Shown here: positions 1 through 64,000 of the stretch, in pieces
How positions within the stretch are numbered: the stretch's first letter is position 1
How the letters are laid out: the number at the start of each line of letters is the position of its first letter
NCBI RefSeq assembly: GCF_900099695.1
Contig: NZ_FNCY01000002.1
Location: 62,001 to 126,000, forward strand
Length of the DNA: 64,000 nt
Origin: Propionivibrio dicarboxylicus
GTDB lineage: Bacteria; Pseudomonadota; Gammaproteobacteria; Burkholderiales; Rhodocyclaceae
Reading direction: 5' to 3'
Translations under genes and position numbers: made by a program
The notes under the pieces: generated by a model
What the model saw: the letters and a program-made list of their open reading frames with translations, nothing else
Database searches by the model: none
What the model was told of the DNA's origin: nothing

Positions 1-43
1 CAGTTCGGCCATCTGCAATCTTGATCAAGTGGAGGAGTTCGAC

Positions 44-1054
44 ATGAAAGGAAGACAGATTCTGCTGGCATCGGTTGTTGCAATTTCGGCCCTGAGCATC
101 ATCCCGCTCACCAGCATCGCCCAGGAAAAATGGAAACCGACGAAGACCATCTCGGTCGTCGTACCCTGGCCCGCTGGGGGCGCTTCTGACACCGTCGCCC
201 GGATGACCGCCGGCGTCATGGAACAGTCGCTCGGACAACGGATGGTCGTCGTCAATACGCCGGGCGGCGCCGGCGCCATCGGCACCAAGGAAGTCTGGGA
301 CAAGCCGCACGACGGCTACACCCTCACCGCCAATGCCACCGTCAGCGTCGGCAGCTATCCGATCCTCGGCAAGCTCGAACAGACCCACCGCGACTGGATT
401 TACTACCTGCCGATCTTCACGCCGAACGTCGTCTGCGTCAAAGCCGACTCGCCGATCAAGTCGATCGACGATCTCGTCGCCCTGATGAAGTCGAAGCCCA
501 ATGCCACCGTTCTGGCATCGGCCGGCGTCGGCAGCTCGGGCTACTTCGCCGCGGAACTCTTCAAGGCCGCGGCCGGCGTCACCTACCGGCACGTTCCCTA
601 TGCCGGTGGCGTACCTGCGGTGATGGCGGTCGCCTCCGGCGAGGCCGAAGTCGTTATGCAACTGTCGGTCGAAGTCGCAGAACTGCTGCGTAGCGGCAAG
701 CTGCGCGCGCTGGCGGTGTCGTCGAAGCAGCCGCTGGCCATCGACGGCTACGGCGAGATTCCGTCCTTGCAGAAGTTCATTCCCAACTTCCCGGACTACG
801 GCTCGTACTTCGGCATCATCGCCCCGGCCGATCTGCCCAAGGACGTCGTCGCCGCCTATGACGATGCCTTCGTCAAGGGCGCGGCGTCGCAAGCGGTGAA
901 GGACTACGCGAAGACCAAGGGTGCCATGCCGATCGCCATCTACGGCAAGGACGCCAAGGAACTCACGGAACGGCTGGCCAGCAAGGAGGCCTGGATCCTG
1001 TTCGATTCCGGCACGGCCGCCAAGTCGCCGGCCGACTTCAAGATCGCACGCTGA
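44..1054 (+). CDS. TctC-type periplasmic solute-binding protein (tripartite tricarboxylate transporter)
   Basis: Binds a small carboxylate-like ligand in the periplasm and delivers it to the TctAB membrane partners encoded directly downstream. The 336-residue product has a Sec signal peptide (charged MKGRQ, then a hydrophobic stretch ending near TSIAQ) followed by the Bug/TctC fold opening VVPWPAGGASDTVAR. The ATG at 44 is chosen because a GGAGGAG ribosome site lies six bases upstream; an in-frame GTG at 29 falls before that site. It opens an apparent + strand operon (tctC, tctB, tctA, oxidoreductase, isomerase, NagB-like), although its promoter lies outside the window. The family is clear; the ligand is not known, and the neighbours suggest a sugar acid or amino-sugar derivative. 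Confidence 0.9.
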   Translation: MKGRQILLASVVAISALSIIPLTSIAQEKWKPTKTISVVVPWPAGGASDTVARMTAGVMEQSLGQRMVVVNTPGGAGAIGTKEVWDKPHDGYTLTANATVSVGSYPILGKLEQTHRDWIYYLPIFTPNVVCVKADSPIKSIDDLVALMKSKPNATVLASAGVGSSGYFAAELFKAAAGVTYRHVPYAGGVPAVMAVASGEAEVVMQLSVEVAELLRSGKLRALAVSSKQPLAIDGYGEIPSLQKFIPNFPDYGSYFGIIAPADLPKDVVAAYDDAFVKGAASQAVKDYAKTKGAMPIAIYGKDAKELTERLASKEAWILFDSGTAAKSPADFKIAR

Positions 1055-1060
1055 CCGGGC

Positions 1061-1603
1061 ATGACGGAAGAATCGATCAAGGCGGCAGAGGACCCGGTCC
1101 TCTTGCCGCCGGATGAAACGACGCGGCGGCCACGCCGGGAATTTCTCGGCGCCCTGCTGCTGATGGCCGTCGCCGCCGCTTTCATCTTCCAGGCGCTGAG
1201 AATGCCGTTCAAGGACCCGTCCTGGGAGTGGTACACGGCGCCGAACATCTTCCCGCTTGCGATGGCCGTCTGCCTCGGCCTGTGCGCACTCTTCGTCGCC
1301 GTTCGCGGCGTCCTCGAATGGCGCGCCAATCCCGCCGCCGTCGAACCGCTGAACGTGGTCGACAGCGCCCGCCGCTGGGGAATGGGACGCTTCATCGGCG
1401 GCGTCGCGATGATCGGCGTCCTGATATTCCTCCTCGGCAAGCTCAGTTTCTATGTGCTGGCACCGGGTTCGATCCTCGTCTTCGGCCTCATCTTCCGCAG
1501 CGATCCCTGGCCCAAGGCCATCCGCGCTTCGGTGATCGCGGCGGTTTTCATCGTCGTCTTCCTGTATTTGATCAGCAGGATCTTCGGCATCGTCTTTCCG
1601 TAA
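1061..1603 (+). CDS. TctB-type small membrane subunit
   Basis: Small membrane subunit of the tripartite tricarboxylate transporter, 180 residues, with a charged N-terminal tail (about 28 residues rich in E, D and R) and about four hydrophobic segments. The pattern of one helix near residues 30-45, a loop, then paired helices at the C-terminal half fits the poorly conserved TctB family. It starts 6 bp after tctC and ends 10 bp before tctA, so identity rests largely on context. Its exact role in transport is unsettled in the family; it is thought to assist TctA. No unusual residue was noticed. Confidence 0.85.
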   Translation: MTEESIKAAEDPVLLPPDETTRRPRREFLGALLLMAVAAAFIFQALRMPFKDPSWEWYTAPNIFPLAMAVCLGLCALFVAVRGVLEWRANPAAVEPLNVVDSARRWGMGRFIGGVAMIGVLIFLLGKLSFYVLAPGSILVFGLIFRSDPWPKAIRASVIAAVFIVVFLYLISRIFGIVFP

Positions 1604-1613
1604 TGAGAACAGC

Positions 1614-3140
1614 ATGGATATCCTGAGCATCCTGTCGGGCATGTGGAAACTGCTCCTCGATCCGGTGACGATCGCCTATATCTTCGTTGGCGCCCAGGCC
1701 GGCATCATCTTCGGCATGATGCCGGGCCTGACGACGACGACCGCGCTCAGCCTGCTCACCGGACTCACCTTCTCGCTCGCACCGGACAAGGCCATCGCCG
1801 TGATCCTCGGCGCCTATGTCGGATCGGTAACCGGTGGCAGCCGCTCGGCGATTCTCGTCAACATTCCCGGGACACCGGCGCAAGCTGCCGTCTGCCTCGA
1901 CGGCTATCCCCTGGCGAAACAGGGAAAGGCCGCACAGGCCATCGGAATGTCGGTCACCGCATCGACCATCGGCACCCTGCTCGGCTTCATCTGCCTCGCC
2001 CTCTTCACCCCCCTGATCGGCACCGCGGCCCTGAGCTTCGGCACCTATGAATTCTTCTGGCTGGCGGTGTTCGGCGTCATCATCGCCGGCAGTCTCTGCG
2101 CGCCGAAAGACCCGATCAAGGGATGGATCTCCGGCTTCCTCGGACTGGTCCTGATGACCGTCGGCGACGACAACATCCACGCCGTCGACCGCTTCACCTT
2201 CCACCTCAGCGCCCTGTCGGGCGGCTTCGCGCTGATCCCGGTGCTGATCGGCGCCTACGGCATTCCCGAGGTCCTCGACTCGCTGCGCAAGAAGCAGCAC
2301 ATCCAGATCCAGACCGAGGTCGGACGCGTCGTCCCGCGTCTGTTCGAGGTGTTGCAGCACAAGTGGGTCATCCTGCGCTCGGCCTTGATCGGCATTGTCA
2401 TTGGCATCATCCCGGGCGTCGGCAGCGATACCGCCTCCTGGCTGTCCTATTTCACCGCCAAGAAGAGCAGCAAGACACCGGAATTGTTCGGGCACGGTTC
2501 CGTCGAAGGCTTCGTCGCCGCAGAGGCCGGTGATAACGCCTGCATCGGCGGCGACATCATCCCCACCCTCACACTCGCCATCCCCGGCAGCGCCCCTGCA
2601 GCGGTGCTCCTGGCCGCGATGACGATCCACAACCTGCGCCCCGGTCCCTTGCTCGTCGCCGAACAACCCGAAGTGGTCGGCCAGATCATCGCCATCTCGA
2701 TGGTGTCGACGCTTGCCGTCTTCATCCTGAGCCTCGCCTGGACGCGCCAGATGGTCAAGATCCTGTTGATTCCGCGCTACGTGTTAATGCCAACGGTCTT
2801 CATCATCTGCGTCACCGGCGCCTATGCCCTCTCCGGGCGGCTCTTCGACATCTACGTGCTGTTCGCCTTCGGGCTGCTCGGCGTCGTCATGAACGAACTC
2901 GACTATCCGGTCGCCCCGCTGGTGCTCGGCTTCATCCTCGGCCCGATGGCCGAAGACAATCTGCGGCGCGGCCTGATGATCACCGGCGGCGATCCCTCGC
3001 CCTTCTTCACCCGGCCGGTATCCATGGTGCTGTGCGTCACGCTGATCGTTTCGGTGGTCTGGTCGACCCGCGCCGGGCAACGGATCAAAGACGGCGTCAT
3101 GCGCCGGATTCGCGGCCTGCGGACGACAGGCACCCGCTAG
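1614..3140 (+). CDS. TctA-type large permease subunit
   Basis: Large membrane subunit that carries the substrate across the inner membrane with cation coupling, fed by the TctC binding protein. The 508-residue product has about twelve hydrophobic helices and the family's two glycine/proline-rich repeats: GMMPGLTTTTALSLL near residues 35-50 and GIIPGVGSDTASWLSYF near 262-280. Length and motifs match full-length TctA. It ends 14 bp before the oxidoreductase start, and that gene's ribosome site lies in the gap. The partner genes give no direct proof of the substrate; the downstream catabolic genes point to a sugar-related acid. Confidence 0.93.
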   Translation: MDILSILSGMWKLLLDPVTIAYIFVGAQAGIIFGMMPGLTTTTALSLLTGLTFSLAPDKAIAVILGAYVGSVTGGSRSAILVNIPGTPAQAAVCLDGYPLAKQGKAAQAIGMSVTASTIGTLLGFICLALFTPLIGTAALSFGTYEFFWLAVFGVIIAGSLCAPKDPIKGWISGFLGLVLMTVGDDNIHAVDRFTFHLSALSGGFALIPVLIGAYGIPEVLDSLRKKQHIQIQTEVGRVVPRLFEVLQHKWVILRSALIGIVIGIIPGVGSDTASWLSYFTAKKSSKTPELFGHGSVEGFVAAEAGDNACIGGDIIPTLTLAIPGSAPAAVLLAAMTIHNLRPGPLLVAEQPEVVGQIIAISMVSTLAVFILSLAWTRQMVKILLIPRYVLMPTVFIICVTGAYALSGRLFDIYVLFAFGLLGVVMNELDYPVAPLVLGFILGPMAEDNLRRGLMITGGDPSPFFTRPVSMVLCVTLIVSVVWSTRAGQRIKDGVMRRIRGLRTTGTR

Positions 3141-3154
3141 CGGAGGAGACATCG

Positions 3155-4207
3155 ATGCAAGAACGCAAAGTCAGATTCGGCATCATCGGCGCCGGCATGA
3201 TCGCCAACTACCATGCCGAGTCCATCCGGGCCGTACCGCAGGCCGAACTCGTCGCCGTCTGCGGATCGAATCCGGCAAGGACAAAAGCATTCGCCGACAA
3301 ATACGGTATCGCGGCCTACACCGATCTCGAGGCGTTTCTCGCACAGGCGCCGATCGATGCGGTGACGATCGCCACGCCCACCGGCCTGCACGAGCCCGTT
3401 GCGGTGCCGGCGGCGCGCGCCGGAAAGCACATTCTCTGCGAGAAGCCGCTCGATGTGACGCCGGAAAAATCGCAGGCGATCATCGACGCCTGCCGTCAGG
3501 CCGGTGTCATTCTTGCGCCGGTCTTCCAGTACCGCTTCGGCCACGGGGCGATCACCGTCAGCAAAGCGATCGCGGCGGGACGCTTCGGCAAGCTCTTGCT
3601 CGTCAGCGGCCGCATCAAGTGGTGGCGCAGCCAGGAATACTACGATTCCGGCGCCTGGCGCGGCACCTGGGATCTCGACGGCGGCGGCTGTCTGATGAAC
3701 CAGTCGATCCACACCATCGACCTGATGCTGCATTTCGGCGGCAAGCCGGAACAGGTCTTCGGCTACACGGCAACGCGAACCCACACCGGCATCGAGGTCG
3801 AAGACAATGCCTGCGCTGTCCTCCGCTACGAGAACGGTGCACTCGGCGTCATCGAAGCCAGCACCTCCTGCGCGCCGGGTTTTCCCTTGCGCATCGAGGT
3901 CTCCGGCGAGCGCGGCACCGCCATCATTGAAGGAGATGCCATCATCGACTGGCGCTTCACCGACAGCGATCCGGGCGACGCCGCCATCCTGGCGCAGATC
4001 GGCGGACGCGCGCTGGGCAGCGGCGCCAGCGACCCCAAGGCGATCAGTACCGAAGGGCATCGACTGCAGATCGAAGACATGACGCGAGCCATCCTGTCCG
4101 GCACGTCGCCGGCCGTCGACGGTGCCGAAGCGAAGACCCCGGTCGAACTGATTTGCGGCATCTATGCCTCGATGCAGAGCGGCCGCCCCTATTTCTTCAA
4201 GGAGTAA
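3155..4207 (+). CDS. Gfo/Idh/MocA family NAD(P)-dependent oxidoreductase
   Basis: Oxidises or reduces a hydroxyl group of a sugar, inositol or sugar acid using NAD(P). The 350-residue product starts with a Rossmann fold (FGIIGAGMIANYHAESI), has the family's catalytic EKP motif in ILCEKPLDV near residue 95, and a C-terminal alpha/beta domain with NQSIHTIDLMLHFGG, whose His is the usual substrate-side residue. The ATG at 3155 is chosen for its CGGAGGAG ribosome site; an open frame extends upstream but overlaps tctA. It is followed after 3 bp by the isomerase. Substrate cannot be read from the sequence. The same family reappears, truncated, at the right edge of the window. Confidence 0.9.
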   Translation: MQERKVRFGIIGAGMIANYHAESIRAVPQAELVAVCGSNPARTKAFADKYGIAAYTDLEAFLAQAPIDAVTIATPTGLHEPVAVPAARAGKHILCEKPLDVTPEKSQAIIDACRQAGVILAPVFQYRFGHGAITVSKAIAAGRFGKLLLVSGRIKWWRSQEYYDSGAWRGTWDLDGGGCLMNQSIHTIDLMLHFGGKPEQVFGYTATRTHTGIEVEDNACAVLRYENGALGVIEASTSCAPGFPLRIEVSGERGTAIIEGDAIIDWRFTDSDPGDAAILAQIGGRALGSGASDPKAISTEGHRLQIEDMTRAILSGTSPAVDGAEAKTPVELICGIYASMQSGRPYFFKE

Positions 4208-4210
4208 GCG

Positions 4211-5104
4211 ATGCGACTCAGCGGCTTTGCCGACGAAGCGGCGAACGGAATCGACGGCCAGATCGAAGCGACGCTGGCGCTGGGATGGCGTCATATCGAG
4301 GCGCGAAGCATCGATGGCACCAACATCCACGACCTGCCGGAAGACAAGTTCGATGCCGTCTGCAAGAAGCTCGACGAGGCCGGCATCCGCATCAACTGCT
4401 TCGGTTCGACGATCGCGAACTGGAGCAAGAAGCTCGACGAACCCTTCGCCGACACCCTGGCGACCGTCGATCGCGCCATCCACCGCATGCAAGTCCTCGA
4501 CGTCCCCTTCGTGCGCATCATGAGCTATGCGATCCGGCTGGACGACAGCGGTCGCGCCCTCGCCGATCAGCACAAGGAGGAACGTTTCCGCCGCCTGCGC
4601 GAGATTTGCGCGCGCTTCCTCGCCGCCGGCATCACCCCGGTTCATGAAAACTGCATGAATTTCGGCGGCATGAGTTGGCAGCACTCGCTCGAAATGCTAG
4701 AAGCGGTACCCGGCCTCAAACTGGTGTTCGACACCGGCAATCCCGGCATCACGCCGGACTTCCGCAAGTCTTTCCCCTATCCCAACCAGGACATCCAGGA
4801 AAGCTACCACCACCTGCGCGAGCATATCGTCCATGTGCACATCAAGGACGGCGTCCGCGACCCGCAAACCGGCAAGGAGACCTACTTCTTCCCGGACGAA
4901 GGCGTCTGCCAGGTCCCGTCGATCGTCGAGGATCTCCTCCGCACCGGCTATGACGGTGACTTCAGCATCGAGCCGCACATGGCGGTCGTCTTTCACGACG
5001 CCCACGTCTCCGCCTCCGAACGCGCCCGCTTCGACAATTACGTCGACTATGGCAAACGCTTCGAGCGTCTGCTCGAACGCGCCAGAAGCAACGCAAGAGC
5101 ATGA
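4211..5104 (+). CDS. Xylose-isomerase-like TIM-barrel sugar isomerase/epimerase
   Basis: Probable divalent-metal-dependent isomerase or epimerase of a ketose or keto-sugar acid, 297 residues, cytoplasmic. The AP-endonuclease-2/xylose-isomerase-like barrel shows the usual metal-ligand positions: Glu in VHENC near residue 143, Asp in VFDTGNPGI near 175, His and Asp in HVHIKDG near 212, and Glu in FSIEPHM near 253. It lies between the Gfo/Idh/MocA enzyme and the NagB-like gene with very short gaps, a combination often met in sugar and inositol catabolic operons, where a 3-keto intermediate made by the oxidoreductase is isomerised. The exact substrate is unknown. Confidence 0.85.
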   Translation: MRLSGFADEAANGIDGQIEATLALGWRHIEARSIDGTNIHDLPEDKFDAVCKKLDEAGIRINCFGSTIANWSKKLDEPFADTLATVDRAIHRMQVLDVPFVRIMSYAIRLDDSGRALADQHKEERFRRLREICARFLAAGITPVHENCMNFGGMSWQHSLEMLEAVPGLKLVFDTGNPGITPDFRKSFPYPNQDIQESYHHLREHIVHVHIKDGVRDPQTGKETYFFPDEGVCQVPSIVEDLLRTGYDGDFSIEPHMAVVFHDAHVSASERARFDNYVDYGKRFERLLERARSNARA

Positions 5105-5122
5105 GCCGGAACGGAATCAGAC

Positions 5123-5911
5123 ATGAATGAGCCGATCCACACCGCGCACATCGATAGGCTGCGCGTCGAGGTTTATGCCGATCGCGAAGCCCTCGGCGCG
5201 GCGGCGGCCCGCGCCGCGTGCCAGCGCATCGAGGCGGCAGTCTCGCGTACCGGACGATGCCGGGGTATTTTCGCGGCGGCACCGTCACAGAATGAACTGC
5301 TCGCTCACCTGCGCGCGGCGCGCGCGCTTCGCTGGGACGCAGTGGAAGCCTTCCACATGGACGAATACATCGGCCTTCCGGCCGGCGCCCCGCAACGCTT
5401 CTCGCATTTTCTGCGCACGGCGCTCTTCGACCACGTTCCGCTCAAGGCTGTGCATCTCCTCGACCAGGCCGGACTGCCGATTGCCGACGAGATGGCGCGT
5501 TATGCCGACATGCTCGCCAGCGCGCCGATCGACGTGGTCTGTCTCGGCGTCGGCGAGAACGGCCACATCGCCTTCAACGACCCGCCGGTCGCCGATTTCA
5601 ATGACAGTCGACTGGTCAAGGAAGTGCAGCTTGACCTCGCCTGCCGCCTTCAACAGGTGAACGACGGCGCCTTCGCCACGCTTGCAGCAGTCCCCGAGCG
5701 CGCCATGACGCTGACCGTCCCGGCGCTGATGCGCGGCGAATCGCTGATCTGCGTCGTCCCCGGCGAGCGCAAAGCAGCAGCGATCCAGTCGATGCTGTGC
5801 GGTCCGATCGAGGAAAACTGCCCGGCGAGCATCCTGAGACGGCATGACGACTGCACGCTGTATCTGGACGCCGCCTCGGCGGCACTGTGGCTGGAATCCG
5901 CCGGCCGGTGA
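5123..5911 (+). CDS. NagB-like glucosamine-6-phosphate deaminase/isomerase family protein
   Basis: Member of the NagB/6-phosphogluconolactonase superfamily, 262 residues, close to the roughly 266 of E. coli NagB. It keeps the FHMDEYIGL segment (catalytic Asp of the ring-opening base) and VCLGVGENGHIAFNDPP with the key His. In E. coli NagB the latter reads GNDGHIAFNEP, so the Asp before Gly-His is Asn here and the following catalytic Glu is Asp. Those exchanges occur in relatives annotated only as NagB-like, so deaminase activity is not certain; an isomerase or lactonase on a related phosphosugar is possible. Last gene of the operon, 19 bp after the isomerase. No sugar kinase is present in the cluster. 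Confidence 0.75.
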   Translation: MNEPIHTAHIDRLRVEVYADREALGAAAARAACQRIEAAVSRTGRCRGIFAAAPSQNELLAHLRAARALRWDAVEAFHMDEYIGLPAGAPQRFSHFLRTALFDHVPLKAVHLLDQAGLPIADEMARYADMLASAPIDVVCLGVGENGHIAFNDPPVADFNDSRLVKEVQLDLACRLQQVNDGAFATLAAVPERAMTLTVPALMRGESLICVVPGERKAAAIQSMLCGPIEENCPASILRRHDDCTLYLDAASAALWLESAGR

Positions 5912-5918
5912 TCACCGG
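5905..5918. repeat. Perfect 14-bp palindrome at the convergent gene end
   Basis: CCGGTGATCACCGG is a perfect palindrome that includes the NagB-like gene's TGA stop and lies just before the end of the opposing lacI gene. No T-run follows on either side, so it is not a standard intrinsic terminator. It may slow 3' exonucleases or be chance in GC-rich DNA. Confidence 0.35.
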
Positions 5919-5938
5919 AAACGTTCAACTGGCGTGAT

Positions 5939-6967
5939 TCAGGCGGCGGCGATCTGCCTGACCGAATCGCCGGCGAGCACGACGCTGTCGAGGACGATCT
6001 CTTCTACCGGTGCATCGACATCCCGCAAGCATTTGAGCAACAGCCTGGCCGCCGCCTCGCCCATCGGGTGCTCAGGCCGCTGGATGCAGGTGATGCGCGG
6101 ACGCAGCACCCCAATCCAGTCGGGCGTGCCGATCATCACGACGGAAATATCGTCCGGCCAGCGTACCCGCTGGTCCTGGAAATACAGGAGCGATCCCCGC
6201 GCCGTGTCGTGGTGCCCGAAAACGACGGCGCCAATACCCGCATCGAGCAATTTCGCCGCCATGCGCTGCCCGCCCGCCTCGTTCAACTCGTCGACGAGGA
6301 CGCACTCGTCCGAAACGGGAATCCCGAATTCGCGCAGCGCCATGCGATATCCGTCGATGCGGTCGCGAACGTTTGGAATCGGCGAATCCCAGCCCGAATA
6401 AGCAATCCGCCGATGCCCCGCGTCCAGCAGTTGCCGCGTGGCGAGATAGCCGGACTGGAAATTGTCATGGCCAACGAAATGATGGCGCGTCGGCGATCCC
6501 GGGAACGAACGCTCGAGAATGACATAGGGAATGCGATGGCGCCGCAACAATTCGGTATTTTCCTCGCGCGAGAGCGCCGGGCTCAATATGCATCCGTCAA
6601 TGCGCTGGGAAATCAGTCGCTCGATGATCATCCGCTCCTGCGCCGGGTCCTCGTCGCTGTTGCACAGGGTGACGACAAAGCCGGCATCGCGGGCGATGGC
6701 GACGATATCGACGCACATCCGGGTGAAAAAGGTATTGCCGAACTGGGCGACGACGACCGCCAGGATGCCGCGCTGTTGCCCGCGGATGCTGCCGGCCGCG
6801 GCATTCTTGACGTAACCGATCTCGGCGGCGGCTTTGAGCACGCGTTCGCGGAGTTCATCCCGCACATAGCGGTCGCGGTTACTCAACACATAGGAAACGG
6901 TGGCGACCGAGGTCCCCGCGTGCGCCGCGACATCCTTGATTGTGACAGAGCGCTTTGTCTGACTCAC
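5939..6967 (-). CDS. LacI-family transcriptional regulator
   Basis: DNA-binding repressor of the LacI/GalR family, 342 residues. The N-terminal helix-turn-helix reads VTIKDVAAHAGTSVATVSYVL (from residue 9), with the hinge near residues 50-62, followed by a periplasmic-binding-protein-like effector domain. The start is a GTG at 6967. It converges on the tctCBA-oxidoreductase-isomerase-NagB operon and is the natural candidate to regulate it; that operon's promoter is outside the window, so this cannot be checked here. A 20-bp inverted repeat about 80 bp upstream may be an autoregulatory site. The ligand would be a sugar or sugar phosphate by family precedent. Confidence 0.9.
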   Translation of the reverse strand: MSQTKRSVTIKDVAAHAGTSVATVSYVLSNRDRYVRDELRERVLKAAAEIGYVKNAAAGSIRGQQRGILAVVVAQFGNTFFTRMCVDIVAIARDAGFVVTLCNSDEDPAQERMIIERLISQRIDGCILSPALSREENTELLRRHRIPYVILERSFPGSPTRHHFVGHDNFQSGYLATRQLLDAGHRRIAYSGWDSPIPNVRDRIDGYRMALREFGIPVSDECVLVDELNEAGGQRMAAKLLDAGIGAVVFGHHDTARGSLLYFQDQRVRWPDDISVVMIGTPDWIGVLRPRITCIQRPEHPMGEAAARLLLKCLRDVDAPVEEIVLDSVVLAGDSVRQIAAA

Positions 6968-7047
6968 GGACCGTGACCTTCGATCAACTTCGCCTCACCC
7001 GCGACGTCGACAAACCTCGAGTCTGCATACGCCGCCCACCCTCCAAC

Positions 7048-7067
7048 AGTGCTTGAATTCTAGCACT
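7048..7067. promoter_or_regulatory. Inverted repeat upstream of lacI, candidate operator
   Basis: AGTGCT-T-GAATTC-T-AGCACT, a near-palindrome with two identical 6-bp arms around a palindromic EcoRI-like core. It lies 81 bp upstream of the lacI GTG start and 27 bp past the stop of the TPR gene. No T-run follows on the - strand, so an operator is more likely than a terminator. LacI-family sites usually have a central CG, which is absent here, so the assignment is weak. Confidence 0.35.
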
Positions 7068-7093
7068 TGGCGAACATCGCAAAGCGCCGTATT

Positions 7094-9169
7094 TCAGCCG
7101 CCGCAAGCGGAAAAACGGCCCAGCGCCTCGACGAGCGATGCCACGACGCCGGCCCAGTCACCGCGTTCGCGCTGACGGAAAAGGCGCGCCGTCGGATACC
7201 AGGGCGAGTCCTCGCGACCAAGCAGCCAGCGATAATCGGGCGCATAGGGCAGCAGGATCCACACCGGTTTGCCCATGGCCCCGGCCAGATGAGCGACGGC
7301 GGTATCGACGGAAATGACGAGGTCCATCGACGCGATCAAGGCCGCCGTGTCGGAAAAATCCTCCAGCATCGTCTCGTGCCGGACAATGACATCATAGTGA
7401 TCAAGGACAAGGAGATCGGTGTCGCGATAGTTGTTTTGCAAGGAGTGAAACTCGACCGCCGTATCGAAAAGCCTCGCCAGGCGAGCGAAAGGCATGCTGC
7501 GATTGGCGTCGTTACGATGATTTTCCGCGCCGGACCAGGCGACTCCGACCCGGAGTTTCTTTGCCGGCCCGAGCCGCGCCTGCCACTGTGCCGTTTTGGC
7601 GACATCGGCAAAAAGATACGGCACCGGCGCCGGGATCGTATCGACCGTCGTCGCCAATGCCAGCGGCAAGCTCATCAACGGACAGTGATAATCGAATTGC
7701 GACGGCAGAAAGCCCTTCTCGACGATTGTCATGACACACGGCAGGCTCGACACCAAGGCAACGAGCGGCGCCGGCACGAGAAACGTCAGTTCGGCGCCGA
7801 GCGCGGCCAGCGTCGGCAGATACCGGCAAAACTGAATGGCATCGCCGGCCCCCTGCTCGGCATAAATGAGCAGGCGCTTTCCGCCGATATCCTGCTCTCC
7901 CCGCCAGGCCGGCTGGGGAAAGCGATAATAGTTGTCGCGCGTGCTTTCCTTTTCCAGCCGCGACTCGTAGAGCGCCCATCCTTCCCGGTAGTCTCCCATC
8001 AGGAGCCGGGTCAGCGCCTTGTTCCACAGGGCATCGGCATAGTCCGGCCGCAGGGCGATGGCGCGATCGTAGTCGGCCAGCGCATCTTCCAATCGCAGCA
8101 CGCCATGCAGGGTATTGCCGCGATTGGAATAGGCCGCCGCGAAGTCGGGCTTCAAGGCAATCGCTTCGTCATAGCGCGCGAGCGCCTCGGTGTCGCGGCC
8201 AAGCTCTTTGAGGGCATTGCCGCAATAGTTGTAGGCCTCGGCGTAGTCGGGCCCAAGGAGAATCGCGCGCTCGAAATCGGCTAGCGCCAGATCCAGCTGC
8301 CGAAGGTCATAGCGCAAGACGCCGCGATGGCAGAACACCAGGGCGTAGTCGGGCTTCAGCGCAATCGCCTGCTCATAGTCGGCGAACGCCGCTTCGTACT
8401 GCCAGAGATCGCGATGAACGACGCCACGGTGGCTGAACGCTTCGGCATGGTCGGGATTCAGCACAATGGCCCGGTCGAGGCTTACCAAGGCCTCGTCGAA
8501 TCGTCCGAGCATCCTGAGCGCAAGGCCACGGTTGCAGAACGCCTCGGCATGGTCGGGCTGCAAGGCAATCACCCGGTCATAACTCCCAACCGCTTCGTCG
8601 GCACGCCCGAGATCGATCAGCGCGTTGCCGCGGTTGTAATGGGCAATGACATCGTCCCGGTTCAGGCCGATCGCCGTATCGCAACTTGCCAGCGCCGCCT
8701 CCGCCTGCCCCAGATCGAGAAGCGCCGCGGCGCGCGCACGATGGGCCTCGACGAGGCCGGGCGCGAGTCCTAGCGCCGCATCATAATCGCGCAGCGCTGC
8801 CGCGTGCTTCCCCCGTTGCGCCAACAGGAGACCGCGGTTGCAGAGCGCCTCGACGTAATCGGCTTTGAGCGCGATCGCCCGGTCATAACAGGAAAGCGCC
8901 GCGTCCGCCTGGGCCTCGTCTTTCAAGGCGTTGCCGAGATTGTTGTGGGCAAAGGCATGGTCGGGCGACAGAACGACCGCCCGTCCGAGAAAATCGATCG
9001 CCGACGCGAGATCGCAGGCCTGATGACAGGCAGTGCCAAGAAGATAGAGCAGCTCGCCGTTGTCGGGATTTCCGGACAACACGAGCCGGTACAGCGGAAT
9101 GGCATCGGCGACTCGGCCGGCCTCATGCAACTGCAGGGCAGCGTGAAAAACTGCCTGCAGGTGAATCAC
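7094..9169 (-). CDS. TPR-repeat protein with C-terminal glycosyltransferase-like domain
   Basis: 691-residue protein. Residues about 5-390 form a long series of 34-residue tetratricopeptide repeats (recurring phrases such as NRGLAL, YDRAIAL, PDHAEAF, PDYADAL). Residues about 425-690 form a glycosyltransferase-family-9/heptosyltransferase-like domain, with LLIYAEQGAGDAIQFCRYLP at its start and DLVISVDTAVAHLAGAMGKP, the nucleotide-sugar-binding signature, near residue 615. This architecture is common in proteobacteria and is often linked to protein or surface glycosylation, but the acceptor is unknown. Start is GTG at 9169 with AAGGCGAG upstream. No signal peptide, so cytoplasmic. It lies 53 bp after the Cra-like lacI and may share its transcript, but functional linkage to the TRAP genes is not evident. 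Confidence 0.85.
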   Translation of the reverse strand: MIHLQAVFHAALQLHEAGRVADAIPLYRLVLSGNPDNGELLYLLGTACHQACDLASAIDFLGRAVVLSPDHAFAHNNLGNALKDEAQADAALSCYDRAIALKADYVEALCNRGLLLAQRGKHAAALRDYDAALGLAPGLVEAHRARAAALLDLGQAEAALASCDTAIGLNRDDVIAHYNRGNALIDLGRADEAVGSYDRVIALQPDHAEAFCNRGLALRMLGRFDEALVSLDRAIVLNPDHAEAFSHRGVVHRDLWQYEAAFADYEQAIALKPDYALVFCHRGVLRYDLRQLDLALADFERAILLGPDYAEAYNYCGNALKELGRDTEALARYDEAIALKPDFAAAYSNRGNTLHGVLRLEDALADYDRAIALRPDYADALWNKALTRLLMGDYREGWALYESRLEKESTRDNYYRFPQPAWRGEQDIGGKRLLIYAEQGAGDAIQFCRYLPTLAALGAELTFLVPAPLVALVSSLPCVMTIVEKGFLPSQFDYHCPLMSLPLALATTVDTIPAPVPYLFADVAKTAQWQARLGPAKKLRVGVAWSGAENHRNDANRSMPFARLARLFDTAVEFHSLQNNYRDTDLLVLDHYDVIVRHETMLEDFSDTAALIASMDLVISVDTAVAHLAGAMGKPVWILLPYAPDYRWLLGREDSPWYPTARLFRQRERGDWAGVVASLVEALGRFSACGG

Positions 9170-9222
9170 TTCTCGCCTTCCGGCAAGGCGGCGCGGCGGG
9201 GTCGCACCCGGCAGCGCATCGC

Positions 9223-10236
9223 TTATGCGTCCCGGATACGCCGATGCAATTTTGCCGGAATCGTGATCGATGCCGGCACCGGATCGCCGCCGATCATGGC
9301 CAGCAGGCGTTCGAGACTGGCCGCCGCGAGCGCGTTGCTGTCCTGCTCGATGGAATCGACGCGCAAGGGCAGGCAGTCGAGCAGATTATGATCGTCGAAT
9401 GTCACCAGCCGCTTCGGTGCGATGTCGAAATGATCATGCTCGCTGATGAAGGCCAGCGCGCCTTCGAGCAAGGTGATCGACCCCGTAAACAGGAAGCGGG
9501 GATAGCGGCCCAGTTCGAGATAGCACGCCCGCATGAATTCGTAGCCGCTGCTGCGGCGGTAGTCGCGCGCCCGAATCCACTCCGGTTGCACCGCGACGCC
9601 CTTGCGCGCCAAGGCGGCGCAAAAACCTTTGAGGCGGTCGATACTCGGCGAGAAGTCGGGCTGACCGCCGAAATAGTAGATCTCGTCATCCGGAGAACTC
9701 AGCGTGTCGCTCACCAGTTCCGTCACCGCGGCCTCGGCATCGGACACCACATACGGCAGCGCCGGATCGTCGAGACGACGATCGACGAGGAAAAGCGGGA
9801 GCCGCGTTGCCCACTTGCGATAAACATCGGATTCGATGGCACAAGGCACGATCACCAGGCCATCGACCTGCCGCGCAATCAGATGCTCGATCCCGGCCTT
9901 CTCCTGCTCGGGATCGTCGTTACTCGTCACCACCAGCAACTGATAGCCGACCTGATGACAAATCGGTTCCATCGCCTGTGCCAGGCTCGCGTGCGCGAAG
10001 TTGGTCAGTTCCGGAACCACCAGGCCCAGCGTATTGCTCGACCCGATCCGCAAGGTGCGCGCCGAATGCGACGGCTGGAAATTGTTGTCCCGCGCCGTCG
10101 CCAGGACGCGCTCCTGCGTCGCGGCGGAAATACGGTACTGCCCGGCACGCCCGTTGAGCACCATGCTCGCGGTGGTGCGCGACACGCCCGCCATGCGGGC
10201 GATGTCGTCGATGGTAAGGCGGGTATAGGTGCTCAT
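9223..10236 (-). CDS. LacI-family regulator, Cra/FruR-like subgroup
   Basis: 337-residue LacI-family regulator. The N-terminus, LTIDDIARMAGVSRTTASMV then GRAGQYRISAATQERV, resembles the Cra/FruR (catabolite repressor/activator) subgroup, with the QYR-(I/V)S segment after the recognition helix. The rest is the effector-binding domain (ELTNFAHASLAQAMEPIC, NDDPEQEKAGIEHL). It starts 16 bp downstream of dctM, so it is likely the distal gene of the ribokinase-TRAP operon and may control it. By analogy with Cra the effector could be a sugar phosphate, which fits a kinase being present, but this is inference. Confidence 0.88.
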   Translation of the reverse strand: MSTYTRLTIDDIARMAGVSRTTASMVLNGRAGQYRISAATQERVLATARDNNFQPSHSARTLRIGSSNTLGLVVPELTNFAHASLAQAMEPICHQVGYQLLVVTSNDDPEQEKAGIEHLIARQVDGLVIVPCAIESDVYRKWATRLPLFLVDRRLDDPALPYVVSDAEAAVTELVSDTLSSPDDEIYYFGGQPDFSPSIDRLKGFCAALARKGVAVQPEWIRARDYRRSSGYEFMRACYLELGRYPRFLFTGSITLLEGALAFISEHDHFDIAPKRLVTFDDHNLLDCLPLRVDSIEQDSNALAAASLERLLAMIGGDPVPASITIPAKLHRRIRDA

Positions 10237-10252
10237 GGGATGCCTGCAGACT

Positions 10253-11551
10253 TTATTGCGTCACGTAACCCATCGACTTCGGCAGCCACAGGATGATCTC
10301 GGGCACCAGGGTCAGGGTCAGCAACAGGATCAGCAACATGACGAGGAACAACCAGCCCTCCTTCATCATGTCCTTGATCGGGATGCCGGTCAGCGCATTG
10401 GTGACGAACAGCAACATGCCGAACGGCGGGTGGATCAGACCGATCATCATGTTGAGCACGACAACGACGCCGAAGTGGACGAGATCGATGCCCAGCATCT
10501 TGGCGATCGGCAGCAGGATCGGCACGAAAACGAGCAGGATCACGGCGATATCCATGAAGCAGCCAAGCGCCAGGAAGAGCAGGTTGGACAGCAGCAGGAA
10601 GCCGACCTTGCCGAGATGCATCTCGAAGACCCATGCCGCCAGCATCTGCGGCACGCCTTCGGCCGTAAACGCGTAGTTCATCATGTAGGCGCCGGCGATG
10701 ATCATGGTGATGACCGCGCTCGAGCGCGTCGACTCCAGGATGACATCGAAGAACTGCCGCCACGACAAGGCACGATAAACGATACAGGCGAGGATCAGCG
10801 CATGCAGCGCGGCGACGGCCGCGGCCTCGGTCGGCGTAAAGATGCCGGTGTAGATACCGGTCAGCAGCACTACCGGCAACGACAAGGGCAAGGCGCCGCG
10901 GAACAGGATGTTCGGCCATTCGGACAGCGGCACCGGTTCGTCGCGCGGCATGTTGCGTCGCGTGGCGATGATGTGCGTCGCGATCATCAACACGACGGCC
11001 ATGAGCAGACCGGGGAACACCCCGCCGAGGAACAGCGCGCCGACGGATGCGCCCGAAACCAGGCCGTAGATCACCAGCGGAATCGACGGCGGAATGATCG
11101 GCCCGATGGTCGCGCTGGCAACCACGACGGCACCGGCAAAACCTGGCGAGTATTCTGGCTTCTTCAGCATCTGCTTGATGCTGACAAGACCCGGTCCGGC
11201 GGCATCGGCAATGGCGCTGCCGCTCATGCCGGAGAAGATGACGCTGACCAGGATATCGACTTGCGCCAGACCGCCCGGCAATCGTCCGACCAGGATGCGG
11301 CAGAAATCGAAGAGCCGATCGCTGACCGTTCCTGCGTTCATCAGGTTGGCGGCAAGAATGAAGAGCGGCACCGCCAGCAGCACATAGCTGTTATAGAGGC
11401 CGTTCAGGATCTGATCGGCGACCAGGCCAACGTCCTGTCCTTTGACGGCAAGATAGGCGACGCCACTGACGATCATCGAAAAACCGATCGGCGCCCTCAG
11501 GATGAAGCCGGCGACGATCACGGCAATTAGAGCCAAAAGCGCGCTTGTCAT
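10253..11551 (-). CDS. TRAP transporter large permease, DctM family
   Basis: Large membrane subunit of a tripartite ATP-independent periplasmic transporter, 432 residues with about twelve helices. It moves the ligand presented by DctP, driven by a cation gradient. Family signatures: GMSGSAIADAAGPGLVSIKQM near residues 92-112, GPIIPPSIPLVIYG near 135-148 and GLIHPPFGMLLFVTNAL near 357-373. The ATG overlaps the dctQ stop by four bases (ATGA), indicating coupled translation. It is the third gene of a dctP-dctQ-dctM set that follows a ribokinase gene and precedes a Cra-like regulator. Confidence 0.93.
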   Translation of the reverse strand: MTSALLALIAVIVAGFILRAPIGFSMIVSGVAYLAVKGQDVGLVADQILNGLYNSYVLLAVPLFILAANLMNAGTVSDRLFDFCRILVGRLPGGLAQVDILVSVIFSGMSGSAIADAAGPGLVSIKQMLKKPEYSPGFAGAVVVASATIGPIIPPSIPLVIYGLVSGASVGALFLGGVFPGLLMAVVLMIATHIIATRRNMPRDEPVPLSEWPNILFRGALPLSLPVVLLTGIYTGIFTPTEAAAVAALHALILACIVYRALSWRQFFDVILESTRSSAVITMIIAGAYMMNYAFTAEGVPQMLAAWVFEMHLGKVGFLLLSNLLFLALGCFMDIAVILLVFVPILLPIAKMLGIDLVHFGVVVVLNMMIGLIHPPFGMLLFVTNALTGIPIKDMMKEGWLFLVMLLILLLTLTLVPEIILWLPKSMGYVTQ

Positions 11552-12033
11552 TTATTTACCTCGGCAATCGCTCGCAGGTGCGTCACAATCGCCCAGATTG
11601 CCCTGCAGACCAAAGAAATCAGAAACAATGCGAAGGGCAGGAATACCCACATGAACGGCCATCCGAGCACCGGCGTTCCTTCGCGTTCCATGAAGTGAAT
11701 GTAGCTCCACGATGCCGGCAGCCCCCACGCCGCCAGGCCACCGACCATCACGTGCGCCAAAATGCTCATGACATGCTTCATCCCGGGCGACGCCATGTGA
11801 TAGACAAGATCGAAGACCACATGCTCGCGTTCGGGCACCATGAATGCCGCTGCCCAGAGAATCACCCAGATATACAGGATAACCACCAGTTCGTCGCTCC
11901 ACGGCAACGGCTGGTTGAAGAAGAAACGGGCGATCACCTGAACGATGAACACCCCGAACAGGGTCAGGTACAAAAAACCGCCGACAGTGTCGGCGGCTTT
12001 CTTACCCAGTTTGCCAATATCAGCGAACCGCAT
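11548..12033 (-). CDS. TRAP transporter small permease, DctQ family
   Basis: Small four-helix membrane subunit, 161 residues, that pairs with DctM. Helices lie near residues 18-38, 48-64, 86-108 and 125-148; the PLPWSDELVVILYIWVILWA segment between helices one and two is typical of DctQ. Its start lies 14 bp inside the end of dctP. Codons 13-21 encode a 7-bp GC-rich stem followed by six U in the mRNA, the shape of an intrinsic terminator inside the coding region (separate entry). That could limit expression of the two membrane subunits relative to the binding protein. Confidence 0.9.
   Translation of the reverse strand: MRFADIGKLGKKAADTVGGFLYLTLFGVFIVQVIARFFFNQPLPWSDELVVILYIWVILWAAAFMVPEREHVVFDLVYHMASPGMKHVMSILAHVMVGGLAAWGLPASWSYIHFMEREGTPVLGWPFMWVFLPFALFLISLVCRAIWAIVTHLRAIAEVNK
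11972..11996 (-). terminator. Terminator-like hairpin inside the 5' end of dctQ
   Basis: On the - strand the sequence reads CCGCCGA-CACTG-TCGGCGG followed directly by six T. The stem begins about 37 bases after the dctQ start and is part of the reading frame (Ala-Ala-Asp-Thr-Val-Gly-Gly-Phe-Leu). It has every formal property of an intrinsic terminator. Translating ribosomes would normally suppress it, so it could act as partial attenuation between dctP and dctQM. Confidence 0.6.
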
Positions 12034-13030
12034 TGATGCGCTCCAACAGTCCCTTCGGCCAGGTCGCGGCCATTTCCGACTTCTGGTACTTTTCCTGCAC
12101 CGTCTTGCGGAATTCGGCGACGTTCGGCGTGATCACCTTCATGCCCTGCGCCTTGAAGAAGTCGACGATTTCCTTTTCGTCCTTGATGCGATTCTCGTTG
12201 TTGTACTTGGCAGCAGCTTGCGCGGCCTCGACCACTTTCTTCTGCTGTTCCGGCTTCAGCGCATTGAAGGCCTTGGTCGAATAAGCGAGGAAGATCGCGT
12301 CGACGAGGTGGCTGGTCAGCACCACCGTCTTGCTCGGCTCGTAGAACTTGGCGGCACGGGCGCTTGGCAGCGGATTTTCCTGGCCGTCGATGGTGCCGGT
12401 CTTGAGCGCAAGATAGACTTCGCCGAAGGCCAGCGGCGTCGGCGTCGCGCCCAGCGCTTCGCCAAGGAACAGCCATTCCTTGCTGGCCGGCATGCGCAGC
12501 TTGACGCCCTTGAGATCGGCCGGGACCATCACGTTCTTGTCTTCACGCAGCATGACCTGACGCGTGCCGAGGTAGGCTGTCGCGAGCGGCGTCACTTCCA
12601 TCTTCTGGACGACGGGCTTGAAAACTTCCTGGCCGATCGGGCCGTTGAACACCTTCTGCTGGTGATCGGGATCGCGGATGATGTAGCCGGCGGTAAAGAT
12701 CGAGAACTCGGGCACGATCTTGGAGATGTCCTGCGCCGAAATCGGCGCCATTTCCAGGTTGCCGCGCGCCATCGCCGCCGGCTCGGTCCCCTGCTTGAAC
12801 AGCGTGGCGTTCAGGTGGATCTGGACTTCGAATTCGCCGGGAGCGGATTTTTCCAGGCTGTCCTTGAACACCGTCCACATCTTGGCATGCCAGTCTTCAG
12901 GAACGGCGGCAGTCGAGATGCGGATGACCGTCTTGTTTTGCGCCATGGCGTACGGCGCGGCGAAACCGAGACCTAACGCGGCAGCCAGGGCCAGCGCCTT
13001 GAATGTCGTGCGGCGAAGCGTGCTTGTCAT
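12020..13030 (-). CDS. TRAP transporter solute-binding protein, DctP family
   Basis: Periplasmic binding protein of the TRAP system, 336 residues. Signal peptide of about 30 residues ends AAPYAMAQ; the mature protein has the DctP fold with GVKLRMPASKEW near residue 170, whose Arg in other DctP proteins pairs with a ligand carboxylate, and KTGTIDGQENPLPS near residue 210. The start has GGAGAGG upstream. First transporter gene after ribokinase, 81 bp downstream of it. The conserved Arg argues for an acidic ligand, while the kinase argues for a sugar, so a sugar acid or a sugar taken up by an atypical route are both possible. Confidence 0.92.
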   Translation of the reverse strand: MTSTLRRTTFKALALAAALGLGFAAPYAMAQNKTVIRISTAAVPEDWHAKMWTVFKDSLEKSAPGEFEVQIHLNATLFKQGTEPAAMARGNLEMAPISAQDISKIVPEFSIFTAGYIIRDPDHQQKVFNGPIGQEVFKPVVQKMEVTPLATAYLGTRQVMLREDKNVMVPADLKGVKLRMPASKEWLFLGEALGATPTPLAFGEVYLALKTGTIDGQENPLPSARAAKFYEPSKTVVLTSHLVDAIFLAYSTKAFNALKPEQQKKVVEAAQAAAKYNNENRIKDEKEIVDFFKAQGMKVITPNVAEFRKTVQEKYQKSEMAATWPKGLLERINAVR

Positions 13031-13111
13031 GATTTAACCTCTCCTTCGGTGACGTTGTGATGAATGTGGGCGATGAGCCGCCCCTGGACCTCGTTGCTGC
13101 TTGCTTTTGAT

Positions 13112-14011
13112 TTAACTTCGTTCGAACAAAAACGACTCGAGTTGCGCGCGCGTCGGCATACCGCTCTGGGCGCCGCTGCGGGTGACCGACAGGGCGCCGG
13201 CGGCACACGCCAGACGGGCGATCTCGGCCATCGGCAGCCCCCAGAACGCGGCGATCGCGCCATTGAAGGTATCGCCAGCGCCGGTCGTATCCACCGCTTC
13301 GACGGGGAATGCCGGCTGATGGCGCAACTGCCCGTCAGCGTCGGCGAACCAGGCGCCCTCGGCGCCATGCGTCATCAGAATGCGCTGCGGCCGGCTGCGG
13401 AGCGTCGCTTGCCAATCGCCGCAATCGCCCGCGTAGACGAGCGCCAGCTCGTGCTCGTTGGGCGTCATCAGCGTCACACGATCGAGAAGTTCGTCAGACA
13501 GGACGACCGCCGGTGCCGGATTGAGCAAGAACGGCTTGCCGTGGGCCGCCGCTTTCCGGGCGACGACATCGACGATCGCAAGCGGAATTTCCAGTTGGCA
13601 GAGTACGACATCGGCATCGGCAAACGCCGCTTCCGCCGCATCGAGCTGCGCCTCCGTCAGCGCATGATTGGCGCCCGGGACAACGACAATCGAATTCTCG
13701 GCACCGCTCAGCGTGATCGTCGCAACGCCGGTCGACACGCCGGGTACCCGGCGAACAAAACGGGTATCAATCCCTTCGTTCGCCAATTGTTCGGTCAGCT
13801 GGGTGCCAAAAGCATCATCGCCGACGCAGCCGATCATCGTCACGTCCGCACCGAGGCGCTTCGCCGCCACCGCCTGGTTGGCGCCCTTGCCACCGGGAAA
13901 GGTGGAAAACGACTGCCCGAGCACGGTTTCTCCCGGTCCGGGGAAACGCGCCGCGTTGACCACGAGGTCCATATTGATGCTGCCGATGACCAGAACACGG
14001 GCCATAGCCAT
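13112..14011 (-). CDS. rbsK: Ribokinase, PfkB family
   Basis: ATP-dependent sugar kinase, 299 residues, cytoplasmic. It has both PfkB signatures: FPGGKGANQAVAAKRLGA near residues 39-56, and DTTGAGDTFNGA near 240-251 with the catalytic Asp. GSINMDLVV at the N-terminus, NPAPA and TPNEHE are ribokinase hallmarks. Phosphorylates D-ribose or a similar pentose at O5 by family precedent; related PfkB enzymes use other sugars. Start ATG has GGGAG just upstream; a second ATG two codons later is also possible. It is the first gene of the - strand group that goes on with dctP-dctQ-dctM and the Cra-like regulator, so its substrate may be the transported solute or derive from it. Confidence 0.88.
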   Translation of the reverse strand: MAMARVLVIGSINMDLVVNAARFPGPGETVLGQSFSTFPGGKGANQAVAAKRLGADVTMIGCVGDDAFGTQLTEQLANEGIDTRFVRRVPGVSTGVATITLSGAENSIVVVPGANHALTEAQLDAAEAAFADADVVLCQLEIPLAIVDVVARKAAAHGKPFLLNPAPAVVLSDELLDRVTLMTPNEHELALVYAGDCGDWQATLRSRPQRILMTHGAEGAWFADADGQLRHQPAFPVEAVDTTGAGDTFNGAIAAFWGLPMAEIARLACAAGALSVTRSGAQSGMPTRAQLESFLFERS

Positions 14012-14042
14012 CCCACTCCCGAATTTGTTGTTTTAGATGCAA

Positions 14043-14101
14043 AGACAAGCACTAAATCGTGCACAGCACAGCCAATTTAACCTGATCGACAGCGCTTGTC
14101 T
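14043..14101. promoter_or_regulatory. Inverted octamers upstream of the rbsK-TRAP operon
   Basis: AGACAAGC at 14043-14050 and its exact reverse complement GCTTGTCT at 14094-14101 flank 43 bp upstream of rbsK. The right copy is itself part of the near-palindrome GACAGCGCTTGTC, and the left overlaps GCACTAAATCGTGC. These are plausible paired operators for the LacI-type regulator encoded at the end of the operon. There is no experimental or comparative support. Confidence 0.3.
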
Positions 14102-14235
14102 AGTCCCTCATATCGCCTATGAATTCGACGGCTATCACGTTTTAGCAAACCTCCGACAACCGGCGGCGACACGCCCCTGCCCAATCGAGCCCGAGGCCGG
14201 CCGACGCACCGGCAGCCGGCGCATCGCGCAGACGT

Positions 14236-14697
14236 TCAGGTATCGACATCGATCAGCCGCGGCGGCTCATCGACATCGTCATAGGGCGTGGGCATGCGAG
14301 GGAACAGCGACAACTGCGTCGCGAGCGTCTCAGGTAGCGTAGAAGTCTCGGGCGTCGCCGCTTCTTCGGGCAATGCCTGGACGACAGGCTCGGGCAGCAC
14401 GAAATCCTTGATGTCCAGCCATTTCACGTCGCCGCGCGGCAAGGACGCAAAAATCCGGGCTGCCGCCGTTTCGGACAGCCGCTCGCTGCGCTCACCCTCG
14501 ACGACGAACACGGCGCACTCGAACCGGCACCCGTGCGCTTGCATGATTTCGCAGCGATCATGCATGGCCAGCAAGGCGTTATGCAGCCCGATCTTGCTGC
14601 CGGGATGGATCGAATAATCGACCCAGCGCGGTTCGCTGCGCCGATCGACAAAATCGCGCGGAAGCAAGGACGACCAATAGCGAACGACAAATTCCAT
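14236..14697 (-). CDS. Hypothetical protein
   Basis: 153-residue protein with no signal peptide or membrane segment and no family I recognise. The first 110 residues are mixed alpha/beta in character (RWVDYSIHPGSKIGLHNAL, CRFECAVFVVEGE); the last 45 are acidic and proline-rich. Start at ATG 14697 gives MEFVVRYWSSLLPRDFV; an open frame extends 30 codons upstream but reads as low-complexity Ser/Gly/Cys sequence. It stands alone between ribokinase and a DUF1992 gene, all on the same strand. The codon pattern looks coding throughout. Confidence 0.55.
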   Translation of the reverse strand: MEFVVRYWSSLLPRDFVDRRSEPRWVDYSIHPGSKIGLHNALLAMHDRCEIMQAHGCRFECAVFVVEGERSERLSETAAARIFASLPRGDVKWLDIKDFVLPEPVVQALPEEAATPETSTLPETLATQLSLFPRMPTPYDDVDEPPRLIDVDT

Positions 14698-14870
14698 GAT
14701 CGAAACATTCGTGGACTGCCCCGATTCACAATGCGACCGGCATTTACCCGACCCCGCATCGCCCCACTTCCCGACTTCCGACGACACCCGCCAGCGCCGC
14801 TCGACACGCGCCGAACGATCCTATCATGCCGCCGACCTGCCGAATCAAGCGCAGGCGCCCCGCCCGCATC

Positions 14871-15188
14871 TTATTCGACGGGGCAACGTGTTTCGCCAAG
14901 CTGGACGAGAAGATAACTGAGTTCGCGCCGTTTGGCCTGGGCAGCCGCCTGATCCGCCGGCAACTGGCGGATTTCCTCGCGCAAGCGCGCCACCGCCTGA
15001 CGCATCGACACCTCCGACGGCACCAGACCGGCACGTTTGAGGATGTGATTGACCATGCGCTGTTCCGGCGAAACGAAGGGCTCATCGACCAGGTCGAGCG
15101 GCTGTCCCGCCCCCGGCAGGTCGTCAAGATCGCCGTTCGCAATCGCGTCGCGAATCTTCTGTTCGGCAAGAATCTCGAAAAACAGCAT
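14871..15188 (-). CDS. DUF1992 (DnaJ-homologue-subfamily-C-28-like) domain protein
   Basis: 105-residue protein matching the small DUF1992 family (the conserved domain of the eukaryotic DNAJC28), recognised from AEQKIRDAIANGDLDDLPGA near the N-terminus followed by GQPLDLVDEPFVSPEQRM and a helical middle with ILKRAGLVPSEV. Function is not established; no J-domain is present. Probably a cytoplasmic helical protein. It lies 109 bp downstream of the chemoreceptor gene, with a GC-rich hairpin between them. Confidence 0.8.
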   Translation of the reverse strand: MLFFEILAEQKIRDAIANGDLDDLPGAGQPLDLVDEPFVSPEQRMVNHILKRAGLVPSEVSMRQAVARLREEIRQLPADQAAAQAKRRELSYLLVQLGETRCPVE

Positions 15189-15255
15189 GCTGGCATTGAA
15201 CCCGAGTGAATTGCCGGCGAGCTTAGCACGCCGGCCCGGAAGCCAGAAACCGCGG

Positions 15256-15276
15256 GACCGCGCCGCATGCGCGGTC
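15256..15276. repeat. GC-rich hairpin after the chemoreceptor gene
   Basis: GACCGCGC-CGCAT-GCGCGGTC, a perfect 8-bp stem with a 5-base loop, 20 bp downstream of the chemoreceptor stop. There is no T-run, so it would be a weak intrinsic terminator at best and may instead protect the mRNA end. Confidence 0.4.
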
Positions 15277-15296
15277 GCGACACCCGGTCTCGGCCG

Positions 15297-17300
15297 TCAC
15301 TGCGGCCCGGAAAATTCCGGATTCTTGTTATAGAACTCGAAGCATTGCTTCATCAAGGCCGTCTGGACCGCATCGAGCACACCGAACTCGATGCCGCACT
15401 GGTAGCTGCCCCCGACCTTTCTTTGCCAGGCGATCTTGCCCTCGACGCGCAGGGGTTCCTGCTTCTCATAAACGGCCAGGTCGTCATGGGGAAGATAAAG
15501 CGCCAGTTCGACGCTCTTCGATCCGGAAATCGGTTGCGCCAGTCTGAGCCGCAAGCCTTTCAGCGAGAAATCGCTCGCCACCGACTCGAAGGTGGTGCCA
15601 TTTTGGCCGATCTTGACGCGCAGGCTGTTGCTGGCGCGCGGCACGTCGCGCTTCTCGTGCTGGACCGGCTCGATCTCGAGTCCGCCGACAAAGGTAAAGC
15701 CGGCCATGATGTCGTTGAGCCGCCCGGTCACCGCGCGCAAATCTTCGCCGATCGTCGCCGTCGTCTTGACCTTGAGACCGCTTTCGCGCAAGACGGCGAA
15801 CAGCGTGTCGAGCGTCGCCCGCAGCAACTCGAACTGCGCCACCTGCTCCTGGCTGACCGTCGAAATCGTCCGGTTGGCCTTGGCCGTCTCGACCGCCGTG
15901 CTGGCAATCCCGGCCATGGCATCGGCCGTCTTGCGGGCCTCCTGCTGGGTCGCGTCGACCTTCTGGACGACGATATCCATCGTCGATACGACCTGCGTCA
16001 CCTTGCCCGACAATTGCCCGATGATGTCATTGACCTCGGTCGCCGAGCGCGTCGTGCGCTCCGCGAGTTTCCGCACTTCGTCGGCGACGACGGCAAAGCC
16101 GCGCCCGGCTTCGCCCGCCCGTGCCGCCTCGATCGCCGCGTTCAGCGCCAGGAGGTTGGTTTGCTCGGCGATCTCCTTGATGACGTTGACAATGCGGTGG
16201 ATCAACTGTGCGAACTCTTCCAGCTCCTGCGTTTGCGTCGACGCACGGCTCACCTGGTGAGAGGTTTCCTCCATCGAACTGATGTTCTGGCGAACATTTT
16301 CGATACCGTCACGCGCCAGCCGCTCGACCTGATCCGACTGCGCCAAAGCTTCCAGTGCCTGGGTCTGCACATCGGACGAAATGCGATAGACCTGTTGCAT
16401 CACGCTCGTCACTTCGCCGGATTGCCCTTCCTGCTGCCGGCTGACATCGGCAATCTCGTTCGAGATCATCGCCACCTGAAACGCCGACTGCCCCATGTTC
16501 CTGCCGCAATCGCCGATTTCCTTGAGCACGACATGGAGCTTCTCCTGCATCTGCTCCAAGGCCGTCAGCAAGGCACCGGGTTCGTCCTGCGCGACAATAT
16601 GAATGTCATTGTCGAGGCGGCCGGCCGCCACCCGTTCGGCAACGGCGACCGCGTTGGCCAAGGGCCGGCTGACAAAGCGGCGGACAAAGAGGAAGACGAC
16701 GATCAGGAAAGGAACGCTCAACAGCACCGCCAGACCGGCAAACATCGACACGAAGCGCGTGGTCTGCTGATTCACCTTTTCGAGCGAAATCTTCATGCTG
16801 ACCGCGCCAAGCACCGAACCTTCCGGAACCTGATGACACATCAGGCAATCCTTGCCCAGATAGTTCTTTTGCGCAAACGCCGGGAGGGTCGCCTTCAGGA
16901 AGCCTTTCTCGACATCGACACGCAGGAACGGCTTGCCCGTTGCCAGAACTTCCTTGTCTTCCGGCTCGGTCGCCGTCTCGTCCGAGGCGCCGGGACCGAA
17001 CTGGTTAACGACGTGTTCGCTGCGGAACACCTCCAGCTTCTCGATGCTACCGGCATTGCGAACCTGATCGAGATAAAGCGCACGCTGCCCGATCGACCCG
17101 GTCATCATCATGCCGGTCAGGGACGCCAGCGTCATCTGGTGGACGCTGGCAGCGAATTCCTTCGCCTGCGTTTCCGCGTTGTTCTTCTGTTCAACATAGG
17201 TCCAAACGATCATGCTGCTGAGCAAGAACACCAGCATCGCCCAGATCGTGACCACCAGACGCACCCAGATCTTCTGATTCCGAAACCAATTGCTGACCAT
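15297..17300 (-). CDS. Methyl-accepting chemotaxis protein with c-type heme motif and C-terminal PilZ domain
   Basis: 667-residue membrane chemoreceptor. Transmembrane helix 1 spans about residues 14-34 and helix 2 about 183-207; between them is a periplasmic sensor region with one CxxCH heme-c attachment motif (CLMCH, residues 152-156), near [11 protein letters not shown]. Then come HAMP-like residues, a methyl-accepting signalling domain with the conserved tip [18 protein letters not shown] and [15 protein letters not shown], and a C-terminal PilZ domain with RDVPR and DFSLKG, the two c-di-GMP-binding motifs. ATG 17300 is chosen because GGTGAG lies six bases before it; starts at 17306 or TTG 17321 are possible. 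Likely senses redox state, oxygen or NO and couples it to c-di-GMP level and motility. No che genes are nearby. Confidence 0.9.
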
Positions 17301-17477
17301 GACCATCTCACCGCTTTTCAACCAGAGCCTGAGCGCGAACCATACTACGTCGCTCTGCCATTGTCATGCTGTCATGACGATTTATTTTTTTGCCAGCAAT
17401 GAATCGCGTTGAACGAGCGCATGTCGCCCGCCCTGACAATACCCATGGAATAGCGCCGGATGCGGAGAATCAGTTCT

Positions 17478-18908
17478 TCAGCGGCCCGACTTCGCCCCGC
17501 TCACATGCGCTCCGGCATCGTCCGGGAGCCGGACGAAATCGAGGATGGCCAACGCCGAAAAGAGCGCCATCGCGAGAAAGGCGACCTGGAAATTGAAGAG
17601 TTCGAGCGTGACACTGCCGGTATTCAGGAGCGTACTGGCCTGAAGCGCCGCAGCCCCGAGGGCGACGCCCAAGGCGATGCCCATCTGGAAGAAAATGCTG
17701 CTCAGCGTCGAGGCGCCGTTCATCCGGTCCTTGGCGATATCGCAGAAACTCAGGGTATTCAGGCAGGTAAACTGCATCGAGCGACACAAACCGCTGAAAA
17801 ACAACACCGCCATGATCAGCGCCTTGGATGTGCCTGGCACCAGCAGCGCGCAACCGACAAAGCCAAGGGCCACCAGCCAGCCATTGACGATCAGCACACG
17901 CCGGAACCCCCAGCGCTGCATCACCCAGGTCGTACCCGGCTTCATGCAGAGGTTGCCGGCAAACAGGGCGAGCAGCAACATGCCCGACATCGACGGAGAA
18001 AAGCCGAAAACAAGCTGGAACAGCAGCGGCAGGAGGAAAGGCGCGCTGTTGATCGCCATCCGGAAAACCGATCCACCCCACATCGCCACGGCAAAGGTCT
18101 GAATCGACAGCGCCCGCAAATCAACGAGCGGATGCTGCGCCCGTTTGAGATGCCGCACCGCCCAGACCGTCGCGACCAGCCCGACGACGGCCAAAACGGC
18201 CACGTCACGCAGGACGAAAGGCGTGTGGCTGGCCAAGTCACAAGCGAGCATGAGCGCGGAACACCCCACCCCGGACAAGAGAAACCCCGGCAGATCGAAC
18301 GGCCGCGCTTCCCCTTGCGAAACGCCGATCCAGCGCAAGGCGAGAATGAAACCGATCAACCCGAGCGGCACATTGATCCAGAAAATCCACTGCCAGCCCC
18401 ACTGCTCCGTAATGAAGCCGCCTAGCGGCGGCCCCAGCACCGGTGCCGTCAGCGCCGGCCAGGTCAGCATGGCGATGGCGCGAATCAAGCCTTCCTTCGG
18501 CGTCCCCCGGAGCACGGCAACACGCCCGACCGGTACCATCATCGCCCCGCCGATACCCTGCAGTATCCGCGCACCGGTAAACAACCAGAGCCCGGTACTA
18601 AGACTGCAGAGCGCAGAAGCAAGCGTAAACACGAAAACCGCCCCGCCAAAAACGCGCCGGGGACCGAAACGTTCGGAAATCCAGCCGCTCAGGGGAATGA
18701 AGACTGCCATGGCGAGCATGTAGGCACTCATGCCGGTCGACATCTCGACGGTCTGCGCGCCAAAGCTTCGAGCCATTTCCGGCAAGGCTGTCGTAATGAC
18801 CGTCGCATCGAGAAATTCCATGAAATAGGCGCCGGCAACGAGCCACACGACCCCGGGATGATCGACGCAGGAAGACTCTGGATCTTTTTCAGACACGGAC
18901 GGAATCAC
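17478..18908 (-). CDS. DHA2-family (EmrB/QacA-like) MFS efflux transporter
   Basis: Proton-driven drug exporter of the 14-helix DHA2 group, about 476 residues. Motif FMEFLDATVITTALPEMARS lies in helix 1, GWISERFGPRRVFGGAV is the A-motif between helices 2 and 3, and APVLGPPLGGFITEQWGWQW is motif C (antiporter motif) in helix 5. The start is uncertain: no ATG lies close upstream of helix 1. GTG at 18908 gives a family-typical length, and the frame stays open to 19121. Without an adjacent membrane-fusion (EmrA-like) gene it may act alone or with a distant partner. Substrate unknown. Confidence 0.85.
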   Translation of the reverse strand: MIPSVSEKDPESSCVDHPGVVWLVAGAYFMEFLDATVITTALPEMARSFGAQTVEMSTGMSAYMLAMAVFIPLSGWISERFGPRRVFGGAVFVFTLASALCSLSTGLWLFTGARILQGIGGAMMVPVGRVAVLRGTPKEGLIRAIAMLTWPALTAPVLGPPLGGFITEQWGWQWIFWINVPLGLIGFILALRWIGVSQGEARPFDLPGFLLSGVGCSALMLACDLASHTPFVLRDVAVLAVVGLVATVWAVRHLKRAQHPLVDLRALSIQTFAVAMWGGSVFRMAINSAPFLLPLLFQLVFGFSPSMSGMLLLALFAGNLCMKPGTTWVMQRWGFRRVLIVNGWLVALGFVGCALLVPGTSKALIMAVLFFSGLCRSMQFTCLNTLSFCDIAKDRMNGASTLSSIFFQMGIALGVALGAAALQASTLLNTGSVTLELFNFQVAFLAMALFSALAILDFVRLPDDAGAHVSGAKSGR

Positions 18909-19302
18909 TCGACAAGAAGCACCCAACGAGCCCAGCGATCTGGTCTCGATGCATGTACGGTGCGGGGCCAACAGACGTGCGACGGAAATCCCGTGGATTA
19001 TATGACGCTCACGTGCCACCCGACGAGCGCCAATCTGCTGATTGAGCGATTCGGCAGTGGATATACCGGCATCGATGCAACAGACACGGTTCCCGGATCG
19101 ATGCATCGAGGCAAAGCGCATCGCCTCCGTGGCGGCATCGCGGTTGCGATGATGCCTGACACCGATAACTGGCGAAAAACGGGCGAAACGCCCCGAAAAT
19201 CAGGTTCGTTTCGCCCGCGGCGGTTGCCGCAAGAATCCGTCCGCGAGGTGCCAGTGTGCTGCGGCACCTCCGGGGACCCTTCGACTATTGGCCGGATTAT
19301 GG
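18909..19302. other. Intergenic stretch between the DHA2 pump and the DASS transporter
   Basis: About 390 bp without a convincing gene. Frames open here give arginine/serine-rich, low-complexity translations. The recognisable structure is the terminator for the upstream DASS gene at 19175-19217. The remaining part should hold the pump's promoter; I see no clear -35/-10 pair. Confidence 0.5.
19175..19217 (-). terminator. Intrinsic terminator downstream of the DASS transporter gene
   Basis: CGGGCGAAACG (19180-19190) pairs perfectly with CGTTTCGCCCG (19207-19217) across a 16-base loop. On the - strand the stem is followed by TTTTT (19175-19179). It lies 86 bp beyond the DASS stop codon and fits a rho-independent terminator. 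Confidence 0.7.
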
Positions 19303-20733
19303 TTAGATGCGGACAATCATGGTCAGATACGGATAACCGACGCCAAGCAGCACGCAAAGATAGATCGCCCCGAAGATGAGACCCAGGCGCCAGAAATCCT
19401 TGCTCGGCAGATAACCACTGCCGAAAAAGATCGGCGACTGCCCGGCGGCATAAGGCGAGATCACGCCCATGATGCCAAGACTGAAACAGAACATCATGGC
19501 GATAATCTTGACCGGCATATCCGGCACGGCAATGGCTGCCGCCATGAATACCGGCAGCAACGCCGTCGTATGTGCCGTCAGGCTGGCGAACATGTAATGC
19601 ACAAGGAAGAAGATGACCACCAACGACAATAGAATGGCGGCGATCGGCAGCCCCTGCATCGCACCGGCAGCCGATGTAGCGAACCAGTCGAGAAACTTGA
19701 CGAGTTTCAGACCATCGGCCAGCGTCACCAGCGTACCGAACCAGACCAGCACGTTCCAGGCGGCCTTATTGGTGACGACGTCATCCCAACTGATCACGTG
19801 CAGCAGGATCATGGCGCAAAACACCATCAGTGCCACCACCGTCGCATCAAGCTTGAACAACTCGGCACCGAAGATCCAGAGGATCAGGGCGAGCACCGCC
19901 AGCACCGCCATGGTGATTTCTTTGCGGCCCATGGGGCCCATCTTGGCGAGTTCGGCCGACGCCCAGGCCGGAACGTCGTCGCTGGTACGAATCTGCGGCG
20001 GATAGATCTTGTAGCTGAGATAGGGATTCAGCAAGAAGAGGATCAGACCGACCGGCAGGACGCCGAGGAACCAGTCCATCCAGCTGAGATTGATCTTGGC
20101 CACCTTGGCCAACAGATCGATCGCGAGAAGATTCGGCGCCAAAGCCGTCAGGAACATCGAACTCGTAATACAGGCCGTGGACACCGCAACCCACATCAGG
20201 CAGGAACCGATCTTGCGCCCCGACTCGCCCGGATAGGAATCATAGAGCGGCGGGATGTTCTTGATGATCGGGTAGATGGTGCCGCCGCTGCGCGCCGTGA
20301 CCGACGGTGTAAACGGCGCGATGACGAGATCGGCCAAGGCGATCGCATAGCCAAGCCCGAGCGTATCCTTGCCCAACAAGCGGACCAGATGCAGTCCGAT
20401 CCGGCGTCCCAGCCCCGTATTCTCGTACCCCTTGGCAAACATGAAGGCGATGAAGATCAGCCAGACAATGCTGTTGCTGAAGCCTGAAAGCGCCCAGCGT
20501 AGTGAACCTGCCGGCTTCGGATCGACCAGCAGCAGGACCGCCGACAGCGTCACCCCCATAATACCGATCGCGGCGGCCGGGATCGGCTCAAGAACGAGGC
20601 CGGTCACCACCGCCGCAAACACCGCAAAATAAAACCACGCCGCGGGTTGCAAGCCTTGCGGCACGGGCATGAGACACAGTCCGACACCGATCGCCAGCGG
20701 CACAAGAAACTTCCACAATACCGGTTTGTTCAT
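19303..20733 (-). CDS. DASS-family dicarboxylate/tricarboxylate transporter
   Basis: Inner-membrane carrier of the divalent anion:sodium symporter family (SLC13/CitT/TtdT group), 476 residues with about 12 helices. Recognised by WLIFIAFMFAKGYENTGLG near residue 95, the APFTPSVTARSGGTIYPII segment near 137-155 and the second repeat's LTAHTTALLPVFMAA near 400. Such carriers move succinate, citrate, tartrate or 2-oxoglutarate, often by exchange. ATG 20733 follows a strong GGAGGGAGAG ribosome site. The gene appears monocistronic, closed by the terminator at 19175-19217. The precise substrate cannot be read. Confidence 0.88.
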   Translation of the reverse strand: MNKPVLWKFLVPLAIGVGLCLMPVPQGLQPAAWFYFAVFAAVVTGLVLEPIPAAAIGIMGVTLSAVLLLVDPKPAGSLRWALSGFSNSIVWLIFIAFMFAKGYENTGLGRRIGLHLVRLLGKDTLGLGYAIALADLVIAPFTPSVTARSGGTIYPIIKNIPPLYDSYPGESGRKIGSCLMWVAVSTACITSSMFLTALAPNLLAIDLLAKVAKINLSWMDWFLGVLPVGLILFLLNPYLSYKIYPPQIRTSDDVPAWASAELAKMGPMGRKEITMAVLAVLALILWIFGAELFKLDATVVALMVFCAMILLHVISWDDVVTNKAAWNVLVWFGTLVTLADGLKLVKFLDWFATSAAGAMQGLPIAAILLSLVVIFFLVHYMFASLTAHTTALLPVFMAAAIAVPDMPVKIIAMMFCFSLGIMGVISPYAAGQSPIFFGSGYLPSKDFWRLGLIFGAIYLCVLLGVGYPYLTMIVRI

Positions 20734-21446
20734 TCTCTCCCTCCATCTCGGAAAAACCGCGTGATATCGCGCCACATCGAGCGCACATAGCCGTCATCAC
20801 GAAACTGGCATTTCGTCCACATGTGCAACATGTCGACACTCATGCCGCCCGACGACATCGACCAGGGATTTCAGTGTTTTTCTTTGATTCAGCCCCGGGA
20901 GAAAGGTATCCAGCAATCCGGACACCACGGAGTTATACACCGAGATGAAATAAGGCAATGTGCCATTTTTACTTGACACAAGACCACCGCAAGTGTAGAT
21001 GACAGCATCAAATGAAATCCGTCGTGGCGACGCAGAAACGCACGCCTGGCAGCCATGGAAACCGGATACTGGCTACCGGACACACCTATTCCTCACGGAC
21101 ATCACGGGCAATTCGCATCACCGGGCTTACAGCCCGCGCCCTGGCGCTATAGGCCATTTGAATAGACGCAACACTCGGATCGACAAGCGCAACTGATCAC
21201 GGCTCTGTGCCGCAGTCGAGAAAGGCGGTGCCGATGTATCGACACCTCATCAGGAAAGCCCGCACTGCCACTCGCCTGTCATGCCGAAGATGCCGCCGCG
21301 CTAACTCCACCGGCACCATGCCGGCACAGGAGACGTTGTGCGGAGGCCAGCACCATGCCGTTGTACCTGAGGGAATGGCGTACAGCCAAACGCATCGTCA
21401 GACGTCCGCTACAACGAGCCAAAAAGTCGACGCTATGCCGTCCGCT
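20734..21446. other. 713-bp stretch without a clear gene
   Basis: Nothing firm is seen. Base composition falls near 20860-21000, an AT-richer patch that should include the DASS promoter. A 60-codon - strand frame at 20797-20979 has an unbiased, protein-like translation (starting MSSKNGTLPYFISV) and could be a gene remnant, but no family is recognised. The remaining + strand frames are arginine-rich shadows. The patchy composition is consistent with decayed or transferred DNA. Confidence 0.4.
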
Positions 21447-22538
21447 TCAGCCCGGAGACAAGGATTCAACCGTGAACAATGCGGCGCGCAAGCGCTCGGC
21501 GTCGACAGCCCCGGGAAGGAAGTGAATCGACTCCTGCGCCCGTAGCGTATGCGCAACGAAAGCGGCAATGCCATTTTCATCGTGGGGATCGACACCGAGA
21601 TCGGAAAGCCGACGCGGCAAGCCGAGCGCGCCGAGCGCGCCATACAAATTCAACAGCTCGCCCTGCCGCTTCTCGAGCGCCAACTGAACAAGAATGCCGT
21701 AAGCCACCTTGGCGCCATGCAGGAAGCGCTCTGTACCGGCAACAACGGTCAGGCCGTTGTGAACCGAATGCGCCGCGGCCAGCCGCGTAAAGCGCTCGCC
21801 GAGCCCACCGACGAGACCACCGCCGGCAATCACGGCGTCGATGACGCGAACGAGCGCGGGCGTGACCAAACCATCGGTATTGGCCGGCACCGCCGATGCC
21901 CCATCCACCAGCAGCACGTCGCGAATCTGCGCAGCCACCGACAACCCGATGCTGGCGGTCAGCGGCAAGACGCTCTCGGCGTCACAGAGCACGCGCGCTT
22001 CGTACCATTTGGCCAAGGTATCGCCGATGCCGGCGCGCAGATAGTCGGGCGGCGCCGCCGCCAGGAGTCGCGGCTCGACCAGCACCAGCTGGCTGGCCAG
22101 CGGGAAAAGTTCATAACCGAGCGCGCGCCCGTCATCGTCATACCACACCGAGAGCGGCGTCCAGGCGGCGCAGGTCGCGGCGATCGTCGGCACGGCGACG
22201 AAGGGCCGCTGCAGGCGATGCGCCACGGCCTTGGCCGTATCCAGCACCGAACCGCCGCCGACGCCGATCACCAGATCGGCTTGCCGTCCCTCTTCAACGT
22301 AGGCGGCCACCTCGCGCTCGCTGCAATGACCGGCGAATACCTTCCGGCGCGACCGCGAGTCCTGATACAGCGCCGGCAGATACGGCGCGGCGGCTTCCAG
22401 CGCGCGACGCCCGCCGATCCAGAGTACCTGACCGAGGCGCTCGGCGGGGAAGAAGCGCTCGATCTCGCCGAGCGCGCCTTCATAGGAAAAGTAATTGGCC
22501 GCCCCGGGCTGGACCCGGATTCCATCACTTTCGTTCAT
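21447..22538 (-). CDS. Iron-containing alcohol dehydrogenase family, HcxA/YbdH-like hydroxycarboxylate dehydrogenase
   Basis: 363-residue cytoplasmic oxidoreductase of the glycerol-dehydrogenase/group III alcohol-dehydrogenase superfamily. GVGGGSVLDTAKAVAH near residue 85 is the NAD(P)-binding loop, and PTIAATCAAWTPLSVWYDDD near 108-127 is close to E. coli YbdH (HcxA), which reduces 2-oxoacids to 2-hydroxyacids. The Asp and His metal ligands follow in AGIGDTLAKWYEA and FTRLAAAHSVHNGL. ATG 22538 has GAGGGATCGCG upstream. It follows metQ by 13 bp, so it is probably the last gene of the metNIQ operon; in E. coli ybdH sits beside the methionine aminotransferase gene ybdL. A role on 2-oxo-4-methylthiobutanoate is therefore plausible but unproven. 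Confidence 0.82.
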   Translation of the reverse strand: MNESDGIRVQPGAANYFSYEGALGEIERFFPAERLGQVLWIGGRRALEAAAPYLPALYQDSRSRRKVFAGHCSEREVAAYVEEGRQADLVIGVGGGSVLDTAKAVAHRLQRPFVAVPTIAATCAAWTPLSVWYDDDGRALGYELFPLASQLVLVEPRLLAAAPPDYLRAGIGDTLAKWYEARVLCDAESVLPLTASIGLSVAAQIRDVLLVDGASAVPANTDGLVTPALVRVIDAVIAGGGLVGGLGERFTRLAAAHSVHNGLTVVAGTERFLHGAKVAYGILVQLALEKRQGELLNLYGALGALGLPRRLSDLGVDPHDENGIAAFVAHTLRAQESIHFLPGAVDAERLRAALFTVESLSPG

Positions 22539-22551
22539 CGCGATCCCTCGC

Positions 22552-23352
22552 TTACCACGCGGGGAAGACGGAATCCTTGAATTCCTTCTTGATGAACTGC
22601 TTGACCTCGTCATTCTGATAGGCCTTGAGCAGCTTCTTGAGCACCGGGCTGTCCTTATCGGCGGCACGCACAACGATCACGTTCGCATAAGGCGACTTGA
22701 GGCTCTCCATGGCGATGGCATCGCGCGAGGGCACCAGACCGGCCTGGATCGCGTAATTGGTGTTGACCGCCGCCACGTCGGCGTCATCGAGTGCGCGCGG
22801 CAACTGGGCAGCGTCGAGTTCGATGAACTTCAGTTTCTTCGGGTTCTCGATCACATCGAGCGGCGTCGCCTTGAGACCGGCTTCCGGCTTCAGCTTGATC
22901 AGCCCCTTGGCCTGGAGCAGCAGGAGCACCCGTCCGCCGTTGGTCGGATCATTCGGTAGCGCCAGGCGGGCGCCGGACGGAATCTGCTCGAGCGTCTTGA
23001 ATTTCTTCGAATACAGGCCGATCGGGAAAATGATCGTCTGGCCGATCGACACGAGTTTGTAGCCGCGATCCTTGTTGGCGTTGTCGAGATACGGCTGGTG
23101 CTGGTAGCTATTGACGTCCAGATCGCCGGCCGCCAACGCTGCGTTCGGCTGGACATAATCAGAGAACTCGACGATCTGGAGCTTGAGACCATCCTTCTCG
23201 GCGATCTTCTTGACGAACTCGAAGATCTGCGCGTGCGGCCCGGCCGTGACGCCAATCTTCAAGGGTTTGTCATCGCCCAGCGCCGCGTGCGCGGCGACGG
23301 ATACCAGGGCCAGGGCGGCCACCAGGCCGCGAACGAGTTTTGCAATTTGCAT
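22552..23352 (-). CDS. metQ: MetQ/NlpA-family methionine-type binding protein
   Basis: Substrate-binding component of a MetNIQ-type ABC importer, 266 residues. Signal peptide ends near VAAHAALGDD, then the NlpA fold: PLKIGVTAGPHAQIFEFVKK, DVNSYQHQPYLD, and ALPNDPTNGGRVLLLLQ. Most MetQ proteins are lipoproteins; no lipobox cysteine is present here, so this one appears to be freely periplasmic. Start ATG has AAAGGAGAA upstream. Third gene of metN-metI-metQ. Methionine is the expected ligand by family; other amino acids or hydroxy analogues are possible. Confidence 0.9.
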   Translation of the reverse strand: MQIAKLVRGLVAALALVSVAAHAALGDDKPLKIGVTAGPHAQIFEFVKKIAEKDGLKLQIVEFSDYVQPNAALAAGDLDVNSYQHQPYLDNANKDRGYKLVSIGQTIIFPIGLYSKKFKTLEQIPSGARLALPNDPTNGGRVLLLLQAKGLIKLKPEAGLKATPLDVIENPKKLKFIELDAAQLPRALDDADVAAVNTNYAIQAGLVPSRDAIAMESLKSPYANVIVVRAADKDSPVLKKLLKAYQNDEVKQFIKKEFKDSVFPAW

Positions 23353-23399
23353 GGGAAATTCTCCTTTGAATGGATGCGAAATAAGCAGGCGGTACCGGA

Positions 23400-24053
23400 T
23401 CAGCGGTGGCTCAGACGCTGCGCGAAACGGTCGCCGAGGGATTGAATGAGTTGCACGAGGACGATCAGCACGACAACGACCAGCGCCATGACTTCGGGCA
23501 GAAAACGCTGGTAGCCGTAGCGAATGCCGAGATCGCCCAAACCGCCGCCACCGACCGCGCCGGCCATCGCCGAGTGGCCGATCAGACTGACGAGGGTGAT
23601 GGTGAGACCGGCGACGATGCCCGGCAATGCCTCCGGAATCAGCACGGTGCGGATGATCTGCCAGGGCGTCGCTCCCATCGATTGCAGGGCTTCGATCAGG
23701 CCACGATCGACTTCGCGCAGCGCCGATTCGACCAGGCGGGCAACGAAGGGAATTGCCGCAATCGACAGCGGCACGATCGCTGCGCCGGTACCGATCGAGG
23801 TGCCGACGATCCAGCGCGTCAGCGGAATCACGGCCACCAGCAGAATGATGAAGGGCGTCGAGCGCACGGCATTGGCGAACACGCCAAGCACACGGTTGAG
23901 CGGCCGGTTCTGCAGCAACCCGTACTGATCGGTGATGACCAGCAACACGCCGAGCGGCAGACCGAGCGCAGTGCCGATCGCACCGGAGACGCCGACCATC
24001 CACAGCGTTTCGAGCAGCGAGGTCTGGAATAACGCGAGCAATTCGGGACTCAT
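23400..24053 (-). CDS. metI: MetI-family ABC transporter permease
   Basis: Inner-membrane permease, 217 residues, five helices. The coupling motif for the ATPase is EALQSMGATPWQIIRTVLIPEALP near residues 130-153, and the family's GHSAMAGAVGGGGLGDLGIRYGYQRF follows. ATG 24053 overlaps the metN stop by four bases (ATGA). The open frame continues far upstream on the same strand, but that part overlaps metN and is arginine-rich. Expected to form a dimer with two MetN subunits. Confidence 0.92.
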   Translation of the reverse strand: MSPELLALFQTSLLETLWMVGVSGAIGTALGLPLGVLLVITDQYGLLQNRPLNRVLGVFANAVRSTPFIILLVAVIPLTRWIVGTSIGTGAAIVPLSIAAIPFVARLVESALREVDRGLIEALQSMGATPWQIIRTVLIPEALPGIVAGLTITLVSLIGHSAMAGAVGGGGLGDLGIRYGYQRFLPEVMALVVVVLIVLVQLIQSLGDRFAQRLSHR

Positions 24054-25258
24054 AGCACCACCTCTTCGACGCGGATGTCTTGCGATTCGATAAATGCCGC
24101 CGCGGCATCGAGCACGGCGTCGGCACCGGCGGCCGCGACGACGAGCGAACCAAAGGGCATGCCCTGGATGTCGTCGATATAGCCGTGCAGCAGATTGATC
24201 TTGAGACCGAAGCGCTCCGCCGCCTCGGTCAGCGCAGGACGGTCGACGCTCTCGCCGCGGAAGGACAGGCGCCAGATCCGCCCCTCGCCGCTCTCGAGCA
24301 AGCGTGCGGCGCGGTCGCGAACGCCGGCCGGAATGTCGTTGCCGATCACTTCGCGCAGCAAGGTGCGGGTGATCTCCTGCGTCGGCGCGGTAAAGATGTC
24401 GCCGACACTGCCCTGCTCGGCCAGATGCCCGCCGTCGAGTACGGCGACGCGGTGGGCGATCGCCTTGATCACCTGCATCTGGTGCGTGATCAGCACGATC
24501 GTCAGGCCGAGCCGGCGGTTGATGTCGGCCAGCAACGCAAGGATCGACTGGGTCGTTTCGGGATCGAGCGCCGAGGTCGCCTCGTCGCACAGCAGCACGC
24601 GGGGCTCGGTCGCCAACGCACGGGCGATACCGACGCGCTGCTTCTGGCCGCCGCTGATCTGGTTCGGATAACGGTCGCGCTGCTCGCGCAGGCCGACGAG
24701 ATCGAGCAGTTCGTCAACGCGCGTCGCAATGTGCGATTCGGGGACGCCGGCGAGTTCAAGCGGCAAGGCGATGTTGCCGGCGACGGTACGCGACGACAAC
24801 AGGTTGAAGTGCTGGAAAATCATGCCGATGCGCCGGCGCAGTTGCCGCAATTCGGCGGCATCGAGCGTCAGCAGGTCGCGGCCTTCGAACTCGATCGTGC
24901 CGGCACTCGGTCGCTCCAGCAGGTTGAGCGTGCGCAGCAAGGTGCTCTTGCCGGCACCGCTGCGCCCGATGATGCCGAAGATCTCGCCTTCACGGATATC
25001 GAGGTTGATATCATCGAGCGCCTGAACGCCGCCGTCGAAGAGCTTGCCGATCGTCCGCAGCGAAAACAGGCGACTGGCGGCTACATCCCCCACGCCTTGC
25101 GTCGCCGCCGTCGGCGCCACGATGTCTCGGACCAAGGGGGGCAGCGCCGTCGAGCGATCGCCACCCCGGTTCCCGGCATCCCGCCAGGCCGTCAGCCAGC
25201 GGGAAAGAACACCGCCTTGCGCCGCCACGAGCGGCAAAGTTCTTATTAACTCCGTCAC
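24050..25258 (-). CDS. metN: MetN-family ABC transporter ATP-binding protein with N-terminal extension
   Basis: ATPase of the methionine-type importer, 402 residues. Walker A GRSGAGKST near residue 98, signature ISGGQKQRVGIARAL near 200, Walker B VLLCDEATSALDPET near 220, H-loop VLITHQM near 257. A C-terminal NIL domain (from about residue 320), which in E. coli MetN binds methionine for feedback inhibition, is present. The ABC core begins only near residue 65: the first 60 residues (GTG start at 25258 preceded by GAGGTGA) are an extension not found in ordinary MetN, which is about 343 residues. The extension has no clear membrane segment. Operon with metI and metQ. Confidence 0.9.
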   Translation of the reverse strand: MTELIRTLPLVAAQGGVLSRWLTAWRDAGNRGGDRSTALPPLVRDIVAPTAATQGVGDVAASRLFSLRTIGKLFDGGVQALDDINLDIREGEIFGIIGRSGAGKSTLLRTLNLLERPSAGTIEFEGRDLLTLDAAELRQLRRRIGMIFQHFNLLSSRTVAGNIALPLELAGVPESHIATRVDELLDLVGLREQRDRYPNQISGGQKQRVGIARALATEPRVLLCDEATSALDPETTQSILALLADINRRLGLTIVLITHQMQVIKAIAHRVAVLDGGHLAEQGSVGDIFTAPTQEITRTLLREVIGNDIPAGVRDRAARLLESGEGRIWRLSFRGESVDRPALTEAAERFGLKINLLHGYIDDIQGMPFGSLVVAAAGADAVLDAAAAFIESQDIRVEEVVL

Positions 25259-25552
25259 GTTTCATCACCTCATCAGGACACGCTGTGCGAGGCCCGAGCG
25301 ACGAAACATCCGGAATTCATCCGACGGCGTACCGTCCGTGCCTTGCAGTCAAGGCCACACCTTATAACCAGAAAAAGGCGCCGTGAACGAATTAATAATT
25401 ATTTGAATATATCAAAATGGCAGATAGGCCCCAAACCGGTGCTGCTCGAGACGTCAGCGCGGCGGCCGCACGGATGCCGACCGCGTGCCGACCACGCAGC
25501 GGCCGTCCTGCCGCTTCCGCACGAACGGCCGGACAGACGCCGCGCGTGCGCC
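25259..25552. other. Upstream region of the metNIQ operon
   Basis: About 290 bp between gudD's end and metN's start. Positions 25385-25425 are strikingly AT-rich for this genome and probably hold the metNIQ promoter on the - strand. I see no recognisable riboswitch or MetJ-type box. The GC-rich part 25440-25550 downstream of gudD contains no hairpin followed by a T-run. Confidence 0.4.
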
Positions 25553-26962
25553 TCAGTCGCGATGGAAACTGGGCTTCTTCGGATCGTATTGCCAGTCCGG
25601 CACGAGGTAGCGCATCGCCACCGCATCGTCCCGCGCGCCGGGCCCGAGCGACCGGTACAGCGCATGGGCACGCTCGATCGCGTCGAGGTCGGGTTCGATG
25701 CCGAGACCGGGCCGCTCGGGTACCTGCACGAGACCATCGACAATACGCAAGGGTTCGCGCGTCAAACGCTCACGCCCTTCCTGCCAGATCCAGTGCGTAT
25801 CGATCGCCGTGATCTTGCCCGGCGCTGCCGCGGCGGCATGGGTAAACATCGCCAGCGACACATCGAAATGGTTGTTGGAATGCGAGCCCCAGGTCAGTCC
25901 AAAGGCATCGCACATCTGCGCCACGCGGACCGAGCCTTGCATCGTCCAGAAATGCGGATCGGCGAGCGGAATGTCGACGGCATCAAGCTTGAGCGAATGG
26001 TTGAGCTGGCGCCAGTCGGTCGCCACCATGTTCGTCGCCGTCGGAATGCCGGTGGCACGCCGGAACTCGGCCATGATCTCGCGCCCCGAATAACCGGCCT
26101 CCGGACCGCAGGGATCTTCGGCATAGGCGAGGATGTCGCCGTGTCCGCGACAAAAGGCGATGGCGTCGGCCAACGGCCAGGCGCCGTTTGGATCGAGCGT
26201 CACGCGCGCCTGCGGGAAGCGTCGCTTGATCGCGGCGACGGCTTCGATCTCCTCGTCACCCCGCATCACCCCGCCCTTGAGCTTGAAGTCGCTGAAACCG
26301 TAGCAGTCGGCCGACGCTTCGGCCAGACGTGCGATCGCCGCCGGCGTCAGCGCCTCTTCGTTGCGCAGGCGATACCAGTCGTGATTGCCTTCCGACACCC
26401 CGGAATACGGCAAGTCGGTGCGCGTCCGGTCGCCGATATAGAAGAGATAACTCAGCATGCGCACGGCATCGCGCTGCTGGCCGTTGCCGAGCAGTTCGCA
26501 CACCGGCACGCCGAGATGCTGACCGAGCAGGTCGAGCAGCGCGGCTTCGACGGCGGTAATGACATTGTCCATGCGCAGGTTGATCTCGTGCGGCTGCGCC
26601 AGCACCCGCGCTTCCGAATCCGACACCACCCGATGCACGATCGTCTGGTGTGCCGCCGGACCATGCGCGAACGACTGGCGCAAGCGGTTGAGCACGGCGT
26701 TGTAGCGCCCGACCGGCTGCCCGATCACAAGCTCGCGCGAGCGCTCGAGAGCCTGCCGAATGCCTTCGCCGCCGGGTACCTCGCCGATGCCAAGACGGCC
26801 GGCGTCATCCTTGAGCAGGACAATATTGCGCGTGAAATACGGCCCGTGGGCACCGCACAGGTTGAGCAGCATGCTGTCCTGGCCGGCCACCGGGATCACC
26901 TGCATCTCGATTACGCGCGGCGTGTCGGCCCGCGCACTTGCTTCCGAATAATCCTTGCTCAT
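25553..26962 (-). CDS. gudD: D-glucarate dehydratase
   Basis: Enolase-superfamily enzyme converting D-glucarate (and L-idarate) to 5-dehydro-4-deoxy-D-glucarate with Mg2+. The 469-residue length is close to E. coli Gud[20 protein letters not shown] near residue 40, [19 protein letters not shown] near 225 (KxK base region), [10 protein letters not shown] near 255 (first metal ligand Asp), AEDPCG near 285, NMVATDW near 310 and [18 protein letters not shown] near 360 (catalytic His) are all present. It is the last gene of tctB-tctA-tctC-gudD, so the transporter most likely imports glucarate. The next enzyme (kdgD or garL) is not in the window. Confidence 0.95.
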
Positions 26963-27080
26963 GAATGCTTTCCATCGTTCGTCATGATCACCCTGTTCAT
27001 GCCATCCGCCGCGCGCGACAACAGGGCAGCACCGACCGGCGCGCCGCGCCGGTCGTCCTCTTTAATGCAAGCTTTCAGGG

Positions 27081-28055
27081 TCAGTCGACCGTCGCGCCCG
27101 ACTTCTTCACCAACGCCGCCCAGCGCGGAATCTCGCGCTGCATCAGGGCGGTCAGTTCTTCCGGCGAACTGGCGACGATTTCCATGCTGATGCCTTTTTC
27201 CAGCTTGTCCCGGGCGTCCTGCGACTTCAGGCCCTTGACGATCTCGGCATGCAGGCGCTTGACGATCTCCTTCGGCGTGCCGCGCGGCGCATAGACCGCC
27301 TGCCAGGACACCATTTCGAAGTCCTTGACGCCGGCCTCGGCCATCGTCGGCGTCTCGGGCGCCAGCGGCGAACGCTTCGGCGAGGTCACCGCCAGCAGCT
27401 TCAATTTGCCGGCCTTGACCAGCCCTGCGCCGGCCGTGAGCTGATCGAACATGAAGGCGACCTGCCCGCCCGCCACGTCCTGGAAGGCCTGCGGACTACC
27501 CTTGTAAGCGACGTGCGTGACCGGCACACCGACGATATCGCCGAACAGTTCGCCGGCCAGATGCGTCGAGGTTCCGGCGCCCGACGACGCGAAGGTACGC
27601 ACGTTGGCATCCTTCTTGAGCAACGCGACAAGATCGGCGACCGAATTCACCGGCAATTGCGCGTTCACATACAGCGCGTTGGGAATGAAGCCGACGAGCG
27701 TGATCGGCTCGAAATCCTTGACCGGATCGTAAGGCAGATTTTTGTAGAGACCGGCATTGATGGCATGCGTGCTGATCGTCCCGCCCATCAGCGTATAACC
27801 GTCCGGTTTTGCCTTGGCGGTATAGGTCGCACCGACCGCGCCGGCGGCGCCGGGACGGTTCTCGATAACGACCGGCTGGCCGAGCGCCGTCGATAGATGC
27901 TGCGCCACCGTGCGGCCGACGACGTCGGTCGTCCCGCCGGCCGTAAACGGCACCACATAGGCGATCGGCTTGGTCGGCCAGGCCTGCGCCGAAGCCGGAA
28001 GAGACACACAGGACAGCACGGCGGCCGCCGCCAGGATGAACTCACGTCGAATCAC
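27081..28055 (-). CDS. TctC-type periplasmic solute-binding protein, probably for glucarate
   Basis: 324-residue Bug/TctC-family binding protein with a signal peptide ending LPASAQA. The ligand-binding opening YVVPFTAGGTTDVVGRTVAQ and ENRPGAAGAVGA are typical, as is SSGAGTSTHLAGELF. GTG 28055 is chosen because GGAAGGAG lies six bases upstream; the frame stays open 26 codons farther without such a site. It follows tctA and precedes gudD by 118 bp, which points to D-glucarate or galactarate as ligand. Ligand assignment is inferred from context only. Confidence 0.9.
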   Translation of the reverse strand: MIRREFILAAAAVLSCVSLPASAQAWPTKPIAYVVPFTAGGTTDVVGRTVAQHLSTALGQPVVIENRPGAAGAVGATYTAKAKPDGYTLMGGTISTHAINAGLYKNLPYDPVKDFEPITLVGFIPNALYVNAQLPVNSVADLVALLKKDANVRTFASSGAGTSTHLAGELFGDIVGVPVTHVAYKGSPQAFQDVAGGQVAFMFDQLTAGAGLVKAGKLKLLAVTSPKRSPLAPETPTMAEAGVKDFEMVSWQAVYAPRGTPKEIVKRLHAEIVKGLKSQDARDKLEKGISMEIVASSPEELTALMQREIPRWAALVKKSGATVD

Positions 28056-28143
28056 AGCAAACTCCTTCCCTGAAGTTGATACACCCGATTCCCCACCTCG
28101 CGCCGGACCGCCGAAGGAGCGCGCCGACGCCATGACAAAGCCA

Positions 28144-29655
28144 TCAATCGTCCTCGACGAACACCTCTTCGCGCTTCTTGCGCAAGGCCGGCAGCAAGAC
28201 CGTCAGCATCGCCAGCGCGGCGATCGCCAGCATCGTTGCGCTGATCGGCCGCGACACCAGCACCAGCGGATTGCCTTTCGAGAGCAACAGGGTGCGGCGC
28301 AGGAATTCCTCCATCATCGGCCCGAGGATGAATCCCAGCAGCATCGGTGCCGGCTCGCATTCGAGCTTGCGAAAGAGGTAGCCGGCCAAGCCGAAAACCG
28401 CCATGAAATAGATATCGAAGGTGGTGTTGGCGAGGCTGAAGACGCCGATCGCGCAGAACACCATGATCGCCGGAAAAAGAAAGTGATACGGCACCGACAC
28501 CATGCGCACCCACAGGCCGATCAGCGGCAGGTTGAGCACGACGAGCATCAGGTTGCCGATCCACATCGACGCGACGAGCCCCCAGAACAGCGCCGGCTGC
28601 TCGGTCATCACCGACGGCCCGGGCTGGATGCCCTGCATGATCATCGCGCCGATCATCAGCGCCATCACCGGATTCGAGGGAATCCCCAAGGTCAGCATCG
28701 GAATGAAGGACGACTGCGCGCCGGCGTTGTTGGCGGCTTCCGGCGCCGCGACGCCCTCGATCGCCCCCTTGCCGAAATTCTTGGCATTGCGCGAAACCTT
28801 CTTCTCCAGCGCATAGGCGGCAAAGGACGACAGCATGGCGCCGCCGCCGGGCAGGATGCCGAGGATCGAACCGAGCGCGGTGCCGCGCAGGGCCGGCGCC
28901 GCGATCGCCTTGAGTTCGTCGCGGGCCAGCATGAGCCCGGTCACTTTCTTCACCAGCAGGCTGCGCTCCCCCTCCTTCTCGAGGTTGCTGATGATCTCGC
29001 CGAGGCCGAAGACGCCCATGGCGACGACGACGAAATTGATCCCGTCAAGCAACTCGGGTACGCCGAAGGTATAGCGCGCGACGTTGGCATTGACGTCGGT
29101 ACCGACGATACCGAGCAGCAGGCCGAACACGATCATGCCGATCGCATGGAGCAGCGAGCCATGGGCGAGCACTACCGAGGCGACGAGACCGAGCACCATC
29201 AGCGAGAAGTATTCGGCGGGTCCGAATTTCAGCGCGATCTCGGCGAGCGGCGGCGAGAACAGCGCAATCAGCACCGTCGTCACCGTACCGGCGAAAAAGG
29301 ACGCCAGCGCCGCCGTCGCCAAGGCCTTGCCGGCCCGGCCCTGTTTGGCCATTTCGTGCCCGTCGAGCGCCGTCACGACCGACGAGGATTCGCCGGGCAG
29401 GTTGATCAGGATCGCTGTCGTCGAACCGCCGTACTGGGCGCCGTAGAAAATCCCCGCCAGCATGATCAGCGCCGACACCGGCGGCAAGCCGAAGGTTACC
29501 GGCAGCAGCATGGCGATCGTCGCCACCGGCCCCAATCCAGGCAACACGCCGATTGCCGTCCCCATGACAACGCCAAAGAGGCAATAGGCCAGATTGACGG
29601 CACTCGCCGCCGTTTGCAGCCCCAGTCCGAGATTGGCAAAAATACTCGCATCCAT
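28144..29655 (-). CDS. TctA-type large permease subunit
   Basis: 503-residue inner-membrane permease of the tripartite tricarboxylate family, about 12 helices. GVLPGLGPVATIAMLLPVTF near residue 37 and GILPGGGAMLSSFAAYALEKK near 262 are the two internal-repeat signatures; GGSTTAILINLPGESSSV near 75 is also conserved. It starts 9 bp after tctB and belongs to the tctB-tctA-tctC-gudD operon. Compared with the TctA at 1.6 kb it is a clear paralogue with different loop residues, consistent with a different substrate. Confidence 0.93.
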   Translation of the reverse strand: MDASIFANLGLGLQTAASAVNLAYCLFGVVMGTAIGVLPGLGPVATIAMLLPVTFGLPPVSALIMLAGIFYGAQYGGSTTAILINLPGESSSVVTALDGHEMAKQGRAGKALATAALASFFAGTVTTVLIALFSPPLAEIALKFGPAEYFSLMVLGLVASVVLAHGSLLHAIGMIVFGLLLGIVGTDVNANVARYTFGVPELLDGINFVVVAMGVFGLGEIISNLEKEGERSLLVKKVTGLMLARDELKAIAAPALRGTALGSILGILPGGGAMLSSFAAYALEKKVSRNAKNFGKGAIEGVAAPEAANNAGAQSSFIPMLTLGIPSNPVMALMIGAMIMQGIQPGPSVMTEQPALFWGLVASMWIGNLMLVVLNLPLIGLWVRMVSVPYHFLFPAIMVFCAIGVFSLANTTFDIYFMAVFGLAGYLFRKLECEPAPMLLGFILGPMMEEFLRRTLLLSKGNPLVLVSRPISATMLAIAALAMLTVLLPALRKKREEVFVEDD

Positions 29656-29664
29656 CGTCGTGCC

Positions 29665-30129
29665 TCAGCTTTCGAACCAGGAACCGAAGAGCGGCATCGG
29701 CAGCGACAAGCCCTTGACGAAGACCAGCGCGCAGAAGGCGATCAATCCGATCGCCGCCAGGATCGCCCGCCATTCGAGCCGGAATTTCGCGCTCGCCGAG
29801 GCGCTCCCGAGGATCAGCACCGCCAGGGCGATCAAGAGCCCGGCCCGTTCGAGCAGGAAGGCGAACGCGACGGTCGCGGCGAACACGATTCCGGCCTTGC
29901 GCCAGGCGAAACCGTTCAGCGGCGCACCGCGGCGCGTCAGGCTGCGCAAGAGCGACAGCGCACCGATCAGCATCAGCAGGCCGGACAGCAGACTCGGAAA
30001 ATACCCCGCGCCCATCCGGCTCGCCGTCCCGACCGGATAGTCGCGGGCGATCCAGTAGGCGGCCGCGCCGAACACCAAGTACAGGCATCCGGTCCAGAAA
30101 TCCTTCTGGCTCTTGATCTTAACGCTCAC
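29665..30129 (-). CDS. TctB-type small membrane subunit
   Basis: 154-residue small subunit with about four hydrophobic segments; FWTGCLYLVFGAAAYWIARD followed by GTASRMGAGYFPSLLSGLLM is the common TctB opening. The likely start is GTG 30129, preceded closely by GGGGAG; no ATG is suitably placed. The frame remains open upstream to 30372 but that part crosses a repeat element and is arginine-rich. First gene of the glucarate operon; its leader runs toward the MITE-like element at 30244-30419. Confidence 0.85.
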   Translation of the reverse strand: MSVKIKSQKDFWTGCLYLVFGAAAYWIARDYPVGTASRMGAGYFPSLLSGLLMLIGALSLLRSLTRRGAPLNGFAWRKAGIVFAATVAFAFLLERAGLLIALAVLILGSASASAKFRLEWRAILAAIGLIAFCALVFVKGLSLPMPLFGSWFES

Positions 30130-30243
30130 ACGCTCCCCTTCCCTGTTCCTTCGGCAGAGCCGCGCCGCAATGACGCTTCCTGCCCGGTCGCTTGCCACGA
30201 AACGCGCGGTGCCGTAATGCACGGCGGGCACGCTTGCGTCTAA

Positions 30244-30419
30244 GAGCCTATTTCGGTAGGGATCGTGGGCCGCGCCGGCGGCCCTTCGGGTTGCCGATAC
30301 GTGCGGTGTCTGCGGCCTTGCTCCGCTTGCGCATGGAACAACCATGCGCTGCGCCTCCCGCCTTGCATCCATCCGCCCCTATCGACAACGCGGCCCGCAA
30401 GCCCTACCGAAATAGGCTC
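30244..30419. mobile_element. MITE-like element, 176 bp, terminal inverted repeats, 3-bp target duplication
   Basis: The ends are perfect 18-bp inverted repeats: GAGCCTATTTCGGTAGGG at the left and its complement at the right. TAA stands directly outside both ends (30241-30243 and 30420-30422), a probable target duplication. Complementarity continues inward with mismatches (GGGCCGCG against CGCGGCCC) to a central hairpin GCGCATGG-AACAA-CCATGCGC (30329-30349), so the whole element can fold into one long stem. It encodes nothing. The GAGCC start and 3-bp TAA duplication resemble IS5-family elements, so it may be a non-autonomous derivative; no transposase is in the window. Confidence 0.75.
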
Positions 30420-30456
30420 TAAACTGTCGTACTTGTTGTTGCGAAGGGCAGTAAAG

Positions 30457-30472
30457 CACTAATATATTAGTG
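30457..30472. promoter_or_regulatory. Perfect 16-bp palindrome, candidate GntR operator
   Basis: CACTAATATATTAGTG is a perfect palindrome of AT-rich sequence within GC-rich surroundings. It ends 26 bp before the gntR start codon and lies in the region shared with the divergent tctB-tctA-tctC-gudD operon. Size, symmetry and place fit the binding site of a dimeric GntR/FCD regulator controlling itself and the glucarate genes. Confidence 0.6.
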
Positions 30473-30498
30473 TGTCAACGCCGTTACGGAGCCAATCC

Positions 30499-31224
30499 AT
30501 GGAAGTCATGTCCACTCTTTCCTCGCCGCCGTCGTCAGCGAGCCCGGATACGCCGCGGCTCGACCGCTCGCGTCATGCCGCGCCGCAAGTGCTCGACTAC
30601 TTGCGCGAACAGATCATTTCGCTGCGTTTGCCGCCGGGCAGCGTGCTCTCGCGACAGGACATCGCGACCCAGTTCGGCCTCAGCCAGACGCCCGTGCGCG
30701 ACGCCCTCATCCACCTGACCGAAGAAGGCCTGGTCGACGTCTTCGCCCAGCACAAGACCGTCGTCAGCCGGATCGACGTCCAGGCGGCGCAACAGGCGCA
30801 TTTCCTGCGCCGATCGATCGAAAAGGAAATCGCCCGCGTGCTCGCCAGCCAGAGCGATCCGGCGCTCATCAAGGCGCTCGAGGCGATCATCGCCAGCCAG
30901 CAACACGCGCTCGAGGCGGAGAATTACGAGGACCTGATCGGTAACGACCGGGGCTTTCACCGTCGCATGTACGACGCTGCCGGCGTGCCGGATCTCTATG
31001 CGCTGGTGCGGCGCAACAGCGGCCACCTCGACCGCCTGCGCCGCCTGCATGTCCCGGTCCCGGGCAAGGGATTGTCGGTGATCGAGGAACACCGGCGCAT
31101 CGTCGCGGCAATCGCCTCGGGCGATCCCGATGCGGCGATGCGCAGCGTCGAGAAACACCTCGCCGGAACGCTGTCATGGATTGACGGCGTCCGCGAGCAA
31201 TTCCCCGATTACATCATCCACTGA
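30499..31224 (+). CDS. GntR-family (FCD) transcriptional regulator of the glucarate genes
   Basis: 241-residue regulator. Winged helix: VLDYLREQIISLRLPPGSVL, then SRQDIATQFGLSQTPVRDAL near residues 50-70; the C-terminal FCD domain has metal/ligand residues in ENYEDLIGNDRGFHRRMYDA near 140-160 and the HRRIVAAIASGD and KHLAGTL segments. ATG 30499 has GGAG seven bases upstream; GTG 30472 and ATG 30508 are alternatives. Divergent from the tctB-tctA-tctC-gudD operon, with a 16-bp palindrome between; it is the likely regulator, responding to glucarate or a product. Confidence 0.9.
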   Translation: MEVMSTLSSPPSSASPDTPRLDRSRHAAPQVLDYLREQIISLRLPPGSVLSRQDIATQFGLSQTPVRDALIHLTEEGLVDVFAQHKTVVSRIDVQAAQQAHFLRRSIEKEIARVLASQSDPALIKALEAIIASQQHALEAENYEDLIGNDRGFHRRMYDAAGVPDLYALVRRNSGHLDRLRRLHVPVPGKGLSVIEEHRRIVAAIASGDPDAAMRSVEKHLAGTLSWIDGVREQFPDYIIH

Positions 31225-31244
31225 CGCCGGCCGGCGTCCGCCGT

Positions 31245-32444
31245 TTACTTGCCGGGCGCGGGCGACGCCGCTTCCCCCGGCGCCTTGGGCGCCGGCGTCT
31301 TCGGCAGCGTATTCACCACCATGAAGGTGACGAAGGAGGTCGCGACCATCACCCAGATCAGCGCACCAAATCCCGCCTGTTTGACCACCGGCCCGATCAG
31401 CCAGACCGCCAGCGAACTGGCACCGAGCGCGACGGTGAGCCGCATGCCGGAGACGCGCGAGCGCATGGCATCGTCGACAAAACGCACGACCATGGCATCG
31501 GTAAAGGGAATCGCGCCGAAAATCGCCGCCATGAAGACGATCTGGGCGACATAGAACAGCCAGCCCTCGGCGCCGCTGGCGACGATCAGACCGAACAACT
31601 GCAGGACAACGACGCTGATATACAGCGGCTTGAGCGCGACGGTGTCGATCAGGCGGCCGATCACCAGCTGGTTCAGCGAGGCAATCGTATAGACGATCGC
31701 GAGCAAGAGGCCGATCTGCGCGGGATCGGACGCCAGGTCGGCGAACTTGCTGCTGAGCAGTTCGAAATTGCTGCTCGTCGAGAAATTGAACAGCGTGCTG
31801 CCGCTGGTCGCTGCCACGGTCATGATGAACAGGACCTTGGCCATCGACATGCCCTGATGCTCGCCCGCCGCCGCCTTTTTCTTGGCCGGGGCCGAATGCT
31901 CGCGCGTCGCGGCCAGCGCGAAGGCGATACCGGCAAGCACGCTGATCACGCCGGGCACGACGAAGGCCATGCGCCAACCAAAATACTTGATGAGCAGACC
32001 GGTCACCCCGGCCGCTGCGGCCACGCCGAGATTGCCGGCCAGGCCGTTGAGGCCGATCACCCAGCCCGGCCGCTGTTCGCCCTGCACCAGCATCGGAATG
32101 CCAACGGGATGATAGATCGAAGCCGCGCAGCCGATCAGCGCCATGGCGATCGAGAGCTGGAGCGGCGATGCCGTCAGGCTGACGGCGATCGAGGCGAGTC
32201 CGATGCCGACGAAAAAGACGACCATCATCGGGCGCCGCCCCCAGAGATCACCGAAACGCCCGGCAGGCAAGGAGCCGAGGCCGAAGCAGAAGAAGGCCGG
32301 CACGCTGTAGGGCATCAGGTCCTCCCAGCGGGCGAGGCCGAAATCGCGGGCGATCGAGGTCACCGCTGTGGCAAAAATCAGCAGGAACATGTGGTCCAGC
32401 GCGTGACCGAGATTGAGTAGAAGCCGTGTCGTCAGATTGTGCAT
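31245..32444 (-). CDS. Major facilitator superfamily transporter
   Basis: 399-residue MFS carrier with 12 predicted helices and a hydrophilic central loop near residues 185-200 rich in Ala, Lys and His. GSLPAGRFGDLWGRRPMMVV near residue 57 is the A-motif, and AASIYHPVGIPMLVQGEQRPG near 107 resembles fosmidomycin-resistance-type and related exporters. Ends in a Pro/Ala-rich tail. It is transcribed divergently from an AraC regulator 52 bp away, which probably controls it. Substrate unknown. Confidence 0.85.
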   Translation of the reverse strand: MHNLTTRLLLNLGHALDHMFLLIFATAVTSIARDFGLARWEDLMPYSVPAFFCFGLGSLPAGRFGDLWGRRPMMVVFFVGIGLASIAVSLTASPLQLSIAMALIGCAASIYHPVGIPMLVQGEQRPGWVIGLNGLAGNLGVAAAAGVTGLLIKYFGWRMAFVVPGVISVLAGIAFALAATREHSAPAKKKAAAGEHQGMSMAKVLFIMTVAATSGSTLFNFSTSSNFELLSSKFADLASDPAQIGLLLAIVYTIASLNQLVIGRLIDTVALKPLYISVVVLQLFGLIVASGAEGWLFYVAQIVFMAAIFGAIPFTDAMVVRFVDDAMRSRVSGMRLTVALGASSLAVWLIGPVVKQAGFGALIWVMVATSFVTFMVVNTLPKTPAPKAPGEAASPAPGK

Positions 32445-32459
32445 GGGCTGATTATCGAC

Positions 32460-32476
32460 TACGATCGCTTGTCGTA
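32460..32476. promoter_or_regulatory. Inverted repeat between the MFS and AraC genes
   Basis: TACGA-N7-TCGTA lies in the 52-bp divergent gap. The right half belongs to TGTCGTATTTGTT (32470-32482), which differs by one base from TGTCGTACTTGTT at 30425-30437 upstream of gntR. It may be a regulator binding site; support is by position and repetition only. Confidence 0.35.
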
Positions 32477-32496
32477 TTTGTTATAAAACGCAAAGA

Positions 32497-33315
32497 TTGA
32501 GTCCAAAACCGCCAACACCGACCGCCGCCCGTCCGCACAAGGCACCGCATGCCGATGCGCAGGCGGCCAACCGTGTACCGCGTCCGGTCTCGGCCTTTTC
32601 ACGCCAGGACAAGGCCGGCCAACTGATCCGCACGCACACGCACGAGCGCGACCAGCTGATCACTGCCATCCGCGGCGTCATGACGGTCGAAACCGGCGAC
32701 ACCTTATGGACGATCCCGACCAGCCACGGCCTGTGGATGCCGGCCAGGGTCGGGCATTCGGTGCGCATGGACACCGACGTCGAGATGCACACGCTCTATT
32801 TCGAGGCCGGCAGCGTCGCCGGCGCGCCGCACGACTGCCGCCTGCTGGCCATCTCGCCGCTGCTGCGCGAACTGATCGTCCGCGCCATGGCGATTCGCCC
32901 GGTCTATGAGATCGACGGGCCGGACGGTCGACTGATGCGTGTCATCGTCGACGAGGTCGGACGCCTCGAAAGCGCGCCGCTCAGCCTGCGCCTGCCCGCC
33001 GACCGCCGGCTCGCCCGCCTCTGCCGGCATTTGATCGAAACGCCGGGAAACACCGAATCGATTGCCCAACTCGGCCCCCGCGTCGGTCTCTCCGAACGCA
33101 GCGTCATCCGCCTGTTCCCGCTCCAAACCGGCCTGAGCCTGCATCGCTGGCGACAGCAGGCCAAGCTGATGCGCGCCTTCGCGCTGGCCGAGCAGACGCC
33201 GTCGATCGGCGCCATCGCCGCCGATCTCGGCTACAGCAGCCCGTCGGCCTTCGCCAAGATGTTCCGCAAACTGTACGGCCGGCCGCCGACGGCGATACTG
33301 GCGCCGCGGCGCTGA
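32497..33315 (+). CDS. AraC-family transcriptional regulator
   Basis: 272-residue regulator with an N-terminal cupin-like domain (HTHERDQLITAIRGVMTVET near residue 47, SHGLWMPARVGHSVRM near 76) and two C-terminal helix-turn-helix motifs (VGLSERSVIRLFPLQTGLSL and AIAADLGYSSPSAFAKMFRK). TTG 32497 is the only plausible start: an in-frame stop lies 16 codons upstream and no ATG or GTG lies between. The ribosome site is weak. Likely regulator of the divergent MFS gene, in the manner of AraC/MFS efflux pairs. Confidence 0.85.
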   Translation: MSPKPPTPTAARPHKAPHADAQAANRVPRPVSAFSRQDKAGQLIRTHTHERDQLITAIRGVMTVETGDTLWTIPTSHGLWMPARVGHSVRMDTDVEMHTLYFEAGSVAGAPHDCRLLAISPLLRELIVRAMAIRPVYEIDGPDGRLMRVIVDEVGRLESAPLSLRLPADRRLARLCRHLIETPGNTESIAQLGPRVGLSERSVIRLFPLQTGLSLHRWRQQAKLMRAFALAEQTPSIGAIAADLGYSSPSAFAKMFRKLYGRPPTAILAPRR

Positions 33316-33387
33316 GGTGTCCACGTAGCACCAGCGTCGCAGCCCCGCCGGGGACATCGGTGACGGATAGCGTCACGCCGACGCTTG

Positions 33388-34521
33388 TCAGCGCTTGGCG
33401 GCGACTTTCCAATCAAGGACGCGCCTGTCAACCAGATCGCGAAAGGCCTGCTGGTTTCCACCCAACTCTTTCGCATCCGGAAGGCGCTTGAGCACAAATC
33501 CGCGCCCGTCTGACCAAGCGACGCTGGCGGTCTTCATCAAGGCAATCAGTTTGATTCGCCGCGGATCCGTGTCGGGAAGAAGCCCATACCACCCCCACTC
33601 GTCAGGACGGAAGCCGTCTTGCGCGGCATTGGCGGCTTTGTTGGCGATCGACACATCGAGGGTTGCGTCGCTGACGGTGTTCATCAGCGTCTGCAGTTTT
33701 TCGTTCGACCACCAGTTCTCACCGATCAGTTTCGAGAGTTGCGCCATGTAGCACAAGGGTTGCAAACTGAAATTGTGGTAGTACAGGGCGCGCTTGCCGC
33801 GCCAGATTTCGGTCGCCAGAAAGCCGTCCGAGCGGACGGCACGGGTGAGCTGATTGAACGCGGTCCTGCCAAAGTCAATGTCATCCTGGTTGTTGGTCAG
33901 CACCCCGAGTTGCATGACGCCGACGGCGCCCCACGCGTAGTGGTTGTTGCGATACTCGTTCCCGGCCCAGAACTTCCTGATGTGCAGCGAAACCTGAGTC
34001 AGCCATCACTTGATGCGCGCATCCTGGTCGGGCGTCGCCAGATCCTGCACCTTGAAATACTGGGCGGACACCGCCGCAAACAGCCACTGCTGGTGGTAAT
34101 AGCTCTGCCGCGGTTCATGCGGCATTTTCCTGATTTCGCCGAGCAAGGCATTCGCACGCGCCCAATCGTCGAGAAAGGCGACGGCGCACTTTCCCGATTC
34201 GAGGTCTTTTCTGAGCAGATAGTCATCCGCCAACGTGTTGAGCTTGAGATTCCACGCCTCCAACTGCTTGAACGCTTCCTTCCACGCGTTAAAGCGCTTG
34301 GTGTCCATGATCGAGTAGCTTCCGCCCTTCATGTCGGTGTAGAAACCGTCGAGCGCAAGATCGACCGGAATCGGCGACATGCTTCCGCAAGCACCAGGCG
34401 TTGCCGTGACAGCCGTCTTGAAGACCGATGGTTTCGACGCTTCGACCTCTTTCAGCGTCGGCGCCGATGCACAGGCCGTCAACAGGACGACCAACGGCAG
34501 CGAGAAACTGGTTTTCCGCAT
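33388..34521 (-). pseudogene. Alginate-lyase-like lipoprotein gene interrupted by one in-frame TGA
   Basis: The frame from ATG 34521 encodes a lipoprotein signal (MRKTSFSLPLVVLLTACAS, lipobox LTAC) and an AlgL-type (PL5) lyase-like protein: TPGACGSM, DGFYTDMKGGSYSIMDTKRF, LDDWARANALLGE. It meets TGA at 34006-34008 and then continues in the same frame without a shift: WLTQVSLHIRKFW, then NEYRNNHYAWGAVGVMQ, which holds the NNH catalytic motif of the family, to a stop at 33388. Total about 376 residues, matching the usual 360-380. The single change could be CGA to TGA. The upstream piece (171 residues) lacks the catalytic part. GGGAGAAG precedes the ATG. A sequencing error remains possible. Confidence 0.75.
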
Positions 34522-34643
34522 GCTTCTTCTCCCTGCCTTGCGGACCCTGATTTCATGCTTGGCCGCAAGCCCATGTTTCGCATCGCTCCATGGACTGCCC
34601 ACCATGGATGAAGGCTCTTTTTTGCCCCTTGCGATACTCGCCG

Positions 34644-37600
34644 CTATCCCTCGTCGCGTATGACATATGCCTTAATCCTGAGATCGTGGTGAACGATATG
34701 GTCAACGATCCAGGCCTTGAGATGTTTCAAGGTCTCCGTACGGCTTTTCACTTCCATATTCAGCAAAGCTTCATTCACCCGATGGTATTGCTCGAGAATT
34801 CGGCGGTGCGCTTCGACGTGTCTAATCACTTCCTCAGCCGACATGCCGAGCGACCCAAGCACTTCTTCCTCATTCAGGAAGTGTGACTTGAGCACCCGCC
34901 CAATCTCGTTCATGGCCTGGGAAAAACGCTCGGATCCGGGCGTCGATTCCTCGTCGTTCAGCAAGCCGTCGAGCAGAAGGACCAAATCAAGGTGCTCCTG
35001 GTCGATCGCAGGAATACCCGTCTTCAGCGACGGATCGATGCCGGCGGGCTGCGCTGGCGCATCCAACGCTCTCAGCAGCGTCGAATACAGCATCTCCGGA
35101 ATAAATGGCTTGGCGATGAAATCGTTCATTCCGGCAGCCAGGCAACGCGCCCGATTTTCGACGAAGGCATTGGCGGTCACCGCCAGAATCGGCGTGCGCT
35201 GCCGTCCCGGCATGGTGCGGATTCTCTGCGTCGCCTCCAGGCCATCGACATTCGGCATCTGCATGTCCATCAGGATTGCGGCATAGTTGCTTGTACTCGC
35301 CTTCCGCATCGCATCCAGCCCGTCCTTCGCCGTGTCAACCTTGAGACCGATGTCTTCGAGCAGGAACTTTGCAACCTCCAGATTCATTAATTCGTCATCG
35401 ACGATCAATATATGCCGACCGGCATGCCGATCCCTGAGCGCGTGTTCGGCCGCCGATGACATGACCGGCAATCGAGTTCCATGGCCATCGATTTTCTTCA
35501 ATTGCGCCGTAAACCAGAACGTGCTGCCAACACCAAGGGTGCTTTCCACACCGGCTTCGCCCCCCATCAATTCGGCCAGGCGTTGGGTGATCGCCAGCCC
35601 CAGCCCGGTCCCGCCATATTTCCGGGTCGTTGAACTGTCGGCCTGTGAGAAAGCGCTGAACAGACGAGGCAACACCTCCGTAGCAATGCCGATTCCGGTG
35701 TCTTGAACTTCGAAGCGGATCAGCACCGCCTCGGCCGTCTCTCGCAATTTCAAGGCGCGCAGGGTGATGCCTCCGCGTTCGGTGAACTTGATCGCATTCC
35801 CGACATAGTTGATCAGGGACTGCTGAAGGCGCGTCGAATCTCCCAGCAATTCGCACCACGCCGTCCCCGCCTCGACCTGAAGCTGCAGCCCTTTCACCTG
35901 GGCACGGCCACTCAGGATCGTCTGGACGTTGCCGAGGAGCGCCGGGATATCGACCAGGGTCTCTTCCAACATCACCTTGCCAGCCTCGATCTTGGACAGG
36001 TCGAGAATATCGTTGATGGTATTGAGCAGGTGCTCGGCCGAAGCATCGATTTTGTCGAGGCGCTCGGCCTGTACCGGGGTCACGTCGCTTCGGCGCAGGA
36101 CATGCGTCATGCCGATGATGCCGTTCAGGGGCGTGCGGATCTCATGGCTCATGTTGGCCAGGAAAACGCTCTTTGAAAGATTGGCAGCTTCGGCAGCTTC
36201 TTTGGCTAGCGCCAACTCGCGAGTACGCGAATCCACCAATTCCTCGAGGTGCTGCCGGTATTGTTCGAGCTCGGCCTCCGTCCGTCGCTGTTGGGAAACA
36301 TCCATGACCAGCGAAAACACGCCAATCACCTTGCCGTCACCATCGCGCAGCGACGTGCTATACCATTCGCATTCGATGATACTGCCGTCCTTACAAGTAT
36401 TCTTGTTGTCCGTCTTCGTCCCTCTGTGACCGAGAGCCAACTGTTGCATTGCAGCCTGAACAAGCAGAGAAGCCTCTTCGGGAACGATGAAGCTTGCATG
36501 TTGCCCGATCGCTTCACTGGCGCTATAGCCGAATATCTGCTCGGCCGCCGGATTCCAGCGCGCCACTTTGAACTCCAGATCCCATTCGATAAAAGCCAGC
36601 GGAGCCTGCTCGAACTGCAGGGCAAGCTTTTGATTGGCGGAAAGCAATTCTTCTTCCCGTAACTTCAGCTCGCTGATGTCCGCATTGATACCCAACATCC
36701 GCTCCGGCTCGCCATCGCTGCTTCGAATGACCAAGCCATTGGCCTTGATATGCTTGACGATTCCGTTGGAATGGCGAACGCGGAAAGTCGTATCGAACGC
36801 TCGTTCGCCGGCAAGGGCCGCATAACAATCGGCAATGGCCCTGTCCTTGTCCTCCGGATGCAAGCCCTGCGTCCAGGCTTCGATGGTGCTTGGGGTACTC
36901 TCTCTTGACCGCCCGTACAACTCGTACATCCGGTCATCCCACACCATGAAATCCTGCCGAAGATCCCAGTCCCAAACGCCGAGCTGCGCTGACGAGGTCG
37001 CCAGCAAAAGCCGCTGCGACACCTGTTGCACCAGTTCCTCGGCTTCTTTCCGTTTGCTGATATCGACGATACTGATCCGTAGCAATTGCCGGTCCTTGTG
37101 CGGAAGCCTGGCAAGTCGCATCTCGCAGAAAATGTTTCGCCCATCGAAGGTCCGCAGGGCCCGCTCTATCTGAATGTGCTCGCCGGCGATGACCCGTTTG
37201 AAATTGGCCTCCCGCGCTTCGTCAGATGCTGCACCAGGATGGCTGGAATCATAGAATCTGAACAGATCCCCGTTCAGCAACTCGGCGCGAGAGCATCCCA
37301 GGAGCATTTCGGCGCTGGGATTCGCTTCAATGATCAGTCGTGTTTCCCCATCCTGCAGCAGAATCGCATCCGGAGCCTCTTCGACCAACATGTGCGAAAG
37401 CGCTTCTGCCAGGCGGCGGCGATGACGCTGGTAAATCAGCGCGATGATCAGTCCGGAAAGAAGGAATATCGCCAGTCCCGCAACGATGACATAGCCCCTG
37501 TACTGGCCCCAGAGCGTCACCGGCTTGTTGATGAAGAGCGTGTCGGCAGCCAAGACGCCGGGATCGCCCCCCCATCGTTCGACTTGCTGCCAGTCGAACA

Positions 37601-38555
37601 TCGCCGTGCTGGGGTTCGAAATGAACATCACCGGATCGCTCGGCCGGTAGCCACCCTTGAGTATGTCGACTCCGAAGGACGAAAGCTGCGATGCGTCGCC
37701 GCCGATCCGCGTCACCATCCCGCCAACGAAGCCCGTGCCGATAGTCGTGTCATAGAGAACGAAGGCCGGCGCCTTGGCGAACTTGACGATCCGGGCGTAG
37801 GAATCGTTCGGAAGAAACTTTGCCCCGGTTGCGTCCTGGAGAATCCCGACTCCCATGATGATGGTATTGGGCGCCGGATTGGACAGCTTGTGGTCAATCT
37901 CGTCAAAGCTCAGGGCGCGGGTATCCTCAATCTGAAGTTTCCCCGCCCAGGGCGCGAGATCGTCGTGGATGTTCGCTTGCCTGGCCAGTTCAAGCTCGCT
38001 GTTTCCCTGAATGACGATGACACGCTCGGTCTTCGGAAACAGCTCGAGCGCACGCTGCAGGGTGCCTCGATAATCGAGGCGCGATGTCTGGAACACGAAT
38101 TTCTGGGTGCTGGTGTTCGTCCCTGGCGGCAATTGGGCGTAGGCGCTCAGAACAGTCGCTCTAGGCGCCAGATCCCGGGCATCATTCAGCAAAAAATTCA
38201 GCGCCGGCTGTTGTACGCAAAAGACCACGTCGAAATCGACATGACGATATTTTTCCTTGAGCAGCGTGGCCAACGGCTTACGAAGCCTGTCGCCGATACT
38301 GGGCAGATCGAGGTATTCGGTATGAATATCGGTGCTCTTGATGCCGCCCTTTTTCAGCCCGCTGTTCAGCGCAGCGACATACTGGTCGATCCCCGGGCCG
38401 CCGAACTCCACCGACACCAGGATCAGCGCCTGTTTGCCCGAGGACGCCGCAACGGCACCGGCAAGCGCGCTGAATGAAGAAAAGGCAAACCAAAGGAATA
38501 AAACGACAGCCAATAGACGCGGCACAAGTCTTACGCGGGACACCGGCTTGATCAT
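34644..38555 (-). CDS. Hybrid sensor histidine kinase with binding-protein-like sensor, three PAS domains, receiver and C-terminal hemerythrin
   Basis: 1303 residues. Order: signal/helix 11-38; periplasmic ABC-substrate-binding-like (PF04392-type) sensor about 40-345; transmembrane helix about 355-376; PAS domains about 390-500, 515-635 and 645-757; HisKA with His804 in [13 protein letters not shown]; HATPase with N920, DTGIGI and GGTGLGLAI to about 1020; receiver 1048-1165 with Asp1097 in ILMDMQM and Lys1149; hemerythrin-like domain about 1180-1300. The last keeps all diiron ligands: His1188, His1225, Glu1229, His1246, His1250, His1286 and Asp1291. ATG 38555 has GAGGG upstream. A histidine phosphotransfer domain, usual in this place, is absent. 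Presumably combines a periplasmic ligand with oxygen or iron/redox state. No response regulator is adjacent. Confidence 0.92.
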
Positions 38556-38891
38556 ATCGCCCTCGATAGTTGGATGTTCTTTTCGGGTCAGCGAGTCATC
38601 GCGTCGACGTTTCTTGTTGTGCATAACTCTAACGCAATAAAGAGGCAGAAGTGAAGCAATTGGATTGGCATCACCTGCCGCGCGATCCTCCTTGGCGTTT
38701 CATCTGCCAAGGCCGGTATCCGCCGGCGACGGACTTTACGTCGCCAGCATTTAGTCTTACTCTTCCAGGGCCCGAAGCAGTCCGCGAAGAGATGCCTCTT
38801 CAACTGACGCGAGGTCGAAAAAGATGCCCCTTAGGAACATGCTGCGGCGCGCATCGAATGCATGGATTCGCCGTAAAAGGAGGAAGGTAAA
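38556..38891. other. Divergent intergenic region before the kinase and the amidotransferase
   Basis: 336 bp. Upstream of the kinase an open frame of 23 codons runs to 38624 but lacks a ribosome site. Small frames on both strands here give no recognisable protein. The right end holds the strong ribosome site AAGGAGG (38877-38883) of the next gene. No clear promoter pair or hairpin noticed. Confidence 0.4.
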
Positions 38892-38894
38892 ATT
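38877..38894 (+). promoter_or_regulatory. Ribosome binding site that decides an ATT start
   Basis: AAGGAGG at 38877-38883, eight bases, then ATT at 38892-38894. The near-perfect anti-SD match and ideal spacing support initiation at ATT rather than at the later TTG or ATG. The spacing to ATG 38910 would be 26 bases, too far. Confidence 0.7.
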
Positions 38895-39659
38895 TGTGAA
38901 TTGTTAGGCATGAACTGCAACGTCCCGACCGACATCTGCTTCTCCTTCAGCGGATTCCAGGCGCGTGGCGGCGCCACCGATGTGCACCGCGACGGCTGGG
39001 GCATCGCCTTCTTCGAGGGCAAGGGCGCCCGCGTTTTCCTCGATCCGCAGCCTTCGTGCGACTCGCCGGTCGCCGAACTCGTGCGCCGTTATCCGATCCG
39101 CTCGCTCAACACGATCGCGCATATCCGCAAGGCGACGCAGGGGGCGACCGGGCTTGAGAACACACACCCCTTCATGCGCGAGCTATGGGGCCGCTACTGG
39201 ATCTTCGCCCACAACGGCAACCTGACCGATTATGCCCCCGCCCTGGACGGCAGCTTCCTGCCGGTCGGGCAGACCGACAGCGAACGCGCTTTCTGCCATC
39301 TGCTGCAGCGCCTGCGTCAGCGCTTCCCGCAGACGATGCCGGCCGCCGACGCGCTGCTCGCGGCACTTGAGGAATTCGCCGCGGAAACGCGCCGTTTCGG
39401 CAGCTTCAACTTCCTCTTGTCGAACGGCGAGCGGCTGTTCGCCCACCGCGCCACCGAACTCCATTACCTGGTCCGGCAGGCGCCCTTCTCGGTCGCCCAC
39501 CTCAAGGACGAGGACCTCAGCATCGACTTCAACGAGGTGACGACGCCGAACGACCGCGTCGCGCTGATCGCGACGCAACCGCTGACCGACAACGAATGCT
39601 GGCACCCGCTGCCCACCGACCGCGTCTCGATGTTCTGCGACGGCACGCTGGTGTCATAA
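38892..39659 (+). CDS. yafJ: Class II glutamine amidotransferase, YafJ-like, with apparent ATT start
   Basis: 255 residues, the length of E. coli YafJ, and closely similar to it: CELLGMNCNVPTDICFSF at the start, HRDGWGIAFFEGKG near residue 32, ENTHPFMRELWGR near 90, FAHNGNLTDY near 106 and PVGQTDSERAFC near 121. Class II enzymes use the Cys after the initiator Met as nucleophile. Reading backwards, that Cys (TGT) is preceded by ATT at 38892, then AAA GGT GAA GAG AAG and a TAA stop; there is no ATG, GTG or TTG before it. AAGGAGG ends 8 bases before ATT. Starting at TTG 38901 or ATG 38910 would lose the catalytic Cys. The acceptor substrate is unknown. Confidence 0.88.
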   Translation: MCELLGMNCNVPTDICFSFSGFQARGGATDVHRDGWGIAFFEGKGARVFLDPQPSCDSPVAELVRRYPIRSLNTIAHIRKATQGATGLENTHPFMRELWGRYWIFAHNGNLTDYAPALDGSFLPVGQTDSERAFCHLLQRLRQRFPQTMPAADALLAALEEFAAETRRFGSFNFLLSNGERLFAHRATELHYLVRQAPFSVAHLKDEDLSIDFNEVTTPNDRVALIATQPLTDNECWHPLPTDRVSMFCDGTLVS

Positions 39660-39680
39660 GCAGGTGAAGCTGCCTCGCCG

Positions 39681-40100
39681 CTAGACCGCGATGATTTCGA
39701 AGTCGTGCGTGATCTCGGCGGTCTTGCCGAGCATGATCGACGCCGAACAGTATTTTTCCTTCGACAGGGCGATCGCCCGCTCGACGACTTCCGGCTTCAG
39801 TCCCGTGCCGCTGACGCGGAAGTGGAAATGAATCCGAGTGAACACCTTGGGGTCGGTCTCGGCCCGCTCGGCCTGCAGGCTGACTTCGCAGCCCTGCACC
39901 GCATGCCGGCCCTTCTTGAGAATCGAGACGACGTCGAAGGCCGTGCAGCCGCCGGTGCCGGCCAGCAACAATTCCATCGGTCGCGGCGCCAGATTGCGTC
40001 CGCCGGCCTCGGGTGGCCCGTCCATCATGACGACGTGGTTGCTGCCGGTCTCGGCCAGAAACGACATCCCGCCTTCAATCCATTTCACACGACATTCCAT
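39681..40100 (-). CDS. OsmC-family protein
   Basis: 139-residue cytoplasmic protein of the OsmC/Ohr superfamily, closest in form to YhfA-type members: HVVMMDGPPEAGGRNLAPRP, MELLLAGTGGCTAFDVVSIL with the first conserved Cys near residue 52, and EKYCSASIMLGKTAEI with the second near 117. Ohr/OsmC enzymes reduce organic hydroperoxides through these two Cys, but the YhfA group's activity is not established. Its neighbour upstream is separated by a terminator, so it likely has its own promoter; it converges on yafJ. Confidence 0.88.
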   Translation of the reverse strand: MECRVKWIEGGMSFLAETGSNHVVMMDGPPEAGGRNLAPRPMELLLAGTGGCTAFDVVSILKKGRHAVQGCEVSLQAERAETDPKVFTRIHFHFRVSGTGLKPEVVERAIALSKEKYCSASIMLGKTAEITHDFEIIAV

Positions 40101-40127
40101 GGGGTTTTTCCTGTCTTCGCAAAGAAA

Positions 40128-40157
40128 TAAAAAACACGGCGAAGCATTGCCTCGCCG
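40128..40157 (-). terminator. Intrinsic terminator after the branched-chain-type binding protein
   Basis: On the - strand CGGCGAGGC-AAT-GCTTCGCCG forms a 9-bp stem (one G-U pair), followed by TGTTTTTTAT. It lies about 70 bp beyond the stop of the binding-protein gene at 40228 and upstream of osmC. Confidence 0.75.
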
Positions 40158-40227
40158 CGCCTCTTTGAACTAAGACGCCGCCAGCGCGCTGGTGGTTCCA
40201 CGCGCTAGCCGGCGACCGCTCCGACGA

Positions 40228-41355
40228 TCACTTCACCAGCACGTACTTGCCTTGGCGAATCTGCAGCTTGGCCAGCGTCTTCGACGGTTCGCGCGTCTTC
40301 GGATCGAAGGAGGTCGCGCCGGTCACGCCGGGAAAATCGCGGGTCGCCGCCAGCGCGTCGCGGACCTTGGCACGCGTCGCATTGGCACCGCCGGCGGCGA
40401 CAATCGCGTTGAGAACGATATTGGTCGCATCGAAGGCCTGCGCCGCGAACATCAGCGGCTTGCTGCCGTAACGCGCCTCATACGCCTTGACGAAGGCGCG
40501 GACATGCGATTCGGGGCTATCGACGACGAAGGAGGTCGACAGGTACAGTCCCTCGGTGGCGGCGCCCGCCAGCTCGATCAGCTTCTGCTCGTAGAGCGAC
40601 GAGGTGCCGTAGATCGCCTGCTTCAGGCCGAGCTGCGCCTTCTGCTGCAGGAAGGCCGAGCCGTCCTCGTAAAACGCGCCGAGATAGATGGCGTCCGGGT
40701 TGCTGCGTGCAATCTTGGTCAGGATCGAACGAAAATCGCGCGTGCCGGGATTGAACATCTCGGTTTCGGTGACGACACCGCCACCGGCCTTGACCGCATC
40801 GACGAAGTTCGACACCACCGACTGGCCCCAGTCGTTCTGGATCGCCACGACAGCGATGCGCTTGACGCCGTTGGCCAGCGCCCAGCGCGCCACCAGCGGC
40901 CCCTCGTAGGCCTGCGTCGTGATGTTGCGGAACTGGTACTCGCTGATCTTGGTGAAGTCGGGATGCGACGCGGTCTGCGACAGCTGCGGCAGCTTCGTCT
41001 GGGCATAGACCTGCCCGGCCGCCATCGACACCGTCGAGCTGAAATCGCCGAGCGCCGCGACAATGCTTGCGTCATCGGAGAACTTTCGCGCGATATTGAC
41101 GCCTTCCTTGGCGTCGCCCTTGCTGTCCTCGAATTTCAGCTGGACGGTGACGCCCGGCAGACGTCCGGACTTGTTGAATTCATCGACCGCCAGCGTCGCC
41201 GAGTTGCGGAACAGTACGCCGTACTGCGCATTCTCGCCGCTCAACGGCGCCTGGTAGCCGATGGCGACCGTCTTGTTCTGCGCCAAAGCGCTGCCGGCCA
41301 GCAGCAGGGCCGACACGGCCGACAACAGGATATGGCTTCTCTTGATGCTCATCAT
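40228..41355 (-). CDS. Branched-chain amino-acid-type ABC substrate-binding protein (LivJ/K family)
   Basis: 375-residue periplasmic binding protein. Signal peptide ends LLLAGSALAQ; the mature protein opens KTVAIGYQAPLSGENAQYG, typical of peripla_BP_6 proteins, with VAIQNDWGQSVVSNFVDAVK near residue 178 and DAIYLGAFYEDGSAF near 218. Members bind branched-chain amino acids, amides, urea or aromatic acids. No livHMGF permease or ATPase genes are near, and a terminator follows, so it is an orphan that must work with a distant transporter or a sensor. Start could be ATG 41355 or 41352. Confidence 0.88.
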   Translation of the reverse strand: MMSIKRSHILLSAVSALLLAGSALAQNKTVAIGYQAPLSGENAQYGVLFRNSATLAVDEFNKSGRLPGVTVQLKFEDSKGDAKEGVNIARKFSDDASIVAALGDFSSTVSMAAGQVYAQTKLPQLSQTASHPDFTKISEYQFRNITTQAYEGPLVARWALANGVKRIAVVAIQNDWGQSVVSNFVDAVKAGGGVVTETEMFNPGTRDFRSILTKIARSNPDAIYLGAFYEDGSAFLQQKAQLGLKQAIYGTSSLYEQKLIELAGAATEGLYLSTSFVVDSPESHVRAFVKAYEARYGSKPLMFAAQAFDATNIVLNAIVAAGGANATRAKVRDALAATRDFPGVTGATSFDPKTREPSKTLAKLQIRQGKYVLVK

Positions 41356-41529
41356 GCACTCTCCATGGCAGGGAATCGAAATCGGTGCTCATGGTAGCGG
41401 GCCGCTCGCGGCCGGCAAAAGAAGAAATATCTCTATCGATATAATCGCTCGACCACAATGCCTATCGCATAAAAAATCCTCACCGCATCAATGACGAGCG
41501 GACACGTCGCGACGCGCGGCGTGTCGACC

Positions 41530-42138
41530 TCAGCGAACGCCGGCGGCCAGACGTCGGACTTCGGCGGCGATTTCCAGGGCGGCGCGCCCCAGCGCGCGGC
41601 GTTGCGCGGCGACACGCTCGCCCACCGAGGCGGAAGTTAACGCAACTTCGGACGCCACACCGGACGTCGTTTCGCGAATCCGGCTGCGCCCGACGATCTC
41701 CTTGCCGTCGCGCGGCTTGAGCACCCAGGAGAGGTCGAGATCGACGGCCCCGTCGGTCTGCGCATCGAGCTGCTGGACATGCAGGGCGAGGCGGAAATCG
41801 GCATCGAAATACGGCGCCCCCGCCGGCACGGCAACAATGCCGGACGAGTCGAGCGCTTCGGCAAGACGCGCGGCCATCAGCCGGGGAATCGCGCTGCGCA
41901 AGGGTTCCGCCCAACGCTGCTGTTCGCTCAGGACGAGACGCGAATCGGCGGCGCGGAGCACCATCTGCGGTCGGTCCAGCGCCTCCGGCACACTCGCCGA
42001 CGTCACCAGCACGGTCGGACTGGCGCCACGCGCGGCAACAATGACGCCATCATCGAGCGCGTAGTAATTGACGCTCGGCGACGAAGTGCACGCACCCAGC
42101 GCGACCAATCCCATCAACATCCAATATCGACTTGGCAT
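41530..42138 (-). CDS. pqiC: PqiC outer-membrane lipoprotein of the Pqi system
   Basis: 202-residue lipoprotein (MPSRYWMLMGLVALGACTSS, lipobox LGAC) of the PqiC/YmbA family. NYYALDDG after the lipidation site and YFDADFRLALHVQQLDAQTDG in the middle are typical. In E. coli PqiC is an outer-membrane partner that docks the PqiB tunnel. Follows pqiB with a 3-bp gap and is last in the pqiA-pqiA-pqiB-pqiC operon. Confidence 0.88.
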   Translation of the reverse strand: MPSRYWMLMGLVALGACTSSPSVNYYALDDGVIVAARGASPTVLVTSASVPEALDRPQMVLRAADSRLVLSEQQRWAEPLRSAIPRLMAARLAEALDSSGIVAVPAGAPYFDADFRLALHVQQLDAQTDGAVDLDLSWVLKPRDGKEIVGRSRIRETTSGVASEVALTSASVGERVAAQRRALGRAALEIAAEVRRLAAGVR

Positions 42139-42141
42139 CGT

Positions 42142-43713
42142 CTACTGTTCCTTTTTTCCCTTGAGCAGCGCTTCCGGCTGCCGTTCGAGCAGATCGGCCA
42201 GATCATGCACCGACCGCGCCGCCCGTGCCACTTCGCGCAAAGCGTCGCGAATCTCCTGCTGCATTGGCGTATCGCTCGCCATCAGCGTCCGCGCCTGTTC
42301 GAGCGTGCCGCGCGCCGACCGCATCGTCTCGTTGAATTCCGGCGCGACCTCCTTGTCGAGCCGGGCGATCAATCCATCGGCATGCTGCAGCGTCTGTTGC
42401 AGCATGGTCGCGATATTCATCAGTTGATCCTGCAAGGAATCGAGGCTGCCCGGCTGCGTCGGCAATTCGGGGATACGCTTGTCCCAGCGGATCTTCGCCG
42501 GCTCGGTGCGCGGGAAATAATCGAGCGCGACATAGCGCTGACCGCTGATCACGTTGCCGGTGCGCAATTGCGCCCGGAACCCGCGCGCGACCATCGCATC
42601 GAGTACTTCGCGCATTTCCTTGCTCGACGCATCGCGTGCCGACAGATTGCGCGTGCGCCGGGTCAGGCGTTCGGGATACAGCTTGACCTCGACCGCCAGC
42701 GAGAAATCGGTGGTGCTCTTGTCGAAATCGAGTTCGATGCGCGAGACCTCGCCGGCGACGATGCCGCGGAAATCGACCGGCGCGCCCTCCGACAGTCCGC
42801 GCACCGATTCCTTGAAGACCAGAACGTATTTGAGGAATTCGGTATCGCGTACGCGCTGCGCCGAGGCCTGGTCGCCAAACAGCGTGAACACCGTCGTTGC
42901 CGGCACCGTTTCGGCCGCCTCCATGCCATCGCGCTCCGGTGAGGAAAAGGCGATACCGCCGACAACCAGGCTGGCCACCGACTGCATGTTGAATTTAATG
43001 CCATCCGCATCCATCGCGACATCGACGCCGCTGGCATGCCAGAAGCGTGATTGCGGCACGACGAAGCGGTCATACGGCGCGTCGATGAAGATCTGCACAT
43101 CGACGCCGCGCCCGTCTTCCTGCATGCCGTAACCCGTCACGCGCCCGACCTGGATGCGACGGTAATAGACCGGCGCGCCGATATCGAGCGAGCCGAGGTT
43201 ATCGCTGCTCAGTCGAAACGCGTGGCCGCGTGTCTCGTTGGTGATCGTCGGCGGTTCTTCCAGGCCGACGAACTTCCGGGTAGTGGTACTCGACTGTCCG
43301 GGATCCATGGCAATGTGCACGCCGGAAAGCAGCGTCGCCAAGCCGGACACGCCGGCAACCGTCACGCGCGGGCGAACGACCCAGAAGCGGCTGTCTTCGG
43401 AAAGCAGATCGCTGGCATCGCGGTTGAGTTGAATCCGCACCAGCACGGCCCCGCGATTCTCGCTCAGCATGATTTCCTTGACCGTGCCGATATCGACATC
43501 CTTGTACTTCACGCGCGTCTTGTTGGCTTCAAGCCCTTCCGCCCGCACGAACTGGACAAGCACCTCCGGACCGCGTTCGAGCAGCGCCTTGATGCCGAGC
43601 CCCAGGCTCAGGCAGATGGCGAGCAAGGGGACGATCCATACGAGGCCTAAGCGAAAGCGCGGCGCGTTCACACGCACCTCGGGAATGGACGCGTCATCTT
43701 CGGAAGGTTTCAT
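42142..43713 (-). CDS. pqiB: PqiB, MCE-domain intermembrane transport protein
   Basis: 523-residue protein anchored by one N-terminal helix (LVWIVPLLAICLSLGLGIKALL near residues 24-45) with three MCE/MlaD domains. Repeated openings are VKYKDVDIGTVKEIMLSE, GAPVYYRRIQVGRVTGYGMQ and GAPVDFRGIVAGEVSRIELD. The C-terminal 100 residues are helical (LQDQLMNIATMLQQTLQHAD), as in E. coli PqiB, where stacked MCE rings and a helical needle make a lipid tunnel across the periplasm. ATG overlaps the stop of the second pqiA gene (ATGA). E. coli PqiB has 546 residues, so this is full length. Confidence 0.92.
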   Translation of the reverse strand: MKPSEDDASIPEVRVNAPRFRLGLVWIVPLLAICLSLGLGIKALLERGPEVLVQFVRAEGLEANKTRVKYKDVDIGTVKEIMLSENRGAVLVRIQLNRDASDLLSEDSRFWVVRPRVTVAGVSGLATLLSGVHIAMDPGQSSTTTRKFVGLEEPPTITNETRGHAFRLSSDNLGSLDIGAPVYYRRIQVGRVTGYGMQEDGRGVDVQIFIDAPYDRFVVPQSRFWHASGVDVAMDADGIKFNMQSVASLVVGGIAFSSPERDGMEAAETVPATTVFTLFGDQASAQRVRDTEFLKYVLVFKESVRGLSEGAPVDFRGIVAGEVSRIELDFDKSTTDFSLAVEVKLYPERLTRRTRNLSARDASSKEMREVLDAMVARGFRAQLRTGNVISGQRYVALDYFPRTEPAKIRWDKRIPELPTQPGSLDSLQDQLMNIATMLQQTLQHADGLIARLDKEVAPEFNETMRSARGTLEQARTLMASDTPMQQEIRDALREVARAARSVHDLADLLERQPEALLKGKKEQ

Positions 43714-44339
43714 TCAGATTTTCCTGGAAAAGGCGGTGGCGACTCGACATCCCAGATCAGCCGCGGATCGAAGGCCATGGTCGCCAGCATGCTGAGCACC
43801 ACGACAGCGCCGAAGGCGACAATGCCGGGACCGGGAACGATGACGGCCAGGGACTGGACCTGAACCAGGGCCACCAACAAAGTCACCACGTAAACATCGA
43901 GCATCGACCAGCGCCCGATCAGTTCGAGCAGACGAAAGAGACGACTGCGCGCGCGCCGGTGACGGACCGAGCGTCGCCCCACCGAGAGCAGCAGATAGGT
44001 CAGGGAAAACAGCTTCAGCATCGGTACCACGACGCTGGCCGCAAAGACCACGACGGCGAGCGACCAGGAGCCGGAGTTCCAGAGAAAAACGACGCCGCTC
44101 AGGAGGGTGCTCTCCTCGGTGCCGAAGGGTGATTGCGTCTGCATCACGACCAGCAGATTGGCGGGCAGGTAGAGCACGCAGGCGGACAGGAGCAGCGCCC
44201 AGCAACGCCCGAGACTGCCGGGTTTGCGCAGGTGCAGCGGCGCCCCGCAACGCGGGCAGTGCGCGGCTTCGGCGAGCGGCGTGAGGCGTCCGCACACCTC
44301 GCAGACGGCCAGGCCGCGGCTGGCGGCGGTCACCGTCAC
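43710..44339 (-). CDS. pqiA: PqiA-like membrane protein, C-terminal half
   Basis: 209-residue integral membrane protein beginning with a zinc-ribbon-like CEVCGR...CPRCGAPL, then four helices and a conserved YLPANLLVVMQTQSPFG. It corresponds to the second half of E. coli PqiA. Start is GTG 44339, overlapping the preceding gene's TGA (GTGA). The frame is open far upstream to 44735, but that part overlaps the first pqiA gene and is Arg/Ala-rich. Probably the inner-membrane partner of PqiB. Confidence 0.88.
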   Translation of the reverse strand: MTVTAASRGLAVCEVCGRLTPLAEAAHCPRCGAPLHLRKPGSLGRCWALLLSACVLYLPANLLVVMQTQSPFGTEESTLLSGVVFLWNSGSWSLAVVVFAASVVVPMLKLFSLTYLLLSVGRRSVRHRRARSRLFRLLELIGRWSMLDVYVVTLLVALVQVQSLAVIVPGPGIVAFGAVVVLSMLATMAFDPRLIWDVESPPPFPGKSE

Positions 44340-44989
44340 GCGCGCGCCTTCCTGAACCGTCGCAAGGCGCCGCCGGCAAACGGCAGCGGCCGTGCCGCAT
44401 CCCAGGCCTGCCAGAGCGCCGGCGGGTCGATCAGCACCGACAAGGCGGCGAGCAGCGCCATCAAACCGCCGAAGCAGGCCATCGCCGGACCCGGCAGCAC
44501 ATCGGCCAGATGCGAGAGCTTGACCAGCGACACCAGCACACCGAGCACGAAGACCTCGACCATCGCCCAAGGCTGCGCCAGACGAAGCAAACGGAACACC
44601 CGCGCGAAGCCCCACGGCCGCCACCCGCGCCACAAAGGCAGGACCAACCAGAGGACGGCGCCCAGCTCGAAGAGCGGCATCAACACCGTGGTCAGCAACA
44701 CCAGGCCGGCAAGCAAGCCGCGCTCCTCGCGCCAAAGCGCCTGCGCGGCATCGAGCACCGTCGTTTCGGCATAGTGACCCTGGATGTCGAGGCCGACAAT
44801 CGGAAAGCTGATCGCCGTCACCAGCAGCGTCAATGCCGCCACCGTCAAGGCCAGGATCTTTTCCAGGCGATCGTGATGACAGCCATACAGCCGGGCGCCG
44901 CAGCGCGGGCAGTACGCCTGACTGCGCGCCGCGCTCAATTCCAGCGGCATCAGCAGGAGATCACATTCATGACAGGCGATCGGAGTCAT
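44336..44989 (-). CDS. pqiA: PqiA-like membrane protein, N-terminal half
   Basis: 217-residue integral membrane protein: CHECDLL...YCPRCGARLYG zinc-ribbon-like motif at residues 7-31, then four helices with LALTVAALTLLVTAISFPIVGL. It corresponds to the first half of E. coli PqiA, here a separate gene linked by a 4-base overlap to its second half. ATG 44989 is taken; GTG 44992 is possible. First gene of the operon; the AT-rich patch near 45176-45210 may hold its promoter. Confidence 0.88.
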   Translation of the reverse strand: MTPIACHECDLLLMPLELSAARSQAYCPRCGARLYGCHHDRLEKILALTVAALTLLVTAISFPIVGLDIQGHYAETTVLDAAQALWREERGLLAGLVLLTTVLMPLFELGAVLWLVLPLWRGWRPWGFARVFRLLRLAQPWAMVEVFVLGVLVSLVKLSHLADVLPGPAMACFGGLMALLAALSVLIDPPALWQAWDAARPLPFAGGALRRFRKARA

Positions 44990-45301
44990 CACAGCTCATT
45001 GCAGCTCGGCGCAAGGCAAACTGTTATGATACCGGCCTCACCGCCGGCTGCGCCAGGAAACTTCACCACGGCAGCGCCCGGACGCCGCCTGACGAGCGCA
45101 GCGGGCACGCTTCGACACATGGCGTACGCGCCGCTGCCGACGCGATCAAAAATGCAGCGCACCGCCCCCCCGGAAGACAAAAAACAATACTAGAATAGCA
45201 CCTTCATTCATCGACACCCCGCTGATGTATTCTCGCAAGGCAGTTCCCTCGTGCGCGCGCTGCGCACTGTCCGCCGGCTCACGCCGCGTCGAGGAGACGC
45301 G
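44990..45301. other. Divergent promoter region of pqi and the DMT transporter
   Basis: About 310 bp with no gene seen. Most is GC-rich; 45176-45210 is AT-rich and contains TATTCT- and TAGTAT-like -10 sequences on the - strand, and a TG-n-TATTCT extended -10 on the + strand near 45225-45235. GAGGAG before 45302 is the DMT gene's ribosome site. Confidence 0.4.
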
Positions 45302-46186
45302 ATGAGCAAGCTGCCGGCCGGAACCCCCAAAGGCATTCTTCTCGTCATGACCGCGGTCGTCTTCTTCTCGGTCGGCGACCTCCTGGCCAAACAACTGACC
45401 CGCGACTATCCGATCCCGCTGATCGTCTGGGCGCGTTTCACCTTTCACCTGCTCTTCGTCATCGTCGCCCTCGGCCCGCGTCATCGCCTCGCGCTTTTCC
45501 GCACGCGTTTTCCCGGCATCCAGTTCCTGCGCGGCCTGATGCTGCTTTTCGGTTCGATCTTCTTCATCACCGCGCTCAAGTACATGCCGCTCGCCGAGAC
45601 GACGGCGATCGCCTATCTGGCGCCGATCCTCGTCACCCTGATGTCGGTCGTCTTCCTCAAGGAAAAGGTCGACCTCGGCCGCTGGATCGCGATTCTCTGC
45701 AGTTTCGTCGGCGTCCTGACGATCATCCGGCCGGGCAGCAGCGTGTTCACCTGGGCCGTGTTGCTGCCGATCGCCAACGCGCTCGCCTTCGCCACCTACC
45801 AGATCCTGACGCGCCGCATCGCCGGCCTCGAAAGCCCCTACACCTCGATCCTCTACGCCGGCCTTGTCGGCTCGCTGCTCTCGCTCGCGACGCTGCCGGA
45901 CGCCTGGACGCTACCGAAATCGCCGGTGCATCTGCTGCTCTTCCTCGGCATCGGCATCCTCGGCAGCGCCGGCCACCTGATCCTGATCAAGGCCTACAAC
46001 CACGCACCGCTCTCACGGTTGGCACCCTTCAGCTATTCGCAGTTGATCTGGGTGGCAATCATCGGCTATGTCGTTTTCGACGACTTCCCCGATGCCTGGT
46101 CGCTGACCGGCATCGCCATCCTGCTGGCCAGCGGCATTTACATCGCCGGCCGTGCGCGCCAGGGCGATCCGGTGCAGACGTCCTAA
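45302..46186 (+). CDS. DMT-superfamily (EamA) transporter
   Basis: 294-residue inner-membrane protein with ten predicted helices in two EamA repeats. First repeat begins GILLVMTAVVFFSVGDLLAK; the end of each repeat has the conserved EKV/ALPL-type segment (YLAPILVTLMSVVFLKEKVD near residue 105, FSYSQLIWVAIIGYVVFDDF near 248). Usually exports amino acids or metabolites. ATG 45302 is chosen for the GAGGAG site; the frame opens earlier at 45251. It appears to stand alone. Confidence 0.88.
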   Translation: MSKLPAGTPKGILLVMTAVVFFSVGDLLAKQLTRDYPIPLIVWARFTFHLLFVIVALGPRHRLALFRTRFPGIQFLRGLMLLFGSIFFITALKYMPLAETTAIAYLAPILVTLMSVVFLKEKVDLGRWIAILCSFVGVLTIIRPGSSVFTWAVLLPIANALAFATYQILTRRIAGLESPYTSILYAGLVGSLLSLATLPDAWTLPKSPVHLLLFLGIGILGSAGHLILIKAYNHAPLSRLAPFSYSQLIWVAIIGYVVFDDFPDAWSLTGIAILLASGIYIAGRARQGDPVQTS

Positions 46187-46210
46187 GACGCCGTCATCGC
46201 GCCGGCGTGC

Positions 46211-46888
46211 TCAGGAACCCAATCCCCGCACAAGCGCACCGGCCCCCTGCCAGAATATTTCGATGCCGATGCACAGCAGGATGAAGGCCGAGAGCCTGAG
46301 GAACACCGCCGTGCCGGTCTCGCCGAGAAAAACGAGCAGCCGCGAGGCGTAGGCAAAGGCGTAGTAGGTCGTGATACCGATCACGCATACGGCGATCGCT
46401 CCGCCGATGGTGTTGGCGACCGTCAGATAGAGATTCTGTGAGTTCATCGCGACGCCGACCGTGATTCCGATGGAAATCGACGCCGGCCCGCAGGTCACGG
46501 GAAAGGTCAGTGGATAGAAGGCCAGCTGGCGTATGACGTGCAATGAAGTCGGGCTGAAACTCGGCGCTTTGTCCTGCCCCGGCCCAACCGCGTTGAGCAT
46601 GCGCCAGGCATTGGCGATCAGGACGATGCCGCCACCGACGCGCACGATCGGGAGCGACAGGTTGAAAAAGTCGAGGACATAGGACCCAATCAGCATCGCC
46701 CCCATCATCAGCATGACGACATTGCGCGCGATCAGCCGCGCCAGATGCCGCCGCACGCGCGGCGCGGCGCCCTCGGTCAGCCCGAGGAACACCGGTGCCG
46801 AAGCGGCCGGATTGAGAATCGGCATCAGCGCTGCCAGCACCAGCAGAAAGCTCTTGCCCAGCCCTTGTGCCAGCAGCTCAATGCTCAT
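46211..46888 (-). CDS. MarC-family integral membrane protein
   Basis: 225-residue protein with six helices: FLLVLAALMPILNPAASAPVF at the start, IGGGIVLI-type helix three (VGGGIVLIANAWRML), and FYPLTFPVTCGPASISIGIT, the second-repeat signature of MarC/UPF0056. The family is no longer thought to confer multiple antibiotic resistance, and its substrate is unknown. ATG 46888 overlaps the stop of the BCCT carrier gene by four bases, indicating translational coupling. Confidence 0.88.
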   Translation of the reverse strand: MSIELLAQGLGKSFLLVLAALMPILNPAASAPVFLGLTEGAAPRVRRHLARLIARNVVMLMMGAMLIGSYVLDFFNLSLPIVRVGGGIVLIANAWRMLNAVGPGQDKAPSFSPTSLHVIRQLAFYPLTFPVTCGPASISIGITVGVAMNSQNLYLTVANTIGGAIAVCVIGITTYYAFAYASRLLVFLGETGTAVFLRLSAFILLCIGIEIFWQGAGALVRGLGS

Positions 46889-48414
46889 CGATTTCCCGGC
46901 GCCCCGACCATCTCGAGCAGGCGGCGACGCATCGCGCGTTCTGCGTGCTGTCGTTCGAACCAGTCGGCCCGAATGGCGCGGATCAGCGCCACCGCCATGA
47001 GCGGAATGACGAAGGCAAACGGCAGGGCAAAAACGATGGTGGCAGTCTGCATGGCCTTGATACCGCCGGCCAGCAACAGGCTGATGGCGATTCCGGTGAT
47101 CAGCAGCCCCCAGACGAGCTTGGTCCGGGTGCTCGGATTTTCCGAACCGCCGGAACTCATCATGCCGAGCACCAAGGTCGCCGAGTCGCCGGAGGTGACG
47201 AAGAACAGCAGGACCAGCAAGGTCGCCATGACCGACATCACGGTCCCCAGCGGCAGGGCATCGAAGAGCGCGAACAAGGCGGTGGCGACGTCGGCGCGGA
47301 CGGCCTCGGCGATCGGCACGCCCTGCCAGATTTCCATGTACAGCGCCGTCCCGCCGAACACGGAAAACCAGACGAAAGCGGCGACGCACGGCGCCAGCAC
47401 CGTCCCGACAATGAATTCGCGCACGGTGCGCCCGCGTGAAATGCGGGCGATGAACAAGCCGACAAAAGGCGACCACGAAATCCACCAGGCCCAGTAAAAG
47501 ACCGTCCAGTTACCCACCCAGGCGCTCTCGCGGAACGGCGTCATGCGCAAGCTCATGCGCACAAGATCGCTGATGTAGGCGCCCAGCGTCGTCGTCAGGG
47601 TATTGACGATGGCGATGGTCGGCCCGAGGAAGAAGACGAGGGCCGCCAGGCCGGCGGCAAGCATCAGGTTGAACGATGACAACCACTTGATGCCGCGATT
47701 GACGCCGGTCGCGGCCGACAACATGAACAGTCCCGACGCGATGACGATGATCGTGATCTCGGCCAGCGTCGAATTGGGAATGCCGAAGACAGCGTTCAAG
47801 CCGCGATTGATCTGGGCCGCACCGATCCCCAGAGAGGCCGCGACGCCAAACGCCGTCGCAATGATCGCGACGACATCGAAGACGCCGGACAGCTTCCTGA
47901 CCGGCAACCACGGGAGGCTGGACGTGACGGCGCTGACGAGGCCCGCCGCGCCGCGCCGGAAACGGAAATAGGCGATGGCCAGGCCGACGATGCTATAGAC
48001 CGCCCAGGGATGGAAGCCCCAGTGGAAAAAGCTGTATTTCATACCGGTGTTGGCCGCGTCGGGGGTCAGCGCCACGGTGCCCGGTGGCGCGCTGGCATAA
48101 TGCGAAAGCGGCTCCGCCACCCCCCAGAATACAAGACCGATGCCCATGCCCGCGGCAAACAGCATCGAAAACCAGGCACCGCTCGAAAACTCCGGTTCCT
48201 CGTCGTCGCCGCCCAGGCGCAGATCGCCGTAGCGGCTTACCGCAAGAAAAAGCGCGAGCATGACGAGGGCCAGCACTTCCCAAAGATAGAACCAGCCGAA
48301 ATTGCGCGTCACCGACAGCAGGGCCTGGTCGAAGACCTGCCCCAGACTGGCGGGAAAGACCACACCCCAAAGCACGAGCACGGCGATTGCAAGCGCCGAA
48401 ACAACAAGTTTCAT
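46885..48414 (-). CDS. BCCT-family betaine/carnitine/choline transporter
   Basis: 509-residue secondary carrier with 12 helices. GMGIGLVFWGVAEPLSHYAS near residue 95 and the tryptophan-rich FYWAWWISWSPFVGLFIARI near 310, which forms the aromatic box for the trimethylammonium head group, are conserved. The C-terminal tail is short and basic, without the long osmosensory tail of BetP. ATG 48414 is preceded by AGGAGG; a further ATG at 48429 overlaps that site. Likely takes up glycine betaine or choline as osmoprotectant or nutrient. Confidence 0.92.
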   Translation of the reverse strand: MKLVVSALAIAVLVLWGVVFPASLGQVFDQALLSVTRNFGWFYLWEVLALVMLALFLAVSRYGDLRLGGDDEEPEFSSGAWFSMLFAAGMGIGLVFWGVAEPLSHYASAPPGTVALTPDAANTGMKYSFFHWGFHPWAVYSIVGLAIAYFRFRRGAAGLVSAVTSSLPWLPVRKLSGVFDVVAIIATAFGVAASLGIGAAQINRGLNAVFGIPNSTLAEITIIVIASGLFMLSAATGVNRGIKWLSSFNLMLAAGLAALVFFLGPTIAIVNTLTTTLGAYISDLVRMSLRMTPFRESAWVGNWTVFYWAWWISWSPFVGLFIARISRGRTVREFIVGTVLAPCVAAFVWFSVFGGTALYMEIWQGVPIAEAVRADVATALFALFDALPLGTVMSVMATLLVLLFFVTSGDSATLVLGMMSSGGSENPSTRTKLVWGLLITGIAISLLLAGGIKAMQTATIVFALPFAFVIPLMAVALIRAIRADWFERQHAERAMRRRLLEMVGAPGNR

Positions 48415-48686
48415 GGCATTCCTCCTCAAGGCCCGGTCGATTCGATGTCAGCGCGACACAACGGACGTCATACGCTTTCCGACCCGGCAGATTCTTGCCG
48501 ACCGCCGCTGATAGGCGGGACGCTCGAACTGAGCGAACGATCGGCGGGATGCCGCGGCATCCGGGGAGGCAAGCTCATCTGCGCGTAGTGTTTGCGCAAG
48601 CCGCTCCCACAGATCCTGCAGCCATTGTTGAACACGCTTCGAACAACGAAGCCCCATGACAAAAACAATTTTTCGACGCGCCGGCC

Positions 48687-49952
48687 TCACAGCCACCAGA
48701 ACGCCATGCCGGCCACCCAGGTCGGCGCGAGCGCAGCAACGAACAAGCGAGACGGACTGATCGACTGCTTGTCGAAATGGCGACGCAGGATGCTGATGCC
48801 AGCGGGATTGGGCGCGTTGGCGATGATCGTCAGCCCGCCCCCGGCCACCGCACCGGCCACCAGCGCGTACTGGAAGTCGGACGAAAGACCGTCGACCAGC
48901 GAGCCGAGATAGGTCAGCGCGGCATTGTCGGTGAAGGCCGTCAGGCCGAGCGCGCCGACGAAAACGCTGTTTGAATCGAGGCGCATCAGCAGCGGTTTCA
49001 GCCACCACTCCTGAAGTCCGCCCAAGACCACGAGGCCGCCGAGAAAGAAGCCGACGAGCAGCGCCTCTTTCAGGATCAGGCGCTGTTGATAGCGCGGATA
49101 GGCATGGGCAACGCCGAGAAAGAACAGCAGGATGCCGAGAAAGATCGGCGGGTGATGCGCAAACGCCACGATCCCGCCGAGAAAGCCCAGATGCAGCAGG
49201 ACCATCGGCAAGGGAATCGCCGGGCGCGCGGCGGCGGACGCCCCCTCCTCCGGCGGCAATCGCTTCAGTTCCCGCCGGAACAGCCAGGCCGCGCCCAAGG
49301 TATTGACGCAGACGACCACCATGGCCTTCCAGCCAAAGTGCTGCAACATGAACAGCGTGTCCCAGCCCCAGGTCGACGAAACCATCAGGACCGGCGGCGC
49401 GGCGAAATTGGTCAGCGTGCCGCCGACCGACACGTTGACGAAGAGCACAGCCAGCGTCGCGTATTTGAAACGCAGCGAAACGCCACGGGCGAAAAACTGC
49501 TGGCCGATGATGATGGCCGCCAGCGTCATCGCCGCCGGCTCGGTAATGAACGATCCCAACAGGGGAATGAGGCACAGCGTCGCGGCATAGGTGCCGAGCA
49601 TCGTCGTCGCACTCAGCGCCTTGCCGATGCGCAGGATGATCGCCGAGGTCGATTCGAGAATCGGCCGCGTCGCGGCGACCGCCATGATCGCGAAGACGAA
49701 GAGCGGCTCGGTGAAATTCCGGCTATCGATATAGGCGATCGCCGAAGACAGATCGCCGGCCAGCGCCAGCAGGGCGAACAACACGAACGCCCAGAGACCG
49801 AATACCACCTCGACCTCGCCAAGCAGGTGCCAGAAGCCCTGGTGGTCCGCCGACAGGCGGGCACGGTGCTCGAAGTACTTGGTCGAAAAGGTGTGCGTCA
49901 CCGCGATGACAAACAAGGTCAGCGCAATCAACTCGGTGGCATTCGGATTCAT
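48687..49952 (-). CDS. Putative Na+/H+ antiporter (Na_H_antiport_3-like)
   Basis: 421-residue membrane protein with about twelve helices. Conserved stretches include RNFTEPLFVFAIMAVAATRP near residue 78, SVGGTLTNFAAPPVLMVSS near 175, and GLTAFTDNAALTYLGSLVDG near 354 with buried Asp, as in the putative antiporter family PF07399, related to NhaD and ArsB. A divergent nhaR-like regulator follows two genes away, which supports a sodium/pH role. Start is ATG 49952. Confidence 0.85.
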   Translation of the reverse strand: MNPNATELIALTLFVIAVTHTFSTKYFEHRARLSADHQGFWHLLGEVEVVFGLWAFVLFALLALAGDLSSAIAYIDSRNFTEPLFVFAIMAVAATRPILESTSAIILRIGKALSATTMLGTYAATLCLIPLLGSFITEPAAMTLAAIIIGQQFFARGVSLRFKYATLAVLFVNVSVGGTLTNFAAPPVLMVSSTWGWDTLFMLQHFGWKAMVVVCVNTLGAAWLFRRELKRLPPEEGASAAARPAIPLPMVLLHLGFLGGIVAFAHHPPIFLGILLFFLGVAHAYPRYQQRLILKEALLVGFFLGGLVVLGGLQEWWLKPLLMRLDSNSVFVGALGLTAFTDNAALTYLGSLVDGLSSDFQYALVAGAVAGGGLTIIANAPNPAGISILRRHFDKQSISPSRLFVAALAPTWVAGMAFWWL

Positions 49953-49991
49953 GGTGTCTCACTGGTAACAGGATGGATGGATAAGCTCGCG

Positions 49992-50330
49992 TCAGGCAGA
50001 CCCCGCCGTCATCGCCGTGTCGGCGGAAACGAGGAGCAGCGGATGGAGGCGCAGACGCTCGGAAATTCGCAGCGTCGCCCGCTCGATCGCCGTATTCATG
50101 CTTTCGCCGACGCCTTCGACGACGACAAAGGAGTGATCGCGAAAATGCAGGACGATCCGGCACAGCTGGCTGACGCCGCTGCGACTCGATTGACTCAGGT
50201 CGTCCAGCTGTACACGGACGTGCTCGACCGCGCGCGAAAACTGCCCGACCTGCACCAGCGTCGCCTGCACGGCAAAGCGCCGGCAACGCGAAGCCAACGC
50301 GCTCCCCTGGGCTTTCACGGAAATGTTCAA
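49992..50330 (-). CDS. HPF/RaiA-like small protein, hypothetical
   Basis: 112-residue soluble protein with the beta-alpha-beta-beta-beta-alpha outline of ribosome hibernation (HPF/YfiA) proteins: MNISVKAQGSALASRCRRFA, then VEHVRVQLDDLS, CRIVLHFRDHSFVVVEGVGE and AIERATLRISERLR. Similarity is by pattern only; these short relatives are mostly unassigned. It lies between the antiporter and nhaR and may share the antiporter's promoter region, which could tie it to salt or pH stress. Confidence 0.6.
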   Translation of the reverse strand: MNISVKAQGSALASRCRRFAVQATLVQVGQFSRAVEHVRVQLDDLSQSSRSGVSQLCRIVLHFRDHSFVVVEGVGESMNTAIERATLRISERLRLHPLLLVSADTAMTAGSA

Positions 50331-50389
50331 GGCATACCTCCTGTGGTTTTATCGCTGCAACAGGCGACACTATACGGCGCGGTATCTCT

Positions 50390-50425
50390 ACGGTATATTC
50401 GTATTTAATTCATATTCCATACCGT
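50390..50425. promoter_or_regulatory. AT-rich inverted repeat ahead of nhaR
   Basis: ACGGTAT (50390-50396) and ATACCGT (50419-50425) are exact inverted arms with 22 AT-rich bases between, followed by TTTTT. It ends 18 bp before the nhaR ATG. It could be the LysR-type binding site in this divergent region, or a leader hairpin reducing nhaR expression. Confidence 0.4.
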
Positions 50426-50443
50426 TTTTTCGGATAGTTAGCC

Positions 50444-51337
50444 ATGAACTACAAGCATCTGTTCTATTTCTGGAACGTCGCCAGGCACGGCGGCATCCTG
50501 CGGGCAAGCGAAGCCATCCACATCTCGCCGCAAACCCTGAGCGGCCAGATCAAGCTGCTCGAGGAAAGTCTCGGCACCCCGCTCTTTCGCCAGCGCGGCC
50601 GACGGCTCGAACTCACCGAGGCCGGCGACGTCGCCCGTGAATATGCCGACGAAATGTTTTCGCTGGGCGCCGAACTCGAGCAGGTGATCCGCGGCTATCC
50701 GCGCGGGCGTCCGGTCGAATTCCGCGTCGGCGTCTCGGACGCCCTGCCGAAGTCGGTCGCCTATCGCCTGCTGCGTCCGGCGATCAGCCTCGACAAGGAG
50801 GTCAGGATCGTCTGTCGGGAATGGCGGCTCGACCGCCTGCTCAACGAACTCGGTCAGCATCGCCTCGACCTGGTGATCTCCGATGCACCGACGCATGCGG
50901 CGGTGGATGCGAAGCCCTATGCCCAGCGACTGGGACGATCGGCCGTCGTTTTTCTCGCCCACCCCGAACTCGCCAAACGCGGCTCGGGCGATTTTCCCGA
51001 ACGACTGCAGGACATTCCGCTCTTGTTCCCCGGAGAGGATTCGGCCTTGCGCAACGCCATCGACCGCTGGGTCAAGCGCCGGAATCTTCGCCTTTATACC
51101 GCCGGAATTTTCGACGACATGGCGCTGATGGCGGCATTCGGACGCGAAAAAATCGGTGCCTTCCCCGCCCCGGCAACGCTTGTCGACGAATTCACCGCCG
51201 ACGGGCCACTCGTCGTCCTCGGCCAGGCCGACGGTGTGTACGTCGATTACTATGCGCTGTCCGTCGAGCGCAAGACGCGCCACCCTTGCGTCGCCGCCAT
51301 CACCGCGGCCGCCCGCGACAGTCTCGAACCGGCCTAG
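50444..51337 (+). CDS. nhaR: LysR-family regulator, NhaR-like
   Basis: 297-residue LysR regulator. The N-terminus MNYKHLFYFWNVARHGGILRA then ASEAIHISPQTLSGQIKLLE matches the NhaR group, including the unusual NYKHLFYFW start; GTPLFRQRGRRLELTEAG follows. E. coli NhaR (301 residues) activates the nhaA antiporter gene in response to Na+. Here a different antiporter family gene lies on the opposite strand, 491 bp away beyond the HPF-like gene. Function as a sodium-responsive activator is inferred from subgroup and context. Confidence 0.88.
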   Translation: MNYKHLFYFWNVARHGGILRASEAIHISPQTLSGQIKLLEESLGTPLFRQRGRRLELTEAGDVAREYADEMFSLGAELEQVIRGYPRGRPVEFRVGVSDALPKSVAYRLLRPAISLDKEVRIVCREWRLDRLLNELGQHRLDLVISDAPTHAAVDAKPYAQRLGRSAVVFLAHPELAKRGSGDFPERLQDIPLLFPGEDSALRNAIDRWVKRRNLRLYTAGIFDDMALMAAFGREKIGAFPAPATLVDEFTADGPLVVLGQADGVYVDYYALSVERKTRHPCVAAITAAARDSLEPA

Positions 51338-52008
51338 GCCAGGCGCTCCTCCTGACGCGGCGCCCGGCCGTAGTTCAGCTGTTCCGGCGCGTTGGCGCCC
51401 CCGGTCATGACAAACGCCAGCGCCTCCTCGACCGACCAGTCGATCGGCGTCGTTTCGGCAAGCGGAACGATTTCGATATAGCCCGATGTCGGATTCGGCG
51501 AGGTCGGCACGTAGACCGCCGCCAACTCGATGCCGCTGTCGGCATCGCGCATCAATTTCGTGACGAAACCCAGCGTCTTGAGTTGCGGCGACGGAAAATT
51601 GATCAGCACGACGCGTTGCCCTTGTACCGGCGGTGTCCTCAGCGTCTGCAGGAATCGCTTCGTTCCCGAATATACCGTCTGGATAATCGGCAGCCGGGCA
51701 AGCACGGATTCGAGCGCCGCAATCAGGCGCAATCCGGTCATGAACGACGTCAGCAGTCCGACGACATAGAGCGCACCGACCGTCAGCAGCAACGCGACAA
51801 CCGTCTCGACCCACGGATGCTGCAGCCATCCGGCCAAGGGCAGCGCGCTGGCGGAGGCGATGGCGCCCACTGCGCGCAGCAGCGGGCGCCCCGAATCGGC
51901 CAGCAACCGCAGGACGAACTCGAAGAGCATCCAGGTGATCCACAAGGGGGCGATCGTCATCAAGCCGATCAGCATCGTGCGCACCAGATGGCGCGGCGTT
52001 TCATGCAT
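51334..52008 (-). CDS. DUF502-family membrane protein
   Basis: 224-residue protein with two hydrophobic hairpins: HLVRTMLIGLMTIAPLWITW at the N-terminus and TVVALLLTVGALYVVGLLTS near residue 90, then a soluble C-terminal domain with RLPIIQTVYSGTKRFLQTLR and AVYVPTSPNPTSGYIEIVP, the signature of DUF502. Function unknown; widespread in bacteria and plants. Its end overlaps nhaR's end by four bases on the opposite strand. It lies 24 bp after the second TRAP dctM gene and may be co-transcribed with it. Confidence 0.88.
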   Translation of the reverse strand: MHETPRHLVRTMLIGLMTIAPLWITWMLFEFVLRLLADSGRPLLRAVGAIASASALPLAGWLQHPWVETVVALLLTVGALYVVGLLTSFMTGLRLIAALESVLARLPIIQTVYSGTKRFLQTLRTPPVQGQRVVLINFPSPQLKTLGFVTKLMRDADSGIELAAVYVPTSPNPTSGYIEIVPLAETTPIDWSVEEALAFVMTGGANAPEQLNYGRAPRQEERLA

Positions 52009-52032
52009 GCATGACCTCCACTGTGCGATCGC

Positions 52033-53316
52033 TCAATACCCCATCGCCTGCGGAATGAACAGCGAGATGGCCGGCACGTAGGTCACCAGCAAGAGCACGC
52101 CGAGCAGCCCGACATAGAACGGAAGCATGCTCTTCACCACCGCTTCGATCCTGAGTTTGGCGACGGCACTGCCGACAAAGAGCACCGATCCGACCGGCGG
52201 CGAGATCAATCCGATGCCGAGATTGACCATCATGATCATGCCGAAGTGCACCGGATGGACGCCGAGCGCGCTGACGACCGGCAACAGGATCGGCGTCAGG
52301 ATCAGGATCAGCGGCGCCATGTCCATCAAGGTTCCGAGCACCAGCAACATCACATTGATGCACAACAGAATGACATAAGGATTGTCCGACAAGGACGTGA
52401 ATAGCGCGGTGATCTCGGCCGGCAGCTGCATGAAGGTCATGATCTGCCCGAAGCCGGCGGCGAACCCGATCAGGATCATGACGATGGTGACGGTCTTGAC
52501 CGTGCGGTGAATGAGCTTTGGCAAATCGCGCCAACGGTAGTCGCGATAGACGAACATCGTCACGCCGAAGGCCCAGACACAGGCGACCGCGGCCGATTCG
52601 GTCGCGGTGAAGATCCCCGACATGATGCCGCCGAGAATGATGACCATCGTCATCAGCCCCCAGAGCGCATCGAGGACGATCCGGCGCGCCTGCGCCATGG
52701 GGATGACCTCGCCTTTCGGATAGCCACGCCGATACGCGAAAAACAGGCACAGCCCGGCAACTGTCATGCCGAGCAACAAGCCGGGCAGGATTCCCGCCAG
52801 GAAGAGGCTGGCGATCGACACCGAGCCGCCGGCGGCAAGCGAGTAAATGACGGCGTTGTGACTGGGCGGAATCAACACCGCCTGGACCGAGCCGCTGACG
52901 GTCACGGCCGTGGCGAAATCGCGCGGATAGCCCTTCTTCTCCATTTCCGGAATCAGCACAGTGCCGACCGAAGCCGTATCGGCGACGGAAGAACCGGAAA
53001 TGGCGCCGAAGAAGGTCGAGGCGAGAATATTGACGAGCGAAAGTCCACCGCGGATAAAGCCGACGAGAACGCTGGCGAACTCGACGAGCCGGCGGGCCAT
53101 GCCGCCCTCGGCCATGATCGCGCCGGCCAGGACGAAGAATGGAATGGCCAGCAGCGAGAACTTGTTCACGCCCGATCCGATCGCCACCATCAGCGCATCG
53201 AGCGGCAGGTCGATGACCCAGTAGCCGACCATCGAGGCGATGCAGAGCGAGTATGCGACCGGCACGCCGATCGCCAGCAAAACGGCAAGACTGCCAAGTA
53301 GAATCAATGCTTCCAT
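52033..53316 (-). CDS. TRAP transporter large permease, DctM family
   Basis: 427-residue, 12-helix permease of the second TRAP system. Signatures GAISGSSVADTASVGTVLIP near residue 93, IPPSHNAVIYSLAAGGSVSI near 135 and GLISPPVGSVLFVGSAVAKL near 356. The first glutamine-type substitutions seen in other DctM are absent; nothing odd was noticed. Starts 2 bp after dctQ, using GGAG within the dctQ end as ribosome site. Confidence 0.93.
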   Translation of the reverse strand: MEALILLGSLAVLLAIGVPVAYSLCIASMVGYWVIDLPLDALMVAIGSGVNKFSLLAIPFFVLAGAIMAEGGMARRLVEFASVLVGFIRGGLSLVNILASTFFGAISGSSVADTASVGTVLIPEMEKKGYPRDFATAVTVSGSVQAVLIPPSHNAVIYSLAAGGSVSIASLFLAGILPGLLLGMTVAGLCLFFAYRRGYPKGEVIPMAQARRIVLDALWGLMTMVIILGGIMSGIFTATESAAVACVWAFGVTMFVYRDYRWRDLPKLIHRTVKTVTIVMILIGFAAGFGQIMTFMQLPAEITALFTSLSDNPYVILLCINVMLLVLGTLMDMAPLILILTPILLPVVSALGVHPVHFGMIMMVNLGIGLISPPVGSVLFVGSAVAKLRIEAVVKSMLPFYVGLLGVLLLVTYVPAISLFIPQAMGY

Positions 53317-53318
53317 GG

Positions 53319-53837
53319 TCAGGACTCCTCGACGTTCTGATCAATCGTGCACACGGCACGCCGCGACTGCGACCCCGACACGATGCATTCAATGACAAAC
53401 ACGATCGTGCACAAGGCGCCGAGCGGAATCGGCAGATACGACAGACCGACGCGAACCGCCGGCAGGTCGGGCATGGTCTGATTCCAGGTCAGCAGGCACA
53501 GCTGCGCCCCCCAGATCAGGACGAATCCGGCCGCGCCCAGCATGAGCAGATTGACCAGCACGCCAAAGATTTTGCGCAGCAACGCCGGGACGCGGTCGGT
53601 CACCGCCGTCACGGCGATGTGGGCACCGGCCCGATAACTCGCCGCCGCGCCGAGAAAGGTGAACACGAGCATGCAGATGATTGCCACCGGCTCCGGCCAG
53701 CTGGCCGCCCGGTCAAGAACGTGGCGGGTGAACACGCCCCAGGGCACGATCAGCGCCATGACGACCAGCGACGCGCCGGAAATCCATATGCAGGAAAGAT
53801 AAATACGGTCGAGCAGCTTTGCAGTGACTTCACGCAT
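53319..53837 (-). CDS. TRAP transporter small permease, DctQ family
   Basis: 172-residue four-helix subunit. YLSCIWISGASLVVMALIVP (helix 1), PEPVAIICMLVFTFLGAAAS (helix 2) and the following AGAHIAVTAV motif are typical of DctQ. Located between dctP (60 bp upstream) and dctM (2 bp downstream). A UUCG-capped hairpin stands in the gap to dctP. Confidence 0.9.
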   Translation of the reverse strand: MREVTAKLLDRIYLSCIWISGASLVVMALIVPWGVFTRHVLDRAASWPEPVAIICMLVFTFLGAAASYRAGAHIAVTAVTDRVPALLRKIFGVLVNLLMLGAAGFVLIWGAQLCLLTWNQTMPDLPAVRVGLSYLPIPLGALCTIVFVIECIVSGSQSRRAVCTIDQNVEES

Positions 53838-53856
53838 CGACTACCTCCGGGTCTGG

Positions 53857-53876
53857 CTGGCGGCCGAAGCCGCCAG
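53857..53876 (-). repeat. Tetraloop hairpin between dctP and dctQ (second TRAP operon)
   Basis: On the - strand CTGGCGGC-TTCG-GCCGCCAG is a perfect 8-bp stem with a UUCG tetraloop, one of the most stable RNA hairpins. It lies 20 bp after the dctP stop and 19 bp before the dctQ start. There is no T-run, so RNA-end protection or processing is more likely than termination. Confidence 0.7.
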
Positions 53877-53896
53877 CGGTGGATGGGATAACGTCG

Positions 53897-54877
53897 TCAG
53901 TTGACGTCCTGGATACGGCGGATGAGATCGGCATAGGGACGGCCGTACTTCTCGCGCACCGGTTCGGTGGCGGCGATGAAAGCCTTCTTGTCCACATCAT
54001 CGACAAAGCTGATGCCCTTGGCCTTGAGGCTTTCCGTATCCTTGCGCACGCGTTCATCCCACAGCGTGCGCGCCTCGAACTGCGCCTCGCGCGCCAGGCG
54101 CCGGATGCGTTGCTGATCGTCAGGACTCAGCTTGTTCCAGGCGGCCTTCGAGAACACCAGGATTTCCGGCAGGATCAGGTGCTCGGTGCGGCTATAGACC
54201 CGGACGACCGAGTAATGGTTATGCGTCCAATAGGTCGGCTCATTGTTTTCAGCACCGTCGATCAAGCCGGTCTGCATCGCCGAATACACCTCGCCGCTGC
54301 CCATCGACACTCCCGATCCGCCCATCGCGTTCATCGTTTCGACGAACAGCGGATTGCCCATCATGCGGATCTTGAGGCCGCGCAGATCGCCCGGCGTCCG
54401 CACCGCGCGGTTGCTATACACGCTGCGCGAACCGGAATCCATGAACGCCAGCGCGACAAGGCGCGCCTGGCTGTCGGTGATCTTCTTGAGGATCTCGTCG
54501 CCGATCGGGCCATCGATAACCTTGCGCATGTGCGTCACGTCGCGAAACACAAACGGCATGTTGAAGACGTTCACCTCGGGAACGACGGGTCCCAGCGCGC
54601 CCAGCGACATCCGCTGGAACTGGATGGCGCCGGCCTGGGTCTGTTCGAGTGTCGACTTTTCATCACCGAGCACGCCGCCCGCGTACATCCGCACTTTCAA
54701 CCGCCCTTTGGTTTCGGCCTCGAGTTTCGTGCCGAGGCTTTTCACGGCCTCCACCGTCGGATAGCCGTTCGGATGCACGTCGGCCGCCTTGAAAGTCGCT
54801 TTCTGCGCCAGCGCTCCGCCGGCTGTGCACACGGCAACCGCCAGCACGGCACATTTCCATAACATTCGATGTTTCAT
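53897..54877 (-). CDS. TRAP transporter solute-binding protein, DctP family
   Basis: 326-residue periplasmic binding protein. Signal peptide ends CTAGGALAQ; the mature part has ADVHPNGYPTVEAVKSLG, GLKIRMMGNPLFVETMNAMG near residue 169 with the ligand-carboxylate Arg, and GLIDGAENNEPTYWTHNHYS near 208, the AENN form found in DctP proteins that bind sugar acids, sialic acid or C4-dicarboxylates. Starts ATG 54877 after AGGAGAAG. Nothing else nearby reveals the substrate. Confidence 0.92.
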   Translation of the reverse strand: MKHRMLWKCAVLAVAVCTAGGALAQKATFKAADVHPNGYPTVEAVKSLGTKLEAETKGRLKVRMYAGGVLGDEKSTLEQTQAGAIQFQRMSLGALGPVVPEVNVFNMPFVFRDVTHMRKVIDGPIGDEILKKITDSQARLVALAFMDSGSRSVYSNRAVRTPGDLRGLKIRMMGNPLFVETMNAMGGSGVSMGSGEVYSAMQTGLIDGAENNEPTYWTHNHYSVVRVYSRTEHLILPEILVFSKAAWNKLSPDDQQRIRRLAREAQFEARTLWDERVRKDTESLKAKGISFVDDVDKKAFIAATEPVREKYGRPYADLIRRIQDVN

Positions 54878-54904
54878 CTCTTCTCCTTGGTTATTTGGAT
54901 CGCA

Positions 54905-55129
54905 TTAATCCTGGCGATCGCCCGGGGGCGACGATGGCGCTCGCGCCGAACGAAAGACCGCGGGGCGATACGCCGACGCGTCCCCGGCCGGCGCTGACGA
55001 CCGTTTCTCCTGCGACGATTCCGGCTGGCGCCGATCGATCCACCTCCGTCCATTCGGCATATCGTGTGAGCGGATCGAGTCGTGAAGCCTGCGATCGCGC
55101 CCAGTGCGACGCTCGGTGTTGCTGGACAT
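54905..55129 (-). CDS. Small arginine-rich protein with RRxGxDRR motif
   Basis: 74 residues with no membrane segment. Start MSSNTERRTGRDRRLHDS then GRRWIDRRQPE; a repeated (E/D)RR-x-GRDRR-type motif and strongly basic charge. Similar short proteins with a GERR/GxDRR motif occur next to c-di-GMP and signalling genes in betaproteobacteria, but no function is known to me. A good ribosome site, AAAGGAGAA, lies five bases before ATG 55129, which is the main reason for calling it. The C-terminal third (Ala/Ser/Pro/Arg) may be less structured. It lies 28 bp upstream of the TRAP dctP gene. Confidence 0.6.
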   Translation of the reverse strand: MSSNTERRTGRDRRLHDSIRSHDMPNGRRWIDRRQPESSQEKRSSAPAGDASAYRPAVFRSARAPSSPPGDRQD

Positions 55130-55375
55130 GACGTTCTCCTTTCGCGTTGAGTGATTGCATAAACAGAAGCGGGCACGCCTATCGACACGGACGCACCGCG
55201 TGGCTAACAAGAAGCCGTGCCGCACAGCCCTATCGTAGGGATCGAAGGCGCCGGCGGCTTGACCCGGAACGCCATCCGCTTGACATCCCGCGCCATCCGG
55301 CCACGACCGGAACAGGCACAGGCCGCCACGTCGTGGAGGCGCCGAATCCGACGATAACCGACACGCTCATTCGCA

Positions 55376-56263
55376 TCAGTCGGCCGCGATACGCTCCATC
55401 CGAATGGCATTTTTCCCCGAGCGCTTGACCTCATACATCAGGCGATCGGCCACCTGGAGCATCGTGTCGAGCTGCGTTGCCGGCCGGCTGTAATAGGCGA
55501 TACCGATACTGAAGCTGATATCCCAGCCGCGCTCGCTCATGCGGCGGGCCAGTCTTTCGCTCAGATCGCGCGCATGACTGACCGAGGTCTCCGGCGTCGT
55601 ATCGAGCACGACCGCGACGAACTCGTCGCCGCCCATGCGTCCGATGACATCGGATGCGCGCGAGTTGGCCTCCAGTTCCCGCGCAATCGCCCTCAGGACC
55701 TCGTCACCGATGGCATGGCCCAGCACATCGTTGACCTTCTTGAATCCATCGACATCCATGAACATCACGGCGACAGGAACCTGGTTGCGAACGGCATAGG
55801 CAAGCAGGCGCTGCGTCGCCTCAAAGAAGCCGCGACGGTTGAGCAGTCCGGTGAGCCGATCCTTGCGCGCCAGTTCGCTCTCCTGGATGAGCAACTTGCG
55901 GATCTGGGCCAGGCCGAGCACCAGCCCGGAAAAGATCAGCGTGCGGGTCAGCCAGTTGAAGGACGCGGCCTGCAAGGATGAGGCCTGGTCGAGACTCATG
56001 ACGCGGTCGGAGACGTACCATACGCTCGTGCATAGAGCGGCCTGAAGCAATCCCATGGCGGTGCCATAGCGCCAGGTCACGACGATGACCGGCAACAGAA
56101 ACAGCAGATGGAATTCGTAGGCGGTGCCGGTCGCGTAGTGGATGCCGGCAATCAGCACCGTCGCCAGCACGGCCGTGAACAAGGCCAATCCACTCGGCGC
56201 CTGCGTGGGTAAGACGGTCATCGGATTTTTCCAGAGGCTCTGGCGATGATCCAGGCTAGTCAT
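55376..56263 (-). CDS. Membrane-bound diguanylate cyclase (GGDEF)
   Basis: 295 residues. About four helices between residues 25 and 120 form a membrane input region; a GGDEF domain follows with the intact active site GRMGGDEF (GGDEF at 211-215), the metal Asp in FMDVDGFKKVND, and an RxxD inhibitory site (RASD, 202-205) five residues before it, so product feedback is expected. Makes c-di-GMP from two GTP. ATG 56263 overlaps the end of the EAL gene by eight bases; GGAG lies eight bases upstream. A later ATG (56221) is possible. Confidence 0.92.
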   Translation of the reverse strand: MTSLDHRQSLWKNPMTVLPTQAPSGLALFTAVLATVLIAGIHYATGTAYEFHLLFLLPVIVVTWRYGTAMGLLQAALCTSVWYVSDRVMSLDQASSLQAASFNWLTRTLIFSGLVLGLAQIRKLLIQESELARKDRLTGLLNRRGFFEATQRLLAYAVRNQVPVAVMFMDVDGFKKVNDVLGHAIGDEVLRAIARELEANSRASDVIGRMGGDEFVAVVLDTTPETSVSHARDLSERLARRMSERGWDISFSIGIAYYSRPATQLDTMLQVADRLMYEVKRSGKNAIRMERIAAD

Positions 56264-57647
56264 CCTGGCGTCTCCAGGATCGATGGGGATCGTTGGCTGC
56301 CGGCACGCGGCGGGCCAGCCAAGCGAGCAGTTCGTCGGCCGTCATCGGCGGTGCGTAGTGAAATCCCTGGAACGCATCGACCCCGGCTGCCACGATCGCG
56401 ACCGCCTGAGCGGTGGTCTCGATCCCCTCGGCCACCACGCGCATGCCCAATTCATGAGCCAGGCGTGTCAGCGCAGTGACGATTGAATAGGTCCGGTCGT
56501 CGCCGGGAAGTCGGGCGATAAACGAGCGATCCAGCTTGATCTTGGTCGCCGGGATATCGCGCAGGCTGGCGAGCGAAGAATATCCCGTACCGAAGTCATC
56601 GATCGCCAATGAAATACCGGCCTTGCGTATCGCCCTGAGGTTCTCCCAGACAATCGTCGATGCGCCAAAAAAGGTCGACTCGGTCAATTCAAGCTCGAGC
56701 AGATCCGGCGGCAGCACGCTGTCATCGAGCATCCTGTTCAGCATCGACGAGAAGCTTGCCGAGCCGATTTGCGCAGCCGACACATTGATCGCCACCTTGG
56801 TCGGAAGGCCATGCGCCATCAACCATTCGGCGCGCCGGATGCCCAGCCTGAGCGCCCATTTTCCGAGCTGGACGATTTTTCCCGACGCCTCGGCAATCTG
56901 CACCAATCTCGCCGGCGCAACCGAATATTTCCAATCGCTGCCGCAACGCACCAGCGCCTCGACCGCCTCGATCTCCCCGGTCGCTGTCACCAGCGGTTGA
57001 TAAGCCTGTTCCAGGCTGTCCGCGTCGAGCGCGTCATGCAGCGCGTTTTCGATACGCAAATGTTCACGCGCGCCGACGACGACAAGCGCCTCGTCATCCA
57101 GGCCGCCGACATAAGCAATGCGGTCGCCGCCGTTTGTCTTGGCGAGGCTGCGGGCATGATCGGCGCGCGCCAGCACCGTCGACATCCTTTCGCCGTCACG
57201 CCAGAGCGCCAGACCAATGCTGGCCGACAGACGGAACGATTCGCCACCGATGCGCAAGGGCTTCCTGACTTCGCGCAACCAGGTGCGACAGTAGCGAATC
57301 GCCAGGCGGTGCGAACATCCCGGAATCAGCACCACGAACTCGTCATTGCCGACGCGGATCAACTCGCCCGCCGGCACCGCGGAAAGACGGATACGCTCGG
57401 CAACGATCCTGATGACGTGGTCGCCGCCAACGTCGCCGAGTGCGTGGTTGATGTGTTGAAAGCGATCCAGGTCCAGCCAGACCACCGCCAGATAACCGCC
57501 ATGCAGCCTGGAATGCAGAGCCATGGGTTCGGCGAGCTTCTGCATGACGCTGCGATTCCACAGGCCGGTCATGGCATCGCGCTCGCCCCCCCGCACGCCT
57601 TCGTGTCGTGATGACGGGTTGATTGTGGAGCTGATTGCCGTTTGCAT
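56256..57647 (-). CDS. GGDEF-EAL protein, probable c-di-GMP phosphodiesterase
   Basis: 463-residue cytoplasmic protein. Residues about 20-180 are a GGDEF domain whose active site reads GNDEF (100-104), so cyclase activity is doubtful. Residues about 195-455 form an EAL domain with all catalytic positions in place: EAL (230-232), INVSAAQ, LELTES, IDDFGTGYSSL, IKLDRSF, AEGIET and FQGFHY. It therefore likely hydrolyses c-di-GMP, with the GGDEF part perhaps binding GTP. ATG 57647 follows ACGAGGA; the open frame continues upstream to 58007 but overlaps an opposing gene. Operon with the cyclase downstream. Confidence 0.9.
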   Translation of the reverse strand: MQTAISSTINPSSRHEGVRGGERDAMTGLWNRSVMQKLAEPMALHSRLHGGYLAVVWLDLDRFQHINHALGDVGGDHVIRIVAERIRLSAVPAGELIRVGNDEFVVLIPGCSHRLAIRYCRTWLREVRKPLRIGGESFRLSASIGLALWRDGERMSTVLARADHARSLAKTNGGDRIAYVGGLDDEALVVVGAREHLRIENALHDALDADSLEQAYQPLVTATGEIEAVEALVRCGSDWKYSVAPARLVQIAEASGKIVQLGKWALRLGIRRAEWLMAHGLPTKVAINVSAAQIGSASFSSMLNRMLDDSVLPPDLLELELTESTFFGASTIVWENLRAIRKAGISLAIDDFGTGYSSLASLRDIPATKIKLDRSFIARLPGDDRTYSIVTALTRLAHELGMRVVAEGIETTAQAVAIVAAGVDAFQGFHYAPPMTADELLAWLARRVPAANDPHRSWRRQDD

Positions 57648-57776
57648 GAAATCCTCGTGCAGATCGTTTCGGACCCCAAGGATAGCCAGCGCCGGCCGGG
57701 GAAACTTGACCCAACGCGCCAGATGCTTGACTATCGATGCCATCTTCATCATTCCGGCTTCCCGACGCGATCTGGT

Positions 57777-58793
57777 ATGCAACAACCGGCAAGCACGCTG
57801 GCCACGCTTTGGCAAATCATCCTGCGCCTGATTGAAAAACAGGGACTCGACGCAGAACAGTTTTCCCGCGAACTCGGCATTAGCGCGGAAGTGCTGCGCG
57901 ACCCGACGGCGCGCCTGCCGAGTCGCCTGACCGACCGCGCCTTTGCCAAAGCCGAGGCCGTGCTTGCAGACCCGGCCTTTGCGCTGCGGGCGGCAGAATG
58001 CTGGCATCCGTCGAACCTCGGCATCATCGGCTTTGCCTGGCTTTCAAGCCGTACGCTGCATACGGGACTGAAGCGAATGGAGCGTTTTTCGCGGATTCTC
58101 GGCAGCCGTTTCAGCTACCGTTGCGCCATGGAAGATCGCGGACTCCGCTTCGTCTATAACCACGGTCGCGGCGATTGGGATGTCGGCCATGCCATGACCG
58201 ATTTTTCCCTGTCGATTCTCGTCGACATGTGCCGGACAAACATCGGCCACCGCCTGGAACCGCTCGAAGTCACGCTACGCCGCCCGGAACCGGCCGACAC
58301 GTCGCCGTGGCGGGACTATTTCGGCTGCAAGGTCCGCTTTGGCGCCGATGAAGACAGCTTTCTGCTGGATGGGGAAACCGCCAACGCACCGCTGCCGACC
58401 GTCAACGTGCCGCTGGCGAACACCTTCGACGCGATTCTCACCGAACAACTCGCCACCGTGTTCAACGACGATATCGTCAGTCGGTGCAAGGCCTTCCTGT
58501 TGCGGGAACTGACCTCGGGCGAGCCTTCCGCCGCCGCACTCGCGCTGGCGTTGTGCATGAGCCAACGCAGCCTGCAGCGGCGCCTCGCCGCGCTCGGCCT
58601 GACGTTCCAGGGCATTCTCGACGAGACCCGGCACGAACTGGCACGCCGCTATCTTGATGACAGCAGCAAATCGGTGACCGAGATCACCTTCCTGCTGGGA
58701 TTTTCCGAGCAGAGCGCGTTCACCCGGGCCTTCCGGCGCTGGAGCGGCATGTCACCGACCGGATACCGGGGCAACAGCGCGTTTGCGCATTGA
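57777..58793 (+). CDS. AraC-family regulator (OruR/ArgR-type)
   Basis: 338 residues. The N-terminal domain (WQIILRLIEKQGLDAEQFSR, WHPSNLGIIGFAWLSSRTL near residue 80) matches the Arabinose_bd-type regulators, and the C-terminal two helix-turn-helix motifs include ALCMSQRSLQRRLAALGLTF and EITFLLGFSEQSAFTRAFRR. Starts at ATG 57777, though the ribosome site is weak. Divergent from the EAL gene with 129 bp between. Targets unknown; a bidirectional terminator follows it. Confidence 0.88.
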   Translation: MQQPASTLATLWQIILRLIEKQGLDAEQFSRELGISAEVLRDPTARLPSRLTDRAFAKAEAVLADPAFALRAAECWHPSNLGIIGFAWLSSRTLHTGLKRMERFSRILGSRFSYRCAMEDRGLRFVYNHGRGDWDVGHAMTDFSLSILVDMCRTNIGHRLEPLEVTLRRPEPADTSPWRDYFGCKVRFGADEDSFLLDGETANAPLPTVNVPLANTFDAILTEQLATVFNDDIVSRCKAFLLRELTSGEPSAAALALALCMSQRSLQRRLAALGLTFQGILDETRHELARRYLDDSSKSVTEITFLLGFSEQSAFTRAFRRWSGMSPTGYRGNSAFAH

Positions 58794-58886
58794 ATTCCGC
58801 AAGCATCGGCCGGGCCGTTGCCACGCGGCAAAGCCCGGCGTTGCCCGGTGACATCGGCATGGCGAAACGATCGCTGCAAAGCCGAT

Positions 58887-58917
58887 AAAAAAAGCTCCGC
58901 ACATGGCGGAGCTTTTG
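58887..58917. terminator. Bidirectional intrinsic terminator
   Basis: AAAGCTCCGC (58891-58900) pairs perfectly with GCGGAGCTTT (58906-58915) across ACATG. T follows on the + strand (TTTT) and a longer run on the - strand (TTTTTTT). It lies between convergent genes: the AraC regulator (+) and the third TRAP operon (-). Confidence 0.85.
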
Positions 58918-58941
58918 GGTGATACCGATTGATTCGAACGC

Positions 58942-60225
58942 TCAGCGCGCCGTCATCCACTTGAGTGGCAAGGTGACGAGTTCGGGCACGAAGACGAGGA
59001 GGAAGAGCACCACCGTCTGCGCGATCATGAACGGCACCACCCCCTTGATCGCCCCGCTCATCGGAATCCGAGCCACGCCGCAGACGACGTTGAGCACCGT
59101 CCCGACCGGCGGCGTCACCAGTCCGATCGCGTTGTTGATCATGAACAGCACACCGAAATAGACTGGATCGATCCCCGCCTGCTTCAGCACCGGCATCAAC
59201 ACCGGCGTCATGATCAGGATCGTCGGCGTCATGTCCAGCGCCGTCCCGACCACCAAGACCAGCAGCATCAGCACGAAGGTCAGCAGCATCTTGTTGTCCA
59301 TGAACGGCTCGACCATCTGCGCCAGCTGTCCCGGAATGTCCGCCGCCGTGATCAGCCACGCCGATACCCCTGCCGCCGATACCAGGAACATGATTACCGC
59401 CGTCGTCTCCGACGCCCGCAGGAACAGGCTGAAGAGCTGCGATACCTTGATCTCGCGATAGATCACCACGCCAACGAAGAGCGAATAGGCCGCCGCAATC
59501 ACCGCCGCTTCCGTCGGCGTGAACACGCCGATCTTCAGGCCGCCGACAATGACGATCGGCAACACCAGCGCCCACGCCGCCTTACGCGTTTCCTCCAGCT
59601 TCACCTTCAGGCTCGTCTTCGCCTCGACGCGCATCTCGTCATGCTTCGTGCACCACCACCAGGCAAGCATGATCGAGGTTCCCATCAGCACCCCCGGCAC
59701 AATCCCGGCAATGAACAGCTTGGTGATCGACACCCCGCCGGTCACGCCATACAGGATGAAGCCGATCGACGGCGGGATGATCGGCGCGATGATGCCGCCG
59801 CAGGCGATCAGCCCGCATGAACGGTTGACGTTGTAGCCGGCATTGCGCATCAGCGGTACCAGCACCGAGGCCAGCGCCGCCGTGTCGGCCACCGCCGATC
59901 CCGACAGGGCCGCCATGATCACCGCCGCCATGACCGCGACATAGCCGAGTCCGCCACGGATGTGACCCACCCAGGCCATCGCCATCGTGATGATCCGCCG
60001 CGTCATCCCGCCGGCATTCATCAGTTCGCCCGCCAGCATGAAGAACGGGATCGCCATCAGCGGAAAATTGTCCGCCCCGGACACCAGGTTCTGCGCCAGA
60101 ATCTGCACGTCGAACGAGTTCAGGTGAATCATCAGCGACACGCCGCACACCAGCAGCGCAAACGCCACCGGCATGCCCAGCGCCATCAGCCCGAGCAGCG
60201 ACGTGATAAAGACTAATACGGTCAT
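58942..60225 (-). CDS. TRAP transporter large permease, DctM family
   Basis: 427-residue, 12-helix permease of the third TRAP system. MALSGSAVADTAALASVLVP near residue 104, IAPIIPPSIGFILYGVTGGVS near 150 and IGLVTPPVGTVLNVVCGVAR near 361 are the family signatures. ATG 60225 overlaps the dctQ stop (ATGA). Terminated by the hairpin at 58891-58915. Confidence 0.93.
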   Translation of the reverse strand: MTVLVFITSLLGLMALGMPVAFALLVCGVSLMIHLNSFDVQILAQNLVSGADNFPLMAIPFFMLAGELMNAGGMTRRIITMAMAWVGHIRGGLGYVAVMAAVIMAALSGSAVADTAALASVLVPLMRNAGYNVNRSCGLIACGGIIAPIIPPSIGFILYGVTGGVSITKLFIAGIVPGVLMGTSIMLAWWWCTKHDEMRVEAKTSLKVKLEETRKAAWALVLPIVIVGGLKIGVFTPTEAAVIAAAYSLFVGVVIYREIKVSQLFSLFLRASETTAVIMFLVSAAGVSAWLITAADIPGQLAQMVEPFMDNKMLLTFVLMLLVLVVGTALDMTPTILIMTPVLMPVLKQAGIDPVYFGVLFMINNAIGLVTPPVGTVLNVVCGVARIPMSGAIKGVVPFMIAQTVVLFLLVFVPELVTLPLKWMTAR

Positions 60226-60803
60226 GCCTTGTTCCCCCCGTGGCTCGCGTGCTCGGCCATTTCCTTCTCGATCTCGTGCGCCTCTTCCATGCCTTCTTCC
60301 TGCACGTCGATCAGTTCGCTCTCATCGACCTGCCCGAGCAGCAAACGCACAATGTTCGACAGACAGATGATGGTGATCGCCGTCCCCGTCAGGTAGCTCA
60401 CGCCATAGACCCACAGCATGCTCAACTGCAGCACCGGCGAAGCGTTCGACGCAATGATCTCGTGCTGCATCCACGTCCCGTACAGCATGTACAGGCTGCA
60501 CACCGTCATGATCACCTGGCTGATGCCCCAGCACACCTTGCGCCCGAATACCGGCAAGGCCGCCACCACCATATCCACCCCAAGGTGCGTGTGCTTGTTC
60601 ATCCCGATCACCGCACCGACAAATGTCATCCAGATGAAGGCGAAGCGCGGTATCTCCTCGGCAAAATCGATGCCCGTGTTGAAAAAAATCCGCAGCATCA
60701 CGTTCAAGAACACCAGCACAAACATCACCACCATGCTGATCACCAGTATCACTTCCAGCAAACGGTAGAAGCCACTTCTCACCGCGTGCAAAAAATCTTT
60801 CAT
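60222..60803 (-). CDS. TRAP transporter small permease, DctQ family
   Basis: 193-residue small subunit with four helices (LLEVILVISMVVMFVLVFLN first) and the IDFAEEIPRFAFIWMTFVGAV segment typical of DctQ. The last 45 residues form an extended acidic and His-containing cytoplasmic tail (EEGMEEAHEIEKEMAEHAS), longer than in the other two DctQ of this window. AAGGAAG lies ahead of ATG 60803. Confidence 0.9.
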   Translation of the reverse strand: MKDFLHAVRSGFYRLLEVILVISMVVMFVLVFLNVMLRIFFNTGIDFAEEIPRFAFIWMTFVGAVIGMNKHTHLGVDMVVAALPVFGRKVCWGISQVIMTVCSLYMLYGTWMQHEIIASNASPVLQLSMLWVYGVSYLTGTAITIICLSNIVRLLLGQVDESELIDVQEEGMEEAHEIEKEMAEHASHGGNKA

Positions 60804-60884
60804 CTCACGCTTCCTTACGAGAGAACAGACACAAGTTCAGACGCTCCCCGAGAGCGCCCGGCCCCTTGAAACACCGAGGCCTCG

Positions 60885-60917
60885 GCCGGGTTGCCGCCCG
60901 ACTGGCAACAACCCGGC
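60885..60917 (-). repeat. Stem-loop between dctP and dctQ (third TRAP operon)
   Basis: GCCGGGTTG (60885-60893) and CAACCCGGC (60909-60917) are perfect 9-bp inverted arms with a 15-base loop. The stem begins 16 bases past the dctP stop on the - strand. The palindrome CCGAGGCCTCGG lies just downstream. No T-run follows. Confidence 0.7.
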
Positions 60918-60932
60918 ATCCATTGACGCAGC

Positions 60933-61940
60933 TTACTTGGCGGCGCGAACCTTCTCGATTTCAGCCTGGAATTCCTTGAGGAATTCCTCGCCGATCTGCG
61001 GTGCGAACTTGGCGATCACCGGCTTCACCTTTTCCTGGATCTTGGTCAGTTCGGCCGGCGGAATCGCATCGACCTTGACGCCGGCATCGCCGAACTTCTT
61101 GATCACGTCGCGATCGCCTTCGTCGAGCAACTGGCGTTGCACGAGACGGGCTTCATCGGCCGCCTTCTGCACGCCTTGCTTGTCAGCCGCGCTCAGGCCA
61201 TCCCAGAACTTCTTCGAGGCGACGAGCGCCACCGGGGTGTACACGTGGTTCGACAGCGAGATGTACTTCTGAACTTCCTGCATCTTGTTCGAGTACATGT
61301 GCACGAGCGGGTTTTCCTGACCGTCGATGGCCTTGATTTCGAGCGCCGTAAACACTTCGGCGAAAGCCATCGGCACGGCGTTGGCGCCGAGCGTCTTCCA
61401 GGTTTCGAGCGCCACCGGGTTGGCCATGACGCGCACCTTGAGACCGTTGATGTCTTCGAGCTTGGTCACCGGACGCTTGCTGTTCGACAGATTGCGGAAG
61501 CCCATGCCAGTCCACATCAGGCCATGCACGCCGATCGGCTCGAGCTTCTCGAAAATCTTCTTGCAGGCGGCGCCGTCAAGCACCGTATAGACTTCCTTGG
61601 TGTTGGCGAACAGGAAGGGCAGATCCCAGACCTGGACTTCCTTGACCTTCGCCGAGAACGGCGCCAGCGTGCCGATATAGAGTTCCTGCGTGCCGGCCTG
61701 AACCGCCTGCAGCATCTTCTCGTCGCTACCGAGCGTGGCGCTGTGGAAGGCCTTCAACTGGACATTGTTGTTGGTGTACTTCGCGGCCAGTTCGACGAAT
61801 TTGTTCATCGCCTTGGCTTGCGGATGGTCTTCCGGCATCGCGTGACCGACACGTCCGGTCACTGCCGCAAATGCACTGCTGCCGGCCAGAAAACCGAAAG
61901 CCACAGCCACGGCGATTTTCTTCAACATCGACTTTCTCAT
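60933..61940 (-). CDS. TRAP transporter solute-binding protein, DctP family
   Basis: 335-residue periplasmic binding protein. The signal peptide ends AGSSAFAAV; then GRVGHAMPEDHPQAKAMNKF, GLKVRVMANPVALETWKTLG near residue 170 (carboxylate-binding Arg) and KAIDGQENPLVHMYSNKMQ near 211. ATG 61940 follows AAAGGAGC. It stands between a FadR-type regulator (108 bp upstream) and dctQ, and with a dehydrogenase and Gfo/Idh/MocA gene nearby, a sugar acid or polyol-derived acid is likely. Confidence 0.92.
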   Translation of the reverse strand: MRKSMLKKIAVAVAFGFLAGSSAFAAVTGRVGHAMPEDHPQAKAMNKFVELAAKYTNNNVQLKAFHSATLGSDEKMLQAVQAGTQELYIGTLAPFSAKVKEVQVWDLPFLFANTKEVYTVLDGAACKKIFEKLEPIGVHGLMWTGMGFRNLSNSKRPVTKLEDINGLKVRVMANPVALETWKTLGANAVPMAFAEVFTALEIKAIDGQENPLVHMYSNKMQEVQKYISLSNHVYTPVALVASKKFWDGLSAADKQGVQKAADEARLVQRQLLDEGDRDVIKKFGDAGVKVDAIPPAELTKIQEKVKPVIAKFAPQIGEEFLKEFQAEIEKVRAAK

Positions 61941-62048
61941 GCTTGCTCCTTTATAGATGGAATTGACCCCACAAAAAACACAATCAAGTTTGCCTGAAAC
62001 CAACATACCAACTGCACGCACGCGGCCCCTGCAAACGCTTACAAAAAA

Positions 62049-62750
62049 TCATGAAACCTCTTCCTTGACCAGTTCGGCAAAGGCCCGATCCTGGGTATCC
62101 AGCACCATATGACGCGATGCTTCTTCCGCCGCCACGGCATTCTTCCGCCGGATGGCGTCGAACAACTCCTGATGCACCTGGATCGTCCGCGCGATATGCG
62201 CCTCGTCGGTGCGGAAAGTGTAGTCAAAGATCGCCCGCTGCAGCGCCGTGATCGCGTCGCTCAACTGCTGGATGACGACGTTGTGGGTCGCCAGCAGAAT
62301 GGCATTATGAAAACCGATATCGGCCTCGTGGAAGGCATGCGGATGCCCCCGGCTGGCGATCATCGCATTCAGGTTGGCTTCGATGGCAACGAGATCGACC
62401 GCCGTCGCGCGCTCGGCCGCCCAGCGCGAAATCGTCGGCTCGATCAGGCTGCGCACCTCGATCAGCGACGAAATCAGATCCTGGTTGACGCCTTTCTCGA
62501 GCACCCATTCCAGCACGTCGGCATCGAGATAGTTCCACTGCTCGCGCGGCATGACGAACAAGCCGCGATGACGCTGGGCATCGATCAGCCGCTTGGTCGA
62601 CAAGACCTTGACCACTTCGCGCAGCACATTGCGCGAGGTCTCGAAGCGCGTGCAGAGTTCAGCCTCGGACGGCAGCGCCGAGCCCGGCACGTAGTCGCCC
62701 TGGGCGATCTGCTTGCCGAACGCTTCGATCAGTCGATCGGTCTTGGTCAT
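62049..62750 (-). CDS. FadR-subfamily GntR regulator
   Basis: 233 residues. Winged helix at the N-terminus (IAQGDYVPGSALPSEAELCT then RFETSRNVLREVVKVL) and an FCD ligand domain with metal-site residues in ADIGFHNAILLATHN near residue 140 and HQELFDAIRRKN near 195. Resembles UxuR/ExuR and LldR-type regulators of sugar-acid genes. ATG 62750 precedes the TRAP dctP gene and follows the dehydrogenase in the same direction, so it may control both. Confidence 0.88.
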   Translation of the reverse strand: MTKTDRLIEAFGKQIAQGDYVPGSALPSEAELCTRFETSRNVLREVVKVLSTKRLIDAQRHRGLFVMPREQWNYLDADVLEWVLEKGVNQDLISSLIEVRSLIEPTISRWAAERATAVDLVAIEANLNAMIASRGHPHAFHEADIGFHNAILLATHNVVIQQLSDAITALQRAIFDYTFRTDEAHIARTIQVHQELFDAIRRKNAVAAEEASRHMVLDTQDRAFAELVKEEVS

Positions 62751-62784
62751 AATGGGTGGGTCGCTTTCGAAAAGAAGAATGAGC

Positions 62785-63816
62785 CTACGGCGAAACGATT
62801 ACCTTCATCAAGCCCGGCTCGCCGCGGTGCAAGCGCTCGAACCAGGCCGCAGCATCCTCGAGCGGCACGACCGCCGACATCATCTCGTCGACCTTGACGC
62901 GGCCGCTGGCGATCATGTCGAGACAGGCCGGATACTCACCCGCCGACGCGCAGGAACCGTAGATCGTGATCTGCCGCGTCACCACCGCCTGCAGCGGCAG
63001 ATCGATCTTCGGCGAGAGATTGCCGACGAGCGCGACCTTGCCGCCCTTGCGCACGCCGTTGATGGCGAGATTCACCGTCGGCGTGATGCCGACGACCTCG
63101 ACGGCGAGATCGGCGCCACGTCCATGCGTCAGCGCGCGGATCTTGTCGATGATCTCGGCATCATCGGCCTTGAGCGCGTGGTCGGCGCCGAACTTGATCG
63201 CCTTGTCGAGACGGGACTGATCGAGATCGATGGCGATGATGCTGCCGCAGCCCTTGATGCGCAGCGCCTGAACGACGAACAGGCCGATCATGCCGCAGCC
63301 GACGACGATGGCACTGTCATTGAGTTCGCTGGGCAGAAGATTGACCGCGTGGAAAGCGACCGAGACCGGCTCGGTCATCGCCGCCTGCTCGAAGCTCAAG
63401 CCCTCGGGCAGCCGATAGAGCACCGACTGCGGCACCGCGACGAACTCGGCGAAGGCACCATGCTGACGGTATTCCGGGCAGGAGACGCCGAGCACCTTGC
63501 GGTAATCGCTGAGATTGAACGTGCCTTTTTGCGAATAGAAATCCTGACGCGTGACGACCGTCGAATCGAAGGTGACGCGCTCGCCGACCGCCCACTCGCT
63601 GACGCCCGAACCAACCTGCTCGATGACGCCGGCGGCTTCGTGCCCCATGATGATCGGCGGGATGCGCCGGCCGGTGCTGCCGTCCATGCCATGAACATCG
63701 CTACCGCAGATGCCGCAGGCCTTGACGCGGATCAGTACCTCGTCGGCGGCGATCTCGGGGACCGGCACTTCTTCACAGACAAAATGATTGTATTCCTTGA
63801 GAACCAGCGCTTTCAC
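62785..63816 (-). CDS. Zinc-type MDR alcohol/polyol dehydrogenase lacking structural-zinc cysteines
   Basis: 343 residues. Catalytic zinc residues are in place: ACGICGSDVHGMD (Cys) and MGHEAAGVIEQVG (His, Glu), and the Rossmann fold has AIVVGCGMIGLFVVQALRIKG. The lobe that normally has four Cys (CGKC...C...C) reads TRQDFYSQKGTFNLSDYR, with T, D, S and S at the Cys positions, so structural zinc is lost, as in sorbitol dehydrogenases. Likely NAD-dependent oxidation of a polyol or sugar acid. Located upstream of the regulator and the third TRAP operon. Confidence 0.9.
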   Translation of the reverse strand: MKALVLKEYNHFVCEEVPVPEIAADEVLIRVKACGICGSDVHGMDGSTGRRIPPIIMGHEAAGVIEQVGSGVSEWAVGERVTFDSTVVTRQDFYSQKGTFNLSDYRKVLGVSCPEYRQHGAFAEFVAVPQSVLYRLPEGLSFEQAAMTEPVSVAFHAVNLLPSELNDSAIVVGCGMIGLFVVQALRIKGCGSIIAIDLDQSRLDKAIKFGADHALKADDAEIIDKIRALTHGRGADLAVEVVGITPTVNLAINGVRKGGKVALVGNLSPKIDLPLQAVVTRQITIYGSCASAGEYPACLDMIASGRVKVDEMMSAVVPLEDAAAWFERLHRGEPGLMKVIVSP

Positions 63817-63838
63817 AAACCTTCTCCTGAAGACATCG

Positions 63839-64000
63839 TCATTGCAAGGGCACCGATGTGTAGGTGCCGTAATCCCGATCGCCGGCGTCCGGCGCGAGCG
63901 GGAACTTGACCGGAGCGCCGGTCTTCTGCGAGCGATAGATGGCGGTGAAGATCTCCACCGTCCGCCGGCCGTCCTCGCCGCTGATCAGCGGTTCGGTCCC
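63839..64000 (-). CDS. Gfo/Idh/MocA-family oxidoreductase, C-terminal part only
   Basis: Runs off the right edge of the window. The last 53 residues read PLISGEDGRRTVEIFTAIYR, then SQKTGAPVKFPL and a short tail ending SVPLQ, with stop TGA at 63839. This matches the usual C-terminus of the Gfo/Idh/MocA family (a helix ending in a KTG-x-PVxFPL segment). It is the upstream neighbour of the dehydrogenase, 22 bp away, so probably the same operon. Confidence 0.8.
   Translation of the reverse strand, partial: GTEPLISGEDGRRTVEIFTAIYRSQKTGAPVKFPLAPDAGDRDYGTYTSVPLQ

Follow-up and report, generated by a model that had tools for sequence, protein, structure and literature searches.

The yafJ gene and its proposed start codon

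The window analysed here, a stretch of 64,000 nucleotides from Propionivibrio dicarboxylicus, carries on its plus strand a gene for a predicted YafJ-type class II glutamine amidotransferase (38892-39659; 255 codons plus TAA). The Pfam profile GATase_4 (PF13230) matches the protein over its whole length (residues 1-254, 396 bits), and the closest solved structure, PDB 1te5, aligns with it from residue 1, placing its MCELLGM opposite the window's (I)CELLGM. Matches to the NCBIfam models of other amidotransferases fall far under their cut-offs, and the source genome has one N-terminus of the YafJ type.

The proposed start codon is an ATT (38892-38894). Upstream, the frame is closed by a TAA (38874-38876), after which come AAG GAG GAA GGT AAA, the ATT itself, and then TGT GAA TTG TTA GGC ATG AAC TGC; none of the five codons between the stop and the ATT is ATG, GTG or TTG. 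The Shine-Dalgarno (SD) sequence AAGGAGG (38877-38883) is separated from the ATT by 8 nt (38884-38891), and its pairing energy with the anti-SD sequence, -11.6, is the third lowest of 90 orthologues. The codon for the catalytic Cys (38895-38897) directly follows the ATT, and the next canonical in-frame starts, TTG at 38901 (codon 4) and ATG at 38910, both lie beyond it. A second TAA (38888-38890), out of frame, stands one base before the ATT and ends a possible upstream open reading frame (ORF).

The original prediction held that the conserved Cys-Glu-Leu-Leu-Gly-Met N-terminus is intact solely with a start at ATT 38892, that an in-frame TAA precedes it with no ATG, GTG or TTG in between, that AAGGAGG ends eight bases before it, and that a later start would lose the catalytic Cys. 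The coordinates, the codons and the alignments to 1te5 and Pfam agree with this description on every point: the ATT is the sole position that keeps the N-terminal Cys. It is most likely the real start of the gene.

Two further searches concerned the surroundings of the start. An Rfam search of 38400-39100 returned nothing up to E 1. UUG 38894-38896 was considered as a decoy start, an idea taken from the available portion of PMC9841429, and was rejected; it is directly followed by UGA and would leave no product.

A proposed start codon at the edge of a foreign-looking block

A protein search of 59 genomes gave a match in 35, the source genome included. In the best other genome (G026, same genus; protein identity 98%), the gene begins ATG TGC GAA CTG CTC GGC, and among the rows listed, ATG is found in this closest relative and, G018 excepted, in every other member of the genus whose 5' end can be read. 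The original prediction had allowed for relatives in which the N-terminus lies elsewhere; the ATG of the closest relative is at the same codon, directly before the Cys, and the N-terminus is thus not elsewhere.

DNA homology between the window and G026 (blastn, E 1e-3) covers 38892-46184 and 31281-33315. Between these two stretches there are 5.6 kb in the window (33316-38891) versus 84 bp in G026. The homology starts at codon 1 of yafJ because a foreign-looking block of 5.6 kb replaces the 84 bp; the replaced stretch ends at 38891, and the start codon is therefore the first triplet after it, a feature that the original prediction did not include. A query of 341 bases around the start also matched in 13 others of the 28 genus genomes, in each case from query position 273 or beyond, that is, at the ATT or later.

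The block has a G+C content of 0.576, versus 0.623 for the window. Third-position G+C is 0.70 in the block's histidine kinase gene; yafJ has 0.87, and the AraC-type gene that precedes the block has 0.84. The three larger reading frames of the block are a lyase in two pieces and a hybrid histidine kinase, with no integrase. The polysaccharide/alginate lyase gene (33388-34605, minus strand) has one in-frame TGA (34006-34008), and both of its pieces match the family. The hybrid histidine kinase (34644-38624, minus strand, 1326 aa) comprises PAS, HisKA, HATPase, receiver and hemerythrin domains, and its third-position G+C is below that of its neighbours. A second stretch, 25421-31280, is also absent from the closest relative (about 5.9 kb versus 128 bp there); among its frames, named by eye, are some that resemble a tricarboxylate transporter set and a GntR-type regulator.

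The idea that the ATT leaders might be the end of a site-specific mobile element was prompted by two observations made in other genomes. Dechloromonas SB18 (L049) repeats the first seven yafJ codons (GTG TGC CAG CTG CTC GGC ATG) 58 nt before its own ATT, and Rhodocyclus gracilis (L052 2611-2630) and a member of another family (G154; L057 1459-1478) have in common, upstream of yafJ, a stretch that includes a small inverted repeat. The local score of the latter pair is 32, versus a maximum of 30 in 8000 shuffled controls, and it was found among 4005 pairs. The mobile-element idea gained no support and was rejected: the ends of the block share no stretch of more than 7 bases in a short-word comparison, the larger frames of the block include no integrase, and the common stretch was present in R. 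gracilis alone out of 199 family genomes and in zero viral contigs. The pattern of ATT, ATC or ATA followed by the YafJ N-terminus was absent from viral contigs.

Recoded first codons and selection on the protein

Changes in the lineage of the window were counted with G005 as the outgroup, at sites where G005 and G026 agree. In codons 1-6 they affect 5 of the 18 bases that can be compared, versus 13 of 567 later in the gene (Fisher p 1e-4). All five of the early changes are to A or T (one G to T, in the start codon, three C to T and one C to A), and amino acids 2-6 (Cys-Glu-Leu-Leu-Gly; now TGT GAA TTG TTA GGC, 38895-38909) were left unchanged by them. Apart from the start codon, yafJ of the window differs from that of G026 in 28 synonymous and 3 other codons (dN 0.007, dS 0.17), and by this comparison the gene is under purifying selection.

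Recurrence of ATT and ATC in related genes

The order survey accepted any first codon except those beginning with C and gave a match in 119 of 399 genomes. Among its 121 hand-counted rows, 117 had ATG, 2 had GTG and 1 had TTG; the window alone had ATT. The family survey, made with the same restriction, also counted by hand and overlapping the genomes of the contig scan described below, gave a match in 213 of 395 genomes; among the matches listed (150), there were 143 with ATG, 2 with GTG, 1 with TTG and 4 with ATT or ATC (the window, G018, G521 and G477).

The contigs of 84,980 species (genome_contigs) were scanned for ATT, ATC or ATA, and for these first codons only, before the YafJ N-terminus, using a pattern that covers only part of the family. 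This gave 8 loci with ATT or ATC, three of them in Rhodocyclus species. The ATT loci belong to R. gracilis, Rhodocyclaceae BROCD002 and Dechloromonas SB18, and the ATC loci to R. purpureus, R. tenuis, Propionivibrio Bin178, Ideonella oryzae and Ideonella B508-1. The original prediction had proposed a comparison of the first codon among relatives, and the outcome is divided: these eight loci of other species, in a few other genera, have ATT or ATC in the same position, but the closest relative has ATG. As a control, the same ATT/ATC/ATA pattern was sought before other Met-Cys amidotransferases (purF/glmS type) and found in 0 of 395 genomes; the canonical pattern was found in only 6 of 101, so this control has no power.

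The yafJ of Bin178 is frameshifted into two overlapping pieces, and this gene may be dead. Between the Rhodocyclus species, yafJ has a dN of 0.12-0.14 and a dS of 0.68-0.97; the protein is therefore under selection, and the codon differs, being ATT in one of the species and ATC in the other two. A quick tree was built from 89 of the 90 sequences (one shorter than 140 aa was left out). On it, the ATT/ATC state requires at least six changes, one of which is the frameshifted row on an unreliable long branch; another, that of Ideonella, meets a long branch, and 35 of the 86 inner branches are open. Judged by these comparisons, ATT and ATC starts in YafJ genes are rare but recurrent.

Statistical compensation for a weak start

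The 90 distinct sequences compared comprise 9 with ATT or ATC, 76 with ATG, 3 with GTG and 2 with TTG. Pairing with the anti-SD sequence is stronger in the ATT/ATC genes than in the ATG genes (medians -8.2 and -5.7; p 0.010), A/T is more frequent at seven synonymous early sites (2 versus 1; p 0.023), and folding around the start is weaker (-9.6 versus -12.95; p 0.024). These p values are optimistic, because the sequences are related and were sampled non-randomly. Two ATT genes, those of the window and of R. gracilis, carry the A/T excess (5 and 6 of the 7 sites, respectively); the ATC genes have 0-3.

Proposed mechanism

We consider it likely, taking the explanation as a whole, that the window holds a working yafJ with an ATT start, a foreign block upstream, a compensating SD sequence and first codons, and a sensitivity to initiation factor IF3. 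Ribosomes would start at ATT 38892 with initiator fMet-tRNA, and the Met would then be removed, which would make the Cys the N-terminal nucleophile of the predicted amidotransferase. A foreign block has displaced the native sequence between the genes as far as codon 1, and the strong SD sequence, together with the A/T-rich and weakly folded first codons, would offset the weakness of the start. Since IF3 acts against AUU and AUC starts, according to the available portions of PMC5472188 and PMC2268962, the output of yafJ should rise when IF3 is short, and the ATT start probably makes the expression of the gene IF3-sensitive, with whatever benefit such a response might bring.

The infC gene of the source genome (L117) has AAGGAG, then seven bases, then ATC, with no in-frame ATG, GTG or TTG seen by eye before its conserved region. 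It appears to start at ATC, and the cell therefore probably initiates on AUC already.

Alternative explanations

A stop codon next to the start, combined with upstream ORFs, makes a coupling of termination and restart possible, in which ribosomes ending an upstream ORF at TAA 38888-38890 would restart at the ATT one base on. We regard this as possible though unlikely; it is compatible with the mechanism proposed above and names another source of ribosomes. An out-of-frame stop ends one base before the start in 4 of 4 ATT and 2 of 2 TTG genes, versus 3 of 76 ATG, 0 of 5 ATC and 0 of 3 GTG genes, but this pattern was noticed after the fact and is partly a by-product of the A-rich spacer. The upstream ORF of SB18 opens with the second copy of the N-terminal codons and closes at the TAA before the ATT, and in two of its relatives whose yafJ begins with ATG (L058 and L064), an upstream ORF likewise has its start codons at these distances. 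On the other hand, no start codon precedes the stop in BROCD002, and R. gracilis has only ATG-TAA. In the window, ATGs lie 34 and 100 nt before the ATT in the frame of the TAA, but by eye they are without a clear SD sequence, and the ORF is not conserved in the closest relative, where the upstream region is unrelated.

That yafJ is a dying gene, deprived of its promoter and start by the foreign block and heading for loss, is improbable. The start lies exactly at the edge of the block, the lyase gene within the block is itself interrupted, and a simple scan of 38560-38960 found no promoter-like site; yet the frame is open over 255 codons with few amino acid changes, and Cys-Glu-Leu-Leu-Gly was kept through five base changes behind a very strong SD sequence.

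A base error or strain artefact, the true codon being an ATG with its G read as T in a draft genome of 44 contigs, seems quite improbable to us. The ATT is one base away from the ATG of the closest relative, and the window is known from one genome; against this, the 12 bases that follow hold four more real-looking differences, the upstream region is different throughout, and ATT or ATC is found at the same codon in other genomes, including three Rhodocyclus species.

Propeptides occur in some class II amidotransferases, and an N-terminal leader begun at an upstream start and later trimmed to the Cys is conceivable at the 3 of 8 scan loci with an upstream in-frame start (GTG 9 nt upstream, within the SD region, in SB18 and BROCD002; GTG, ATG, ATG and TTG in R. 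gracilis), but it is impossible in the window, where the TAA is followed by five start-less codons, and, with canonical starts, at the 5 of 8 loci that have no ATG, GTG or TTG from the in-frame stop to the codon (both Ideonella, R. purpureus, R. tenuis, which has two CTG there, and Bin178), and upstream of the gene the Rhodocyclus species have little in common past the SD sequence; this reading is very improbable.

Significance and comparison with known systems

Enzymes with a catalytic Cys that is bound to follow the initiator Met reveal their translation start without experiment, and the YafJ family thus provides a natural view of rare start codons. What is seen in it suggests that an ordinary metabolic gene can acquire AUU and AUC starts and keep them. 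It is important to note that gene finders restricted to ATG, GTG and TTG would move the start of such a gene and delete its active site. The family also allows two questions to be tested: by what means evolution makes up for a weak start (a stronger SD sequence, A/T-rich early codons, weaker folding), and whether control by IF3 extends past the factor's own gene. We tentatively propose, as a wider view that we hold to be rather doubtful, that YafJ genes of Betaproteobacteria have repeatedly left ATG for ATT or ATC, with compensating leaders and a stop one base before each ATT, and that a metabolic amidotransferase has in this way come under IF3 control, perhaps with stop-restart coupling, its level following the balance between IF3 and ribosomes.

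The original prediction also described an ATT start in a metabolic gene as unusual and the known cases as tied to IF3. The rarity stands, but two precedents speak against the rest: the metabolic enzyme gene pncA (BBE22) of Borrelia burgdorferi has an AUU start, as reported in the available part of PMC13398362, and sigR of Streptomyces has a GTC start, so that non-canonical starts are not confined to the gene of IF3 itself (PMC5472188, in the part available). Non-canonical starts are thus of a known kind, represented by infC, sigR and pncA; as far as we have searched, what is new is the recurrence of ATT and ATC in a single family of metabolic enzymes in which the start is fixed by the N-terminus. 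Our literature search found no report of a non-AUG start in yafJ.

Among proteins of known structure, the YafJ-type amidotransferase of PDB 1te5 resembles the window protein as a whole, from residue 1 onwards; the window gene is unlike it in having ATT as the start codon in place of ATG. Like yafJ, infC has AUU or AUC as the first codon after a good SD sequence; it is self-controlling, whereas yafJ is a metabolic enzyme gene without known feedback. According to the available part of PMC5472188, sigR is a case outside infC in which a non-canonical start is kept within a genus and the Met is removed; it differs from yafJ in that its codon is GTC instead of ATT or ATC and its repression by IF3 has been shown experimentally. 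Borrelia pncA is likewise a metabolic enzyme gene with an AUU start, and it was mis-annotated because the start is non-canonical; as described in the accessible part of PMC13398362, it is one gene in one species with genetic, biochemical and structural support, whereas the switch in yafJ, known from sequence alone, is recurrent.
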